From: Bdellovibrionales bacterium RIFOXYC1_FULL_37_79
Lineage (GTDB): Bacteria; Bdellovibrionota; Bacteriovoracia; Bacteriovoracales; Bacteriovoracaceae
DNA: 51,407 nt
Reading direction: 5' to 3'
NCBI GenBank assembly: GCA_001770015.1
Contig: MEQB01000020.1
Coordinates: forward strand, 1-51,407
The translations under genes were made by a program, and so were the position numbers. This document shows, piece by piece, positions 1 to 51,407 of the stretch (position 1 is the stretch's first letter; each line of letters opens with the position of its first letter). Below the pieces are notes generated by a model that had not been told where the DNA came from, made no database searches, and worked only from the letters and a program-made list of their open reading frames with translations.

Positions 1-15
1 TGAATCCTCACTTAA

Positions 16-510
16 TTATCGACCTTGAAATTGGAAATCGAAGCTATATTTAGTGCTTTCAATATAGATTTGCTTATCTAGACTTTTCCATATGAATTTA
101 TTTGAATCTTTCACAGAAAATTGACTATAAAGTTGTAAGGCAGATTCACCACTTAAATGAAATGAGGCTGACTCTGTACTTTCAGACAGTGTGCTATTGG
201 AGCCTGATATTAGCTCAATACTGCAATCACTAAACTGAATCCTGGAGGGTTCCATCATAAGAGGTACTACACAAGTAATAGTGAAGTCCTCAGTAGAAAT
301 AATTTTCACTGGAGATTTGTAAGGTCGTTGAGTAATTGGAACATTTAGAAACTCAAAAAAGATTGCAGCTTCATATGGCCCACTTTGCGTTGGGTTATCT
401 TTAATGTTAATCCAAAGATTTGAATTTTCGTTAAATACTCCAACAACTTGCGACGCATGGGCTGAAGAAAAGAAGATTAAACCAAAAACAAATAAAACAA
501 TTTTTTCCAT
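16..510 (-). CDS. Secreted hypothetical protein, 164 aa
   Basis: I do not recognise this protein. Its first ~19 residues are a typical Sec signal peptide (one Lys, a hydrophobic run rich in Val/Phe/Leu, then AHA before SQV), so it is probably periplasmic or exported. The mature part is rich in Ser, Thr and Phe with alternating hydrophobic stretches, which suggests beta structure. It contains two cysteines (in the TITC and DCSIE segments) that could pair. It has no lipobox. It lies at the window edge and its stop codon is inside the window. No operon partner is evident. The existence of the gene is fairly sure; its function is unknown. Confidence 0.7.
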   Translation of the reverse strand: MEKIVLFVFGLIFFSSAHASQVVGVFNENSNLWINIKDNPTQSGPYEAAIFFEFLNVPITQRPYKSPVKIISTEDFTITCVVPLMMEPSRIQFSDCSIELISGSNSTLSESTESASFHLSGESALQLYSQFSVKDSNKFIWKSLDKQIYIESTKYSFDFQFQGR

Positions 511-518
511 AGTTCAGT

Positions 519-713
519 TTATACAACTTTATTTACGATTTCGCAAAATATATCAGATACCGAAGTTCTTGATGAAGTCTGATTTAAATCGAACTCAGTA
601 ATACTAAATCGACCACTTTTTCGCTGATCAAAATTAAAATACGAAATTAATTTAACAAATCTTGTAGGATGGTCTGTGGCTCTGTGCTTTATAAAATTAA
701 TGTTTGGGTACAA
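519..713 (-). CDS. Short ORF, possibly a gene fragment (64 aa)
   Basis: An open frame of 64 codons lies directly upstream of and on the same strand as the secreted protein at 16-510, with an 8-bp gap. It has no recognisable domain and no clear ribosome-binding site. The composition (many Phe, Arg, Ser) does not look random, and it may be the remnant of a longer gene in this degraded zone. It could equally be noise. Confidence 0.2.
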   Translation of the reverse strand: MYPNINFIKHRATDHPTRFVKLISYFNFDQRKSGRFSITEFDLNQTSSRTSVSDIFCEIVNKVV

Positions 714-796
714 AAGGGTTCAAACGGAGCCGTCTCCGTTTAAGAACTCCTTGCGTTCTATGGGGGTCATCTCTTGTCATAAATATTTCTTCCATT

Positions 797-1342
797 CTAA
801 TTCTTTTTCAATTTTTCTACTAAATCCTCAAAGGCCCAAAGAGCATTTTCCCCCTCACACCATTTTTTGATACTTGCAAAATTAACGTCCTGTTCTTGAG
901 CGACAAGTACAGCCTGATTCAAGCCTTCCATACTTTTAAAATAAATATAAGAAGCAAGACGATCTTTCACACAATCTGTTGGAGAAAAAATTTTAATAAT
1001 AGTTTTTCCAATTTTAACTTCTTGAGGTTTGATTAAATAATCTTCACCAATTCCAAGTGGTGGCCCCCCAGGAAATTCGATGAGAAGATGCTTACACTCA
1101 GGATGAGCATATCTTCGAGCATCAAATTTCATAAATCCAATCTCGTTCATTGCTTCTTCTAGGCCTTCTGTAAACATACTTGCACGAACAAAATCAAGAT
1201 CGCCTGAGCGATAAAGACCTTTTGTATAAATGGCAACGACAGCACCACCAACAAGGATTGTATCAATCCCTTTTTCCTTTAAGTGAACTGCAACATATTT
1301 CCAAAGTTCTTCCTCTGTACAAGTTTTTAATTTGATTTTCAA
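797..1342 (-). CDS. Nucleotidyltransferase-fold protein (possible toxin of a wHTH-NTase pair)
   Basis: About 180 aa. The N-terminal part carries a nucleotidyltransferase-like signature: a hydrophobic strand ending in VGGAVVAIYT, followed about 13 residues later by GDLDFV. That gives the Gly-Gly and Asp-x-Asp elements of the DNA polymerase beta superfamily (AbiEii/MenA/DUF6036-like). A later SPTDCVKDRLASY segment resembles the helix found in these proteins. An upstream TTG at 1363 would overlap the preceding gene, but the TTG at 1342 has an AAGGGGA ribosome-binding site about 7 bases upstream and starts just after the preceding stop, so I prefer it. Its partner is the winged-helix protein immediately upstream. 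By analogy with AbiE-type pairs it may be a toxin acting on RNA or nucleotides, but this is inference. Confidence 0.7.
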   Translation of the reverse strand: MKIKLKTCTEEELWKYVAVHLKEKGIDTILVGGAVVAIYTKGLYRSGDLDFVRASMFTEGLEEAMNEIGFMKFDARRYAHPECKHLLIEFPGGPPLGIGEDYLIKPQEVKIGKTIIKIFSPTDCVKDRLASYIYFKSMEGLNQAVLVAQEQDVNFASIKKWCEGENALWAFEDLVEKLKKN

Positions 1343-1343
1343 G

Positions 1344-1691
1344 TTATGTTCCCCTTCTGCCAATCACTGGCTTACCTTTTGCTCTTGGACGACGACGAGT
1401 AGGGAAAAGTTTTTCATGGTCAGAAAGAGGGAGTGATTCGTAATATATTTTAATAATCTCTATAAAAGGTTTTATGACGGGAGACTTCATGTTAAAAAAA
1501 TAAACTCTTGTGCGGCCAACTTTTTTGGAAACAAGTATACCAGCTCTCTCAAAGCGATCGAGTTGATTTTGGATTGGACTTAAGGCCAGCTCTAAATCGT
1601 TAGCAATAGCAGACGCATGAATTTCACCATGATGATAAACATAAAGCAGAACAAAAACGGCTGTATTATTTCCAAAAATATCTTTAAGCAT
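1344..1691 (-). CDS. Winged-helix transcriptional regulator paired with the nucleotidyltransferase
   Basis: 115 aa. Residues ~1-75 read as an ArsR/MarR-type winged helix: an N-terminal helix, then an HTH around HASAIANDLELALSPIQNQLDRFE and a wing (ILVSKKVGRTRVYFFN). The C-terminus ends in a strongly basic RRRPRAKGKP tail. It is the first gene of a two-gene unit with the nucleotidyltransferase and ends 1-2 bases before that gene's likely start. A small DNA-binding protein in front of a nucleotidyltransferase is the arrangement of AbiE-like toxin-antitoxin systems, so it is probably the antitoxin and autorepressor. A palindrome suited to autorepression lies just upstream (1704-1718). Confidence 0.75.
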   Translation of the reverse strand: MLKDIFGNNTAVFVLLYVYHHGEIHASAIANDLELALSPIQNQLDRFERAGILVSKKVGRTRVYFFNMKSPVIKPFIEIIKIYYESLPLSDHEKLFPTRRRPRAKGKPVIGRRGT

Positions 1692-1703
1692 GACTTATTA
1701 TAC

Positions 1704-1718
1704 ACCTATATATTAGGT
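1704..1718. promoter_or_regulatory. Palindrome ACCTA-TATAT-TAGGT, candidate operator
   Basis: A perfect 5-bp inverted repeat around a 5-bp AT centre, with imperfectly matching TATA flanks on both sides, starts 13 bp upstream of the winged-helix regulator's start codon. The position overlaps the expected promoter, so autorepression by that regulator is the simple reading. No binding evidence exists. Confidence 0.4.
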
Positions 1719-1895
1719 TATACAACCTTGTTTTTAGTAAAACAACAATGCTTAGTTTAATAATTCTCCAGAGAGTTCTCCATGTGGAGAAACGTGGGTC
1801 AGAGATTGGAGAACGCCAAATATTGTTATTGCGGTAGAGTTATTTCAAGTCGTTATCTTTGGAGAATGCAAAACAAGCCGTTCGAAAGCTTTCAC
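1719..1895. other. Gene-free stretch with repeated TTCTCC/GGAGAA hexamers
   Basis: No credible ORF is present. The stretch carries TTCTCC at 1764 and 1776 and GGAGAA at 1786, 1808 and 1861, which gives several possible hairpins; the 1776/1786 pair is the tightest. It then runs into the tRNA-Ser-like direct repeat (1880-1910). The hexamers match the last bases of a tRNA-Ser acceptor stem, so the stretch may be a worn recombination site. Confidence 0.3.
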
Positions 1896-1910
1896 ACCGT
1901 CTCCGCCATT
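1880..1910 (+). repeat. tRNA-Ser-3'-end-like direct repeat, copy 1
   Basis: This 31-bp sequence matches 6674-6704 at 27 of 31 positions without gaps. It starts with GTTCGAA and ends with TCTCCGCCATT, the same words that begin the T-loop and end the acceptor/CCA of the tRNA-Ser genes in this window, so it resembles a duplicated tRNA 3' end (attachment-site scar). It has no intact T-stem or rest of a tRNA. Confidence 0.5.
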
Positions 1911-2040
1911 GTTAAACTTTTTTCGGCCACCAACATCTGAGATCGTGGGGTTTATTTCTATGAAAACAGTCTTGGAGTTCAAAAGTTCAAATAAATATTT
2001 ATAAGATTTTTTTTAGCATCAGCATGCCGACCATTCTAAG
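1896..2040 (+). repeat. Dispersed repeat, copy A (leader and start of a DUF4160 gene)
   Basis: This stretch matches 6109-6236 closely. Both copies share CCACCAACATCTGAGATCG, a following GTGGGGTTT, a shared AAGTTCAAATAAATATTTAT block and the first codons of a DUF4160-type gene. Copy A carries about 20 extra bases in the middle. It looks like the 5' region of a duplicated gene. Confidence 0.75.
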
Positions 2041-2137
2041 AGAAGCTAGTTTTCGTTTTTTATTTTATAGTCGAGAAAGGATAGAACCACCTCATATTCA
2101 TGTTATAGGTCATGATGGTGAAATAAAGGGAGTCTAG
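2024..2137 (+). pseudogene. Truncated DUF4160 protein (37 codons)
   Basis: The frame reads MPTILREASFRFLFYS, then EPPHIHV and DGEIKGV, then stop. This is the recognisable N-terminal half of the DUF4160 family (MPtI.R..gfrF.fys..., PPHIHV, dgeaK), whose members are normally about 80 aa. The stop falls exactly where the family continues with a conserved Trp-Leu segment, so the gene is cut short, probably by deletion. DUF4160 genes commonly stand directly before a DUF2442 gene, as here (3-bp gap), and the pair is often considered a toxin-antitoxin candidate. With half of DUF4160 missing, the pair is probably no longer functional. Confidence 0.75.
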
Positions 2138-2140
2138 AAA

Positions 2141-2458
2141 GTGAATATCATGAGTAATTCAGCTCACAAAGTTGAACTTGATGAATTATCAATAACCAAA
2201 CTTGAAGTAACAGAATACCTGTTAATAGCATATATAAGTGATGGAAGAATTATTTCAATTCCCGTTGCTTGGTTTGAAGCTTTAAGAAATGCTACGTTAG
2301 ATCAACTTAAAAATTTAGAAATTTCACCATCGGGTTATGGCGTACATTGGCCAGATGTTGATGAGGATATATCAGTAAAAGCATTTTTAGGGATCAAGAA
2401 AAACTTATATGGGGTTGACGGAAGGTCTTTCTATGTTATTTTAGACAGTATGTTTTGA
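2141..2458 (+). CDS. DUF2442 family protein
   Basis: 105 aa. The sequence has the DUF2442 pattern: two N-terminal beta strands, SDGRIISIPVAWFEAL, a short helix, then SPSGYGVHWPDVDEDISVKAFLG. The family is small, compact and probably DNA- or protein-binding, and is typically encoded immediately after DUF4160. The start is either GTG at 2141 (GGAG nine bases upstream) or the in-frame ATG at 2150. Its C-terminal ~20 aa beyond the family end appear to be an extension. The last 23 bp overlap the converging gene on the other strand. The family call is firm; the molecular role is unknown. Confidence 0.8.
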   Translation: MNIMSNSAHKVELDELSITKLEVTEYLLIAYISDGRIISIPVAWFEALRNATLDQLKNLEISPSGYGVHWPDVDEDISVKAFLGIKKNLYGVDGRSFYVILDSMF

Positions 2459-2768
2459 TAAATGTGGTTGTCTCATGTAGATCTTTCAGGTTCTCTTGGA
2501 GAAGAAGCGCAAATTGACTTCGTTCCTCACCCATTTTGTTAATAAATTCAATTTCTTCTTCAGTATCCATTCGATCATCTGATAAGTTGTCCAAGTATGC
2601 AGAATGATTTTTTATGGCTTGCTCAAGTACGCCAATTGATTTTGCCATCAAGATAGTGTGATCATAAATTTCATTGCAATTAATCCCTGATTTATTGGTT
2701 GTTTCGTCAGAAGCGAACGTGCCATGTGATAAAATTAAAGAAGCAAGAATTGTTATCAATGTTCTCAT
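2436..2768 (-). CDS. Small secreted helical protein
   Basis: 110 aa. It has a Sec signal peptide (MRTLITILASLILSHGTFAS) and a mature part that is charged and helical, with one Cys near the start (NCNE) and one near the end (TYCLK) that could form a disulfide bridging the two ends. It is probably periplasmic. A good ribosome-binding site (AGGAGG in the complement, just upstream of 2768) supports the start. It converges on the DUF2442 gene with overlapping stops. I do not recognise a family. Confidence 0.7.
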   Translation of the reverse strand: MRTLITILASLILSHGTFASDETTNKSGINCNEIYDHTILMAKSIGVLEQAIKNHSAYLDNLSDDRMDTEEEIEFINKMGEERSQFALLLQENLKDLHETTTFIKTYCLK

Positions 2769-2800
2769 TTTTCCTCCTACTGATTAATAACTGTATTTTC

Positions 2801-2818
2801 TGTGATAAATATATCACA
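2801..2818. promoter_or_regulatory. Near-perfect 18-bp palindrome, candidate operator
   Basis: TGTGATAAA followed by TATATCACA lies between two divergent genes (2768 leftward, 2937 rightward). The half-site resembles CRP/FNR-family half-sites (TGTGA/TCACA), but the spacing between TGTGA and TCACA is 8 rather than the usual 6. It could serve the adjacent DUF4423-like regulator instead. Confidence 0.35.
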
Positions 2819-2936
2819 AGTGCGCCTTTAATATGCTGAGAAGAGAAATTTGTCTATGGTTGGAAATGAACCTAAAAAGATCATATTCGGCTACAAAATC
2901 GTAACAGTTTTCTAGAAGAGGTATTATAATTTATTT

Positions 2937-3908
2937 ATGAAAAAGTTACTTAATGAAATACTGGTTGCCGTAAGGGATAATTTTTCTCAAAACTATATCA
3001 ACGAAAAACTTGGTTATTCATACAATAAAGTTTCTAAGTGGGAAAGGGGGCAGGACGCTATTACGCTTGAGCAGTTTGTATTATTATGTGAGGCATGTAA
3101 TAAAAAAGATAAATTAAACTTGGCGCTAGTAAGAGTTTTGGGAATTCGCGAAAATTTATCTCACTCAAAAATTCTCTTTAGGTATCTAATTAAAGAGTTA
3201 TCTGATTTTGAGGTGACGAAAATAATTAATATCTCAGAGGCTACTCTCAAGAGGTGGAAAAATAATAAATATCCACCATCTTTTTTGGCGATATTAAAAT
3301 TAATTGATTATCATAAAAGCTTACCTCAATTTTTAAGTTACATAGTAAATATTGATAAAGTTCCTATGATAAAAGGGGAAGTTGAAAGATTGAAAACTAA
3401 AAAAGGATATTTCTTTGAAAATCCTTTAGCGGAAGTCATGGTCTATATTCTAGAAATGGAGGAATACAAGAAACAAAATAAACATGATGATAATTATGTT
3501 GCAATGCTGTTAAATATCTCAATCGATGATGAACAAAAATATCTAAAACAACTTCTAAATATTGGAATGATCAGAAAACAAAAAAACAAGTATATTCCCA
3601 TTTACATGGATGAATTCAACACTTCTTTCTATTCTGATACGTACGATTTAAAATTTAACAATTTGCTAAAAGAGTTTTGGCTTAAAAGAGCATTGGAGAT
3701 TCTTGGTAATCTTCAAAACGATGCTGTGAAAAATATTTTCATGAATCAAACACAGCTAATTAGCATTGAGGCAGATAGGCAAATAAAAAAAGAACTGAAC
3801 GATTGTTTTCATAAGATAGCTCTTATTTGCAAAGAAGATCGGGGGAATAAAGAATTGATTAGAGCCGTTAATTTTCAATATATTACTTGCATTAAATCAT
3901 CTCTATGA
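2937..3908 (+). CDS. TIGR02147/DUF4423-like transcriptional regulator
   Basis: 323 aa. Residues ~8-45 form an XRE-type helix-turn-helix (INEKLGYSYNKVSKWERGQDAIT). A second HTH-like segment follows at ~95-115 (NISEATLKRWKNNKYPPS). From ~180 onward the arrangement (a helix-turn-helix-like 'isiddeqKYLKQLLNIGMIRK' segment, a short strand, and a long helical end with F-x-N-Q-T-Q) resembles the C-terminal domain of the TIGR02147/DUF4423 regulators that are unusually abundant in Bdellovibrio relatives. It is a stand-alone gene. It is probably a cytoplasmic DNA-binding regulator; its targets are unknown. The C-terminal assignment is a resemblance, not a profile hit. Confidence 0.6.
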   Translation: MKKLLNEILVAVRDNFSQNYINEKLGYSYNKVSKWERGQDAITLEQFVLLCEACNKKDKLNLALVRVLGIRENLSHSKILFRYLIKELSDFEVTKIINISEATLKRWKNNKYPPSFLAILKLIDYHKSLPQFLSYIVNIDKVPMIKGEVERLKTKKGYFFENPLAEVMVYILEMEEYKKQNKHDDNYVAMLLNISIDDEQKYLKQLLNIGMIRKQKNKYIPIYMDEFNTSFYSDTYDLKFNNLLKEFWLKRALEILGNLQNDAVKNIFMNQTQLISIEADRQIKKELNDCFHKIALICKEDRGNKELIRAVNFQYITCIKSSL

Positions 3909-4079
3909 TTTGGGATATCATCTTTTTTATCTGACGGTCCATACCGAGAACACGAGAACCGATCCGATAACAATTTGTGAATAATCTTGTAACAATGGGA
4001 AATTAGTGAATAAAAACTCAGGATTTTGCTTGAAAAAATTCTATATCTTGCGCTTAATGTCCGCCATTTCTCGATATCG

Positions 4080-4739
4080 TTAGGTGTTTATTTTAAATTG
4101 CGTTAAGCCTCTATTTAATTTGTATTGAATTTTGTTTTCTAAAAAAATTTCAATTCTTCTAAATTTATCACCATGAATTAAAGATTTATTTTTTTGAACT
4201 TCAAACTTAGCAACCTCAGGGAACATATCGTAAATTTCAATTCTCTTTAAGGCCTCTTTGCCTAGAAATTTATTTTTTTCTATGCTTTGAAGCGTGCTGA
4301 GCGGTATGTCGAATGCATGTGAAAAATCTCTTATCGAAATCCCCAATTCTTTTCTAAAGAAAAGATAATTTACATTTTCATATTCTGATTCTATGCTGGC
4401 TTCAAAGATAAAAGATGAAGGCCCCTTTTGGCCAATAGTAGATAGTAAAATTAATTCATTATCTTCATCTTCAGAAATATTAAATTTTCTACAATATTCT
4501 TTATAAGCGGGATTTTCTCGGGAAGGTATTCTGTCTTTAAAGGACGAAAAAAGCTTAATAGACTTATAAGTTCGTTTTTTTAGTGGTAAATCAGGACCTA
4601 TTGGAATTGCATTCTTGGAATATGCATATTCCTTATTGTACTCAAAAATGTAATTAGGACCGTCTTTTGTTAAGTCACCAACTAAAATTCGAGATGCTCT
4701 TTTTTCTAAATAAATATTTAATTTGCGTATTTTTTTCAT
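4080..4739 (-). CDS. HipS-like domain fused to an HTH (antitoxin of a HipBST-like system)
   Basis: 219 aa. Residues ~1-115 match the small N-terminal subdomain of HipA, which exists as a separate protein HipS in HipBST systems: VGDLTKDGPNYIFEY, the IPIGPDLPL segment, and an LLSTIGQKGPSSFIFEA end. After it comes an XRE-like HTH (~130-165; LGISIRDFSHAFDIPLSTLQ), equivalent to HipB. It therefore appears to be a HipS-HipB fusion that neutralises the kinase and represses the operon. It starts 1 bp after the end of the kinase gene, so it is co-translated as the second gene. Known HipBST operons have hipB, hipS, hipT as three genes with the kinase last, so the order and the fusion are both unusual. 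Confidence 0.75.
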   Translation of the reverse strand: MKKIRKLNIYLEKRASRILVGDLTKDGPNYIFEYNKEYAYSKNAIPIGPDLPLKKRTYKSIKLFSSFKDRIPSRENPAYKEYCRKFNISEDEDNELILLSTIGQKGPSSFIFEASIESEYENVNYLFFRKELGISIRDFSHAFDIPLSTLQSIEKNKFLGKEALKRIEIYDMFPEVAKFEVQKNKSLIHGDKFRRIEIFLENKIQYKLNRGLTQFKINT

Positions 4740-4740
4740 A

Positions 4741-5661
4741 TTAAATTTCGTTAACTCTTTTTAAGATAATTTTTTTGAATGCAGTTTTTCGATTTTTTGA
4801 AATAGTTGATGTTTCAACAATTTGGGTTATTAGGTTTAGATGCTTTTTAATTTTATCGATAAAATTATCAACAATTTCTTCATAGTTCAATCTTTTGAAC
4901 TCTATGATGTAGTCTATCAAAGTAGGTTCTTTAGATAATGAGGTATAAATTTTTCCTACTGGATTTAGATCAGCATCCAACAATATTGAGCTTTCAATTC
5001 CGATATAGCTGGGATTGTCGTATATTGGTGAAAGCTGAAACTTGGATGGTCCCGTTTGAATTAATCCAATATTTCTTCCATGACGATCATGATTACCAAT
5101 TAAAGAATCTGCTAGCACCATTTCTATGAAACTTTTTATATCTATTAATTTTCCAGTTTGATTAAATATAATTTGAACAAGATTCTCGCAGTTATATTCT
5201 TCGTTGTTTTTTAAAAAATGATAAATATGCACTAGATTTGAAGGGGTAGATTTTTTAATAAAATTTTTAGTAACAAATGTCGGAATCTGATCGTTATATT
5301 TAATCATGCAAAATTCCGTAATGTTGATACCAAGTATTTGAAAAATTTTATTACTTATCCATTCAACTTCGGGTAGCTCTGGATAATCCGGTTGTTGCAT
5401 TTTGAGGATATACTGTTGACCTGCAATCTCGGCAGAATACTTTTTAAATGCGCCATGGAAAAAGCTTGTGTTTAAGTTTGATATACTACTCAAGTTTTCT
5501 GGTTCCTTAGAGTTTTGTTTAAGTGTGAGATTTGCGAAATCCTCTAAGGAATCTTGAACTTTGAAATATTTATCAAAGCAGGCTTGGTGTAATCCATGTT
5601 TTGATAAATCTGCAGGGTGAATTTTCGAATAGCAAATATAGCAAAAAGGTAAATGTATCAT
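4741..5661 (-). CDS. HipT/HipA-like Ser/Thr kinase toxin with N-terminal Cys/His motif
   Basis: About 306 aa. Kinase features (numbered from the upstream TTG): Gly-rich loop region HGAFKKYSAEI (~71-81), ATP-binding lysine YILK89, catalytic GNHDRHGRN with D194 and N199, and the metal-binding LSPIYDN with D217. The HipA N-subdomain 1 is missing here and is encoded by the next gene, as for HipT. A Ser-Ser-Ile-Ser stretch at 60-63 resembles the autophosphorylation motif of HipT. Unusual: residues 9-30 hold Cys9-x2-Cys12...His27-x2-Cys30, a possible zinc knuckle. The start is either ATG at 5661 or TTG at 5667; there is no ribosome-binding site because an operator overlaps the start, so a leaderless transcript is possible. 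Confidence 0.75.
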   Translation of the reverse strand: MIHLPFCYICYSKIHPADLSKHGLHQACFDKYFKVQDSLEDFANLTLKQNSKEPENLSSISNLNTSFFHGAFKKYSAEIAGQQYILKMQQPDYPELPEVEWISNKIFQILGINITEFCMIKYNDQIPTFVTKNFIKKSTPSNLVHIYHFLKNNEEYNCENLVQIIFNQTGKLIDIKSFIEMVLADSLIGNHDRHGRNIGLIQTGPSKFQLSPIYDNPSYIGIESSILLDADLNPVGKIYTSLSKEPTLIDYIIEFKRLNYEEIVDNFIDKIKKHLNLITQIVETSTISKNRKTAFKKIILKRVNEI

Positions 5662-5724
5662 ATACAATACAATATATTATAGTATTGTATATAATACAAC
5701 ATAATTTTGTATCATATACAATAC
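5655..5724. promoter_or_regulatory. Three 16-bp operator copies with exact 27-bp spacing upstream of the HipT-like gene
   Basis: GTATCATATACAATAC occurs at 5655-5670 and identically at 5709-5724. The same site with one change lies in reverse orientation at 5682-5697 (reads GTATTGTATATAATAC on the + strand). The starts are 27 bp apart each time, so the outer pair is in direct and the middle in inverted orientation. The first copy covers the start codon of the toxin gene. This is the expected arrangement for cooperative autorepression by the HTH-containing antitoxin. Confidence 0.7.
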
Positions 5725-6108
5725 AAAACAAGCCGGTTTAGTAATTTTAAGATGTTAGGCAGAGAAAATGTAAATAAAAAAATCCTAAATAATGCTAATG
5801 ACCTAATCAGAATGAGGTAATAATTAATTAAGCAGCTATATTATTATCTATTACGGATGGTTATTGGAAGAAATAGGAATTAGGATGGCGATGTGTTACC
5901 TATTGAGTAAATATATTTTTAGAGCTAAAATTTAAAAATAATGAAAGAGCTAGAGAAAAAGTCTGGAAAAAAGGTTTCAACTAAAGAAAATTTTAAAATA
6001 ATTACTGAATCAGAAAAGAAAAAGTTATTAAAGAAAAAATAGAATGTGCTTGCCTATGCTTGGTATTTGTAAAAAAGCTATGATAATCAATACAAATTTC
6101 TAAGAAAT
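5725..6108. other. AT-rich intergenic stretch
   Basis: Apart from a doubtful 33-codon frame (5941-6042) I see nothing functional here. The base composition is even more AT-rich than its surroundings, in keeping with a decayed region between the Hip operon and repeat copy B. Confidence 0.4.
5941..6042 (+). CDS. Possible 33-aa Lys-rich peptide
   Basis: ATG to TAG, 33 codons, extremely rich in Lys and Glu (ends LLKKK). There is no convincing ribosome-binding site and no homologue that I recognise. It may be a fragment of a longer lost gene or chance in AT-rich DNA. Confidence 0.15.
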   Translation: MKELEKKSGKKVSTKENFKIITESEKKKLLKKK

Positions 6109-6236
6109 ACCGTCTTCGTCATTGTTGAATTTTTTTTTGCCACCAACATCTGAGATCGTGGGGTTTAAAAAAAGTTCACAAGTTCAAATAAATATTTATA
6201 AGATTTTTTTAGGATCAGCATGCCGATCATTCTTAG
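6109..6236 (+). repeat. Dispersed repeat, copy B
   Basis: Second copy of the sequence at 1896-2040. It keeps the CCACCAACATCTGAGATCG block and the DUF4160 start (MPIILR), but the DUF4160 frame ends after seven codons and runs directly into the Fic remnant. The sharp junction at about 6236 marks a past rearrangement. Confidence 0.75.
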
Positions 6237-6614
6237 GATTTGAAGTTGGTCGTTACATCAGTTTAGAAAAAATTATCGAAGAAAATAATGAGCGGTATTA
6301 TGAAACTTTGGAGCAAAGCTCTCAAGGATGGCACAAAGGAACTCACGATCCATGGCTTTTTATCAATTTTCAAAACGGCATACAAAGAGTTTGAAGGGAG
6401 AGTGGGGGAAATTCAAACACCAAAAGGAAGTAAAACCGGATTAATAATAACCGCACTAGAGAAGCAGCTTGGAAAGTTTTCGGTTGCTGATTTGCAGAAG
6501 GCCTGCCCTGCAACAAGCACTTATATGATTCGAAAGGTTTTAAAAAATCTCAAAAAAGAGGGCAAAGTTGAGTGTCTTGGTCGAGGAAAAGATGCTTTCT
6601 GGAAAAAGATCTAG
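6236..6614 (+). pseudogene. Fic family remnant: C-terminal part only, frameshifted
   Basis: From 6236 the frame reads GFEVGRYISLEKIIEENN and YYETLEQSSQGWHKGTHD, the typical helices following the Fic active-site region. The frame is then lost near 6355-6375, and the next frame continues KTAYKEFEGRVGE and a C-terminal winged helix (FSVADLQKACPATSTYMIRK, GRGKDAFWKK). Joining the two frames gives a continuous Fic C-terminus. The catalytic HxFx(D/E)GNGR motif and everything before it are absent. An ATG at 6288 could still make a 108-aa protein carrying the winged helix alone, so residual expression is possible, but AMPylation activity is not. Confidence 0.8.
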
Positions 6615-6673
6615 GTTTAATAGGTAATGAGTGTTCTATGATGTTTCCAAGTTTAAAAACATGGAAGTAAGTA

Positions 6674-6704
6674 GTTCGAAACCTTTCACACATTCTCCGT
6701 CATT
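6674..6704 (+). repeat. tRNA-Ser-3'-end-like direct repeat, copy 2
   Basis: Matches 1880-1910 at 27 of 31 positions. Read in the other direction (minus strand) it follows the lipoprotein gene 6706-7194 exactly as the real tRNA-Ser(CGA) 3' end follows the dead paralogue at 17.2-17.6 kb. The spacer is conserved too (GATTATTAAAAA followed by TGRCGGAGAA), so this is very probably a degraded tRNA-Ser acceptor end. Confidence 0.6.
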
Positions 6705-6705
6705 T

Positions 6706-7194
6706 TTAATAATCTACTAATATTGATTCTACTTCTTTGTACATGTTGTATGTGATTATGCGATGACCATTATCACAGTCAAGATAGGTTATTGTTTTTA
6801 CGAGCCCAGGACTTAATTTCAGTTCAGTTTTGTCGATACAATTAAAAGTTTTCCAGCGAGCCATTATTTTTTCAATTGTAAATTCGTTACGATAGGGGTC
6901 GTTGGGTAAATAAGTAACAGAGATAATTGTTCTGTCATGTTTTAAAGTGATTCCCCATTCTTGAAATCCTGTTTTTTTGTTGAGGTAAATCCAGGCAGAA
7001 TGATTTTGTTTTTTTGGATGAGAATACTTTTCATTTGGGAGTCCTAGTTTTGAGATTAATAGTTCTTTGTTCCAGCTTTTTAGAGAAGCATTTTCAATAA
7101 TTTCCCAAGTTGATAGAAGATCGTTATTTTCATTTACAATAGTTTTTACGGAAGAACACGATATTAAAAATACAAGTAATATAATTAGTTTCAT
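6706..7194 (-). CDS. Lipoprotein of unknown function
   Basis: 162 aa. It has a signal peptide with lipobox LISC (Cys13), so it is lipid-anchored. The mature part carries ENASLKSWNKELLISKLGLP, a W-x-Y segment, and an FTIEKIMARWKTFNC...YLDCDNG region with two conserved Cys that may pair. The early part resembles the small SmpA/BamE-like fold (helix, then G-x-P, then strands), but this is only suggestive. The ATG overlaps the TGA of the upstream zinc-protease gene (ATGA), so the two are translationally coupled. A near-identical but broken copy lies at 17195-17605. Confidence 0.75.
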   Translation of the reverse strand: MKLIILLVFLISCSSVKTIVNENNDLLSTWEIIENASLKSWNKELLISKLGLPNEKYSHPKKQNHSAWIYLNKKTGFQEWGITLKHDRTIISVTYLPNDPYRNEFTIEKIMARWKTFNCIDKTELKLSPGLVKTITYLDCDNGHRIITYNMYKEVESILVDY

Positions 7195-7895
7195 TTATTA
7201 TCTCCCAAAATTTTTTTAATCCATGAATCAATTTGAGGAAATCCTCTTTTGAAATTAATAGGTTTTGTAAAGTAATATTCAATATTATTAGCAAAATCTT
7301 CTTCAGGACCGTTTTTTCCATCTGGAGCGGAAAATGATGCTCTATTGTAAATGTATATATTATCAAATTTTCTCCACTTACTAACATCAAAATATGATTG
7401 TTTTTCTTTATCTGACAATCTTGACCATAAAAGGTGTGCTAGTTCATGAATAATAATTTTTTTAGTATTCATATTAAAACTTGAATCATACAAAACGATT
7501 ATTTTTTTTTCAGGCGCACAGGTCGCAGGATTGTTGGAAACTTCTGATTTTTGGGCACAATAAATTTCTAGCTTGCCAATATTTGTTAAGATTTTAGGAA
7601 TTGATTTAAGTATTTTTGAAACTATTTTCTGTTTTTCTTTTAAGCACTCTTTAAATTTTTCTTTTGGGTGTGGCCACTTCTTAGGTTTTTCTAGTAAAAA
7701 CTGTTCTTTTAATAGGCCATCATCTCGATAATGACGACAATATGATGATACCGTTGTAGAAGAAACATGCGTTCCATCGTTTTTATAATATGCTTGACGA
7801 GGATGATTTTGAATTGAATATGTTCCTTCAGGACAAGAATTTGCCTGAGCATTAAAGAGAGTTAGTAGGAACAATAAAAGCATCGCAATTTTCAT
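7191..7895 (-). CDS. Secreted zinc metalloprotease (HExxH)
   Basis: 234 aa. Signal peptide to ANS at ~20. The zinc motif IIIHELAHLLW gives His150, Glu151, His154. A PEEDFANNIEYYF segment about 45 residues later offers the third zinc ligand (Glu198/199) typical of gluzincins of the lethal-factor-like or M34-like type. The mature N-terminal part has several Cys (C21, C53, C84, C113, C126) suited to disulfides in the periplasm or outside the cell. It is co-transcribed with the lipoprotein gene downstream (4-bp overlap). For a predatory bacterium a secreted protease is unsurprising; the substrate is unknown. Confidence 0.8.
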   Translation of the reverse strand: MKIAMLLLFLLTLFNAQANSCPEGTYSIQNHPRQAYYKNDGTHVSSTTVSSYCRHYRDDGLLKEQFLLEKPKKWPHPKEKFKECLKEKQKIVSKILKSIPKILTNIGKLEIYCAQKSEVSNNPATCAPEKKIIVLYDSSFNMNTKKIIIHELAHLLWSRLSDKEKQSYFDVSKWRKFDNIYIYNRASFSAPDGKNGPEEDFANNIEYYFTKPINFKRGFPQIDSWIKKILGDNK

Positions 7896-8112
7896 TCTTA
7901 AATACTAGCAAGGTAAGCCATTATTGTCTCTAAATTGTTCCCCAGGGTCGGAAATAATCTGAAAACAAAACAAATGTGAAAAAATCTATATTTTTCAACA
8001 GTTTTTTGGAAACATTTAGTCAGGGAAATGTCTACGAGTTTCCGCTATTCTTGAATATTTTTAATCATAATAATAACTTGGAATCATAGAATTTACTCGA
8101 ATATAAAAACGA

Positions 8113-8142
8113 ATTGGCCCAAGATGTTGTACTCTTGGGCCC
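8113..8142 (-). terminator. Rho-independent terminator
   Basis: GGCCCAAGA (8116-8124) pairs perfectly with TCTTGGGCC (8133-8141) around an 8-base loop, and on the minus strand it is followed by a T-rich stretch. It lies 28 bp after the end of the leftward gene 8170-8430. Confidence 0.6.
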
Positions 8143-8169
8143 AAAGATCTTTTGAAAATGTAGTTAGAT

Positions 8170-8430
8170 TTATTTAACACGTTCGAGAACGGCACCTGTT
8201 TTAGTAATTATAAGAGTATCATTTTTTAACTCATAACCTGTTTCTTCATTAGTATCAATATTTATGATTTTTGAATCTTGAATATCATACGTGAATGACT
8301 CTGGGGGATTGCCAAAAAAAGTGTTTGCATTATCATGTGCAATTCCACGTTCAAAAAGTAGGCAGTGAGTACGAGTTTTTGCAGGCTGTCCAAACAAACC
8401 ACCAGTGGTAACAAAACGACAAAATTTCAT
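8170..8430 (-). CDS. Hypothetical protein, 86 aa, probably exported remnant
   Basis: I do not recognise a family. The predicted protein has two Cys (FCRF, HCLLF), a GNPPESFTYD segment and beta-like strands at the end. The reading frame stays open upstream of the ATG, and those codons (…CKTFALASISAFSLDS) look like a signal peptide without a start codon. The gene may therefore have lost its true start, or uses a non-canonical one. It is followed by a good terminator. Confidence 0.5.
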   Translation of the reverse strand: MKFCRFVTTGGLFGQPAKTRTHCLLFERGIAHDNANTFFGNPPESFTYDIQDSKIINIDTNEETGYELKNDTLIITKTGAVLERVK

Positions 8431-8777
8431 TCCGTCTAGGTTGCTATCGAGACTAAAAGCAGAAATTGATGCAAGCGCGAATGTCTTACAAGCTTTAGGT
8501 ACCCTTGTAAAAAGTAAAAATTTATTAGAGGTATAGCACCGCTATGAAGCTTATCTAGTGTGAAGAAATAAAATTAAAATGAACAAAATTTAATTCTCCT
8601 TTTGGTCTTTATTCATAATTGCTGTGTTAGTGTCCATCCTGGTTATTAACTGGTTAATCAAAAAAAGGAAGTCGTAACTTAATTTTTTAATACAAAATTA
8701 TCAACGCTATATAAATGTACTCTGATGTTAACAACAGATGGGTTACTTAACAAATTATAAGATTTACAAAGGAGAAA
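8431..8777. other. Intergenic region carrying promoter element P1
   Basis: There is no supported gene. The stretch holds the frame-open extension of the 86-aa protein (8431 to about 8535) and the shared promoter element at 8581-8630. A frame reading 8579-8677 would give a short hydrophobic peptide but has a stop at codon 5. The stretch ends in a long leader for the SYLF gene. Confidence 0.5.
8581..8630 (+). promoter_or_regulatory. Shared 50-bp promoter element P1
   Basis: Begins GAACAAAATTTAAT, has TTTGGTCTTTATTCATAA in the middle and ends TGTGTTAG. The same layout at identical spacing occurs at 10399-10448, 11393-11442, 11559-11608 and 12417-12466. It lies about 150 bp upstream of the SYLF gene. 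The TATGTT-like end is probably the -10 hexamer. Confidence 0.65.
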
Positions 8778-9464
8778 ATGATGAAAAAGAAATTTCAGTT
8801 TTTGGTTTTTGTTCTGGCCACCGCTTTTGTTTCATTTGGCGCTGGTGCAGCCTCATTAGTTCAGTTGGAAAAAAAATCCATTGATGCAAGTAACGTTCTT
8901 GAAGAAATTATGAATATTTCTGAGAGTACTATTCCAGATGATCTTTTGAAAAGGGCAGTTTGTGTGGCGACCATACCGGACGTTATACGAGTTGGTTTTG
9001 TATTTGGAGCCCGCTACGGAACTGGATTAGTGTCATGTCGGGTTCCAGGAGGTTGGAGCCAGCCATCTTTTTTATCCATAAAGGGAGGCAGCTGGGGGGC
9101 TCAAATAGGAATTGCATCAGTTGATTTGGTGCTTGTTTTTATTCGTGAAAATGCAATTGAAAAATTTAGTAAGAATAATCTTACCGTCGGAGTTGATGCG
9201 GCAGTTGCGGTAGGTCCAGTGGGTAGAGATGCCCAAGCCGGAACAGACTATCAACTAAACAGCGAAATTTATAGCTACTCTCGTGCAAGAGGAATTTTTG
9301 CTGGATTGGCCATTCAGGGAACGTTGTTAAATGTTAAAAATAAAGATAATGCAAAAATCTACGGACCATTAGTAAAAACGAAGGAAATCTTAAGCACTGA
9401 CGGTGCGAAGTCTCCTTATAATGTGATGTCTTATGTACATGCACTTACGACATATGCTCCATAG
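8778..9464 (+). CDS. SYLF/YSC84-domain lipid-binding protein, exported
   Basis: 228 aa. Signal peptide MMKKKFQFLVFVLATAFVSFGAGAAS, then the SYLF (YSC84) domain through the rest: LLKRAVCVATIPDVIRVGFVFGARYGTGLVSCR, GGWSQPSFLSIKGGSWGAQIG, DLVLVF and a conserved SYSRARGIFAGLAIQG segment. SYLF domains bind anionic phospholipids. Bacterial members are typically exported and induced by envelope or general stress. GGAG eight bases before 8778 supports the start (8781 is equally possible). It is followed by a strong terminator, so it is monocistronic. Promoter element P1 lies upstream. Confidence 0.9.
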   Translation: MMKKKFQFLVFVLATAFVSFGAGAASLVQLEKKSIDASNVLEEIMNISESTIPDDLLKRAVCVATIPDVIRVGFVFGARYGTGLVSCRVPGGWSQPSFLSIKGGSWGAQIGIASVDLVLVFIRENAIEKFSKNNLTVGVDAAVAVGPVGRDAQAGTDYQLNSEIYSYSRARGIFAGLAIQGTLLNVKNKDNAKIYGPLVKTKEILSTDGAKSPYNVMSYVHALTTYAP

Positions 9465-9489
9465 ATAAATTTTGCTTTATTTTTATTAT

Positions 9490-9531
9490 GTTGTGCCCAC
9501 AAGTTTAATATTTCGTGGGCACAACTTTTTT
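9490..9531 (+). terminator. Strong Rho-independent terminator after the SYLF gene
   Basis: An 11-bp perfect stem, GTTGTGCCCAC (9490-9500) with GTGGGCACAAC (9515-9525), is followed immediately by six T residues. Confidence 0.9.
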
Positions 9532-9585
9532 GAAATAGAAACGAGTAGGTTGTAAGTATAGGCGCAGTAAAGTAAATTGATAGTT

Positions 9586-10353
9586 TCACATAAAATTAGA
9601 TGATTCATCAACCCAGTAACCTGGTCGTTTATAATGTTGATGTAATCCATCTTCAAAATCGCGAGTTACTAGATATAATTTGGTATATTCCGGACACTCC
9701 TTTATCATTTCTCTTGGAAGATCAACAAATACTTTTTCATCTAGCCAGCTAATATTTTCTATCCATTTTGGTGAAACTAAAACTTTTTTACCAGGCCACC
9801 AGTTCATTGTATCAACAATGATGTAGCGAATAGCCCATGTTTTGGAATCAATAACAAAATCATGAAGATGACCAATTTCTCCATCGACTGCCTGAATAGA
9901 GTGATTGCTTACATCTTGTGTGCTTCGTAAATGAAGATCAAGTGGTTTTATCCCACGGTTATCTGGGTACCATTTTTCTCCATCGTCGATTATATTAGGA
10001 GAGATTCCCCACATATTGGGCCCATCCCAGTACACTGGCCATTCATAGTATCCATGGTAAAGCTCTTCAAATTGCCTGGAAACAGGTTTATCAGTATCAA
10101 GGGCGGGGCTATCTTCGATTTGTTTTTTGGTTAAATTGACGTCTATGGTTTTTTTATCTTTGTCCAAAGCTTTGAGTGCATGAGGGGATATAAGAACTTT
10201 TCTTTCGGTCAGCCAGTCACCAGTGTCGACCACAAGATATCTAATTGTCCAATAGTGATCATCGAAGTAAAACTCTTTGATGGTACCAAACTCACCATCT
10301 AGACTTGACAATTTATATCCCTTTAGTGTTTTTGCTTCATTTAACATCTTCAT
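9586..10353 (-). CDS. Double PRC-barrel protein
   Basis: 255 aa, cytoplasmic. Two PRC-barrel-like repeats: ~8-70 (LKGYKLSSLDGEFGTIKEFYFDDHYWTIRYLVVDTGDWLTERKVLISP) and ~140-215 (IQAVDGEIGHLHDFVIDSKTWAIRYIIVDTMNWWPGKKVLVSPKWI). Both repeats keep the D-G-E-x-G, W-x-I-R-Y and K-V-L-[IV]-S-P signatures. Such proteins are commonly part of stress-resistance clusters with CsbD-like and SYLF proteins, as here. The start is ATG at 10353 or the second ATG at 10347, which has better spacing to AAAGG. Promoter element P2 lies about 45 bp upstream. Confidence 0.85.
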   Translation of the reverse strand: MKMLNEAKTLKGYKLSSLDGEFGTIKEFYFDDHYWTIRYLVVDTGDWLTERKVLISPHALKALDKDKKTIDVNLTKKQIEDSPALDTDKPVSRQFEELYHGYYEWPVYWDGPNMWGISPNIIDDGEKWYPDNRGIKPLDLHLRSTQDVSNHSIQAVDGEIGHLHDFVIDSKTWAIRYIIVDTMNWWPGKKVLVSPKWIENISWLDEKVFVDLPREMIKECPEYTKLYLVTRDFEDGLHQHYKRPGYWVDESSNFM

Positions 10354-10398
10354 ATCCTTTTGTTACGGAATGTTGGCATTTATAATTAAATTTTCAAC

Positions 10399-10448
10399 CT
10401 AACATAAAGTTTATGAATAAAGATCAAACCAATAATGAAATGACGTTA
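10399..10448 (-). promoter_or_regulatory. Shared 50-bp promoter element P2
   Basis: On the minus strand it has AACGTCATTTCATT, then TTTGATCTTTATTCATAA and TATGTTAG, at the same spacing as P1. The centre contains the palindrome CATAAA-C-TTTATG. It drives the PRC-barrel gene. Its first base is T instead of the G seen in the other copies. Confidence 0.65.
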
Positions 10449-10496
10449 ATGTTAGGTATTTATTACGGGCTAAATCTGGATTTTAAAAACTGGTTT

Positions 10497-10766
10497 TTAG
10501 ATTTGCTGTGTTTCGTTGGAAGAAATATCGTTTTTAGGAATAATTCTTTTTTTGGGTTTGGTTGCTGCATGAATAGTAGCTTTGATTTTCTCCAATTCCT
10601 TGTCTGCTTTACTTTTTGTATAACCATAAATATTTTGAAGATGATCAGTTAATAATTCGATGTTTTCTTCCATTGATTCAATGTTGTCGTCGGTTATTTT
10701 CTTAAAACGTGCTTTGATAATGCGTGTAATTTTAACCCAATCATCTTTAATCGATTTATTTTGCAT
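10497..10766 (-). CDS. CsbD-like small stress protein
   Basis: 89 aa, no signal peptide. The N-terminal 60 residues follow the CsbD plan: a Trp near position 10 (DDWVKITRIIKARFKKITDDNI), then a helix with N-x-E-x-L and LQNIYGYTKSKADKEL, the family's conserved Y-G-Y segment. The C-terminal tail is basic and disordered. CsbD proteins are small general-stress proteins of unclear mechanism. A perfect AAGGAGGT ribosome-binding site lies 6 bases upstream. It is 50 bp downstream of the secreted protein gene 10817-11302, so probably the second gene of that unit driven by P3. Confidence 0.75.
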   Translation of the reverse strand: MQNKSIKDDWVKITRIIKARFKKITDDNIESMEENIELLTDHLQNIYGYTKSKADKELEKIKATIHAATKPKKRIIPKNDISSNETQQI

Positions 10767-10816
10767 ATATTACCTCCTTAAGTAAAAAAAAATGTTGGTT
10801 ATTTTTTTGTTTAATA

Positions 10817-11302
10817 TTATTGTTCGGTTTTTAGGCTCATTAATTCTTGATTTTTATCAAGAGTGTTGTTAACGCTGTCGAGTGGGTTGATATATTTGTT
10901 TTTAATTTCTTTCCAGTTCGATTTGGGGGAACTGGGGGGTGAATGGCCATACTCGTCTTGCTCATTTCTATTGGAGTTGATTGAAAGCAGACCATCGAAA
11001 AAATCACTTTTAGTGCGAGCCTTGGAAAAGGTGGCTTCAAGTTTTAAATCGGAAATGTCTTTTGAAAGTTTTTTTATTTCATTTTGAACCTGTTTAATAT
11101 ATTCGTCATTTTGATAATAATTATGAGTACGGAATTTGAGTTTTGAATTTTTTAAATTTCTTTTTTCAAATGATGTCGTCGTACTGCCCACATCCTCCCA
11201 GTACATATCACTAAGCTTTAGATTTTGGTAGTTGGAATTATTTTCTCCAAGTGAGAAAAAAATTATGAGCAAAAAGGTAATAAGGAATATTTCATTTTTC
11301 AT
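10817..11302 (-). CDS. Exported hypothetical protein with coiled-coil segment
   Basis: 161 aa. Hydrophobic signal sequence (NEIFLITFLLIIFFSLG), then a polar, Asn/Ser/Lys-rich protein. Residues ~68-95 (YIKQVQNEIKKLSKDISDLKLEATFSKA) form a short coiled coil, and the rest looks disordered. There is no Cys and no lipobox. Its own promoter element (P3) is shared with stress genes, and the CsbD-like gene follows in the same direction. I do not recognise a family. Confidence 0.6.
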   Translation of the reverse strand: MKNEIFLITFLLIIFFSLGENNSNYQNLKLSDMYWEDVGSTTTSFEKRNLKNSKLKFRTHNYYQNDEYIKQVQNEIKKLSKDISDLKLEATFSKARTKSDFFDGLLSINSNRNEQDEYGHSPPSSPKSNWKEIKNKYINPLDSVNNTLDKNQELMSLKTEQ

Positions 11303-11392
11303 AATATTTCCCGTGGTTAAACCTTTTATGTGAATTGTCTTGCCGACAAGTACAACCCACTGGAACAGTTGAATGCTCTAACGGGACGGAAA

Positions 11393-11442
11393 TTAGCATA
11401 TTGATAATGAATAAATATCAAACTTAGAATTAAATAATGTTC
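11393..11442 (-). promoter_or_regulatory. Shared 50-bp promoter element P3
   Basis: Minus strand: GAACATTATTTAATT, then TTTGATATTTATTCATTA and TATGCTAA, same spacing as P1. It lies about 90 bp upstream of 11302 and is divergent from P4, with 117 bp between them. The gene-free stretch 11303-11650 consists essentially of P3, P4 and their leaders. Confidence 0.65.
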
Positions 11443-11558
11443 ACAAAATACGTTTTTGATTAGAAAAAACAAAGGTGAGTTTATGCGCATAATTAAATTT
11501 GGTATTAATATTTAATTGTAATTAGGTTAAAAAATACATTACGCTGATATTTTTATGT

Positions 11559-11608
11559 GAACATAATTTAATAGTATGTTTGGTATTCTGTCATAAAACT
11601 TATGTTAG
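11559..11608 (+). promoter_or_regulatory. Shared 50-bp promoter element P4
   Basis: GAACATAATTTAAT, then TTTGGTATTCTGTCATAA and TATGTTAG. It contains the palindrome CATAA-AAC-TTATG. It lies 43 bp upstream of the first 84-aa paralogue. Confidence 0.65.
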
Positions 11609-11650
11609 TTTGGCCCAACCCAGTAACCACGATTTAATCAGGAGAAAAAA

Positions 11651-11905
11651 ATGAAAACTAACAAACGAAAAACCGTAACCGGTGTTTTGAGTCCAATTAG
11701 ATGGAATTCAAATGATGAGATTGTTGAATATAGTGTTTATACAGAAAATGATGAGGACATCATTTTGAGAGGGAATAATTTAGATTCAAACTTCAAGTTT
11801 TTTAAAAATCAAAAAGTAAAAGTTTCAGGAAATTTTCTTTCGTCATCAGATGATTTGAGAGTTTTTCAAGCATCTAAAATTCAAAAATTGAATAAGGCCG
11901 CTTAG
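11651..11905 (+). CDS. 84-aa OB-fold-like protein, paralogue 1
   Basis: A small cytoplasmic protein with a pattern of five beta strands: TVTGVLSPIRWNSNDEIVEYSVYT, EDIILRG, a helix-like NNLDSNFKFFK, then QKVKVSGNF and DLRVFQASKI. The strand order and the final V-x-G-x-x-x-x-x-x-x-x-x-x-V-x-x-x-x-I suggest an OB-fold, as in small soluble nucleic-acid or ligand binders. About three quarters of positions are identical to the protein at 12529-12783. AGGAG precedes the ATG. The function is unknown; the promoter element places it in the stress set. Confidence 0.75.
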   Translation: MKTNKRKTVTGVLSPIRWNSNDEIVEYSVYTENDEDIILRGNNLDSNFKFFKNQKVKVSGNFLSSSDDLRVFQASKIQKLNKAA

Positions 11906-11961
11906 GGTAAAATTATTAGGGGTTGTGGAAAATATTTTTAAATTTTATTAAGGAGAAGATT

Positions 11962-12351
11962 ATGAGTTTGGCATTGACGATTAAAAATAAAGGGTTTTCT
12001 GTGATTGAAAAGCATGTGAATAAGGAATGTAAAAAATTTGAAAAAATATTGGAGGATCCGCAAGTAAATTGTAAGATTTTAAATCTCAAAAAAGGTATTT
12101 GTGTAAAAATATCTTTAAATTCCGGATCAAAAGTTTACACGGGGGAAGCTTCAGGCATGCAAATAAATGTTTGTATAAATAAAGCTGTCAAAAGACTGAT
12201 GCGATTAATTGAAACGGATAAGGAGGTTTTATTACAAAAAAAACATCAACATCATATGAGCGATACTACTAAGGATGATACCTCTATCTATTTAAATGAT
12301 GAAGAAGCCGACAGTCCCTTGCTCCCGTTAAAATCGAGCATGGCATTTTAA
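11962..12351 (+). CDS. HPF/S30EA-like ribosome-hibernation factor homologue
   Basis: About 130 aa from the ATG at 11962, chosen because AAGGAGAAG lies just upstream; a longer frame from 11923 lacks a site. The order of elements resembles the N-terminal domain of HPF/RaiA: helix FSVIEKHVNKECKKFEKIL, strand CKILNL, strand GICVKISLNSG, strand VYTGEASGMQINVCINKAVKRLMRLIETDK, then a His-rich patch (KKHQHHM) and an acidic tail. Such proteins bind the decoding centre of idle ribosomes. It lies between the two 84-aa paralogues and is probably co-transcribed with the first. The assignment is a fold-level resemblance. Confidence 0.6.
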   Translation: MSLALTIKNKGFSVIEKHVNKECKKFEKILEDPQVNCKILNLKKGICVKISLNSGSKVYTGEASGMQINVCINKAVKRLMRLIETDKEVLLQKKHQHHMSDTTKDDTSIYLNDEEADSPLLPLKSSMAF

Positions 12352-12416
12352 CAATATTTTTACTGTTTGAATTAATGGAAGAGTGAAAAAATTATATTAT
12401 TGAGGGAGCTAAGTAT

Positions 12417-12466
12417 GAACAAAATTTAATAATTTGTTGGGTATTTTCTCATAAAACCTGTGCTAG
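12417..12466 (+). promoter_or_regulatory. Shared 50-bp promoter element P5
   Basis: GAACAAAATTTAAT, then TTGGGTATTTTCTCATAA and TGTGCTAG, same spacing as the others. It lies 63 bp upstream of the second 84-aa paralogue. Together with P4 it shows that gene and promoter were duplicated as a unit. Confidence 0.65.
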
Positions 12467-12528
12467 CTTGAGGCACATATAACACAAGTTAAATAACACA
12501 AGTTAAAAAATTTTGCAGGAGAAGAAAA

Positions 12529-12783
12529 ATGAAAGCAAGCAAATTAAATGTTGTAACTGGTATCTTAAGTCCCATTAGTTGGAATACAAATAATGAAGTA
12601 GTTGAGTACAGTGTTTACACAGATAAGGATGAGGACATTCTTTTGAAAGGAAAAAATTTGGATTCGAATTTTAGATTTTTTAAAAATCAAAAAGTAAAAG
12701 TTTCAGGAAACTTCCTTTCGTCGTCAAGCGATTTAAGAGTTTTTCAGGCGTCAAGAATAGAAAAATCAGATGATACGGTTTAA
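12529..12783 (+). CDS. 84-aa OB-fold-like protein, paralogue 2
   Basis: Same length and strand pattern as the protein at 11651-11905, with conservative changes (for example NSNDEIVEYSVYT against NTNNEVVEYSVYT) and an identical FFKNQKVKVSGNFLSSS core. AGGAG precedes the ATG. It has its own copy of the promoter element. The conservation of the core under divergence of the ends suggests that both copies are functional. Confidence 0.75.
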   Translation: MKASKLNVVTGILSPISWNTNNEVVEYSVYTDKDEDILLKGKNLDSNFRFFKNQKVKVSGNFLSSSSDLRVFQASRIEKSDDTV

Positions 12784-13026
12784 AAAAAACATTAACAGTA
12801 TCTCCCTATAATTTGTGTGAAATTTTTCACAGATGAACATTTGTTAATTCTTGCACTTTAAATTGAAACAGAAAATAATTATTAATATTGAATTTGTGTT
12901 GGCGGTTTGAAATATTAACAACGTTGTTAATAAATAGATGCACGTTTAGTGGTTAAGTTATATAACAACTTTTTGGCTAGGGTAGCTTTAGACAGGATAA
13001 TCAAAATAAACAAGGGTTTTTGTCTT

Positions 13027-13710
13027 ATGACCAGAGTGGCAATTTTAGAAGATGATGTGCGGGTCGCAAAATTTATCGCCGATGGACTAAGGGTTGAAGC
13101 TTATCAAGTTGAAATTTTTACAGTTATCAATCAACTCATCGACTCACTCCAAGAACAGGCGTTTGATATTTTAATAATGGATCGCTTAATTGGAAAACTC
13201 GATGCTGTAAGCTGGATTAAAACCATTAGATCTCTTCGGCCAAATATCAAGATTTTAATTCTGAGTGCATTGTCTGGTTCGATTAATCGGATAAAAGGTC
13301 TAGAAGTAGGAGCAGATGATTATTTGGAGAAACCATTTCAATATCATGAATTAAGCCTCCGGGTGAAAAAATTGGTTAAAAAAGAAAGCTCTTCACCTGA
13401 ATCTATAATTAACTATGAGGATATCACCTTAGAGTTGGATGGCCAGAAGATGCAAAGGGCCGGAAAAGTTATTCATTTGAGTCCATATGAATTTAAATTG
13501 ATGACAATTTTTGTTAAGAATCCTCAGAAAATCCATTCCCGCACTGAGCTGCTGGATAGGGTTTGGGGTTACAATATTGATACCGGCTCTAATGTGGTTG
13601 ATGTCGCAATTGCAAAACTTCGTAAAAAAATAAATTTTGCCAGTTGTGAGCCATTAATAATTTCACGAAGAGGGAGTGGTTATATTTTGTCTAACACTCA
13701 GTCTTGGTGA
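13027..13710 (+). CDS. OmpR/PhoB-type response regulator
   Basis: 227 aa from ATG 13027; the longer frame from 12949 adds 26 residues with no family match. Receiver domain 1-118 with acidic pocket E8-D9-D10, phospho-acceptor D52 (ILIMD), switch Ser80 and Lys102 (LEKPF). Winged-helix domain ~135-227 with LSPYEFKLM, a recognition helix region NVVDVAIAKLRKKI and the RRGSGYIL wing. It is cytoplasmic and acts as a phosphorylation-dependent transcription factor. Its stop overlaps the kinase start (GTGA), so it is co-translated with its cognate kinase. A role in controlling the 50-bp elements nearby is plausible but unproven. Confidence 0.95.
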   Translation: MTRVAILEDDVRVAKFIADGLRVEAYQVEIFTVINQLIDSLQEQAFDILIMDRLIGKLDAVSWIKTIRSLRPNIKILILSALSGSINRIKGLEVGADDYLEKPFQYHELSLRVKKLVKKESSSPESIINYEDITLELDGQKMQRAGKVIHLSPYEFKLMTIFVKNPQKIHSRTELLDRVWGYNIDTGSNVVDVAIAKLRKKINFASCEPLIISRRGSGYILSNTQSW

Positions 13711-15128
13711 ATTTAAAATCGTTTAAAATGAATAATAAAATATTAGTCAAATTGTTATTTGGTTTTATAGTTGTTTCGGTAGCTGTTTTTTTTATGGTTA
13801 CATCAGTGATGTATTTGTCTGCCCACAGTAGCAAGGAAAAATATTTTCATAATAAACTGGTTGCCACTTCAGAATTATTTATTTCATCCTATACGTCGGT
13901 TTATAAAACTACTTTCGATGAAAAGTTGTCGTTTGATATTGCCTCAAAACTTATTGAAAAGCTTAACAACATAAGGCTGATTAGAGTCTGGGATGATCAG
14001 CAAAATATTATTCAACAAAATCATGCAAGTGAAAATGAGTATGATATTGACCACCATGGTATTGTGGATGGCGCTTTTGAGACTGTTCATATTTCCAACA
14101 AGAATTATCTTAATAGCATAAAATCTTTTAAGATTGATGATCAACGGGAACGTTTTGTAGAATTGCTTTCTTCCATAGAGGACATTGAAAGAATTACGTT
14201 GGATGCAATAACCCAAACTGCATTGATTGCTGCTTTTGTAATTATATTATTCTTTCCATTGTTTTTTTTATTTTCTAGAAAACTATTGTTTCCCATCAAT
14301 CAAATTTCAATCGATGTGCAAAAAATAAAAAATTACCCACCGTCTCAGTGGAAACAATTAAAACAACATCCAGATAATCTTTTTTTAAATGAAATAATCA
14401 TTTCGGTCAATGAATTAATATTTCGTGCCCAAAGATCTCTGGTTTGCCAGGAAAATCTTGGCAGATTTTTAGCCCATGAAATTAAAGCCCCCCTGACCAA
14501 TTTGTTAAACGAAATTGAACTTACCAGGCGGGAAGTTGCCAATAATTATGATGCTAAGGAAAAAAATGATATTTTTTGTGCTCAGGCTGTTACAGACATA
14601 TTAAGAATACGTTCCATCGTTAATAATATCTGTGGATTAGCCTATATAGATAGCATGGTGCATTTTGAGGAAAATGTTGATTTAAAAAAATTATTGCAAT
14701 CTACTGCCAAAGAGTTTCAACATATTTATAAGAATGAGGTAGGTTTTGAAGACAGCCTTGAATCAGAACAGGCACTGGTTAGTGTCAATATTGATTATTT
14801 TTGGATACTTTGTTCTAATATTCTTAGAAATTCAATTGAACATGGTAATGGACACGAATCTCCACCACAAATTCATCTTTCTCTGAAAGGTGATTGGTTT
14901 GAAATAGCATTTAGCGATAATGGGCCGGGTTTTCCATATTCTAGAAAATTTTTAGAAGATATGAAAAATGAAAATAATCTGGACCAATTGTTACATTCAC
15001 ACGGAGCAGGATTGGTGCTGTGTTTGAAATTATCTGAAATAATGAATATTGATATAAATTTTAAAAATAAAACACCCAACGGAGCGGTCGTAACCCTTGC
15101 TTTTGAAAAACAAAAAATACTCATTTAG
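13707..15128 (+). CDS. Sensor histidine kinase
   Basis: About 473 aa. TM1 ~12-38, a ~130-aa periplasmic sensor region, TM2 ~175-197, a linker that may be a short HAMP, H-box FLAHEIKAPLTNLLNE (phospho-His near 258), N-box NILRNSIEHGNG, G1 FSDNGPGF and G2 HGAGLVLCLKL. All catalytic boxes are intact. The start is GTG 13707, overlapping the regulator stop, or ATG 13728. The sensed signal is unknown. The membrane topology and the neighbouring MFS exporter and SYLF/PRC/CsbD-type genes suggest envelope or chemical stress. Confidence 0.93.
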   Translation: MNLKSFKMNNKILVKLLFGFIVVSVAVFFMVTSVMYLSAHSSKEKYFHNKLVATSELFISSYTSVYKTTFDEKLSFDIASKLIEKLNNIRLIRVWDDQQNIIQQNHASENEYDIDHHGIVDGAFETVHISNKNYLNSIKSFKIDDQRERFVELLSSIEDIERITLDAITQTALIAAFVIILFFPLFFLFSRKLLFPINQISIDVQKIKNYPPSQWKQLKQHPDNLFLNEIIISVNELIFRAQRSLVCQENLGRFLAHEIKAPLTNLLNEIELTRREVANNYDAKEKNDIFCAQAVTDILRIRSIVNNICGLAYIDSMVHFEENVDLKKLLQSTAKEFQHIYKNEVGFEDSLESEQALVSVNIDYFWILCSNILRNSIEHGNGHESPPQIHLSLKGDWFEIAFSDNGPGFPYSRKFLEDMKNENNLDQLLHSHGAGLVLCLKLSEIMNIDINFKNKTPNGAVVTLAFEKQKILI

Positions 15129-15187
15129 TTTTATAAAATTTCAAATTAAAAACAGAAATATGAAAATAAATCTAGAGTTTTCCCGAT

Positions 15188-16552
15188 ATGAATAAATGGT
15201 CAGTATTGTCTGTCGCACTATTAAATGGATTTATTGTTCCATTCATGGCAGCAGCTATCAATATTGCAACACCTGCACTTTCAATTCATTTGAATATGAA
15301 TGCAATTGAATTGAACTGGGTTACCACTATTTTTTTACTTTCATCAGCAATTAGTCTAATTCCGCTTGGACGATTGGCAGATATTTATGGACGTAAAAAG
15401 TTTCTTCTAATTGGAAATATGTTGTTATTATTGTCTAGTATTATGGCAACATTTGCTTCAAGTTCAGTGATTTTTCTTATTATCAGATGTATTCAAGGGA
15501 TCTCTGGTTCTTTTATTTATGGTACCAGCATGGCCCTATTGGCAGGTGCTTTTTCTCTAGATCATAGAGGAAAGGTTTTTGGTATTCAAGTGGCCTCAGT
15601 TTATGTCGGATTATCATCTGGACCGATTTTGGGTGGAATATTGGTTGAGTACTGGGGATGGGAGTCCATTTTTTTTATACCAATTATCCTGTCAACGGTA
15701 TCAATTCTTTTAATCACCTTTAAAATAAAAAAGGAATCGGCTCAATCTTTTGGGGAAAGATTTGATTGGAAAGGAAGTATTTTTTATGGATTAATTTTGA
15801 CAGGGCTGACTTATGGTTTTTCTATTTTACCCTCATTTTGGGGGTATGGATTGATTTTGTTTGGAATAGTGGGTCTGGCACCGTTTATTTTTTATCAAAA
15901 GAAATGTTCATCACCGCTTATAAATATAAGTTTATTTTATAACAATACAGTGTTTGTTTTTTCCAATTTGGCGGCACTAATTCACTACTGTGCCACTGCC
16001 GGCGTTGGATTTCTGTTGAGTCTCTATCTCCAGTATCTTAAGCATCTGTCACCCAAAGAGGCGGGAATGGTTTTGATGGTTCAACCAGTTATCATGGCTA
16101 TTTTTTCTCCTATTATGGGAAATCTTTCAGATAAAATTGAACCATATTTGGTTGCCTCTTCTGGGATGTTAATGACTTTTTGGGGTTTGATTATTCTTTC
16201 CTTTGTATCCAGCACCACCAGTCTGTCAGTTATTTATATAGCATTAATTTTAATGGGAATGGGTTTTGCGCTCTTTTCCTCTCCGAATACTAATGCAGCG
16301 ATTAGCTCTATAAGTAGAAAAGATTATGCAATGGCTTCCAGCATGCTGGGAACAATGCGCATTGGTGGGCAAATTTTCAGCATGATGATTGTTATGGGTT
16401 TATTTTCTTTGTTGATTGGAAAGGCTAAAATTATGCCAGAAAATTATTCAAATTTTTTAGTTGGAGCAAAATATGCTTTTGGAATTTTTGCTTTTTTATG
16501 TTTAGTAGGAACCTATGCTTCAATGAAAAGAGGCAATCTTCGGGGTGCTTGA
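15188..16552 (+). CDS. MFS transporter, DHA2 (EmrB/QacA)-like
   Basis: 454 aa with about 14 hydrophobic segments. The N-terminal TM1 has NIATPALSIHLNM, and the loop 2-3 motif A GRLADIYGRKKFLLIG is complete. A family-type motif C region (SVYVGLSSGPILGGILVEYWGWESIFFI) is also present. This is typical of 14-TM proton-antiport drug exporters. It lies 59 bp after the kinase gene in the same direction, so it may be the output of the two-component system. An inverted repeat TTTGATAA-TTATCAAA just after the stop (16573-16592) lacks a T-run and is a weak terminator at best. Substrate unknown. Confidence 0.9.
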   Translation: MNKWSVLSVALLNGFIVPFMAAAINIATPALSIHLNMNAIELNWVTTIFLLSSAISLIPLGRLADIYGRKKFLLIGNMLLLLSSIMATFASSSVIFLIIRCIQGISGSFIYGTSMALLAGAFSLDHRGKVFGIQVASVYVGLSSGPILGGILVEYWGWESIFFIPIILSTVSILLITFKIKKESAQSFGERFDWKGSIFYGLILTGLTYGFSILPSFWGYGLILFGIVGLAPFIFYQKKCSSPLINISLFYNNTVFVFSNLAALIHYCATAGVGFLLSLYLQYLKHLSPKEAGMVLMVQPVIMAIFSPIMGNLSDKIEPYLVASSGMLMTFWGLIILSFVSSTTSLSVIYIALILMGMGFALFSSPNTNAAISSISRKDYAMASSMLGTMRIGGQIFSMMIVMGLFSLLIGKAKIMPENYSNFLVGAKYAFGIFAFLCLVGTYASMKRGNLRGA

Positions 16553-16738
16553 GTTTATTATTAAAAAATATGTTTGATAAATCCTTATCAAAATAGGGAA
16601 GAGATGGGGGGATTTATGGTTTGGTAACAGGGTTAGAAACATTTTTTAGAATATGCTTATTATATAATATTTCCTTTCCATTCGGCACCCATAAAATATA
16701 AACTATATGGAATAGCCATTTAGACCTTGGGAGATGAA

Positions 16739-17149
16739 ATGAAAAAAAATTTTTTACTTGTAGCTCTTCTTTCTTGTAGTGCTTTTGCTACTAACATCCA
16801 GCTTAATATAGACTCAAAACTTACAAATGGTAATTCTATAAAAACAACAAAGGCCGCAATTCTTGCCAAGCTTGGAACAGAATGGGAAATTCCATTTCAA
16901 AATGACAAAAACTTTGTCTTAAAAATGAAAGTAAGTAAATCTGAACAAAAAATGCCAGATCCTAAGTACAACTTTGAAAATGCTTATATTTTCGAGGGAA
17001 AAATAATTGAAAAAATCAATGGAACTGAATCAATCATTGTCTCTCCGAAGGTTATTACACTGCTTGGTAAAGAAGCGGTAATGACTATGAAAGACTCTAA
17101 AAAACAGACCTTGGAATTAACAATTCATCCAATTAAAATAGTTCCATAA
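16739..17149 (+). CDS. Periplasmic hypothetical protein, 136 aa
   Basis: Signal peptide MKKNFLLVALLSCSAFAT, then a beta-rich protein (IQLNIDSKL, FVLKMKVSKS, NAYIFEGKIIEKI, SIIVSPKVITLLG, LELTIHPIKIV). The ATG at 16739 is preceded by GGGAG, so the upstream TTG is not needed. The Cys at residue 12 lies within the hydrophobic part and does not form a good lipobox. I do not recognise a family. It is immediately followed by the dead lipoprotein copy. Confidence 0.65.
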   Translation: MKKNFLLVALLSCSAFATNIQLNIDSKLTNGNSIKTTKAAILAKLGTEWEIPFQNDKNFVLKMKVSKSEQKMPDPKYNFENAYIFEGKIIEKINGTESIIVSPKVITLLGKEAVMTMKDSKKQTLELTIHPIKIVP

Positions 17150-17194
17150 TTAAAATGAAATCATCAATATCAGAAAAAACAGGAGAAGTATATT

Positions 17195-17605
17195 AAGCAA
17201 ACATGGGATATTATTGAAAACACTTCTGTAAACAACTGGTCAAAAGAAAAACTTACAAATAAAATTGGTGAACCAACTCAAATTATCACACACCCTGCAA
17301 AAAATATTTTTTCTGCTTGGATATAAAAGACTCAAAGTGATGGTCTACAAAAGTGGGGAATAAGTATAAAACAAGATGATACCGTTGATTTTATTACTTA
17401 TTTGCCAGAAGAAAAATATCGCCATGAATTTACAATTGAAAAAATAATGGCTCGATGGAACAGTTTTAATTGTATTCATAAAACAAAAAAAGAATTAAGC
17501 CCTGAACTTATAAAAATAATAACCTATCTCGACTGTGATAATGGTCATCGCATAACTACATATAATATGTATAAAGAAGTAGAATGAATATTAGTAGATT
17601 ATTAA
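17195..17605 (+). pseudogene. Broken paralogue of the 6706-7194 lipoprotein gene
   Basis: Translated from 17195 it reads TWDIIENTSVNNWSKEKL…, matching TWEIIENASLKSWNKELL of the intact lipoprotein, and continues through FTIEKIMARWNSFNCI and YLDCDNGHRI to YNMYKEVE. It has lost the signal peptide and has two in-frame stops (TAA 17324-17326, TGA 17585-17587), the second just before the final ILVDY. Nucleotide identity continues past the stop into the tRNA-Ser 3' end, as at 6706, but the orientation is inverted relative to that copy. Confidence 0.85.
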
Positions 17606-17609
17606 AAAA

Positions 17610-17700
17610 TGGCGGAGAAAGGGGGATTCGAACCCCCGGACCGCAAAAAGCGATCAATGGTTTTCGAAACCATCCCGTTCGACCACTCCGGCATCTCTCC
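17610..17700 (-). tRNA. tRNA-Ser(CGA)
   Basis: 91 nt including an encoded CCA. The acceptor GGAGAGA pairs with TTTCTCC (one G-U), the D-arm is GCCGGAGTGG, the anticodon loop is TTCGAAA (anticodon CGA) on an ATGGT/ACCAT stem, there is a long variable arm as expected for serine tRNAs, and the T-arm is GGGGG-TTCGAAT-CCCCC. The 3' end abuts the pseudogene at 17605, a setting typical of an integration hot spot. Confidence 0.95.
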
Positions 17701-17785
17701 GCATTTGTTTAGGTTATAACTCAACTTTTTGAACGCATCAAGTTTTAAAAAGTATTGAAGTGTCTGGTGTAATGTAGGTGGAAAA

Positions 17786-19294
17786 TTATTTTTCATTTTT
17801 CTTTTTTTTGATCGTAAGAAGACTTAATCCGATAAACGTTATAAAAAGAATGATACGAGTTAGCCAGCGATAGATTATTTCTCCCTCGGGAACGCCTTTT
17901 AAGAAAAAAACTTTGCCAGCGTCCTGGTATAACCATCCTGAAATAATAATAATAAGATATAGAGGGGTAATAATGGCAATGATCCATTTTATACCACTCC
18001 AAAGTTTGATTCGGGAACCCCGAACCAGTTCTTCCCAAGAGGCATTAAAACCAAAAAGGTAAACCCAAACATAGATTTCAATTAGGGCAAAAAGGACGAG
18101 TCCATAAGTTCCAGCAAGCGTATCCATTTCGTCAATGGCTCCTGGAACGAAGATGGACCAATGACCAAGAAGACAAACAAGGCCCATAGTTATCAAGCAA
18201 GAAGTTTTTTTGGAAAAACCTATTACCTCTGAAAAAAAGGCTATAACGATGGCACCCATGGATATAGAGGATGTGATCGCTGCAAAAAAGAGCAAGATAA
18301 ACCACATTGAGGAAAAAATAAATCCAAAAGGAAGTTTGGCAAAAAGCAGAGGAAGTGTTACAAATCCAAAGCCAAGACCGGCAGTACTTGCAATTCCGAT
18401 GGCCCCGGTTACACCAAAAAAAGCCACCGCAAGAGGAATAGCAATTGAGCCGCCTAGACAAACTTCGGCAACTTCATTAATTGTTGAAGTTGCAATGGCC
18501 GGGGTTACAATATCATCATCTTTTTTAACATATGAAGCGTAACAAGCAATAGCACCGAGACCAAGAGAAAGAGTGAAAAAGATTTGGCCAGCAGCAGCCA
18601 GCCATATTTTAAATTCACCTAATTTAGAAAAATCAGGTGTCCATAAAAATTTAAGTCCATTCATAATATTGTTATCGGGAAGGCTAGGATCAGGAGTTCC
18701 GAGAGTGAAAACCCGGATGACTAAAAAAAAGGCAAAAATAAAAAGAAGAGGCATTAATATTTTAGCCACTTTTTCAATACCGTCAGAAATCCCACGGTAA
18801 AGAATATATCCGTTTAAAAAAAGAATAAAAATAAAAAGGGAATAGGGAAACCAAAATGATTTTAAAGAAGCATAATCGGAAAAAATTGCTGAAGATTGTT
18901 CGGGTGTCAGTCCGGCGCTGAATTTACCAGAAAGTGAAAAAATAGAATAACCAAGCGTCCAGGATTCGATAAAGGAGTAGTAGGACATGATTGTTAGGGG
19001 AATCATTATGCCAAAAATACCTACGAGTTTAAGAACAATGCTATTTTTTATGGAACAAAAAATTCCCGGAAGGGTTGCGTGTCCTTTACTTCCGCCGTAA
19101 CGTCCAAGACCCCATTCTACGAACATAAGTGGAATTCCAAGTAGAAAAAAAGCAACGAAGTAGGGAATCATAAAGGTGCCGCCGCCATTACTGACTGCTT
19201 GTAGTGGAAAGCGAATAAAATTGCCAAGCCCCACTGCTCCGCCGGCCATTGCCAAAATCAAACCAACTTTTGAACTCCAGGTTTCTCTGTTCAT
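17786..19294 (-). CDS. Sodium:neurotransmitter-symporter family (NSS/SLC6) transporter
   Basis: 502 aa, about 12 hydrophobic segments. The N-terminus carries the family signature KVGLILAMAGGAVGLGNFIRFP with the unwound TM1 glycines that bind sodium and substrate, then GGGTFMIPYFVAF and EWGLGRYGG. The family imports amino acids or similar amines with sodium. ATG 19294 is preceded by GAGAGG, so the upstream TTG is not used. It stands alone, between tRNA-Ser and the subtilase. Substrate unknown. Confidence 0.93.
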   Translation of the reverse strand: MNRETWSSKVGLILAMAGGAVGLGNFIRFPLQAVSNGGGTFMIPYFVAFFLLGIPLMFVEWGLGRYGGSKGHATLPGIFCSIKNSIVLKLVGIFGIMIPLTIMSYYSFIESWTLGYSIFSLSGKFSAGLTPEQSSAIFSDYASLKSFWFPYSLFIFILFLNGYILYRGISDGIEKVAKILMPLLFIFAFFLVIRVFTLGTPDPSLPDNNIMNGLKFLWTPDFSKLGEFKIWLAAAGQIFFTLSLGLGAIACYASYVKKDDDIVTPAIATSTINEVAEVCLGGSIAIPLAVAFFGVTGAIGIASTAGLGFGFVTLPLLFAKLPFGFIFSSMWFILLFFAAITSSISMGAIVIAFFSEVIGFSKKTSCLITMGLVCLLGHWSIFVPGAIDEMDTLAGTYGLVLFALIEIYVWVYLFGFNASWEELVRGSRIKLWSGIKWIIAIITPLYLIIIISGWLYQDAGKVFFLKGVPEGEIIYRWLTRIILFITFIGLSLLTIKKKKNEK

Positions 19295-19382
19295 AAATCC
19301 TCTCAATTAATTAAAAAAATGTAGATAAGAAAATTTACAAAACTTTGGCAAGTATTTCAATTTATTTTCACCACGGATGGAT

Positions 19383-20942
19383 TTAAATTCTATCCCATAG
19401 AAAATTTAATTTTTGAAGATAAGAAGCGTCGGTTAATTCACCCTTCATACTAAAAGATGGGTCAAAACGGACTTCGAGACTGAGTATTCTGATTTTAGAA
19501 AAATCATTTTGTGTGTTCAAAAAGGAATATCTTTTAGCAACCTCCATTGCCCTTCTTGGAAAAATCATTCCGCCACAGCGTACCTTAAAAGGATTTTCAA
19601 TATTAGGAATATAAGCGGAAAAAAGCAGAATATTTTTAATTTCTTGCCCAGTCAGTTTGGGATAACTTATTTTGATTGAAAGAGCGATGTTTAAAGCAAA
19701 GGGAGATGCCATGGATGTACCGGTATGCCTTATAGTTCCACCGCCCAGAGAAGCTGCTTCAATGTTGGAGCCAGGAGCAAGAATATCAACATGTTCGATT
19801 CCAAAGTTAGAGTATGGTGCTAGTTGATAGTCGAACATTTCATTTTCTAGGATGTCGCTAGTATCAAGGGCGCCGACTGTTAAAATATTATCTAGGTCAA
19901 AAGAGGCAGGATAAAGTCCATTACGTCCACTTTGTAGTTCTTTTCCAAAATCATTGCCAGCTACTGTAAAAAATAATGTTTCAGGATTATTTTTAATGAG
20001 ATTTTGTAATGAAGTGTAAGTTTCTTTAGGAATTTCCTGGAGTGACCAATGGGGAAATAAAAAACTTAAATTGGCAAAGGCAGGTTTTAAAGTTTGAAAT
20101 GTATTGTTTGCCATATTTAAAAAATCACTTTCTCCGTAATCGCCAGTAAAAGGTAACAAGGCTGCCTGGTCGATATTTTTTAACATAATATCCGCGACAT
20201 GTGTTCCATGAGAAAGTGGAATAGTTTCATAAGCAGGATTGATTTTTTCAACAGGTAGTCCTTTATGCAAAGGAATGGACCAACCGATAAAATCGTCGAC
20301 GACTTCGTTAATATCGTTATCAATACCATCAATTTTATCAGCGTAATTAATTCTAAATTTGTAAGCCAGATTTGGATGGGTGTGATCAACACCTGAATCA
20401 ATAATGGCAACCAAAGTCCGGGTTTGATCATGTGATATTTTAATTTTCCGGTCTATTTCAAGGATTGGTTCATGGGATAAAACTTTATGTAGATTGAAAG
20501 AAAAGTCATTGTTATCGTAGTTAGCAATATTAAAATCGAACATGATATTTTTTCTTATGAATGCATGGGGGTGATTATCGGTGGGGGAAGTATACATGTA
20601 GGTGATTTCTTCAGAAGTGTGTCCACGATGAGTCACGATGATTCGTTTAATGAGTTGGGCATATTGGTTGAAATAGTCTAAAGAGACTAGTGTTTCTTTT
20701 TCAAATTTATATTGAAAAATAATATGTTTGTTGTCATCAATGATATGTATTTTTTCTCTAAAAATAAGTTTTCTTTCGGGAAGTTTAAAATGTGTTTCAA
20801 TGTAGAGATTACCGGTTTCATCAAGTATTTTTTTTTCAATAAGTACGTCCTCACTAGACCACAGATAAGTCGAAACAAGAAAGGTTGTTGCGAGTGCAAA
20901 AAAAATTATGACCTTGGTTGTGTTCCATATATAAATCCGCAT
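19383..20942 (-). CDS. Exported subtilisin-like serine protease (S8)
   Basis: 519 aa from ATG 20942. An N-terminal hydrophobic signal (VIIFFALATTFLVSTYLWS) is followed by a ~140-aa beta-rich propeptide-like region. The catalytic domain has Asp182 (AIIDSGVDHTHPNL), His245 (SHGTHVADIM), oxyanion Asn330 (VAGNDFG) and Ser410 (GTSMASPF). The GIDND-INEVVDDFIGW segment is typical of S8A proteases. About 90 residues follow the Ser motif. It is probably periplasmic, surface or secreted, in keeping with a protease-rich lifestyle. It is monocistronic. Confidence 0.93.
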   Translation of the reverse strand: MRIYIWNTTKVIIFFALATTFLVSTYLWSSEDVLIEKKILDETGNLYIETHFKLPERKLIFREKIHIIDDNKHIIFQYKFEKETLVSLDYFNQYAQLIKRIIVTHRGHTSEEITYMYTSPTDNHPHAFIRKNIMFDFNIANYDNNDFSFNLHKVLSHEPILEIDRKIKISHDQTRTLVAIIDSGVDHTHPNLAYKFRINYADKIDGIDNDINEVVDDFIGWSIPLHKGLPVEKINPAYETIPLSHGTHVADIMLKNIDQAALLPFTGDYGESDFLNMANNTFQTLKPAFANLSFLFPHWSLQEIPKETYTSLQNLIKNNPETLFFTVAGNDFGKELQSGRNGLYPASFDLDNILTVGALDTSDILENEMFDYQLAPYSNFGIEHVDILAPGSNIEAASLGGGTIRHTGTSMASPFALNIALSIKISYPKLTGQEIKNILLFSAYIPNIENPFKVRCGGMIFPRRAMEVAKRYSFLNTQNDFSKIRILSLEVRFDPSFSMKGELTDASYLQKLNFLWDRI

Positions 20943-21029
20943 GAGTAAAGATAACATAAATGCACAAATGGCTCGCCGAGTTATGAAATTATTATAATGT
21001 TTTTGCGTTAACTCTTATAAAATACCTTA

Positions 21030-21776
21030 ATGGAAATAATAATAAAGATGATAAAAAGATTTATTCCTCTTCAAATTCTTCTTATAAGAAGGGAATATTT
21101 AAATAGAAAATGGGAAAATTACTTTAAAGGTAAAAAGATCGCCACCATATTTGAAGAAATTTATCGAAATCGACTGTGGGACGATGAAAAAAAATTGGAA
21201 TTTAGCAGCGGACGTGGATCACATGAAGAGTATGTGGTGGATAAATATGTGGAAAATATTAAAAAATATTTCGGGAAGGGACCAAGGCTTAATGCGGTTG
21301 ATCTGGGATGTGGTGATTTTTATGTAGGAAAGAAAATCCGGCCCTTATTTAATAACTATATTGCCTGTGACATAGTTGGAAAAATAATTGAATATAATAA
21401 AATTAAGTTTAAAGACGACAATGTAGATTTTAGGCGGCTTGATTTGAGTGAGGATGAAATTCCCCAGGGTGAAGTTCTATTGGTCAGACAGGTTTTGCAG
21501 CATTTGGATAATCATACGATTTTAAAATTTGTAGAAAATCTCAAGAGAACGTCTTTTAAATATTTGGTTTTAACAGAACATATTCCCAAGGGGGAGTTTA
21601 TCCCTAACGTTGATAAAACTACAGGTTTTGGAATTAGACTTGGACACAAAGAAGAAAAGTCAGGAGTAGTTTTAACCAAATCCCCCTTTAATTTCAGGCC
21701 AAAGAACGAGGAAATTCTTTGTGAAGCTTTACAAATGGATGGATTAGTTAGAACGATTTTGTATTATTTGGAGTAA
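21030..21776 (+). CDS. Class I SAM-dependent methyltransferase
   Basis: 248 aa. Motif I VDLGCGDFYVGKKI (~92-105), an acidic residue ending the next strand (ACDIVGK), and a later strand plus RQVLQHLDNHTILKF (the familiar 'sxxvlxH' region of such enzymes). The N-terminal ~75 aa are basic and amphipathic. The methyl acceptor cannot be told from sequence; small molecules or glycans are typical. It converges with the giant lipoprotein gene 16 bp away. Start is ATG 21030 or 21048, neither with a clear ribosome-binding site. Confidence 0.8.
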   Translation: MEIIIKMIKRFIPLQILLIRREYLNRKWENYFKGKKIATIFEEIYRNRLWDDEKKLEFSSGRGSHEEYVVDKYVENIKKYFGKGPRLNAVDLGCGDFYVGKKIRPLFNNYIACDIVGKIIEYNKIKFKDDNVDFRRLDLSEDEIPQGEVLLVRQVLQHLDNHTILKFVENLKRTSFKYLVLTEHIPKGEFIPNVDKTTGFGIRLGHKEEKSGVVLTKSPFNFRPKNEEILCEALQMDGLVRTILYYLE

Positions 21777-21792
21777 GATGGATTAACTTGAA

Positions 21793-24700
21793 CTATTCTT
21801 CAAAGGGCAGGGAGAAACTGCAGCGTGCGCCGGTCTTGCTGACAGAAGTAGTCAGACTTGTACTAAAATCGGCGATCCATCTACCGGCTTTTCTTGCATA
21901 GAAATTGCCATTGGTTCCTACACCACCGCCACTTCTTACACCTTTTAACTCTGCACTTATAGGCGTCCAGAAATAATCGTTACTAAAAAGGTTAGGATAG
22001 TCGGATGCTTTCAGGCCATCAGTGCAAACACTGCCACTGCCGTAGGAGATGACGAAACCCATGGCGACGCTATAACAAGGTAGATTAACAACATAGTTGG
22101 GAAACATTCCACTTGTACCTAGAATAATACCATAAATTTCATCGTTACTTGGATCCAGGGGAGTAGTCCAGCCAATGGTACCGTTGATCTGATCTGTGTT
22201 CCATTCCCATAAGTTTCCCACCATATCGTAAATTCCATAACGTGAAACGCAATCAGTGCTTGTTCCGGTGGACGATGGGTTGTCTTGTGCAACTTTACAA
22301 TAGTTAGTGGCATTTCCGGTTTCCCTGGCTTCAATGTCCGCTGTGATCAAGTTAGCCGGCCAAGCTGCAGCAGCAGCAAACTCTGATCGACGAAGAAGTC
22401 GTTTGGTTAAAAAATTACCATCAAAAGATAATACCACGTTATTGCAATCATCATTTGCCATAAATTGATACATGTATTCGGTAGGAGTTTGTCCAGGCAA
22501 GTTTTGTGGTTCACCAAACGCATTCAGGCTTAGTTCGTATCGATCAACATAAAGTAAGCGATCAAAGATGTAATATCCGTCAGTGCTTCCTCTACCGGTA
22601 TATGCGCAACCAAGTTGATGATTAGCGTCTGTAGCAAGGCCCATAAGTTGGCAAACGTTTTTGTTAACCGCATAGGGATGAACCAGTGCCATATGGAGAG
22701 GAGGGGTAATAATATTCAGATTAGCCGCTTTGTCAGTGGAATCAATTATTCTTCCAAGATAAGTTGGCCGTATAGCAAAGTGGTACGATGTATCTGGCGG
22801 GACATTATTAACAGTATAAATACGATCAGAAAATTGGATTCCATTAATGGATGCCACTTCGTAAGGTGCCATACTAGCAAGAGTGGTTGGCAGAGGAGAT
22901 CCAATTCGTTGATAAACTTTATAGCCATCTACCACTACTCCCGCAGAAGCAGGGATCATCGCATCCCATTTGAGTCTAATGGTTCCTGTGCTATCATCAG
23001 TTACGGAAAATATTTCGTACCAACCGGCAAAATTAGCAATGGGATCCACTCCCCGTCCTGAAATATTGATGATGATGGGCAATGTTTCATTACCATAGCC
23101 GTTATAATTTATGCTTACTGAGGCGCTATGGGTTGTTTGATCTTCTGGAGAGTAGGTAACATTAATTTGACAAAAGTTGCCACTGGCCAGTGAGCCTCCT
23201 TGAATACAGTTGGTAAAGTAATTATAAGAAGTCAGGGCACCTTGATTAAGTGCCACCGAGAAATTATTAGCAGAAGCTGCTCCTACATTACTTAGAGTAA
23301 TGGATAATACTCGTGTTAACAGGAAGGGTACATCTCCAAAGTTATAAGAATTAGGCCCTGTGGCAAAATTGACAAATATGTCTGCTGGACTTATACCGTA
23401 AGCCACAATTTCAAAAGAAAACTGTTTGGTGCTTAAAGATGTAAAATAATCATAACCATACCACGAACGATGATCACCAGTAGCAACTGGATTAAAAAAA
23501 ATTTCTTGCTGGCATGTTCCTCCGGGAGGAATATCGACGCCAACACAATCACTTGCTCCCCAGGTGAATCTACCACCAAGCCCTGTGGCGCTGTAGGCAG
23601 AAACAGTTGCGGTACCAGTATTTTCCAGAGTTAAATAAAAACTGGTCGTATTATTGGTAACACCGTTGCCGAAATTATGAATACCGAAACGGGTAATACC
23701 ACTGATTTCTAAAAGACCACTATTAACTCCTTCTCCCAGTACAGGATAGTCTTCAACAACTATACCTAGTCCATTATTATAGGTCAGACTAAGGGTGGCA
23801 GAGTAATTACCCGGAGCACTGGGGGTAAAGGCAATTTCTATGTCGCAAATATCTGCTTGATATACATCGAAATTGGAAAAGCTTGAACAAGAGTCAGGAT
23901 CAAAATCAATCACGGAAAAATGAGGATTACTGATAGTTGGAATAACATTTCTGGCAGTTATATTGCTACTTGGATTGGTTATCCGGATAGGAAGGGTGTA
24001 CGTTTTGCCAACGGGTGTATCTTGAAAATCAATTGAGTTTAAATTGTTATTGCCTAGATCAGTGATAAATAAATCCGAGGGATTTCTCGAGGTGGCGCGC
24101 AAGGTAAGGTTTCGTATACTTGAACCGAGCAGGTCATTATAGTTTAGCGTTAAGCCGGTAAATCTAATTCCTAAAACAGTTGGTGTTATTTGGAAAATAT
24201 ATTCACAAGATGAATTTCCGCTCAAGGTCGCTGTGCAGGTGGTGGAGATAAAATCAAAATCGGATGTTATTAAGTTGGTCATATCAAGGGATATATCAGT
24301 TGCTGTTCCGGCACTTTGATTATTCAGAGTGACAGTTACATTTGTGGAGGGAAGACCAAATAATACTTCTCCAAAATCAATATTGGATGATGGTAGAAAT
24401 CTAAGATTGGAAACATCCACATAAGAAACGGACAATGGAAAAATGCTAGACGTATTGGCAATTCCGTCCCCTAAGCCGTCGTCGTAGGAAATTTTTAAAT
24501 CAGCATTAAAATTCCCTATCAAATCAGACTGAACCTTGATTTTTACTGTGCAGCGACCGGTGGGATTTAGGGAGGTAACGGTTACTCCGCAGTTTCCTCC
24601 AGCTTGTAAAGCAAAAACTCCGGAAGGGTTATTGATTAATTCCACCGCAATACTCTTGGCTTTATAACCACCGCTGTTTTCCAGGGATAAAACTCGGGTT

Positions 24701-25959
24701 TCAACGTTACCTACGGGTTTAGTACCAAAAATATTGGGAGTGGTGTTTGGTACACTGTAAGTGGCGTTGATCGTTATCAAAGCCGGAGGAACAACGTTTG
24801 CCGTGATTAACGAGGTGGCGGTGACTGCCAATGGACTGGAAATATGATTATCGTTGTAATCGATGGAAAGAATTTCGTTATGGATTCCCAAATCGCTTGA
24901 TACAAAAGAAAATTCTATAGAGCAAAAATCACCGGGGTCTAAAGAGTCATCACAATTTCCACCTAAACCTGGGTATCCAGCAGTACCCGTAAAAGTTAAA
25001 CCACCAGAGATATTGGTAAGAGACATGATGGTATTAATTGAAGCCACTACGGAGTTATTAATAATATCTACAGTTTTTATGATATTGTAATTTTGTGGGA
25101 TATTCCCCAGGTTGATTGTGCCGGGACCTAGTAAAATCAAGTCAGCTCTTTCATCTACCACATCCAGTGTGAATTGAAGTTGTCGGGTGGCTGTTTCGCT
25201 CCCGTTGTAAAACGGAAAGGGGATTTCGAGATTGGATTGTCCCTCCACCGAAGTGTGTTGGGATACTACAAAAACACAAAGAGCGGAAGGAGCTAAAGTG
25301 AGACCGCAATCACCGGTGTCTCCGGGAAATAAACCGCCAGAATAAGCCAGATCGCCCGGTAAAACTGGTATGTCGAGCAAAGTGATGGTTCGACCACCGT
25401 TGTTCGCCATAGTGATGATTTCTTCTTGAACGTTGCCAAGGGCAAGCCGGGGAAAACGGATGGAATTGGTATTATTGGAGACTGCTTCAGGCAGTGTTCC
25501 AAAATATCCTTGCGCAATAATTAATGATCCTGGATTAGAGATATCAGCATTAATACTAAAGGATTGGGTTTTATCGGTGATGCCATCATTGTAGTTGATC
25601 ACCAAGTTAGTAGAGAGTATTTGCTGTTCTTCCGAATATAATGCGATCGTAATATTACATGATTGTCCTGGGAGAAGTGAACTTCCGCAAGTTCCATTAG
25701 TACCTGGATAGGTTCCTCCTTGATAGGCCAGTGAACCAGCGATACCTGAAATTATTAATGACGTTAAAGGAAATCCCCCAAGATTATTTAAGGTGATGGT
25801 TTTTTCATGAAAAGTTCCCGGGAGAACCGAGCCAAAGGAAGGACTTGGATTGAAAGAAACATTTAAGATACCATTATTAGCATCGAGCTTAGTAATGACA
25901 TTTTGCTCGTTGCAAGAGCAAAGTAAAATAATCCATATAATAAAACACAAAAACTTCAT
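21793..25959 (-). CDS. Giant surface lipoprotein with repeated Ig-like modules and C-terminal FGE-like domain
   Basis: 1388 aa. Lipobox LCSC (Cys16). From ~30 to ~1000 there are about nine ~105-aa modules of the choice-of-anchor-D/Ig-like type, each with a 'L-x-N-x-G' and a Cys pair (for example CGSSLLPGQSC, CDDSLDPGDFC). An FN3-like domain (~1000-1090) follows. The last ~290 aa resemble the formylglycine-generating-enzyme (sulfatase-modifying-factor) fold: YVDRYELS, IYDMVGNLWEW, GVRSGGGV and KTGARCSF. The catalytic Cys pair of real FGEs is not evident, so this is more likely a binding domain of the C-lectin type. It is the second gene of a two-gene unit, 28 bp after its larger paralogue. Confidence 0.85.
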   Translation of the reverse strand: MKFLCFIIWIILLCSCNEQNVITKLDANNGILNVSFNPSPSFGSVLPGTFHEKTITLNNLGGFPLTSLIISGIAGSLAYQGGTYPGTNGTCGSSLLPGQSCNITIALYSEEQQILSTNLVINYNDGITDKTQSFSINADISNPGSLIIAQGYFGTLPEAVSNNTNSIRFPRLALGNVQEEIITMANNGGRTITLLDIPVLPGDLAYSGGLFPGDTGDCGLTLAPSALCVFVVSQHTSVEGQSNLEIPFPFYNGSETATRQLQFTLDVVDERADLILLGPGTINLGNIPQNYNIIKTVDIINNSVVASINTIMSLTNISGGLTFTGTAGYPGLGGNCDDSLDPGDFCSIEFSFVSSDLGIHNEILSIDYNDNHISSPLAVTATSLITANVVPPALITINATYSVPNTTPNIFGTKPVGNVETRVLSLENSGGYKAKSIAVELINNPSGVFALQAGGNCGVTVTSLNPTGRCTVKIKVQSDLIGNFNADLKISYDDGLGDGIANTSSIFPLSVSYVDVSNLRFLPSSNIDFGEVLFGLPSTNVTVTLNNQSAGTATDISLDMTNLITSDFDFISTTCTATLSGNSSCEYIFQITPTVLGIRFTGLTLNYNDLLGSSIRNLTLRATSRNPSDLFITDLGNNNLNSIDFQDTPVGKTYTLPIRITNPSSNITARNVIPTISNPHFSVIDFDPDSCSSFSNFDVYQADICDIEIAFTPSAPGNYSATLSLTYNNGLGIVVEDYPVLGEGVNSGLLEISGITRFGIHNFGNGVTNNTTSFYLTLENTGTATVSAYSATGLGGRFTWGASDCVGVDIPPGGTCQQEIFFNPVATGDHRSWYGYDYFTSLSTKQFSFEIVAYGISPADIFVNFATGPNSYNFGDVPFLLTRVLSITLSNVGAASANNFSVALNQGALTSYNYFTNCIQGGSLASGNFCQINVTYSPEDQTTHSASVSINYNGYGNETLPIIINISGRGVDPIANFAGWYEIFSVTDDSTGTIRLKWDAMIPASAGVVVDGYKVYQRIGSPLPTTLASMAPYEVASINGIQFSDRIYTVNNVPPDTSYHFAIRPTYLGRIIDSTDKAANLNIITPPLHMALVHPYAVNKNVCQLMGLATDANHQLGCAYTGRGSTDGYYIFDRLLYVDRYELSLNAFGEPQNLPGQTPTEYMYQFMANDDCNNVVLSFDGNFLTKRLLRRSEFAAAAAWPANLITADIEARETGNATNYCKVAQDNPSSTGTSTDCVSRYGIYDMVGNLWEWNTDQINGTIGWTTPLDPSNDEIYGIILGTSGMFPNYVVNLPCYSVAMGFVISYGSGSVCTDGLKASDYPNLFSNDYFWTPISAELKGVRSGGGVGTNGNFYARKAGRWIADFSTSLTTSVSKTGARCSFSLPFEE

Positions 25960-25987
25960 TCAACGTCCCTTGCGCACTTTTTAGAAA

Positions 25988-28900
25988 TTATGGAACACTG
26001 AAAACACATCTGATTCCCACTTTATTGCCGGTGTAAGACCACTTAGGTCTGGTGTTATAAACACCTCCTTCGTCACCACCCATTTGCCAAGAACTCTCTC
26101 TTAAATAACCAGATCCCCCAACGGTAAGCTGGCGAGTAGATCCATCGGTGTATGCACTAAATACATCCGGAAGATAGTGGTAATTGAAAGGGCTATAATT
26201 ATCTTGTTCAGCAACTCTTACCAGAACACCAGGGCTTCCATCCCTGCTGGTGTCTTGGAAGTTCCAGCTATAATCTCTTGAGTTGATGGCAAACATATAA
26301 TTCATCCAATCGGGTAAATTATTATAACCGTTTAAGTTGTTATTGTTTGGCGGGGCTTGATAATCGTAACAACCGCTGGCGACCCCCCATTCAGCATTAA
26401 TACATGCAAATTTTAACCCGGCTAGTGGATTATAAAACTGGCTGGTTTGCTCAGCGAGAAATCCAAAAGAATCAGCTAAAAGATTATGCTTCCCATAGAA
26501 ATCTGTTGAAGTAGGAAGATATCCATCCTCAGTAGATAGTTTGCTGGTATGTTGCCAGTATTTTTTTATTTCTTCAGGAGTTTTGTTAATGTCTAGCATC
26601 CAACCGCTTCCTGAATTAATAAACCAATCATCGGTCATTTCAACTTCATTTCCAACAAAGTCTTGTAATCCAAATTTAGAAAAACATAAATGACTAGAAT
26701 GTTCGGTATTATTTGAATATGATCCGGTACGAAGCAAATGAGCTGCGTAATTAACAGGATCATTGCGGGTGGGATAATTATTTTTGGTGATATCAGTCGG
26801 TCCACCACTAACGGCCAAATCTTGATAAGGAACCGGATTATATTGAGCACCCTTGTCTCCGTCAGCAGTATTACAACCGTATTTGTCTTTTCCACTTCCT
26901 GTTAGATTTCGTCTGAGAGTGATATCAATGAGATCAAGTGGCGCTGCCTGTTCATGCCAATCACCCATGACAATATATTCCTGTCTGGAACCCAGGCGGC
27001 CAATGTAGTTGTTTCCATTAATGTTGATGGTTCGGTTGTTACAGTAGGCTTTTGCCTTTTCGTAGGTAGCAATGCGAGCGGGAGGGAGATAAGCCTGATT
27101 ACTAAAAATCTGATTTGAAATGTTGGTAAATTGGCTTATGGAAAAAGCGGGGTTGTCCAGATATGTCCAGGCCGTACTTGCTATCCCGTCAGCGGAAGTG
27201 TTTACCCAGATATCCGCCCGATCAAAATAGGCATCGTAATAATAAGTAGCATGATACTCGTTGACGTGTCCTAGTTCATAAAAGATGGTGTTGGCGTAAG
27301 CTTCATAGCGGTATGATAAATATTCTGCCACACAGTTATATGGTCCACCGTCGCTGCCATCAATGTCACAGGCATTCAATCCAATTTTTGCGCCAACTTC
27401 AAAGCGATCGACTAGAAAACTTTTACCAATATCGAAAACAAAATTGCCAGTGGTTTCATCCCTGGTGCTACCAACTCCGTTGTATTCACATTGATAATTT
27501 TTAGCAATATCGTAGTTTTTATTAGTAGGCGTGTTAAAGAGTGCACCTCGTGCCCCTCTGACTTGATAGGCGGTAAGGGAATTGGCATCATAATTTATTA
27601 CTCTATCAAAAGCGGCATCAGGAAATGCATGCTTGCCGTGATGAATATTTCTATCAATTTTTCTACATTGATGCTTGTTAAACATGTATCTATGAATAAA
27701 TGCCATATTAGGGGGGGGAACGATTACACTTAAAATAGCATTGGAACTATTAATGGCGTTTTCGGTAGCATCAGTACTGGCGAAAACCAGATCAACACCG
27801 TTAACCTTAAGTACTACTTGATAGTAATATTTGCGTGAGTGAGCAGGAATATTTTCATCTAAAAAGTTATATAAATATACATTTTCAATCAAAGGAACTG
27901 TTCCAATGATAGTAGCTCCACTCATATCAGCATTGAGAGATCGATTAACTACATACTCAGCGGTCGAACCAGAACCAATAAGGGAGTTCGCATAAACTCC
28001 ACTTAATTGAGAAAATTTAAAATCAAACCAGCTTAAAAAAACGGTACCTTCGGTATCGGGAGCGGAAGGGTCTTCTTCCATATACCAACCTTGCAAAGGA
28101 TCAATATCACTGGCGGCACCACTGCCAAGATAAGTTAGAGAATTTCTGGTAACATTACTTAGCTTCTCTTTTATTTTATTACCGTTATCGAGTCCATTGG
28201 TTTTTGGTCCTAACGCCATGATGTGTTCCCAACCCTCATGCACCACTTCTGGCTTGGAAGTTCTACATCTTCTTAGTACGCTTGGCCTAACAAAGAAAGG
28301 TATTCCAGGCCCCGCTCCATCAGCGTCATAATAAGTTTCCATAGCAAAAATATAGGTGGTATCAGGGTCGAGACCGTTTACGGTAAATGGGTTGGCAGAA
28401 ACTGCACCAGCAAAAAGAGGCGGAGTTAAAGACGGGGTTGCTAGAGGATCATAATCAAACTCTATTCTGGTGAAACCTGATCCTTCTCCCTTACCTTGGG
28501 CGACGATAGAGGTTGCGGCTTCGGCAACTGCATAATCCATTTCGGTTTCGTTCTCATCAATTTTATAATACAAACGGAACTGGCTATAGGTTCCCTCTGT
28601 TGGTACCAACCAGCTTACATTAAAACTACTGGAAGTGTTGGCACAATTACCGGCGCTTGGTCCCACAAAATTTGGCGCTTGATAATAAAAGTCTTTACAA
28701 ACAACTCTTCTGTCAGCAGTGGCCATCTCACGTCCCACGCCTCCTGGACCGTTAAAGTCTCCTTCTTTTGGAGCCACTACAAAGCAAAAACGATTCGGGT
28801 TATTGACATCAACTCCGGCGTTTACGTCTCTTACTGCAGCACTTACTAAAGTTGGGTCAGTTAGATCATTAACTGGATCAATATAAGGATCGTCGCTCAT

Positions 28901-30385
28901 AACATCGTTGGTATTTGTCAATTGACGGATAATGGTTCCGCTATTGTCGGTCTGATAGATAACGTATTCATCATAAACACCATTAGCGGTATCTGGTAGA
29001 GACCAATTGAGTTTGAGCCTGTCTAGGGCCCCACCAATAGTCTGAATGGATGTCACACCATTAAACGGACTAATTGGCGGAGTGGTCATTTTTTGAATTG
29101 AGTTGGCAGTTCCCGCTACTTCAGGTGATCCAGAAACACCACAGTTATTGATAGCGACAACATAGAAGTAGTAGTTAGTGTGTTTTTGTAAACCGTTAAT
29201 AGTAAATGACTCGGGATTGTTAGGTATTTCGTTGAGATTAATTGTTCCTCTTGGAACGTCGGAATCGATATCCAGCGGGAGAGCGCTACTTTTTGCGTAA
29301 TATTGGTATTTATCACACCCAGTACAAGCAGTGTAGCGGACTACGGCGCTGTTATATCCGTTGGTGTTTTTTGGAATCTCGACACTGGTTATTCCGCCAA
29401 AGTTGATATTGTTGATTTGCGGAGTGGTATAAGTAACGATGTGAACATTAGTCTCCATATTCATTCTAGCAGTTGAACTTATAACGTTCGTTGAAGATCT
29501 GACTGCAAAATGGTACTGAACACCAGAATTTAAGCCGGTCAGCTCGAAGTACGAAGCATTTATATTGTTAACGGTGGTAGCAGGAACAGCGGTAGGGTCA
29601 TTGAGTTTTTCAAGTAGTGCCTCCTGGCTGGTGGCATAATAGATCGAGTAAGAGTAGGGTGCATATTCGTTTAATTCATCAATAGCAGCATCATAAGTGG
29701 CGTTGTTATCGTTGAAGGTGGTAAAATTAATCCTTCCATCCTGGTAGAGGGTGAAATTTTCTGCCTTGAGAGTATTGAATCTTTCAATTTCAGATCTTAG
29801 CTCTGGAGATTTATTGGCTATACGCCAGGTTATCTTGGCACCGTTGTAGAGATTACATCCGGAAAGTGGAAGAATTGCTAAAATCCCATCGAATTCTGGA
29901 TAAAACTCATTGTGACTGCAAACTCTAAAGAAAGTTGCACCGCTATGGGATTCGCTTTCATCAGCTTTTGCAGCAATAATATTGTAAGTACCGCAATCAC
30001 CGCGACCGTTTGTAGGTACTGCGACAACGTATTGACCATCGGGGTTTAATGTTAGATTGGTATCCACAAATGAAGCAATGGGGGTATTGCCTCCATCGCG
30101 CATAACCTTGTACATAAATCCAACTTCTACGCCGCCTTCTCCGCCATTGGAGTTACCCTCGCCCCCGCCGATTAATTCAGCTGGTTTGAAGGTTAAATTT
30201 ATTCGTGCATCACTTATTGCCTGGGCCTCTGTTAATCCCTCAAAGGTGAAAGTAGGCGTCTGGTTAAGTGTTCCATCTCCTACGGCCAAATTTTCTTTGT
30301 TTTCTTTAATGGCACCAACGCAACCAAACAGCGAGAGAATAAAGACAGCAGTGATTGAGCGGATAAGGATTTTATTCTTCTTCAT
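25988..30385 (-). CDS. Giant surface lipoprotein with FN3-like repeats and C-terminal FGE-like domain
   Basis: 1465 aa. Lipobox LFGC (Cys22). The middle consists of about six FN3-like modules (signatures such as VQYHFAVRSS, NYYFYVVAIN, TTYIFAMETYY and KYYYQVVLKV). The C-terminal ~500 aa share with the downstream protein the pattern MAFIHRYMFNKHQC…CEYNGVGST…FLVDRFEVG and then an FGE-like end (FGLQDFVGNEVEM, GYLRESSW, VGIRCVFSVP). The usual GN[VL]WEW is altered to GNEVEM, so catalysis is unlikely. It is first gene of the unit and is divergent from the motor genes across a 425-bp region. I infer a surface adhesin or recognition role. Confidence 0.85.
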   Translation of the reverse strand: MKKNKILIRSITAVFILSLFGCVGAIKENKENLAVGDGTLNQTPTFTFEGLTEAQAISDARINLTFKPAELIGGGEGNSNGGEGGVEVGFMYKVMRDGGNTPIASFVDTNLTLNPDGQYVVAVPTNGRGDCGTYNIIAAKADESESHSGATFFRVCSHNEFYPEFDGILAILPLSGCNLYNGAKITWRIANKSPELRSEIERFNTLKAENFTLYQDGRINFTTFNDNNATYDAAIDELNEYAPYSYSIYYATSQEALLEKLNDPTAVPATTVNNINASYFELTGLNSGVQYHFAVRSSTNVISSTARMNMETNVHIVTYTTPQINNINFGGITSVEIPKNTNGYNSAVVRYTACTGCDKYQYYAKSSALPLDIDSDVPRGTINLNEIPNNPESFTINGLQKHTNYYFYVVAINNCGVSGSPEVAGTANSIQKMTTPPISPFNGVTSIQTIGGALDRLKLNWSLPDTANGVYDEYVIYQTDNSGTIIRQLTNTNDVMSDDPYIDPVNDLTDPTLVSAAVRDVNAGVDVNNPNRFCFVVAPKEGDFNGPGGVGREMATADRRVVCKDFYYQAPNFVGPSAGNCANTSSSFNVSWLVPTEGTYSQFRLYYKIDENETEMDYAVAEAATSIVAQGKGEGSGFTRIEFDYDPLATPSLTPPLFAGAVSANPFTVNGLDPDTTYIFAMETYYDADGAGPGIPFFVRPSVLRRCRTSKPEVVHEGWEHIMALGPKTNGLDNGNKIKEKLSNVTRNSLTYLGSGAASDIDPLQGWYMEEDPSAPDTEGTVFLSWFDFKFSQLSGVYANSLIGSGSTAEYVVNRSLNADMSGATIIGTVPLIENVYLYNFLDENIPAHSRKYYYQVVLKVNGVDLVFASTDATENAINSSNAILSVIVPPPNMAFIHRYMFNKHQCRKIDRNIHHGKHAFPDAAFDRVINYDANSLTAYQVRGARGALFNTPTNKNYDIAKNYQCEYNGVGSTRDETTGNFVFDIGKSFLVDRFEVGAKIGLNACDIDGSDGGPYNCVAEYLSYRYEAYANTIFYELGHVNEYHATYYYDAYFDRADIWVNTSADGIASTAWTYLDNPAFSISQFTNISNQIFSNQAYLPPARIATYEKAKAYCNNRTININGNNYIGRLGSRQEYIVMGDWHEQAAPLDLIDITLRRNLTGSGKDKYGCNTADGDKGAQYNPVPYQDLAVSGGPTDITKNNYPTRNDPVNYAAHLLRTGSYSNNTEHSSHLCFSKFGLQDFVGNEVEMTDDWFINSGSGWMLDINKTPEEIKKYWQHTSKLSTEDGYLPTSTDFYGKHNLLADSFGFLAEQTSQFYNPLAGLKFACINAEWGVASGCYDYQAPPNNNNLNGYNNLPDWMNYMFAINSRDYSWNFQDTSRDGSPGVLVRVAEQDNYSPFNYHYLPDVFSAYTDGSTRQLTVGGSGYLRESSWQMGGDEGGVYNTRPKWSYTGNKVGIRCVFSVP

Positions 30386-30757
30386 AAGTCGCTACCTAGG
30401 TTAATGGCTAAAGGTTACTAGTCGGGGTACTCACCAATATTATCATCGGTTTATCGGCTAAATTTCTTGATGAAAACGTTACATACATAACCAGTTGAAA
30501 TTGAAAAGATGAATACTTTTTTAAAGACGTAATATTAATGGATTAAAAATTACGTTAACAAAAACAGCTTAAATCAAATCTTAATAAAAATAATTTAAAA
30601 TCTTAGAAATTATGCCAACTATTTATGACGGTGAAACATCAAAATATAACGATTTAGTGATTAAGGATATTTATGGTTTATGGGGTTATCAAATTTAGGC
30701 ACTTATGATTAAAATACTCAACATTATCTTTCGGTTCAATTTGCCTCATTTTTTTTA
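30386..30757. other. Divergent intergenic region between giant lipoproteins and motor genes
   Basis: There is no supported ORF. The region is AT-rich and must hold the promoter of the leftward lipoprotein unit, which I cannot place with confidence, and on the right the sigma-28-like site described separately. No repeat or RNA gene was seen. Confidence 0.5.
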
Positions 30758-30784
30758 TCAAGTTTAATTAGTTTCGCCCGAGAA
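30758..30784 (+). promoter_or_regulatory. Sigma-28 (FliA)-like promoter upstream of the motor genes
   Basis: TCAAGTTT (30758-30765), 11 bases, then CCCGAGAA (30777-30784). The flagellar sigma-28 consensus is TAAAGTTT/TCAAGTTT, 11 bases, GCCGATAA. The -35 matches fully and the -10 at six of eight. The expected transcription start is about 20 bases before the ATG at 30811. Confidence 0.5.
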
Positions 30785-30810
30785 GTTTTGGAGAACGGAC
30801 GGTTGGATAT

Positions 30811-31779
30811 ATGATTGGTAAAATTATTCTAATATTTCTAGTTGCTGCGACTATGTGTTCGTGTTCCTTGGTAGGGGAGCGAGTGCCGAATGCGGAGTAT
30901 AGTATTTTTACTTCGGTGTCTGGAGCTAACGTTTATCGGGCTGATGGCAAGGTGGTTGGTCAGACACCGCTAATGCTTAAATGGGAAGATGTTGCTGATG
31001 TGGTTGACGGAAAGTTTGTATCATTCTTGGTGGAAAAACCGGGGTATTTTACCAGGGTAGTATTTTTCGATGCAACAGACAGTGTAAATCTTAAAATTGA
31101 TCTGGATGTAGATCGGGAATATAAAAATAAAAGACACGAATTAGCACTTCAGCAATTGAAAGATTTGCAAGAACAAAACGCAATTTTAGTGGAGCAAAAA
31201 AATTATTTAAAAGAATCGGTCGATCAATTTAAAAAAGATCAGAATAAGTATATTGAGAATATGGAAAAAATGAGCCTTGAATTGAAAGGAAGAGAGGAAA
31301 AATTGCATTTAATGCAAGTGGATCAAGCCTCAAGAGTTCCTGCAAGTGTTGGTCCGGTGTCAGACGTAACTTATAACGACCAACGAAGTCAGACAAGGGA
31401 CGCAGATTTACAAATTTTGGAATATAAACTGAAAGAATGTACTGCTCAAAAAAATAATAAATCTAACAGCGTGAAGATAACTGCAAAATATTTTCCACCT
31501 CCCAAAACTAATGCCATTATTAGGGAATTATTGACTGCCCAGTTTTTAATAATCAGTAAAAAATTTGATCAAGCAAAAAAGATAATTCTTGATTTGGAAA
31601 CTAAAAATCCAGAAGTTTCTTCTCTTTATACATTGCTAGCCTATGTGGAAATGCAAAATGGGAGCATTGATCGGGCTAAAAAATATGTTAAAAAATCGCT
31701 GGCGATTGATGGAAAAGACAGCATGGCCATGAGGATGAGGGAAATGATTTCATTAATTGAAAAAAAGGCGACTAAATAA
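30811..31779 (+). CDS. PEGA-TPR lipoprotein 1 of the motor locus
   Basis: 322 aa. Signal peptide ending MCSCS (lipidation at Cys16 or Cys18). Residues ~28-105 form a PEGA domain (SIFTSVSGANVYRADGKVVGQTPLMLKW, with the G-x-T-P-L turn, and VEKPGYFTRVVFF). A coiled coil at ~110-175 could span the periplasm. TPR-like helices occupy ~232-315 (FLIISKKFDQAKKIILDLETKNPEVSSLYTLLAY...GSIDRAKKYVKKSLAID). PEGA domains bind envelope components or partners and TPRs bind proteins, so a periplasmic connector is a natural role. Its TAA overlaps the next ATG by one base (TAATG), so it is coupled to the FliF/FliG-like protein. A shorter version lies at 37349. Confidence 0.85.
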   Translation: MIGKIILIFLVAATMCSCSLVGERVPNAEYSIFTSVSGANVYRADGKVVGQTPLMLKWEDVADVVDGKFVSFLVEKPGYFTRVVFFDATDSVNLKIDLDVDREYKNKRHELALQQLKDLQEQNAILVEQKNYLKESVDQFKKDQNKYIENMEKMSLELKGREEKLHLMQVDQASRVPASVGPVSDVTYNDQRSQTRDADLQILEYKLKECTAQKNNKSNSVKITAKYFPPPKTNAIIRELLTAQFLIISKKFDQAKKIILDLETKNPEVSSLYTLLAYVEMQNGSIDRAKKYVKKSLAIDGKDSMAMRMREMISLIEKKATK

Positions 31780-33395
31780 TGAAAGCTCTATTTGTTCTTT
31801 GGTGGGTGTGTTTAGGGATCAAGGTTGGTTTTGCCGGGTATACGAGTGATGTACAATCCGAAAAAGAAATTTCTCTCCTTGAACTTCAACTTCAATCAAG
31901 AATTAATCAAGTAATCAGGATAGTTTTTGAGGATTTAAATTTTTATGCCTCTGTAACCGTTAAACTGGATGAAAGAAAGTCGGCGGTGGAAAAAAATTTA
32001 GAGAATAACGAACTTGATTATCTTCCTCTTGTCATCAAAGATCAGGTAGATAGTGATAAAAATTTTTTAAAAATTGACGGGTATGATATCAGGATAGTAT
32101 CAGCTACTAATTATTCGAGTGAAATAAAAAATCAAATCAAGCAATTAATTGAAGGTGAATTCAAGGGAAAAAAATATAATGTGAGTTTTATTTACGTTGG
32201 AGCCAATGGTTTGGTGAGCAAAATTCGAAGTGTTTTCAGAAGTGTTTTGGTTGATAATCTTGGTAATTGGTTAATGTTTATACTGACGGCTGGGCTTGGT
32301 TTTTTTGGATATCAACTTTATAAAAGAAGAACATGGTTAACCCAGACTCACCTGAATGTTCTCGCTCATTCTAACGTGGATGAATTGGTTAAATTTATCA
32401 GGTCAGAGATCTCTAAAAATAAGAATATATTGAAAGTTCTGGTTAAGGAGGAGCGAAGCGATCTTCTAGGATTAAAAACCCTGATGCCTTATTTACAAAT
32501 TCAGTTTGTACCAGAAGATATCTTTATGAAATCGACACTTATACGAATGGAGCAGGAGAAAGGATTTTATACCGCTTTGGAATTTGACAACTGGCTAAAA
32601 GGGTTTTCTGAAAGAATATCAGCAAAACTTATCAAGGAAGGTAACGGGCCAATGACTAAAAAACTAGATGAAACCGTTTTGGCTGGTCTCAAAAATGTTC
32701 ATACTGATATTTTGGTTAAAACCTTGAAGGAAATAAATGATGTTTCAACCTATGCGGTAGTTTTTCATTATCTTGATGAAGTGATGATAAAAAAACTATC
32801 TTCAAAATTTGATAGGCCGTTTTGGGCAGAATTATCACCTAAAGATCTCTATGAACTTAATCACGAACATATTATAAAAAATGTCATTAATAGATCAAAA
32901 AAATTCGTCGGGATCGATGTGGTGAAAGTAACTGACGAAAAAACCAGATCAACAGATGAGATGATTGCTCAGGTATTTGCTACCTACGGTAAAAACGTGA
33001 CTTTAAATGAAACTTCACCAGATACTCTGGATCAATCTTTAAATATGTTTGCCGAGAAACTTGAGACTGATACATCTGAAGCTCAAGTGATCAATTTCTG
33101 CAAACCAGATTGGACCAAGGAAGGTATTACTAAACTGCCAGCTAACTACCTAACCAGAAAATTTGAATTCAAAACAGCGGAAGAGATTGCATCTTTACTT
33201 GTCAGTTTGCCCAAAAGCACCAGATATTTTATAATCTCTCATATACCTCAAGATAAAGTGAATACAATTATGATGATTCTTGAGTCAATTACCGAGGATG
33301 GGAAATCTCAAGAGGCACTTGACTGCTTTTTAAAGGAGATTGCGTCTGATTACCATGAGGGGTTATTTCAGTTAAATGAGAAAAAAGCTGCTTAG
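31779..33395 (+). CDS. FliF/FliG-like membrane protein 1
   Basis: 538 aa. Signal peptide 1-19. The periplasmic part 20-155 has LQSRINQVIRIVFEDLNFYASVTVKLDE and IRIVSATNYSSEIKNQIKQLIEGEF…VSFIYV, which resemble the last FliF periplasmic module (a strand, a helix, then 'v-x-V-x-x-x-F'). A single TM lies at ~161-180. The long cytoplasmic part 185-538 consists of helical bundles that recall FliG (KNVHTDILVKTLKEINDVSTYAVVFHYLDEVMIKKL; TAEEIASLLVSLPKSTRYFIISHIPQDKVNTIMMIL). It has the same layout as the 650-aa protein at 37981, and both directly follow a PEGA-TPR lipoprotein. The FliG resemblance is weaker than for the second protein. It is probably an inner-membrane ring or force-receiving component. 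Confidence 0.65.
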   Translation: MKALFVLWWVCLGIKVGFAGYTSDVQSEKEISLLELQLQSRINQVIRIVFEDLNFYASVTVKLDERKSAVEKNLENNELDYLPLVIKDQVDSDKNFLKIDGYDIRIVSATNYSSEIKNQIKQLIEGEFKGKKYNVSFIYVGANGLVSKIRSVFRSVLVDNLGNWLMFILTAGLGFFGYQLYKRRTWLTQTHLNVLAHSNVDELVKFIRSEISKNKNILKVLVKEERSDLLGLKTLMPYLQIQFVPEDIFMKSTLIRMEQEKGFYTALEFDNWLKGFSERISAKLIKEGNGPMTKKLDETVLAGLKNVHTDILVKTLKEINDVSTYAVVFHYLDEVMIKKLSSKFDRPFWAELSPKDLYELNHEHIIKNVINRSKKFVGIDVVKVTDEKTRSTDEMIAQVFATYGKNVTLNETSPDTLDQSLNMFAEKLETDTSEAQVINFCKPDWTKEGITKLPANYLTRKFEFKTAEEIASLLVSLPKSTRYFIISHIPQDKVNTIMMILESITEDGKSQEALDCFLKEIASDYHEGLFQLNEKKAA

Positions 33396-33999
33396 AAAAA
33401 ATTTTGTCTGGTTGTTTATCCTTGGGTTAAGTTTCGATGCTTATGCAGTGGTCACTTATAAGGATCAGCTTGGTATATCGCTTGGTATGATCAATGCTGG
33501 CTTTTCGCAAAATTCTGGCGCCTTTGATGAGACCAAAGGGGTTTCCAGTGGATCAGTAGCCGTTATTTCATTGGATTTTAATTATGAGTTTTTCACTTCC
33601 CGGAGAACCTCCTATTCTTTTAGAGCGACCGGTTCCGGTATTGCTGGTGAAGTTAGCAAATATTATGCGGTAAGCGGTGGTCGAAAATATTATTTTGGTG
33701 CTGATGGGGTAAGTGCAGTTTTTGTTGATCAAAACATCAAGGTAATTACCAATCCGGTATTTAGATACTATGCTGGCTGGAGTCTGGGTTTTTTTAGTAT
33801 GGTGTATGAACCCAAAAAAGAAGTTCGCAGCGATTTGGGTATTGAAATCGGGGGAAATGGCGGGATCTTATACATGGCCAATAATTCAACATCATATAAA
33901 GGTGAACTAAGTGTTTTACGAGGCGTGGGGGTGGAAACTACCAGTTTTATTATTCAAATTTTTGCAGGTGCTACCTTTTATATCAATTCTCTTTTTTAA
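33376..33999 (+). CDS. Small outer-membrane beta-barrel protein
   Basis: 207 aa. Signal peptide MRKKLLRKNFVWLFILGLSFDAYA, then alternating polar/hydrophobic strands with many Tyr/Phe/Gly (for example SVAVISLDFNYEFF, YSFRATGSG, YYAGWSLGFFSMVYEP), ending in a strand with terminal Phe (TFYINSLF), the classic BAM signal. The length suits an 8-strand barrel. The start overlaps the preceding gene by 20 bp, so it belongs to the same operon as lipoprotein 1 and FliF/FliG-like protein 1. It is probably the outer-membrane part of the same machine. Confidence 0.75.
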   Translation: MRKKLLRKNFVWLFILGLSFDAYAVVTYKDQLGISLGMINAGFSQNSGAFDETKGVSSGSVAVISLDFNYEFFTSRRTSYSFRATGSGIAGEVSKYYAVSGGRKYYFGADGVSAVFVDQNIKVITNPVFRYYAGWSLGFFSMVYEPKKEVRSDLGIEIGGNGGILYMANNSTSYKGELSVLRGVGVETTSFIIQIFAGATFYINSLF

Positions 34000-34001
34000 T
34001 A

Positions 34002-35489
34002 TCAAAAGTAAACCCCTAGTCGGGCAGAGTATTCTTGTTTGTTGATCTCAAGCTTATTATTGATATTATCTCGGCGAAAGGTTTCTTTTCTATATTCACC
34101 ATCTGCCCAAAAACGGGTTCTCCACAATTTGTTGGAAAAAAAGTAACGAACATTCCATCCATAGCGATATCCATCGGGGCCGTCTTTTTCCCTGGGATCA
34201 CCATTTTTGGAACCAGCAATTGATTTTGCAAAATGAAGGCTAAGATACGTTTTGTTTCCCAAAATAGCGGGCTCAAAACTTATCCATTTAAGGGAATGGT
34301 AATTGGCAACGATGCCTTTCCCATATTCATTAAGGTTGGCATAGTGCAAGTCACTTTGTTCATAATATAAGGATGGTAAAAACCAGGAATTTAATTTATA
34401 ACCGACACCTGATCTGAATAAAAAATGGCCTTTCATGTCGATGGGCCTGGTCTTTAAGGCTTTATCTATTTCAATTCCATTTCTAAAAAGCAATTTAGAA
34501 ATATGTAATGGATTATAGTAGATCCATTCTGTAGTAAAACCGATAAGTGAATAAAATTCATTTTCAATGCGAACGAGATCGGTAATTACTAATCTTCTTT
34601 GCACATATTTCCAGGCAAAATGAAACTGGTGTGAACCAAGTCTTTGGGATAATTCATCATCAGTTTTCAAAGCAATGTTTGCCCCTAGAATAAATGGATT
34701 GGTGACATTTGTTTGGTTAAGCGGGCTGGTCTTATGGGATTTATTATTATTTTGAGAATTATTCAACGATGTGGATTGCAAATTCCACGGCACATCAGAA
34801 TCTGAGTCTTCCAAAAGTTTCCATAAACTGGATTTTATTTCTGATGAAGAAAGAGTAGAAGATAGCGTTTTTAAAGTATGTACTTTTTTAGGATCTGAGG
34901 TTAGATTTTTGGTTTCTTGTAATGTGGGAGGTTGGGTTAAATCAGGTTGCCCAGAAAATTTTTCTTGGACTGGTATAGGCCGTTTATCCAATTTTTGCTT
35001 ATGAATGGAGTCGATTTTGTTTTGTGAAGCTTTTTGAAAAGTTTCTTTTTCTTCTGGTCTCAATTTTTTTTCTAAAATAAATTCATAAAGCCCCAAACGA
35101 AATTCATATAATAATTCGCTTAATGATATTTTTTCATGCTTATCTTGCTTTATAATTTGGACTGCATCTGCATCAATTAGAAAAAATTCAATGCGATAAG
35201 AGTCCGGTCCATCAGTTCTAAGTTTGTACTTGAGAATGAATTGAGGTTTTTTGCTTCGAGCTAAATACTCAGGTATTTTACTAAAAACTAAATCATAAAG
35301 CTGGGTTGCTAAAACTACATCTACAACATGTTTTCTTAAAATATAATACTGATTAAAAAGACTTAAAGGTAGATCGGATGAAAAAAGAAAAAGTTTGGGA
35401 TTGTCGCCAGCGTTTGGTTTCAAGGCATAAGCAGCAGGAGTAAAACTGCAGCATATAATAATTATAAACAAGAATCTAAGCGGTATCAT
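34002..35489 (-). CDS. Two-part outer-membrane protein: TolB-N-like domain plus C-terminal barrel
   Basis: About 495 aa from ATG 35489, chosen because it puts a clean signal peptide (MIPLRFLFIIIICCSFTPAAYA) at the N-terminus; the frame is open back to 35558. Residues ~25-150 (LKYKLRTDGPDSYRIEFFLIDADAVQIIKQDKHEK and a final helix) recall the TolB N-terminal/CsgG-like fold. Residues ~150-280 are Ser/Gln/Lys-rich and disordered. The last ~220 residues read as a beta-barrel and end in YSARLGVYF. It lies in antisense orientation between the two halves of the motor locus. The TolB-N call is tentative. Confidence 0.65.
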   Translation of the reverse strand: MIPLRFLFIIIICCSFTPAAYALKPNAGDNPKLFLFSSDLPLSLFNQYYILRKHVVDVVLATQLYDLVFSKIPEYLARSKKPQFILKYKLRTDGPDSYRIEFFLIDADAVQIIKQDKHEKISLSELLYEFRLGLYEFILEKKLRPEEKETFQKASQNKIDSIHKQKLDKRPIPVQEKFSGQPDLTQPPTLQETKNLTSDPKKVHTLKTLSSTLSSSEIKSSLWKLLEDSDSDVPWNLQSTSLNNSQNNNKSHKTSPLNQTNVTNPFILGANIALKTDDELSQRLGSHQFHFAWKYVQRRLVITDLVRIENEFYSLIGFTTEWIYYNPLHISKLLFRNGIEIDKALKTRPIDMKGHFLFRSGVGYKLNSWFLPSLYYEQSDLHYANLNEYGKGIVANYHSLKWISFEPAILGNKTYLSLHFAKSIAGSKNGDPREKDGPDGYRYGWNVRYFFSNKLWRTRFWADGEYRKETFRRDNINNKLEINKQEYSARLGVYF

Positions 35490-35610
35490 TTGCCTAGTCT
35501 TATTGAAGGTACCTGATCTCATATAATTAATTATGAGATTAAATAGAAATATATTCAACTAAAGATGTTTGGGTAAGTTTTCCCATGTTGATTTTAAGAT
35601 GGAGAATATA

Positions 35611-36399
35611 ATGAATGTTGGTTCAATCTTGGCACTTTTTTCAGGTTTTTTTGTAAGTGTTGTGGGAGTTTTATTAACAACAAGTGACATAATGATGTTT
35701 GTTAATGGACCGAGTGTTTTTATTGTTATTGGGGGGACATTGGCGGCTACATCAATTTCCGTAAGAATACCCAAAATGTGGATATTAATTAAGATTTTCT
35801 TTTACAAAATGATAAAGGGTCAAACGGTAATTTTTCCAGAAATAATTAGAGAAATTATTAAATTAAGTTATGCGTTTTCCAGTGGAAAAGATATTAATCA
35901 GGAAGCTAAAAATATAAAGGATCCTTTTTTAAAGGAATGTATTCAGCTTTATCTGGATGATTTGGTAGACAATGAACATTATCTGAAAATTATTGATGGA
36001 CGTGTTAAGAATATGCACAAATCTCTTATGATTGACGTAAATCGTTTTAAAAATATAGGTAAATATCCTCCGGCGTTTGGAATGCTTGGAACGACCATGG
36101 GGATGATAGTACTGCTTGCAAACCTTGGAGGAAAAGATGCCATGAAAATAATGGGTCCGGCTATGGCTGTTTGTTTAATTACCACTTTTTATGGTTGTTT
36201 GCTTTCTAATATTTTAGTAATTCCTATAAGTGAAAATATTGATGATAGTGCCCAAGAAATATTTTTGAAGAATAAAATTGTTGTAGAGGGTATAAAATTG
36301 ATTTTAGCCAAAGCGCCACCTGCAATTTTAGCCGAGGAATTAAATTCACACTTAGACCAGGATGATCGTTTGGATTGGAAAGAGGTTTTGAGTGTCTAG
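35611..36399 (+). CDS. MotA-family stator protein
   Basis: 262 aa from ATG 35611 (GGAG seven bases upstream; an upstream in-frame start has no site). Four hydrophobic segments: two near the N-terminus (ILALFSGFFVSVVGVLL; GPSVFIVIGGTLAATSISV) and two late (YPPAFGMLGTTMGMIVLLANLG; MGPAMAVCLITTFYGCLLSNILVIPI), with a ~100-aa cytoplasmic loop. The Pro of 'PPAFGMLGT' and the GPAMAVCLITTFYG segment are hallmark MotA features lining the ion path. MotA drives rotation or force generation in flagella. No flagellar gene is present here. It overlaps the MotB gene by 8 bp. Confidence 0.92.
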   Translation: MNVGSILALFSGFFVSVVGVLLTTSDIMMFVNGPSVFIVIGGTLAATSISVRIPKMWILIKIFFYKMIKGQTVIFPEIIREIIKLSYAFSSGKDINQEAKNIKDPFLKECIQLYLDDLVDNEHYLKIIDGRVKNMHKSLMIDVNRFKNIGKYPPAFGMLGTTMGMIVLLANLGGKDAMKIMGPAMAVCLITTFYGCLLSNILVIPISENIDDSAQEIFLKNKIVVEGIKLILAKAPPAILAEELNSHLDQDDRLDWKEVLSV

Positions 36400-37291
36400 T
36401 GTTGAAGACAAACAAAAAAAAGTTGAAGAGCTTTTAAAAGAGCTTCAGATTGCCGATAAGGAAATTGAAGAACTTGAAACTTCGGCAAATTCTTCAACAG
36501 ACAGAAATGGTACCTGGCTTACTTCATATGCTGATTTAATGACTCTGGTAGCATGTTTTTTCATTATGCTGGTTGCGTTTGCTAATTTTGAAGATCCGTC
36601 TTTTCAAGGAAAGGCAAAAGATTTTGGGCGTTTTTTTAGAGGAGCATTGGCCATAAATTCCGGAGAAAAAGAAGATAAAATGGTGACTGGATCGAAAGAA
36701 GAGGTTAAGCGTGTAAAACCCAACGAATCCGAGACGAAACCAAAACAAAAAAAAGATTATTCCGCTCATATTGAGCAATTATCAAAAGTGGCCGGTGTTT
36801 CAGAGATTGCAAAACCCAGGGATATAGAGGTTATTTTTAAAGGATCGGCCATGTTTGAACCAGGTAGCGTGGACACAACGCCTGAAGTTGAGGATTCTCT
36901 GGATGTGATGATAGATTTGATTCTGGAGCGACAGGCAGATTTTATTATACTTTTTGAGGGACATACTGATGATACAGATATCAGCAACAAGGTTTATCCC
37001 TCCAATTGGGAATTGAGTGCAGCCAGGGCTGCTCGTGTTCTTAAAAAATTCGAAAAAGCCGGTATTCCAAGAGAGCGGTTGGTTGCAGTTGGTTACGGAG
37101 ATTCAAGACCGGTTTATGATAATCGTGACCAAAAAGGTCAGTCAATTCCTGCAAATCAAAAACTTAATCGTCGGGTGGTGATAAAAGTTCTTCATGATAA
37201 AGATGCACCTAAGGAAAATTTCGGTCTGGGGGTTTTTTTTAAGGGGAAAAAGTTGCCTGAAAAAAAACAAAAAAAACAAGAACCTAAGTAG
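36392..37291 (+). CDS. MotB-family stator protein with OmpA-like peptidoglycan-binding domain
   Basis: 299 aa, start GTG 36392 with AGAGG upstream. A charged, coiled-coil-prone cytoplasmic tail (1-40), then TWLTSYADLMTLVACFFIML with the ion-binding Asp48 at the start of the single TM. A ~120-aa Lys/Glu-rich linker includes the plug region. The OmpA-like domain (~175-285) has FEGHTDDTDISNKVYPSNWELSAARA and VGYGDSRP, the peptidoglycan-binding pattern. With MotA it forms an ion-driven stator anchored to the cell wall. The ~120-aa linker is on the long side. Confidence 0.93.
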   Translation: MSSVEDKQKKVEELLKELQIADKEIEELETSANSSTDRNGTWLTSYADLMTLVACFFIMLVAFANFEDPSFQGKAKDFGRFFRGALAINSGEKEDKMVTGSKEEVKRVKPNESETKPKQKKDYSAHIEQLSKVAGVSEIAKPRDIEVIFKGSAMFEPGSVDTTPEVEDSLDVMIDLILERQADFIILFEGHTDDTDISNKVYPSNWELSAARAARVLKKFEKAGIPRERLVAVGYGDSRPVYDNRDQKGQSIPANQKLNRRVVIKVLHDKDAPKENFGLGVFFKGKKLPEKKQKKQEPK

Positions 37292-37348
37292 ATCTGGAAA
37301 TTAAGTCGTTAAATTAACAGTATGGTGAGATGGAAAATGGAAGTGTTT

Positions 37349-37984
37349 ATGAAACCTCGATTGTTGAATATTATATTTATCGTCTTAAGTGTCTTGATTG
37401 GATGTAGTTCCACACGGGAAATTTCCATTAAAAGTACTCCGGATGAAGCAGAGGTTTTTATAAAGGAGTTGGGTTCGGATAAGCTTGAATCCATAGGTAA
37501 AACACCACTTGTACTTGAGGAAAAAATAATTGATAAAGTTGTAAATACCGAGAAAGCTCCAGTGTTGATTGAAGTGAGAAGAGCCGGGTATATGAAACAA
37601 CAATTGATAGTTAATAATCTGGGAAAAACCAATATCCATTATGATATTAATCTCGAAGCCAATAATATCTCCAATATTATCAGTAAAATAGATGATGTAG
37701 GTACAGGTCTGTTTGAAGTTCAAAGGCTTCTTCGGGCCGGCGGATATGAAGAGTCCTTGAAAATGTTAAAGGAATTAAATGAGCAGTATCCATATAGCTC
37801 CATTATTCATGAGTTAACCGGGGCAGCTTATTATTTTAAAAAAGATTATAAAAATTCATTAATCTATTATGACATGGCCTATAAATATAATCCTAATAAT
37901 GCAGATGCATTCCGAATGAAAAAATATTTAGAGGATGAACTTGGCGTTGAAAGACCATTGGCGAAAAAAGGAAGTAAACAATGA
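37349..37984 (+). CDS. PEGA-TPR lipoprotein 2 of the motor locus
   Basis: 211 aa from ATG 37349 (GGAAG just upstream; the frame opens at 37322). Lipobox LIGC (Cys19). A PEGA domain ~25-105 (ISIKSTPDEAEVFIKELG, IGKTPLVLEEK, VRRAGYMKQQLIV) and TPR-like helices ~125-200 (LLRAGGYEESLKMLKELNEQYPYSSIIHELTGAAYYFKKDYKNSLIYYDMAYKYNP). It resembles lipoprotein 1 but lacks the long coiled coil. It overlaps the next gene by 4 bp (ATGA). It probably connects the FliF/FliG-like protein to periplasmic or outer-membrane partners. Confidence 0.85.
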   Translation: MKPRLLNIIFIVLSVLIGCSSTREISIKSTPDEAEVFIKELGSDKLESIGKTPLVLEEKIIDKVVNTEKAPVLIEVRRAGYMKQQLIVNNLGKTNIHYDINLEANNISNIISKIDDVGTGLFEVQRLLRAGGYEESLKMLKELNEQYPYSSIIHELTGAAYYFKKDYKNSLIYYDMAYKYNPNNADAFRMKKYLEDELGVERPLAKKGSKQ

Positions 37985-39933
37985 TAAGTCGAAACTGCAC
38001 CATTATTAAAACGGGTTGGATAATATTATTATTTGGTTTATGGAGTATTAAGGTCATAGGGGCAGATTTGAATAAAGCATCTGTTCAATGGCAACGAATT
38101 GATCTGGAAATTTCATTAAAGGAACGAATAACCAATCTGGCAAGACAAGTTGTGGAACCGGAAAAGTTTTTTGTTGAAATTCATATTGAAACCAGAAGTC
38201 CCTCTATAGGATTACCTAACTATGATTTTTCAAAAAAGGGAAACAAGCTAATTGAATTCAATGACACTAAAAAAAATAGCAACGGCGAATATATTTTATT
38301 TGATAAATTGGGATTAAACGCACCCAAATATAAAAATGGGAGCGAAGAATCGCTGGAGGAATTAAAATTAAAAATTTTTCAATATGAGAAAAAAGTCGAG
38401 CGGGATTTTTTTGACAAAATGGATATTTTTTCTAATTTGGATTCGATAAAAATTAAAATAGGATTAGATCAAACAGTCAAAAAAGATCAAGTGGATAAAT
38501 TAAAGAAACTTTTAGATCAAATGATTCCAAGCTTTGGTGATGTTAAACCAAGTATTGAAGTTATTTCCTTAGATTTTAAAATTGCACAAAATCCAGCTTC
38601 TTTTGCGCAAAAGGCATCATTTATATCAGGACCGCTTGGAATTGTGCTTGCTTCTTTGTTGTTTTGCCTGACTACTTTTTTAATATTTAACAAGTATAAG
38701 GCACTCCGGGCTGAATCTTTAAAAAAAGATGCAGACATGGAAGCAGAAGCCAAAGAGATCAGAACGGAATCAAAATTACCAAGTACGGATTCCATGGTGG
38801 ATCCCAAACTTAGACCGGGTTCTTCAGGGCTTATTGAGGCCATCACGGAAGCTCATGAAGGAGTGGAAAGATTTTGTTTATATCTGGAGAAATCATATGA
38901 CCAGGCAACAAACCTAGTAAAAAAATGGATTAATTTAAATTCAAAATTAGCAAATGCTGCGCTTGTTATATTATCAGAAAGATTATCGGTAGAAGAGTTG
39001 TACAAAGTATTCATGAAACTCAATGCGGATGAAAGAGATGAATATACCAAACGAACTACAAGTGCGGATCTTGTTCTTAATGCAAAAAATAGTGCAGATA
39101 AATATATTGGACAACAAGTTTTAGAAGATATTATTACGGTTTCAGTGACTGAAGATAAGGAATTACAAAAACTTTTAGTTGAATTAACGCCACAAAAAGC
39201 GGCTGAGTTGGTCAGTCAAAATATTGAAGAAGGTGCTGTCTTGATTAATTTAATGAGTGGTGATTTTTTGGGACAAATGTTTCAGTTTGTGGATGTTGAA
39301 AAAACTAAGATGCTGACTATGCGGGCGCTTTTCTTGAAAGAAGAGGATTTTAAATTAAGTATTGAAGCACTCAAAATTACCTTGGAGCAATTTTCAGATA
39401 GAACGTATAAAAATCCTTTTGAAAGAAAGGTGGTTGAAGTGATGAAAGAACTTGATCATCAAAAACAAGAAAATTTTATGGACGTTCTGGTAGATGCCAA
39501 ACAGTTTTATTTGATCGAAGATATAATAAAAACGACGTTTCCAACAAGATTAATCGACAAACTTCCCGGATCTATTTTAAAAGAAATATTCAAGGATATG
39601 CAAATTGATCTTAAAGTTGAGTTTTTAGCATCACTTGATGAAACTAAAAGAAAAAATTATATAAGAAAAACTACCCAGTCAGGTACAAAGGGACGGGAGG
39701 TTATTGAATTTGAGCTTAAAAGAGTCCTGGAAAATGAAGAGGCTATGGAATATGTAAGAGAAAAGAAAGAGGAAATCCATACTCTTTTTATCAAGTTAGT
39801 TCAAAACAAAATAAAAAAAGATGAATCTGCCCGTAAAATTGCTATTGAAATTGCTCAAAAATGGTTTGAAGAAATTTCTTCCGGCAAAATTGACCTGGGA
39901 GACGAAGATTCAGGCATGGATATGGCCGCCTAA
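37981..39933 (+). CDS. FliF/FliG-like membrane protein 2
   Basis: 650 aa. Signal peptide 1-28. The periplasmic region 29-212 has ERITNLARQVVEPEKFFVEIHIE and, at ~155-200, SIKIKIGLDQTVKKDQVDKLKKLLDQMIPS…SIEVISLDF, which closely follows the pattern of the C-terminal periplasmic domain of FliF. TM ~214-236. The cytoplasmic part holds FliG-like helical repeats (NAALVILSERLSVEELYKVFMKLNADERDEY; LVELTPQKAAELVSQNIEEGAVLINLM) and a C-terminal FliG-C-like part (~530-650: LPGSILKEIFKDMQIDLKVEFLASLDETKRKNYI, ending in a long charged helix). It would be the rotor-side target of MotAB. No flagellum-specific gene is nearby, so I regard it as a non-flagellar rotor/force receiver. Confidence 0.75.
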   Translation: MISRNCTIIKTGWIILLFGLWSIKVIGADLNKASVQWQRIDLEISLKERITNLARQVVEPEKFFVEIHIETRSPSIGLPNYDFSKKGNKLIEFNDTKKNSNGEYILFDKLGLNAPKYKNGSEESLEELKLKIFQYEKKVERDFFDKMDIFSNLDSIKIKIGLDQTVKKDQVDKLKKLLDQMIPSFGDVKPSIEVISLDFKIAQNPASFAQKASFISGPLGIVLASLLFCLTTFLIFNKYKALRAESLKKDADMEAEAKEIRTESKLPSTDSMVDPKLRPGSSGLIEAITEAHEGVERFCLYLEKSYDQATNLVKKWINLNSKLANAALVILSERLSVEELYKVFMKLNADERDEYTKRTTSADLVLNAKNSADKYIGQQVLEDIITVSVTEDKELQKLLVELTPQKAAELVSQNIEEGAVLINLMSGDFLGQMFQFVDVEKTKMLTMRALFLKEEDFKLSIEALKITLEQFSDRTYKNPFERKVVEVMKELDHQKQENFMDVLVDAKQFYLIEDIIKTTFPTRLIDKLPGSILKEIFKDMQIDLKVEFLASLDETKRKNYIRKTTQSGTKGREVIEFELKRVLENEEAMEYVREKKEEIHTLFIKLVQNKIKKDESARKIAIEIAQKWFEEISSGKIDLGDEDSGMDMAA

Positions 39934-39996
39934 GAGTATTTTTCCTATCTTCATTTTAACAAGATAATCAAGGCATAATATTAATAAGATAAATTC

Positions 39997-42900
39997 TTGT
40001 CGAATGAGGTCGTGGTGGAAAGTAATAAAATTGAAAGTAAACTTAAAAAAGTTAATGAATTGGTTGAACAAAAAAACTATTTTGAAGAAAAGAAGAAAAG
40101 ACAAATAATCGCAACCACCACACATGAAATTGATGGAATTCAAATTGATCAGAAAGTTTTTCAAAAAAAATATAAATATGAAAAGTTGAAAAATGTTTTT
40201 TCTGCTTCCCTGGCAAAAATAAAAATTGGCCAAGGAAAACGAAAAATTGATGAAAATATTCGTAAAATTGAAACGTTGAATAAAAAAATTGAAATGCTTG
40301 GGAAGGAGACGGAGGATAAAAACAAGTTATTGCTGGAAAAATATCAGGTTTTGGATCAACAAAATGAAAGTATAGAAAGAATTACTCAAGAAATTGATTT
40401 GGTAAAAATTAATATCGAAAATATTAATTACGAAATAGATGCCAAAGATCGAAGTGTGAAAAGTAATAAAAAAGTGGAACAAGAACTTGAAAAAAAAATC
40501 ACAGAACTGAAGGTCAGGCTTGAGCAAGGTCTAATTGAAGCCGGGGCAATGAAGAAAAGCCTGGATTGGCAGGCTGACTTTTTACGGGAAAAACAAAACG
40601 AAAAAGAAAATATCGAAAAAGAGATTGATGGTTTGAATATTCAAGCGGCGGGAGGAGTAAGTAAAAAAGAAGCACTAAAGTATGAAACCGGAAGGCTTGA
40701 AAAACAAATTTGCGATTTAATTGGTGTGTTAAATATAAAGCGAAAAGAAGTTGAAGATATTAATAAAAAATGTGAACAAGTATCGGGTTTTTTGAAATCG
40801 GTGGAGAATACTTATGAGGAAACCAAACAAGAGTTGGCGGGTCTAAATAGCAAAGAGGAATATCTAAAACAAGATATAAAAAATATTAATGAGAAGGTTA
40901 ATTATATTAAAAATCAGATTCAGGATTTTGAAGATAAAAGAAAAGAAGTTCAATATAAAATTATAGATAAAGAAAAAGAAGCCGGCCAGGTAAAGGTCGA
41001 GATGGCCAGCCTTGATTCAAAATTAACTGAACTCCGATTTGTTTTAGATAGTAAACAGAAAAAATATAATATTGTCAGTTTTCACACGGAAGAGTTAAAA
41101 GAGAAACTTAAAAAATTGAAAGAAAAAATTGATTTATGTGAAATTGATTCAAAACAACTTGATGCAGAAAAAGGACTTTTAGAATCAAAAAATCGTGAGT
41201 ATGTTGCAGCACTTACCCAGCTTCAAAGTGATTTGACACAAGTCGAAGGAAATCTGGAGGAAAAGAAAGCAGAGGTTGAAGATTATAATGCAGAAATCGG
41301 AATTTTAGAAACTAAAATAGAAGGCCATAGTGAAAAATTGAATGCAGTAAGTTTTAAATATGAATCGGCAAAAGCGGAATATGAAAACGTACAGATTATT
41401 AAAAACAACATTATTAAAAAAAGCTTGGAAATAGAAAATGATTATGAAAGTATCTGCCAAAGTGTTCGGGAGGTTGAATCTAAAAAGCATCAGATATTGC
41501 TTGATTTGGAAAAAGAGAAAGCCAATCAACTGATATTGAAAAATGAAATTTTGGAAAAAGAGTCAACCCTCGAAAAAATTTCACAAGAAAATGAAGGTTT
41601 GGTTACGCAGCTTGAATCAAGTGCCAGTGCTAAAGAGTCGTTAAATATTAAAGTGAATGGGTTGCAGTCGGAGATAGCTAGATTAAATCAAATTAAAATT
41701 GAATTTGATTATAAGACAGCTGAAATTAGTCGTGAATGTGAAGCTATTAAAAATGAAATAGCAAATCAAACAATAATTTTGTCTCAAATACATAATGATA
41801 TAGAAGAAAAAAATATTTCTTATAAAAAAATTGCTAGCGAAAAATTTCAACTTCAGGAGCAGTATGAATTTATCTTGGCGGAATTGGAAAAGCACCAAAG
41901 AGTGTTACTAACTAAAGGCGATGAAAAGAGAAGTGTTGAAGAAGAGATTTATAAAACAACTCAAAAAAACCAGACGTCTGCGAATGATTTGAAAATCATT
42001 AAAGATGAAATTGTTGAGTACCAAAGGGAAATTAAAATATTAAAGGATACCGAGCTTGGAATTAAGCAAGATTTAGATGAAAGTCAAAAAAGAGTACAAA
42101 TACTTACGGAAAAAAAGAATTGTCTGATTAAAGAAGGACAAGATTTTAAAAATAAAAATGAAGAGCTAAATCAATATGTTCAAACCCTAAATGAAGAAAT
42201 AGTTTTACTTGAAAAATCAATTGGCGCTAAACAAGAGGAAAAAAGCCTAATTGAGAACAATATTAGAAGCCTTCAGCTAACAATCAAGGATAAAGGTAAA
42301 TATCTCTCATCAATTAAGCAAAGTCATAAAAAAATTGATAATGAACTCATGCGTGTTGATGAAATCAAAAGTAATTTTGAAGATGACTATACGCAAATAA
42401 AAGAGAGAATTCAGCAGGAGGAATCCGAAAGACATGCAAAAAATATAAAACTGGAAGGCTTGAAAAAAGATCTGTCGAAAATCCAGTCTGATGTGGAAAA
42501 TGCAAAGCTAGTGGAACATAAAATCAAAATAGAAATCGATTCTCTGAAAACGTTGGTGGTTGACTGTCAAAAAGAAATTGATAGAAACAATGAGGAAATG
42601 GACACTATTCAAAAAAGTATATTTATACAAAAAGATAGGACCCAGGGGCTTGAGGAAGAAGTGGGAACAAAAAACAGCGAGTTAAGAATCAGCACTGGCC
42701 TTTTAAAATCAAAAAAATATGATTTGAATTTATTAAACCAAAGAGAAGAGAGTTTTATTGCGGAGATAAATTCTTTGGAAAATAAAATTAGTCAAGTCTT
42801 GATAGAGATAGAAAAAAACCATAACTTGGTCATCACCAAGCAGCGAGAAATTAACATAAAAAATACTAAGATTGAAATGTTAACTGAAAAAATGACGGTG

Positions 42901-43716
42901 GTCAGTCGTGAATGTAATCAAAAGCTCAAGGATGTTGAAGAAATGGATGCAGATATCATGCAGCTAGATAATAGGATTATGGCATTAGATGCAGAATATA
43001 AGATTCAAAATGAACGCAAGGATTTTGTTGAAAAACAGTTATTTCAGACTAAAAGCAGATTGGCTGATGGGTTGAATAAATTGGCTTCTCTTGAAGATGA
43101 GTGTCAAAATCAAAACATGGTCGCCGATAATGCTAAAAATCAATTTAAAATTGCCAGAAAGGAATTACGGGACATTTCTTTGCAAACAATTTCGAAACAA
43201 CGTGAAATATCAAATCAGGAAAATATTATCGACTATTACGAAACGAGAACTCAAATGCAGGGAAAGCCTAATTTGCCACCTATACCGAAATGTTTAAATA
43301 ATATGGGATTTGCAAAAGCTAATAGTGATTTTGAGGTAATAATAGATTCCCTAAAAGAAAGTTTTCCGATTTTAAAAATTAATAATTTAAGTCAAAACGC
43401 CAAAAAATACCTGATCAAGGAAAGGGAAAAGTTTGTAAAAGTATTAAGTTTGATTGCCTCGCTTTCTAGAGATATGAACAAAATTGTTGTGGGGAATAAT
43501 GTCAATGATATTTTAATTCAATTTGATGGTGACACATTTACTGATGGCCTTACCAAAGAATATTTTGAAGAAAATTTGATGAAGGAAATTGGTGATCAGA
43601 AATTTAATCTCAAGGATTGGTATATCAATAATCAGCGACTATTTGGAGTGGTGCGGATTGAAACAGAACGGTTCAAAGCTTTATATCCAGAAGTAAATTT
43701 TCAGGAAAATGTGTAA
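39997..43716 (+). CDS. Giant cytoplasmic coiled-coil protein (1239 aa)
   Basis: Residues ~1-1090 are almost uninterrupted heptad-type sequence rich in Lys, Glu, Gln, Ile and Leu, with no signal peptide or TM, so a long cytoplasmic coiled-coil rod. The C-terminal ~130 aa (from about PPIPKCLNNMGFAKANSDF) have mixed hydrophobicity (FPILKINNLSQNAKKY, ILIQFDGDTFTDGL, GVVRIETERFKALYP) and form a globular cap. The start is TTG 39997 or GTG 40015, the latter better placed behind GAGGT. It follows the FliF/FliG-like gene by 63 bp in the same direction. It is not SMC-like (no Walker motifs). I infer a scaffold, comparable in logic to AglZ of Myxococcus. Confidence 0.75.
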   Translation: MSNEVVVESNKIESKLKKVNELVEQKNYFEEKKKRQIIATTTHEIDGIQIDQKVFQKKYKYEKLKNVFSASLAKIKIGQGKRKIDENIRKIETLNKKIEMLGKETEDKNKLLLEKYQVLDQQNESIERITQEIDLVKINIENINYEIDAKDRSVKSNKKVEQELEKKITELKVRLEQGLIEAGAMKKSLDWQADFLREKQNEKENIEKEIDGLNIQAAGGVSKKEALKYETGRLEKQICDLIGVLNIKRKEVEDINKKCEQVSGFLKSVENTYEETKQELAGLNSKEEYLKQDIKNINEKVNYIKNQIQDFEDKRKEVQYKIIDKEKEAGQVKVEMASLDSKLTELRFVLDSKQKKYNIVSFHTEELKEKLKKLKEKIDLCEIDSKQLDAEKGLLESKNREYVAALTQLQSDLTQVEGNLEEKKAEVEDYNAEIGILETKIEGHSEKLNAVSFKYESAKAEYENVQIIKNNIIKKSLEIENDYESICQSVREVESKKHQILLDLEKEKANQLILKNEILEKESTLEKISQENEGLVTQLESSASAKESLNIKVNGLQSEIARLNQIKIEFDYKTAEISRECEAIKNEIANQTIILSQIHNDIEEKNISYKKIASEKFQLQEQYEFILAELEKHQRVLLTKGDEKRSVEEEIYKTTQKNQTSANDLKIIKDEIVEYQREIKILKDTELGIKQDLDESQKRVQILTEKKNCLIKEGQDFKNKNEELNQYVQTLNEEIVLLEKSIGAKQEEKSLIENNIRSLQLTIKDKGKYLSSIKQSHKKIDNELMRVDEIKSNFEDDYTQIKERIQQEESERHAKNIKLEGLKKDLSKIQSDVENAKLVEHKIKIEIDSLKTLVVDCQKEIDRNNEEMDTIQKSIFIQKDRTQGLEEEVGTKNSELRISTGLLKSKKYDLNLLNQREESFIAEINSLENKISQVLIEIEKNHNLVITKQREINIKNTKIEMLTEKMTVVSRECNQKLKDVEEMDADIMQLDNRIMALDAEYKIQNERKDFVEKQLFQTKSRLADGLNKLASLEDECQNQNMVADNAKNQFKIARKELRDISLQTISKQREISNQENIIDYYETRTQMQGKPNLPPIPKCLNNMGFAKANSDFEVIIDSLKESFPILKINNLSQNAKKYLIKEREKFVKVLSLIASLSRDMNKIVVGNNVNDILIQFDGDTFTDGLTKEYFEENLMKEIGDQKFNLKDWYINNQRLFGVVRIETERFKALYPEVNFQENV

Positions 43717-43722
43717 AAATTA

Positions 43723-44841
43723 TTAAGAGGGCCTTTCTTTTTTGCCAATTACCAGAACTGTGTCACCTAGCTGGATTGGAATGGACATGTTTAATTTGGA
43801 CAGTAAATGATTGTTGGATAATTGAATATCAAAGATCAGGCTGATCACTTTTTGAATAAAGTAAGCAATGCTCACAAAATATTTGAAGTGGTGATGTGCT
43901 TTAATTATATAGCCGGAACGGTGTAGCATATCCACATAACCACGATCAGAAAAATAATAATAATGCATATCCATAAACCAGGGCCAAAATGGCCCAAGGA
44001 TAATGGAAAAAGTAGATTCAATATTAATGGTTGAAAAAATAATATGACCGCCATCATTAAGAAATTTGTTTAATGAACGTAAGGTGTCTATAGGAGAAGA
44101 AAGATGTTCAATTACATCCCATAAAACAATGGTGTCAAATTTTTTATTACCTAAAAGGTTTTTGGCCATAACATTTTCTAGGTTTGAATTGATCACACTT
44201 ATATTTGGATATTTATTCCTGACGTATTCACAACCATGATTGGAAGGCTCAATTCCGGTATAAGACTTGGCGATATGCTGAACTTCGTTGATAAACACGC
44301 CGTAGTAACTTCCAATTTCCAGAATATCCTTGTTTTTAAAATATGAATTGTATTTTTGAATAATATTTTTATATGTTCTATAGCGTGATTTTATATTTTC
44401 AATATAGGTTGAATCAATTACCGACTCATACATGTGAAAGCCTGCATTGATAACGTCTGCACGTTCTTTTCCAATAAGATGGGATAGAAATCCATTTTTA
44501 CAGATAGGACAAAAACGAATGTCAGGATATTTACCGTGATCAAAAGAACTGCAGGCATAACTTCCGACAAAATTTGGGTCGATATGTTTTTTTTTTGAAG
44601 GATATAAAAGGACACTGTGCTCATATGAACACATCGGACAAGGAAGATTGGTTTTTTGGGACCTATCCCATAAATTTACCAGCATTGACCCAAATTGAAA
44701 TACAAAAACGGAGGTGGTAAGAGTGAAAATGAAGGAGTCCAATTGTCCCCTTAAAATAAAGCTGAAAATAGCAATTATTAATGAAAAGTTAAATGCAGAT
44801 TTAAATTTTATACGTCTGAAAAAACTAATTATATAAATCAT
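43723..44841 (-). CDS. Membrane-anchored SAM methyltransferase with zinc-ribbon insert
   Basis: 372 aa. Two N-terminal hydrophobic segments (~15-60) anchor it. Next comes a cysteine region (CPMC…, CSSFDHG, CPIC; four Cys in two CxxC pairs, ~68-115) of the kind found in methyltransferases with an N-terminal zinc ribbon. Motif I DILEIGSYYGVFI (~172-184), GIEPS and FDTIVLWDVIEHLSSPIDTL (motif IV) follow. The 'wDViEH' signature is typical of enzymes acting on glycan or lipid-linked substrates, which fits the glycosyltransferase genes nearby. It converges on the coiled-coil gene (7-bp gap). Confidence 0.85.
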   Translation of the reverse strand: MIYIISFFRRIKFKSAFNFSLIIAIFSFILRGQLDSFIFTLTTSVFVFQFGSMLVNLWDRSQKTNLPCPMCSYEHSVLLYPSKKKHIDPNFVGSYACSSFDHGKYPDIRFCPICKNGFLSHLIGKERADVINAGFHMYESVIDSTYIENIKSRYRTYKNIIQKYNSYFKNKDILEIGSYYGVFINEVQHIAKSYTGIEPSNHGCEYVRNKYPNISVINSNLENVMAKNLLGNKKFDTIVLWDVIEHLSSPIDTLRSLNKFLNDGGHIIFSTINIESTFSIILGPFWPWFMDMHYYYFSDRGYVDMLHRSGYIIKAHHHFKYFVSIAYFIQKVISLIFDIQLSNNHLLSKLNMSIPIQLGDTVLVIGKKERPS

Positions 44842-44892
44842 GAATTAACCTTTTTTATGGAAAAAATATAAATACTTTTATAAGATCACTCA

Positions 44893-46377
44893 ATGTATCA
44901 GAAATTATCCAGGCTTTTAAGAAATATCTCGGTTGAAAATGATGAAATTAACTTTTTCAGAAAATGGCTGTTTATCGGGCTTGGGCTTCATGTCATCTGC
45001 GCCTTGTTTAGTACAGGTTTTTTTCATTTCGATGAGCAATGGCAAATTTTAGAATTTTTAGGGGCAAAACTTGGAAAGACTACTTACGATGTTTTGCCCT
45101 GGGAATATCGTTTTAAAATGAGAAGCTGGACGCAACCAGGTATCTATTATCTTTTGTTTAAACCATTTATTTATTTCGGTATGGATAACCCCTTTACTCT
45201 TGCCACAATTGCACGTCTATTTTCTTCCTTAATCGGGTGGTTTTCTCTGGTTTTGATTTCTTTTGCAGCATATTTTATGTTTGAGAATAAAAGTGAAAGA
45301 ATGTGGGCCGTCCGACTTCTTTGTGTTACATATTTTATCCCTTTTATTCATGCCAGACCTTCATCGGAAGCTTTTGGATCAAGTTTCTTTTTAGCTGGCC
45401 TAAGTTTGTTGATTATTGTTAATGCTCTTGAAAAAAAACAAAAAGAGATATCCTCCTGGTGGTTGTTTGGCATTGGCTTTATCATGGGGCTTTCATTTAC
45501 TTTTCGTTTTCAAATGGGTTTTGTTATTTTGTTTACTTGGATTTGGTACGTGGTTTGGGGAAGCCGTAATTGGGTCAAAATCACCTTATTGGCTTTGGGC
45601 GTGGTGATGGGGGTTTTAGTGGAGCTTCCCATTGACAGGTGGGGGTATGGTGAGTGGACGGTGTCTGCCTGGAACTATCTTGATCAAAATATTATTCAAA
45701 ACAAAGCTTCTAATTTTCCCACCGCTCCCTGGTATTATTTTATAACTAAGTCAATAACAAGAATAGTTTTGCCGATCAGTTTATTGATTGTTCCAGCTTG
45801 GTTGATATTTTGGTTTAAAAGACCAAAGCACCTTATTACGTTTGGAACGTTACCGTTGGTGATCATTCATTCAATTATTGCTGCCAAGGCATTCCGCTAT
45901 CTTATTCCTATTGCACCCCTTACTCCGATTATATTGGTTGAAATGAATAAGATAATTCCGGAGAAATATCTTCAAAAAAGCATGGTTTTTTTCAAGATAT
46001 GTTTAGTGGTTAACTGCGTTTTATTGGTTGGTGTGCTCTTTCGCTCAGCCAAGTCGGTGATTGCCATGCATGAATATGTTTATGATAACCGGATATCCTT
46101 GATTAACTATACTGAAGAAAGCCCCTATTCAATGTTGGGATTACCCCTTAACTTTTATAAAAGCAGCTTTTTGGAAATGAAATCTTGGGATAGTTACGAG
46201 AATCTGGAAAAACAAAAAGGGTGGGTTTTTTTGGGTAAAGGTGAAAAAATATTATCATTTTTAAAGAATAATAAGTGTGTTTTAAAGTACAGTACTTATC
46301 CCAAATTTGCATTAAACTTTAACTATTTCAAATGGGTTGAGCGATCCAGGTTTTGGGCATTGTTTTTTTGTGAATAA
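44893..46377 (+). CDS. GT22-like (Alg9/PIG-B) membrane mannosyltransferase
   Basis: 494 aa, about ten TMs. First loop FHFDEQWQILEFLGAKLG and then LPWEYRFKMRSWTQPGIYYLL, the diagnostic 'HxDE…E…WE…RSxxxP' of GT22 glycosyltransferases that use dolichol/undecaprenyl-phosphate sugars. HARPSSEAFGSSF and FRFQMGF loops are also typical. It is predicted to transfer a sugar (commonly mannose) to a lipid-linked or glycolipid acceptor on the outer side of the inner membrane. Exact donor and acceptor unknown. It is divergent from the methyltransferase; the shared region is only 51 bp. Confidence 0.85.
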   Translation: MYQKLSRLLRNISVENDEINFFRKWLFIGLGLHVICALFSTGFFHFDEQWQILEFLGAKLGKTTYDVLPWEYRFKMRSWTQPGIYYLLFKPFIYFGMDNPFTLATIARLFSSLIGWFSLVLISFAAYFMFENKSERMWAVRLLCVTYFIPFIHARPSSEAFGSSFFLAGLSLLIIVNALEKKQKEISSWWLFGIGFIMGLSFTFRFQMGFVILFTWIWYVVWGSRNWVKITLLALGVVMGVLVELPIDRWGYGEWTVSAWNYLDQNIIQNKASNFPTAPWYYFITKSITRIVLPISLLIVPAWLIFWFKRPKHLITFGTLPLVIIHSIIAAKAFRYLIPIAPLTPIILVEMNKIIPEKYLQKSMVFFKICLVVNCVLLVGVLFRSAKSVIAMHEYVYDNRISLINYTEESPYSMLGLPLNFYKSSFLEMKSWDSYENLEKQKGWVFLGKGEKILSFLKNNKCVLKYSTYPKFALNFNYFKWVERSRFWALFFCE

Positions 46378-46446
46378 ATTATTAAAATCTATATAAGACC
46401 TTGAAAATCCGATATAGTCATTGTAAGTTGAAGTTATGTTTTAAAC

Positions 46447-46523
46447 GCAACCGTAGCTTAGTTGGATAGAGCACCTGACTACGAATCAGGAGGTCACACG
46501 TTCGAATCGTGTCGGTTGCGCCA
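46447..46523 (+). tRNA. tRNA-Arg(ACG)
   Basis: 77 nt including encoded CCA. Acceptor GCAACCG pairs with CGGTTGC, the D-loop is AGTTGGATAGA, the anticodon loop CTACGAA (anticodon ACG) sits on CCTGA/TCAGG, and the T-arm is ACACG-TTCGAAT-CGTGT. Discriminator G then CCA. The neighbouring TadA gene (48364) encodes the deaminase that converts this A34 to inosine. Confidence 0.97.
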
Positions 46524-46545
46524 TAAAAATCCCACTGAGGTTTTC

Positions 46546-47568
46546 ATGTCGAACAAATTATTGTTCATTTTTTCGTTTCTAATTCTTTTATCTTGCGTAA
46601 AACAAAAAAATGAATGTTTAAAAACAAGGGCTGCTTTGGATATAGGTTCGGGCAGTACAAAAGTCAAAATTGCTAAAGTGGATATGTGTAAAAAAATGAT
46701 TGTGGAGAATCTTTTTCAAGAGGAGATTCCTATTTCGTTTAAGGAGGATCTGCTATCAAAAAAATCCGGGAAAGATAATATGTTCAGTGATGAAATCCAA
46801 GCGTTTGGTTTTCAAGAAATTAAAAAACTATCTGAAAAAATAAAAAAATTTTCTCCTGACGAGATTTTTGGAGTGGGTACGTCTGCTTTTAGAACAGCCA
46901 ATAATGCAATTTATTTTTTTTCAAAAATTAAAAGTGAAATCGGAATTCCTGTTGAAATAATTGATCAATCTAAAGAGGCAGAGCTTGGTCTTTATTCGGC
47001 AGCGACGGCTACAGGAAAAAAATTAGAAGAAATGATTGTTTGGGATATTGGTGGTGCCAGTATGCAAATTACGACTATCCAAAATGGGAAGGTGGAAACT
47101 TATCTTGGGGAAATGGGAGCTATAAGTTTTAAGGATCAGGTTATTAGTCGTATTAAAAAGAAAAATTTGTCTACGATTCGTTCTCCTAATCCTCTTGGTG
47201 TTAAAAATTTTATCAAAGCGGTAAAGCTTGCCAAAGAAGAAGCTTCTAATAAGGTATCTTCTCAATTTAAAGATCTGATTAAAAAGCCAATAAACGTATA
47301 TGGGATAGGTGGCGTTCACAGCTATAGTGTCTATAGTCAGGTGGAAGGAAAGGATAATTTTTACACTTTTGAGCAACTTCAAAATATATTTCCTAAAAGG
47401 GTTACATTGACGGATGAGCAAGTTGGGGGAAATTATGCTGATACTGAAATAACTAACCTGGCCCTGGTGCTAGGATATATGGAGGCATTGGAAATATCCA
47501 AGGTGATTATTTATAACATCAATCTGACTGAAGGAATTTTGGTTTATCCAGAAATCATTGCCAAATAG
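46546..47568 (+). CDS. Ppx/GppA-like phosphatase carried as a lipoprotein
   Basis: 340 aa from ATG 46546 (GAGG upstream; 22 bp after tRNA-Arg). It begins with a signal peptide and lipobox LLSC (about residue 15). The mature part is a complete Ppx/GppA actin-like ATPase fold: AALDIGSGSTKVKIAKVD, VGTSAFRTANNA, QSKEAELGLYSAATA, VWDIGGASMQITTI and GIGGVHSY. Family members hydrolyse polyphosphate or pppGpp in the cytoplasm; here the protein should be exported and lipid-anchored, which is unusual. The exact substrate is unknown. The C-terminal domain of cytoplasmic Ppx enzymes is absent, so only the core fold is present. Confidence 0.8.
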   Translation: MSNKLLFIFSFLILLSCVKQKNECLKTRAALDIGSGSTKVKIAKVDMCKKMIVENLFQEEIPISFKEDLLSKKSGKDNMFSDEIQAFGFQEIKKLSEKIKKFSPDEIFGVGTSAFRTANNAIYFFSKIKSEIGIPVEIIDQSKEAELGLYSAATATGKKLEEMIVWDIGGASMQITTIQNGKVETYLGEMGAISFKDQVISRIKKKNLSTIRSPNPLGVKNFIKAVKLAKEEASNKVSSQFKDLIKKPINVYGIGGVHSYSVYSQVEGKDNFYTFEQLQNIFPKRVTLTDEQVGGNYADTEITNLALVLGYMEALEISKVIIYNINLTEGILVYPEIIAK

Positions 47569-47620
47569 CAATATCACTTGTTTATTTTACGAAGTAAGCT
47601 AGAATGTTATTAGGTACTTT

Positions 47621-48367
47621 ATGAAAATCAAATTTATTGATTTTAAACTAAAAAAAGATTTTGATAGAATTGTTATTCTTCATTATTGTCATTTTGTTAT
47701 TTTATTGCTTCTTATTTTTATTGAATTTGTTAATGGTTATTTAGGCTTTTTGTCAGCTCTTTTGAAAACTGTTTTTTTTATTTTTATCTATAAAATGTTT
47801 TTTAAAATGATGATGAATTTTTATTACACATTTTGGACTTTTTCCTTTTTTATTTTGTTATATATGTTAATTGGTCTTTGGCAGGGACTATTTATATACT
47901 CATATCCCCCTATCGGCTGGCTTTATTTTTTTGCAATTTTAAGCCTGCTAATAGAATGTTATTTTATATCTTCTCCACTTTATTACCCCCGGGTAAGTTG
48001 GTGGGAATATGATTTTCGTTACAGGGATGATTTGAAAATTGAAATTTCGTCAAATGAAAAGAAGCTGATCGGAAGGCTTACTGATATTCGAAGAAATGCG
48101 GGGTGTGTAGTTTTATTTGAAAGTTTAAAAACCGGGTCTATTATTGATGTAAAAACCATTGAGGGCAATATTGAATTAGTTGCAGAAGTGGTTAGCAAAA
48201 GGTTCAATACTCTTGGTCGTGGTATTGTGTATGGAGTCAAATTCCATTTTAATAAACAAGAAGATCGAAATAATTTTTTAAGTTTGTGTCGTTTTTTTGA
48301 AAATAAAAAAAGTTCCAATAAAAAATCAAAGTATCATAAATTGGATGAAAGACAGGAACATGTTTGA
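47621..48367 (+). CDS. Membrane protein with a degenerate PilZ-like C-terminal domain
   Basis: 248 aa. Four or five hydrophobic segments in the first ~125 residues, then a soluble domain (~130-235): WWEYDFRYRDDLKIEI, LIGRLTDIRRNAGCVVLFESLKTGSIIDVKTI and GIVYGVKFHFNKQEDRNNFLSLCRFF. The order (basic start, 'D-x-x-x-x-x-G', strand, 'GV-F') matches a PilZ c-di-GMP-binding domain, but the RxxxR and DxSxxG motifs are imperfect (FRYRDD and DIRRNAG), so binding may be lost or altered. It overlaps tadA (4 bp). Confidence 0.6.
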   Translation: MKIKFIDFKLKKDFDRIVILHYCHFVILLLLIFIEFVNGYLGFLSALLKTVFFIFIYKMFFKMMMNFYYTFWTFSFFILLYMLIGLWQGLFIYSYPPIGWLYFFAILSLLIECYFISSPLYYPRVSWWEYDFRYRDDLKIEISSNEKKLIGRLTDIRRNAGCVVLFESLKTGSIIDVKTIEGNIELVAEVVSKRFNTLGRGIVYGVKFHFNKQEDRNNFLSLCRFFENKKSSNKKSKYHKLDERQEHV

Positions 48368-48825
48368 ACAGTGATTACTATTATATGCAGCTGGCGCTTA
48401 AAGAAGCTCAAGTTGCCTATTCAATAAATGAAGTTCCTGTGGGCGTGGTCGTAGTTGACTCCAAAAATTTAATACTTTGTAAAACACATAACGTGAGAGA
48501 GAAAAAGACCAGTATCTTTGGGCATGCTGAAATTGATGCTATTAATTTTATATCAAAAAAAAATAATTCCTGGCGGCTCAGTGATTGTACGTTTTATGTT
48601 ACACTTGAGCCTTGTATTATGTGTATGATTTCCTTGATTCAGGCCCGTATAAAGGGATTGGTTTTTGGTGCATATGATCCAAAGGGCGGGGCTATCAGTT
48701 TGGGATATAATTTTTGTAAAGATCAAAGGCTAAATCATAGTTTTTCGGTAATTGGCGGACTTTTAGAAGAAGAGTCGGCAAATCTTCTAAAAGATTTTTT
48801 TAAATCAAGAAGAAAAAAAAATTAA
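48364..48825 (+). CDS. tadA: tRNA-specific adenosine deaminase
   Basis: 153 aa. Zinc/active-site motifs intact: HAE (His54, Glu56) and PCIMC (Cys84, Cys87). VPVGVVVVD, THN and the RIKGLVFGAYDPKGGA segment are characteristic of TadA, which converts A34 to inosine in tRNA-Arg(ACG). Starts at TTG 48364, overlapping the stop of the upstream gene, so translationally coupled. Its substrate tRNA gene lies 2 kb upstream. Confidence 0.93.
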   Translation: MNSDYYYMQLALKEAQVAYSINEVPVGVVVVDSKNLILCKTHNVREKKTSIFGHAEIDAINFISKKNNSWRLSDCTFYVTLEPCIMCMISLIQARIKGLVFGAYDPKGGAISLGYNFCKDQRLNHSFSVIGGLLEEESANLLKDFFKSRRKKN

Positions 48826-48840
48826 TTTGATTTTTTACAC

Positions 48841-49584
48841 TTAAATTTTTTTAAATTTGCTTATGTAAGCACGATGATTTTTTAAAAATGGAATCATCAG
48901 GTTGTAAAAGAGAATGTAATATAGCGCCATAATCCCATCAATTTTTCCAATTTTCTTACCTTCTTCATATGTTCGTCCATAATAAGAGATTGGTACTTCA
49001 TAGATTCGAATAGGTAATTTTGATATCAAGGCAGTAATTTCGACTTCCATTCCAAAACCCTGGCTGGTAAGGGGCATGGGTTGGAAAATTTCTCTTCTGA
49101 AGGCCTTGTAGCAAGTTTCAATATCAGTAAAATTAATATTAGTCAGCAGATTAGAAAGACAAGTAAGGCATTTATTGGCGAGAAAATGGTAATAATAAAG
49201 GACTCGAGCGGTTTTTTTAACTAAAAAACGGCTGCCATAAACAACGTCAGCCTGGTCTTTAAAAATTGGGTCTAGGACATCAATAAGTTCTTCCGGATCA
49301 TATTCCAGGTCAGCGTCTTGGATAATAAGGACATCTTGAGTGGCGAGCTCTTTGGCCTTACGGATGGCGGCGGTTTTTCCCTGGTTGGTGGGTAGTTTAA
49401 AATATGAGATTTTTGAAGATTTGATACTCCTTATGGCGTTTTCGGTTTTGTCGGTGGAACAGTCGTTAACAACAATTATTTCGTCAATATAATCCAGTTC
49501 AATAAGTTTAGACAAAACTTCGGCGATTGTTTTTTCTTCATTGTAGGCCGGAACCAATACACTAACGGTTGGGCGTTTTTTCAT
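48841..49584 (-). CDS. GT2 family glycosyltransferase (DPM1/GtrB-like)
   Basis: 247 aa. GT-A fold with VSVLVPAYNEEKTIAEVL, the first Asp in EIIVVNDCSTDKT, the metal-binding DADLEYDPEEL and VVYGSRFL. It is followed by the 'ETCYKAFRR' and GFGMEVEITALISK segments typical of polyprenyl-phosphate sugar synthases. The last ~25 residues have a hydrophobic stretch (ALYYILFYNLMIPFL) that may associate with the membrane. It probably makes a polyprenyl-phosphate sugar for envelope glycans, possibly the donor of the GT22 enzyme upstream. Stands alone, converging on tadA. Confidence 0.88.
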   Translation of the reverse strand: MKKRPTVSVLVPAYNEEKTIAEVLSKLIELDYIDEIIVVNDCSTDKTENAIRSIKSSKISYFKLPTNQGKTAAIRKAKELATQDVLIIQDADLEYDPEELIDVLDPIFKDQADVVYGSRFLVKKTARVLYYYHFLANKCLTCLSNLLTNINFTDIETCYKAFRREIFQPMPLTSQGFGMEVEITALISKLPIRIYEVPISYYGRTYEEGKKIGKIDGIMALYYILFYNLMIPFLKNHRAYISKFKKI

Positions 49585-49746
49585 TTTTCTTCCACAATTT
49601 AAAAGCTTACTAATAAAGGTACTAGAGAGTTAAATATTATTCAATAATTTTACAATGCCGCACCAAACCACTCAATTATTTTCAAACTTTTTCAATAGTA
49701 GTCATTTATTTTTTATGATATTTATTAAGTATTAAATTCTAAAAAC

Positions 49747-49836
49747 GGAGAATTGGCCGAGTGGTTTAAGGTGCACGCTTGGAAAGCGTGTGTAGGGGAA
49801 ACTCTACCGTGGGTTCGAATCCCATGTTCTCCGCCA
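49747..49836 (+). tRNA. tRNA-Ser(GGA), integration site
   Basis: 90 nt with encoded CCA. Acceptor GGAGAAT with its 3' partner GTTCTCC, D-arm GGCCGAGTGG, anticodon loop TTGGAAA (anticodon GGA) on CACGC/GCGTG, a long variable arm, and T-arm GTGGG-TTCGAAT-CCCAT (one wobble pair). The integrase gene starts its 3' end 35 bp downstream, so this tRNA is very probably the attachment site of the element to the right. Confidence 0.95.
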
Positions 49837-49870
49837 TTTTTAATTTTGCTAACTAAACCCCTTAAATTCA

Positions 49871-50974
49871 TTACATTTCCACAAGCTTTAAATTTGAATG
49901 GGCTAAATTTGGGCTATCAGCTTTAAATGAAATCGTGTCTGCCACTTGTCTAAGATAACTTGGATGAAGGTGAGCATATTTACTCGTAGTCATCTCAACA
50001 TTGGTATGTCCAAGGATTCTAGATAAAGCATAGACATCTCCACCTTGCATGCAAAAATTGGCCGCATAAGATGTCCTAAGATCATGAAAGCGGATACGTT
50101 TTACGTTGGCCTTTGTGATAGCATTTTGAAATTTTCTATCAGACAAATGGTTTAAATTAATTGCTTGGCCATCATTTGTAGTAAATACAAACTGAAGGTT
50201 TAATTTACTAAGGGATAGTTTAAACAATGTATCGAACACAACTTGATTCATTGGAACATAACGTATTTTTCCTGTCTTTGTTGTTTCTTTTAATGAGTAG
50301 CGATCCCTGATACGAGAAATTTCAATTTGCTTGTTTTTAAAATCTATCTTATCCCAACATAGCCCAAGTAATTCTCCACGCCTTAAACCTGAATTTAGCG
50401 CCACTAGATAGAGATTATAAAGTTCATTATCTTGGCTTGCGTTTAAAAATTTTTGTATCTCACTCGGTAACCAATAAGTTTCATGTCTTGGTGGAACCTT
50501 GATTGGTTTTAAATGACCTAAAGGATTTTTAAGCAGATAGTCCCATCTGACCGCATCATTTAAGATTTGTTTGAATATTTTTAAAATGAAATTTATTCGA
50601 ACAGGTTTTAATGAAGTTGCATGCAGATGTGTTAAAAGTTTATGTCCATGGGCCAAAGAAATAACTCGCAAATGAATGGATGCAAATAAGGGGAGTAAGT
50701 AATTATTAATTACTCCATTGTATGAATCCATTGTCCTGGGAGCAACGTTGGAATTTTCTTTATTTTGAAGCCATGTCTTAATGAATTCTCCTAGCAAAAC
50801 TGTTGAATTCAGTGATTGGCCCCAAATGTCCATTTGCTGTTTTTCAGTTTGGAGTTTCTTTTTCCATGTAATGGCATCTGATTTTCGCTTGAATGTTTTA
50901 CTTACAGATCGACCATTTACATAGACTTTTTCTCGATAGGTGATCGTCCTATTTTTATTTCTAATCATTTCCAT
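49871..50974 (-). CDS. Tyrosine recombinase (phage-type integrase)
   Basis: About 367 aa from ATG 50974, chosen because GGAGG lies six bases upstream; the frame extends to 51064 without family match. The N-terminal AP2-like/SAM-like region includes RTITYREKVYVNGRSVSKTFKRKSDA and a core-binding domain (LGEFIKTWLQNKEN…TMDSYNGVINNYLLP). The catalytic domain holds ALNSGLRRGELLGL (Arg I), HDLRTSYAANF (H-x-x-R), LGHTNVEMTTSKYAH (His, Tyr nucleophile). All catalytic residues are intact. It reads towards tRNA-Ser(GGA), the usual arrangement for an element inserted at that tRNA. Confidence 0.93.
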   Translation of the reverse strand: MEMIRNKNRTITYREKVYVNGRSVSKTFKRKSDAITWKKKLQTEKQQMDIWGQSLNSTVLLGEFIKTWLQNKENSNVAPRTMDSYNGVINNYLLPLFASIHLRVISLAHGHKLLTHLHATSLKPVRINFILKIFKQILNDAVRWDYLLKNPLGHLKPIKVPPRHETYWLPSEIQKFLNASQDNELYNLYLVALNSGLRRGELLGLCWDKIDFKNKQIEISRIRDRYSLKETTKTGKIRYVPMNQVVFDTLFKLSLSKLNLQFVFTTNDGQAINLNHLSDRKFQNAITKANVKRIRFHDLRTSYAANFCMQGGDVYALSRILGHTNVEMTTSKYAHLHPSYLRQVADTISFKADSPNLAHSNLKLVEM

Positions 50975-51106
50975 AAGACCTCCTTTTGAAGGCCTTACAT
51001 TTTTTGTGCACCAATATTTGAATGGTAAAGAGCAGATTGCAAAGGCCCAAATGGGCCCCTGCAACCAATTTGATTAATATATATTGGTTTAATTGCATAA
51101 TCTACC

Positions 51107-51325
51107 TTAGTGTAAAATATCCGATGCTAAAAAAGACGGTCTTGGACAAACAGTTCTCGCTGACAACCAATCAAATAAATGCTCCTTTTTAAAGCGAATA
51201 AGACCGCCTAATTTGATATATGGAATCTCTTTTTTAAATATTGCTCTTCTTACTTTTGATTCTTTTACTTTAAATAACTCAATTACTTCTTTCATTGTTA
51301 ACAATTCTAATTCCTTTATAGTCAT
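51107..51325 (-). CDS. Excisionase-like HTH protein
   Basis: 72 aa. A single MerR/AlpA-type helix-turn-helix: LLTMKEVIELFKVKESKVRRAIFKKEIPYIKLGGLIRFKKEHLFDWLSAR, the standard 'excisionase family' pattern with G-G-x-I-R-F. It lies 133 bp upstream of the integrase start and reads in the same direction. It is probably the recombination directionality factor or a regulator of the integrase. AGGA and a T-rich leader precede ATG 51325. Confidence 0.8.
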   Translation of the reverse strand: MTIKELELLTMKEVIELFKVKESKVRRAIFKKEIPYIKLGGLIRFKKEHLFDWLSARTVCPRPSFLASDILH

Positions 51326-51407
51326 ATTGTAAGCGATCCATTAACCACATCTTTTAATAATTTTCCGATCTGAGATACTGTGATCAGTTTCACTACTTTC
51401 AAGGAGG

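Follow-up and report, generated by a model that had tools for sequence, protein, structure and literature searches.

A putative ion-driven motor of the cell envelope with flagellar-type rotor and stator components in the Bdellovibrionota

The phylum Bdellovibrionota includes many predatory bacteria. Several described machines bear comparison with the locus reported here. The Agl motor of Myxococcus is TolQR-like (PMC3169522), and for the T9SS/GldLM system of Bacteroidota a rotary motor has been proposed that powers surface adhesins and parts associated with the outer membrane, with GldLM described as not homologous to MotAB (PMC13104615). A survey of BALO motAB pairs counts them as flagellar (PMC11323537). 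A search of open-licence papers returned no description of a system of the kind presented below.

A locus of stator, rotor-like and envelope proteins

We analysed a 51,407-nucleotide stretch (the window) of the genome of Bdellovibrionales bacterium RIFOXYC1_FULL_37_79 (Bacteriovoracaceae), an assembly of 4.36 Mb that is 95.8% complete. The following features are considered:

21793..25959, minus strand: giant HYDIN/ASH Ig and FGE-sulfatase-like protein, 1388 aa (Pfam); candidate cargo, not core
25988..30385, minus strand: giant fn3 lipoprotein, 1465 aa (Pfam fn3, E 8.5e-17); candidate cargo, not core
30811..31779, plus strand: PEGA/TPR lipoprotein no. 2, 322 aa, paralog of the product of 37322-37984 (same HMM family, E 9e-48)
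31779..33395, plus strand: FliF-FliG fusion no. 2, 538 aa, paralog of the 650-aa protein (hhalign)
33376..33999, plus strand: predicted small outer-membrane beta-barrel, 207 aa, core component (AlphaFold, structure matches, conservation)
34002..35558, minus strand: outer-membrane protein, 518 aa, periplasmic part and predicted barrel; family-restricted accessory
35569..36399, plus strand: MotA of the system, 276 aa, probable start Met15 at about 35611
36392..37291, plus strand: MotB of the system, with plug, OmpA-like peptidoglycan-binding domain and channel Asp48
37322..37984, plus strand: PEGA/TPR lipoprotein, 220 aa, LIGC lipobox (family alignment, adjacency to the fusion gene)
37981..39933, plus strand: FliF-FliG fusion, 650 aa (Foldseek, second structure aligner, profile search of PDB)
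39997..43716, plus strand: coiled-coil protein, 1239 aa, 63 bp downstream of the 650-aa fusion gene; doubtful member

All nine ORFs of the first-pass annotation were found at its coordinates. Its description of the genes as contiguous needs one correction, in that they do not form a single operon: the minus-strand gene 34002-35558 separates two plus-strand runs, 30811-33999 and 35569-43716. As it also stated, the locus contains no flagellar export, hook or filament gene; rod genes are absent too.

How does this locus compare with the machines above? With the flagellar motor it shares a MotA/PomA-type stator, a plugged, peptidoglycan-binding MotB and homologous rotor domains, in which FliF RBM3, TM2 and C terminus are followed, as in the flagellum, by FliG. 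It differs in that FliF and FliG are fused, that RBM1, RBM2, the first FliF TM and the EHPQ motif are absent, and that a PEGA/TPR lipoprotein and a barrel take the place of export, rod, hook and filament genes. Its general layout, an ion-driven motor with TPR-bearing and outer-membrane components, is that of Agl-Glt, but a MotA/PomA-type motor and a FliF/FliG-derived rotor stand here where Myxococcus has the TolQR-like Agl motor. A rotary motor driving outer-membrane or surface parts has been proposed for T9SS/GldLM, and we propose one for this locus from its genes; general Pfam/NCBIfam scans of the window proteins found none of the T9SS-type genes (GldLM, SprA, GldKN). Finally, the window MotB resembles ZorB of Zorya (PADLOC E 1.3e-15), but MotA gave no ZorA match, no other Zorya match appeared among the six proteins scanned with PADLOC, and a FliF/FliG fusion is found instead of further Zorya proteins.

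The FliF-FliG fusions and their stator

Profile comparisons and a predicted structure showed that the 538- and 650-aa proteins each combine a FliF RBM3-like domain, one predicted TM, a FliF C-terminal-like motif and a FliG-like part. Neither window protein matched FliF or FliG in Pfam and NCBIfam (HMMER; MgtE_N at E 4.7e-5 was the only match), so that profiles of relatives and structure were needed. The YscJ_FliF domain (RBM1-RBM2) has no match in the window, and its sole match in the genome lies on another contig (C42).

The 650-aa protein reads, in order, as a signal peptide, a FliF RBM3 domain with an insert (about 34-200), a TM (211-239) and, on the cytoplasmic side, a FliF C-terminal-like motif (about 294-320) followed by a FliG-like helical part (about 320-617). 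In its AlphaFold model (13 sequences; mean pLDDT 71, mostly 80-90 in the cytoplasmic part), the periplasmic part has a helix-strand-(insert)-strand-helix-strand order. When this model was compared with 350,542 PDB chains by Foldseek, ranks 1-12 were FliG, followed by a FliF-YlxF model, and FliF MS-ring RBM3 structures were among the weak matches. A second structure aligner, VIA, placed residues 34-200 on FliF 233-438 (RBM3 plus insert; Z 10.3, 2.7 A over 92 residues) and residues 519-617 on the FliG C-terminal domain (Z 10.6, 2.4 A, 89/89). Residues 320-614 matched whole FliG (Z about 11) with a large rmsd, which a different arrangement of the domains would explain. The OsmC/Ohr family shows an RBM3-like fold too, at a VIA Z of about 9 that is slightly lower than for FliF; thus, the fold by itself is not decisive and does not imply ring formation.

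Sequence profiles agreed with the structural matches. A search of all PDB sequences with a profile built from 18 homologs returned four matches, FliG first (E 9e-6), with FliF at E 0.096; a profile of seven Bdellovibrionaceae-type relatives found FliG at E 4.7e-10, and the fusions of two relatives (L143 and L146) passed the Pfam FliG_M cut-off. By hhalign, a group of 21 proteins, the 538-aa protein of the window among them, aligned to nearly full-length FliG (17-333; probability 98.2, E 5.3e-14) and, collinearly, to FliF 235-561 (probability 85.5, E 5.7e-6), the only part of FliF to align: RBM1, RBM2 and the first FliF TM are absent. The same group matched the 650-aa family at E 3e-23, and the 538-aa protein together with its L059 relative matched that family with a probability of 95.5 (E 1.5e-8). 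Early hhalign comparisons with small alignments were weak (FliG E 0.007, FliF 0.007) and became strong once Bdellovibrionaceae-type relatives were added; in the early, weaker round, control families scored E 0.02 or worse, except for MotA at 0.0098 in one sub-region test. Consistent with the first-pass reading of a FliF-like periplasmic module, one TM and FliG-like cytoplasmic helices, the relation to FliF and FliG was thus recovered both by profile (FliG E 5.3e-14, FliF E 5.7e-6) and by structure (the top 12 Foldseek ranks), and the FliG N-M-C fold was recognised in the fusion by both routes. The FliM-binding EHPQ motif was present in 0/57 fusions vs 20/21 canonical FliG proteins.

Most fusions also end alike: a small residue followed by Ala or Ser closes 53/57 of them (29 with Ala-Ala), vs 57/866 neighbouring proteins. 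This C-terminal tail (window ends 39933 and 33395) is possibly a binding or degradation tail.

The stator is of the MotA/PomA type. MotA matched Pfam MotA_ExbB (E 6.6e-18) and scored about 1e-35 against MotP/PomA vs 0.0019 against TolQ; because the homology matches begin at Met15, this residue (about 35611) is the probable start. MotB carries a plug (MotB_plug, 2.4e-10), an OmpA domain (6e-15) and its channel aspartate at residue 48, and has no ExbD/TolR match in Pfam. The MotA/MotB pair with Asp48 and an OmpA-like domain proposed from the sequence therefore stands. With TolQ at E 0.0019 only and a MotB that has a plug and an OmpA domain, the pair is not a TolQR-like AglRQS motor; neither is it a Tol-Pal/TonB motor of TolQ/ExbB plus TolR/ExbD.

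Does this stator act on the fusion? The MotAs of the system, counting five taken by search alone, form a clade (support 100/99) that includes the window MotA and lies apart from the flagellar MotA of the same genomes. A second MotA type was scored in the window's genome and in 24 relatives from the same family: it occurred in 10/10 genomes with the fusion (seen in G014 as a fragment only) and in 1/15 without it (p 3e-6); the one from the fusion-less genome fell outside the system clade. One of the 35 MotAs at fusion loci, that of L030, carries the motif ARRESVFALEK, which marks it as flagellar. Most system MotAs retain the Arg that corresponds to PomA R88 / E. coli R90, but the window copy has Ser there, and most of them have lost the Glu at the E98-equivalent position. 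On the fusion side, in a register that rests on hhalign, the FliG D289 position is acidic in 36/36 fusions of the 650-aa type and 19/21 of the other type, and a basic residue at 570, eight before the D289 position, occurs in 35/36 of the 650-aa type, reproducing the R281-D289 spacing. Residues of about 570-580 make up a torque-helix-like segment. The conserved charged positions, the separate MotA clade and the co-occurrence fit a kept MotA-FliG contact; they fall short of proof, since the window's R90-equivalent Arg and most E98-equivalent Glu residues are lost. A coupled loss of MotA E98 and FliG R281 was considered and dropped, as a basic residue persists at this position in many fusions and the alignment register is not certain.

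Envelope partners, conservation and relation to flagella

The two supposed PEGA-TPR lipoproteins do belong to one HMM family, although their domain labels are sub-threshold in Pfam: PEGA (0.0019) and TPR_14 (0.0021) in the 322-aa protein, TPR only in the 220-aa protein. As for the two predicted barrels, the 207-aa protein is modelled as one by AlphaFold (pLDDT 80.8, pTM 0.70) with structural matches to NspA, Ail, OmpA and OmpX, whereas the 518-aa protein is outer-membrane-like only by a weak Pfam match (OMP_b-brl, 0.093) and its Tyr-Phe end (GVYF); its homologs adjoin the module in 9/17 relatives' loci. The giant coiled coil of 1239 aa, given as a core part in the first-pass annotation, was rejected as such: it had no homolog in the neighbourhoods of 17 relatives, and similar coiled coils (594 and 679 aa) stood beside the module at only two other loci, L145 and L146.

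Fusion homologs occur patchily, in 87/369 genomes and 52/182 genera of the phylum. A divergent fusion type was found in 22/66 Bdellovibrionaceae-like genomes (among them a few weak matches, some probably canonical FliG). Named relatives with the locus, retrieved with a profile of a close homolog subset, are mostly Bacteriovoracaceae or other Bdellovibrionota. They include a MAG that bears the label Bacteriovorax stolpii and Bacteriovorax sp. BSW11_IV, which has the barrel, PEGA/TPR and fusion genes as a block (L077). The core, comprising PEGA/TPR lipoprotein, fusion, ~200-aa barrel, MotA and MotB, is present in at least eight families. When neighbours were scored within about 20 kb of 48 fusion loci, PEGA/TPR was found at 46 (directly adjacent to the fusion gene at 41), MotA at 35, MotB at 35 and the barrel, by HMM, at 27; 0/20 arbitrary 20-kb control stretches of the same genomes held any of these genes (p 7e-9 for MotA, p 3e-15 for PEGA/TPR). 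The barrel was present in 16/18 of the first loci, the window counted, and compact orders such as PEGA/TPR - fusion - barrel - MotA - MotB recur in several families. The genes are thus not scattered in relatives, and the neighbourhood comparison showed that the fusion, its own-clade MotAB, the PEGA/TPR lipoprotein and the predicted small barrel are inherited together across the phylum.

Some loci depart from this plan. The Bdellovibrionaceae-like L173, L174 and L175 carry a more divergent variant with MotA, MotB and a PEGA/TPR protein of about 290-300 aa, and also encode proteins of ~195 aa and ~330 aa and a ~585-aa FliG-like protein (FliG HMM 9e-8 to 2e-14). At L059 (9447-12034; G029:C39), a PEGA/TPR and fusion pair with no MotA nearby adjoins a 2540-aa protein; this pair may travel as a unit. 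L070 (6086-8625), L071, L072, L074 and L075 encode a PAS and degenerate kinase-like protein of 603 aa and a 236-aa protein, their genes sitting between the outer-membrane protein gene and the barrel gene in loci of the L070 type. That these two are versions of the window's 538/322 pair was rejected by hhalign.

Is the machine tied to flagella? The window's own genome has a separate canonical fliF-fliG operon, adjacent genes on another contig, and a flagellar-type MotA, and among 55 further genomes with the system, FlhA was found in 53 and FliG in 53. G108 (94% complete), in which no FlhA, FliP or FliG was found, carries the system at two loci. Both have MotA, MotB, PEGA/TPR and the fusion, and one has the barrel and a 518-aa type protein as well; the export apparatus is therefore not present wherever the machine occurs, judging from this single 94%-complete genome. 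Because G108 holds two copies and none of the three flagellar genes, the machine appears to be independent of flagella, and the description of the locus as non-flagellar is well supported. In G032, a genus-mate of G108 (99% complete), no FliG and no FliP was found. A YscJ/FliF-like protein of 500-530 aa is encoded beside a sigma-54 activator gene in G028 (L188, 8095-9690) and G032 (L187, 7642-9135), both without FliG_N or FliP.

A model for the machine and its alternatives

What is the machine likely to be? From gene content, profiles and models, we think it probable that the locus encodes a dedicated ion-driven motor that spans the envelope and that, although composed of flagellar rotor and stator parts, is not part of a flagellum. 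MotB would anchor MotA to peptidoglycan, and ion flow would turn the MotA pentamer, which would push the fusion at its FliG C-terminal-like part. At the inner membrane, the fused RBM3 domains may assemble into a ring or carrier; since the FliM-binding EHPQ motif is absent, the usual C-ring switch would not be used. The PEGA/TPR lipoprotein and the barrel could then pass force to the outer membrane. As a guess, the load would be a surface adhesin, with the giant Ig/fn3 neighbours as candidates, so that adhesins or the cell would be moved along surfaces or prey.

Giant Ig, fn3 or invasin-like proteins lie beside many copies of the module, and two are encoded in the window, in tandem (21793-30385, minus strand). 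The first (Pfam E 3.9e-25 for HYDIN/ASH and 1.8e-5 for the FGE-sulfatase-like part) belongs to the same HMM family as the fn3 lipoprotein, homologs of which adjoin the module in several relatives. Proteins of at least 1500 aa occur at 12/48 loci vs 0/20 controls (p 0.013), an enrichment that is not significant at 1000 aa, and giant surface proteins were rejected as core parts on account of this weak enrichment. Bdellovibrio carries Glt/Agl genes, already gliding candidates (PMC3169522), and a 2026 review calls the gliding machinery of the phylum unidentified (PMC13104615). Thus, for the load, one may reasonably guess at surface movement or adhesin handling. Gliding, prey attachment and secretion, the functions put forward in the first-pass annotation, are guesses as well.

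Alternatively, MotAB could energise a secretion, retraction or outer-membrane system, like SiiAB-SiiE, T9SS GldLM or Tol/TonB, whose rotation would serve the release, export or positioning of giant surface proteins rather than cell movement. The giant fn3, Ig or invasin-like neighbours, the outer-membrane barrel and lipoprotein in the core, and the proteins of 1566 and 1777 aa upstream in both G108 loci would suit such a role. We nonetheless regard it as unlikely: the barrel is of the small NspA/OmpX type, which is too narrow for a secretion channel, Pfam/NCBIfam scans of the locus proteins in the window revealed neither a secretion ATPase nor a channel, and the giants are only weakly enriched. 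Stators are known to sense load, and some relatives' loci contain the PAS and degenerate kinase-like protein and the 236-aa protein; the stator and the FliF/FliG carrier might accordingly sense surface contact or load and signal it with little mechanical work. This seems very improbable, as neither the window nor the loci of most other families contain those signalling genes, and a full stator with an intact channel Asp points to work. Least probable of all is an auxiliary flagellar part, a second stator set and modified rotor piece joining an ordinary flagellar motor: FlhA and FliG each accompany the system in 53/55 genomes and the BALO motAB survey treats such pairs as flagellar (PMC11323537), but two systems exist in G108, where FlhA, FliP and FliG were not found, the fusions lack EHPQ, and their MotA forms a separate clade beside a distinct flagellar MotA in the same genomes.

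We therefore retain the dedicated non-flagellar motor as the preferred reading. By its predicted parts, the machine works like a flagellar rotor-stator pair and fails several defining features of a flagellum. Whether it forms a separate class of ion-driven rotary machine, with a flagellar stator and a fused FliF/FliG rotor repurposed for outer-membrane or surface proteins, we judge to be evenly balanced. Having neither export apparatus nor rod, hook or filament, such a repurposed machine would be a candidate for surface motility in the Bdellovibrionota. If this is true, torque transfer of the FliG type also occurs outside the flagellum, and the locus would offer a natural reduced rotor-stator pair for studying how MotA pushes FliG. 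It would bear on the origin of the flagellum, as an assembly of FliF, FliG and MotAB that can do without type III export. The extra motAB pairs of predatory bacteria, counted as flagellar (PMC11323537), may in some species serve another machine, and a phylum whose gliding machinery has been called unidentified (PMC13104615) would have a candidate motor.
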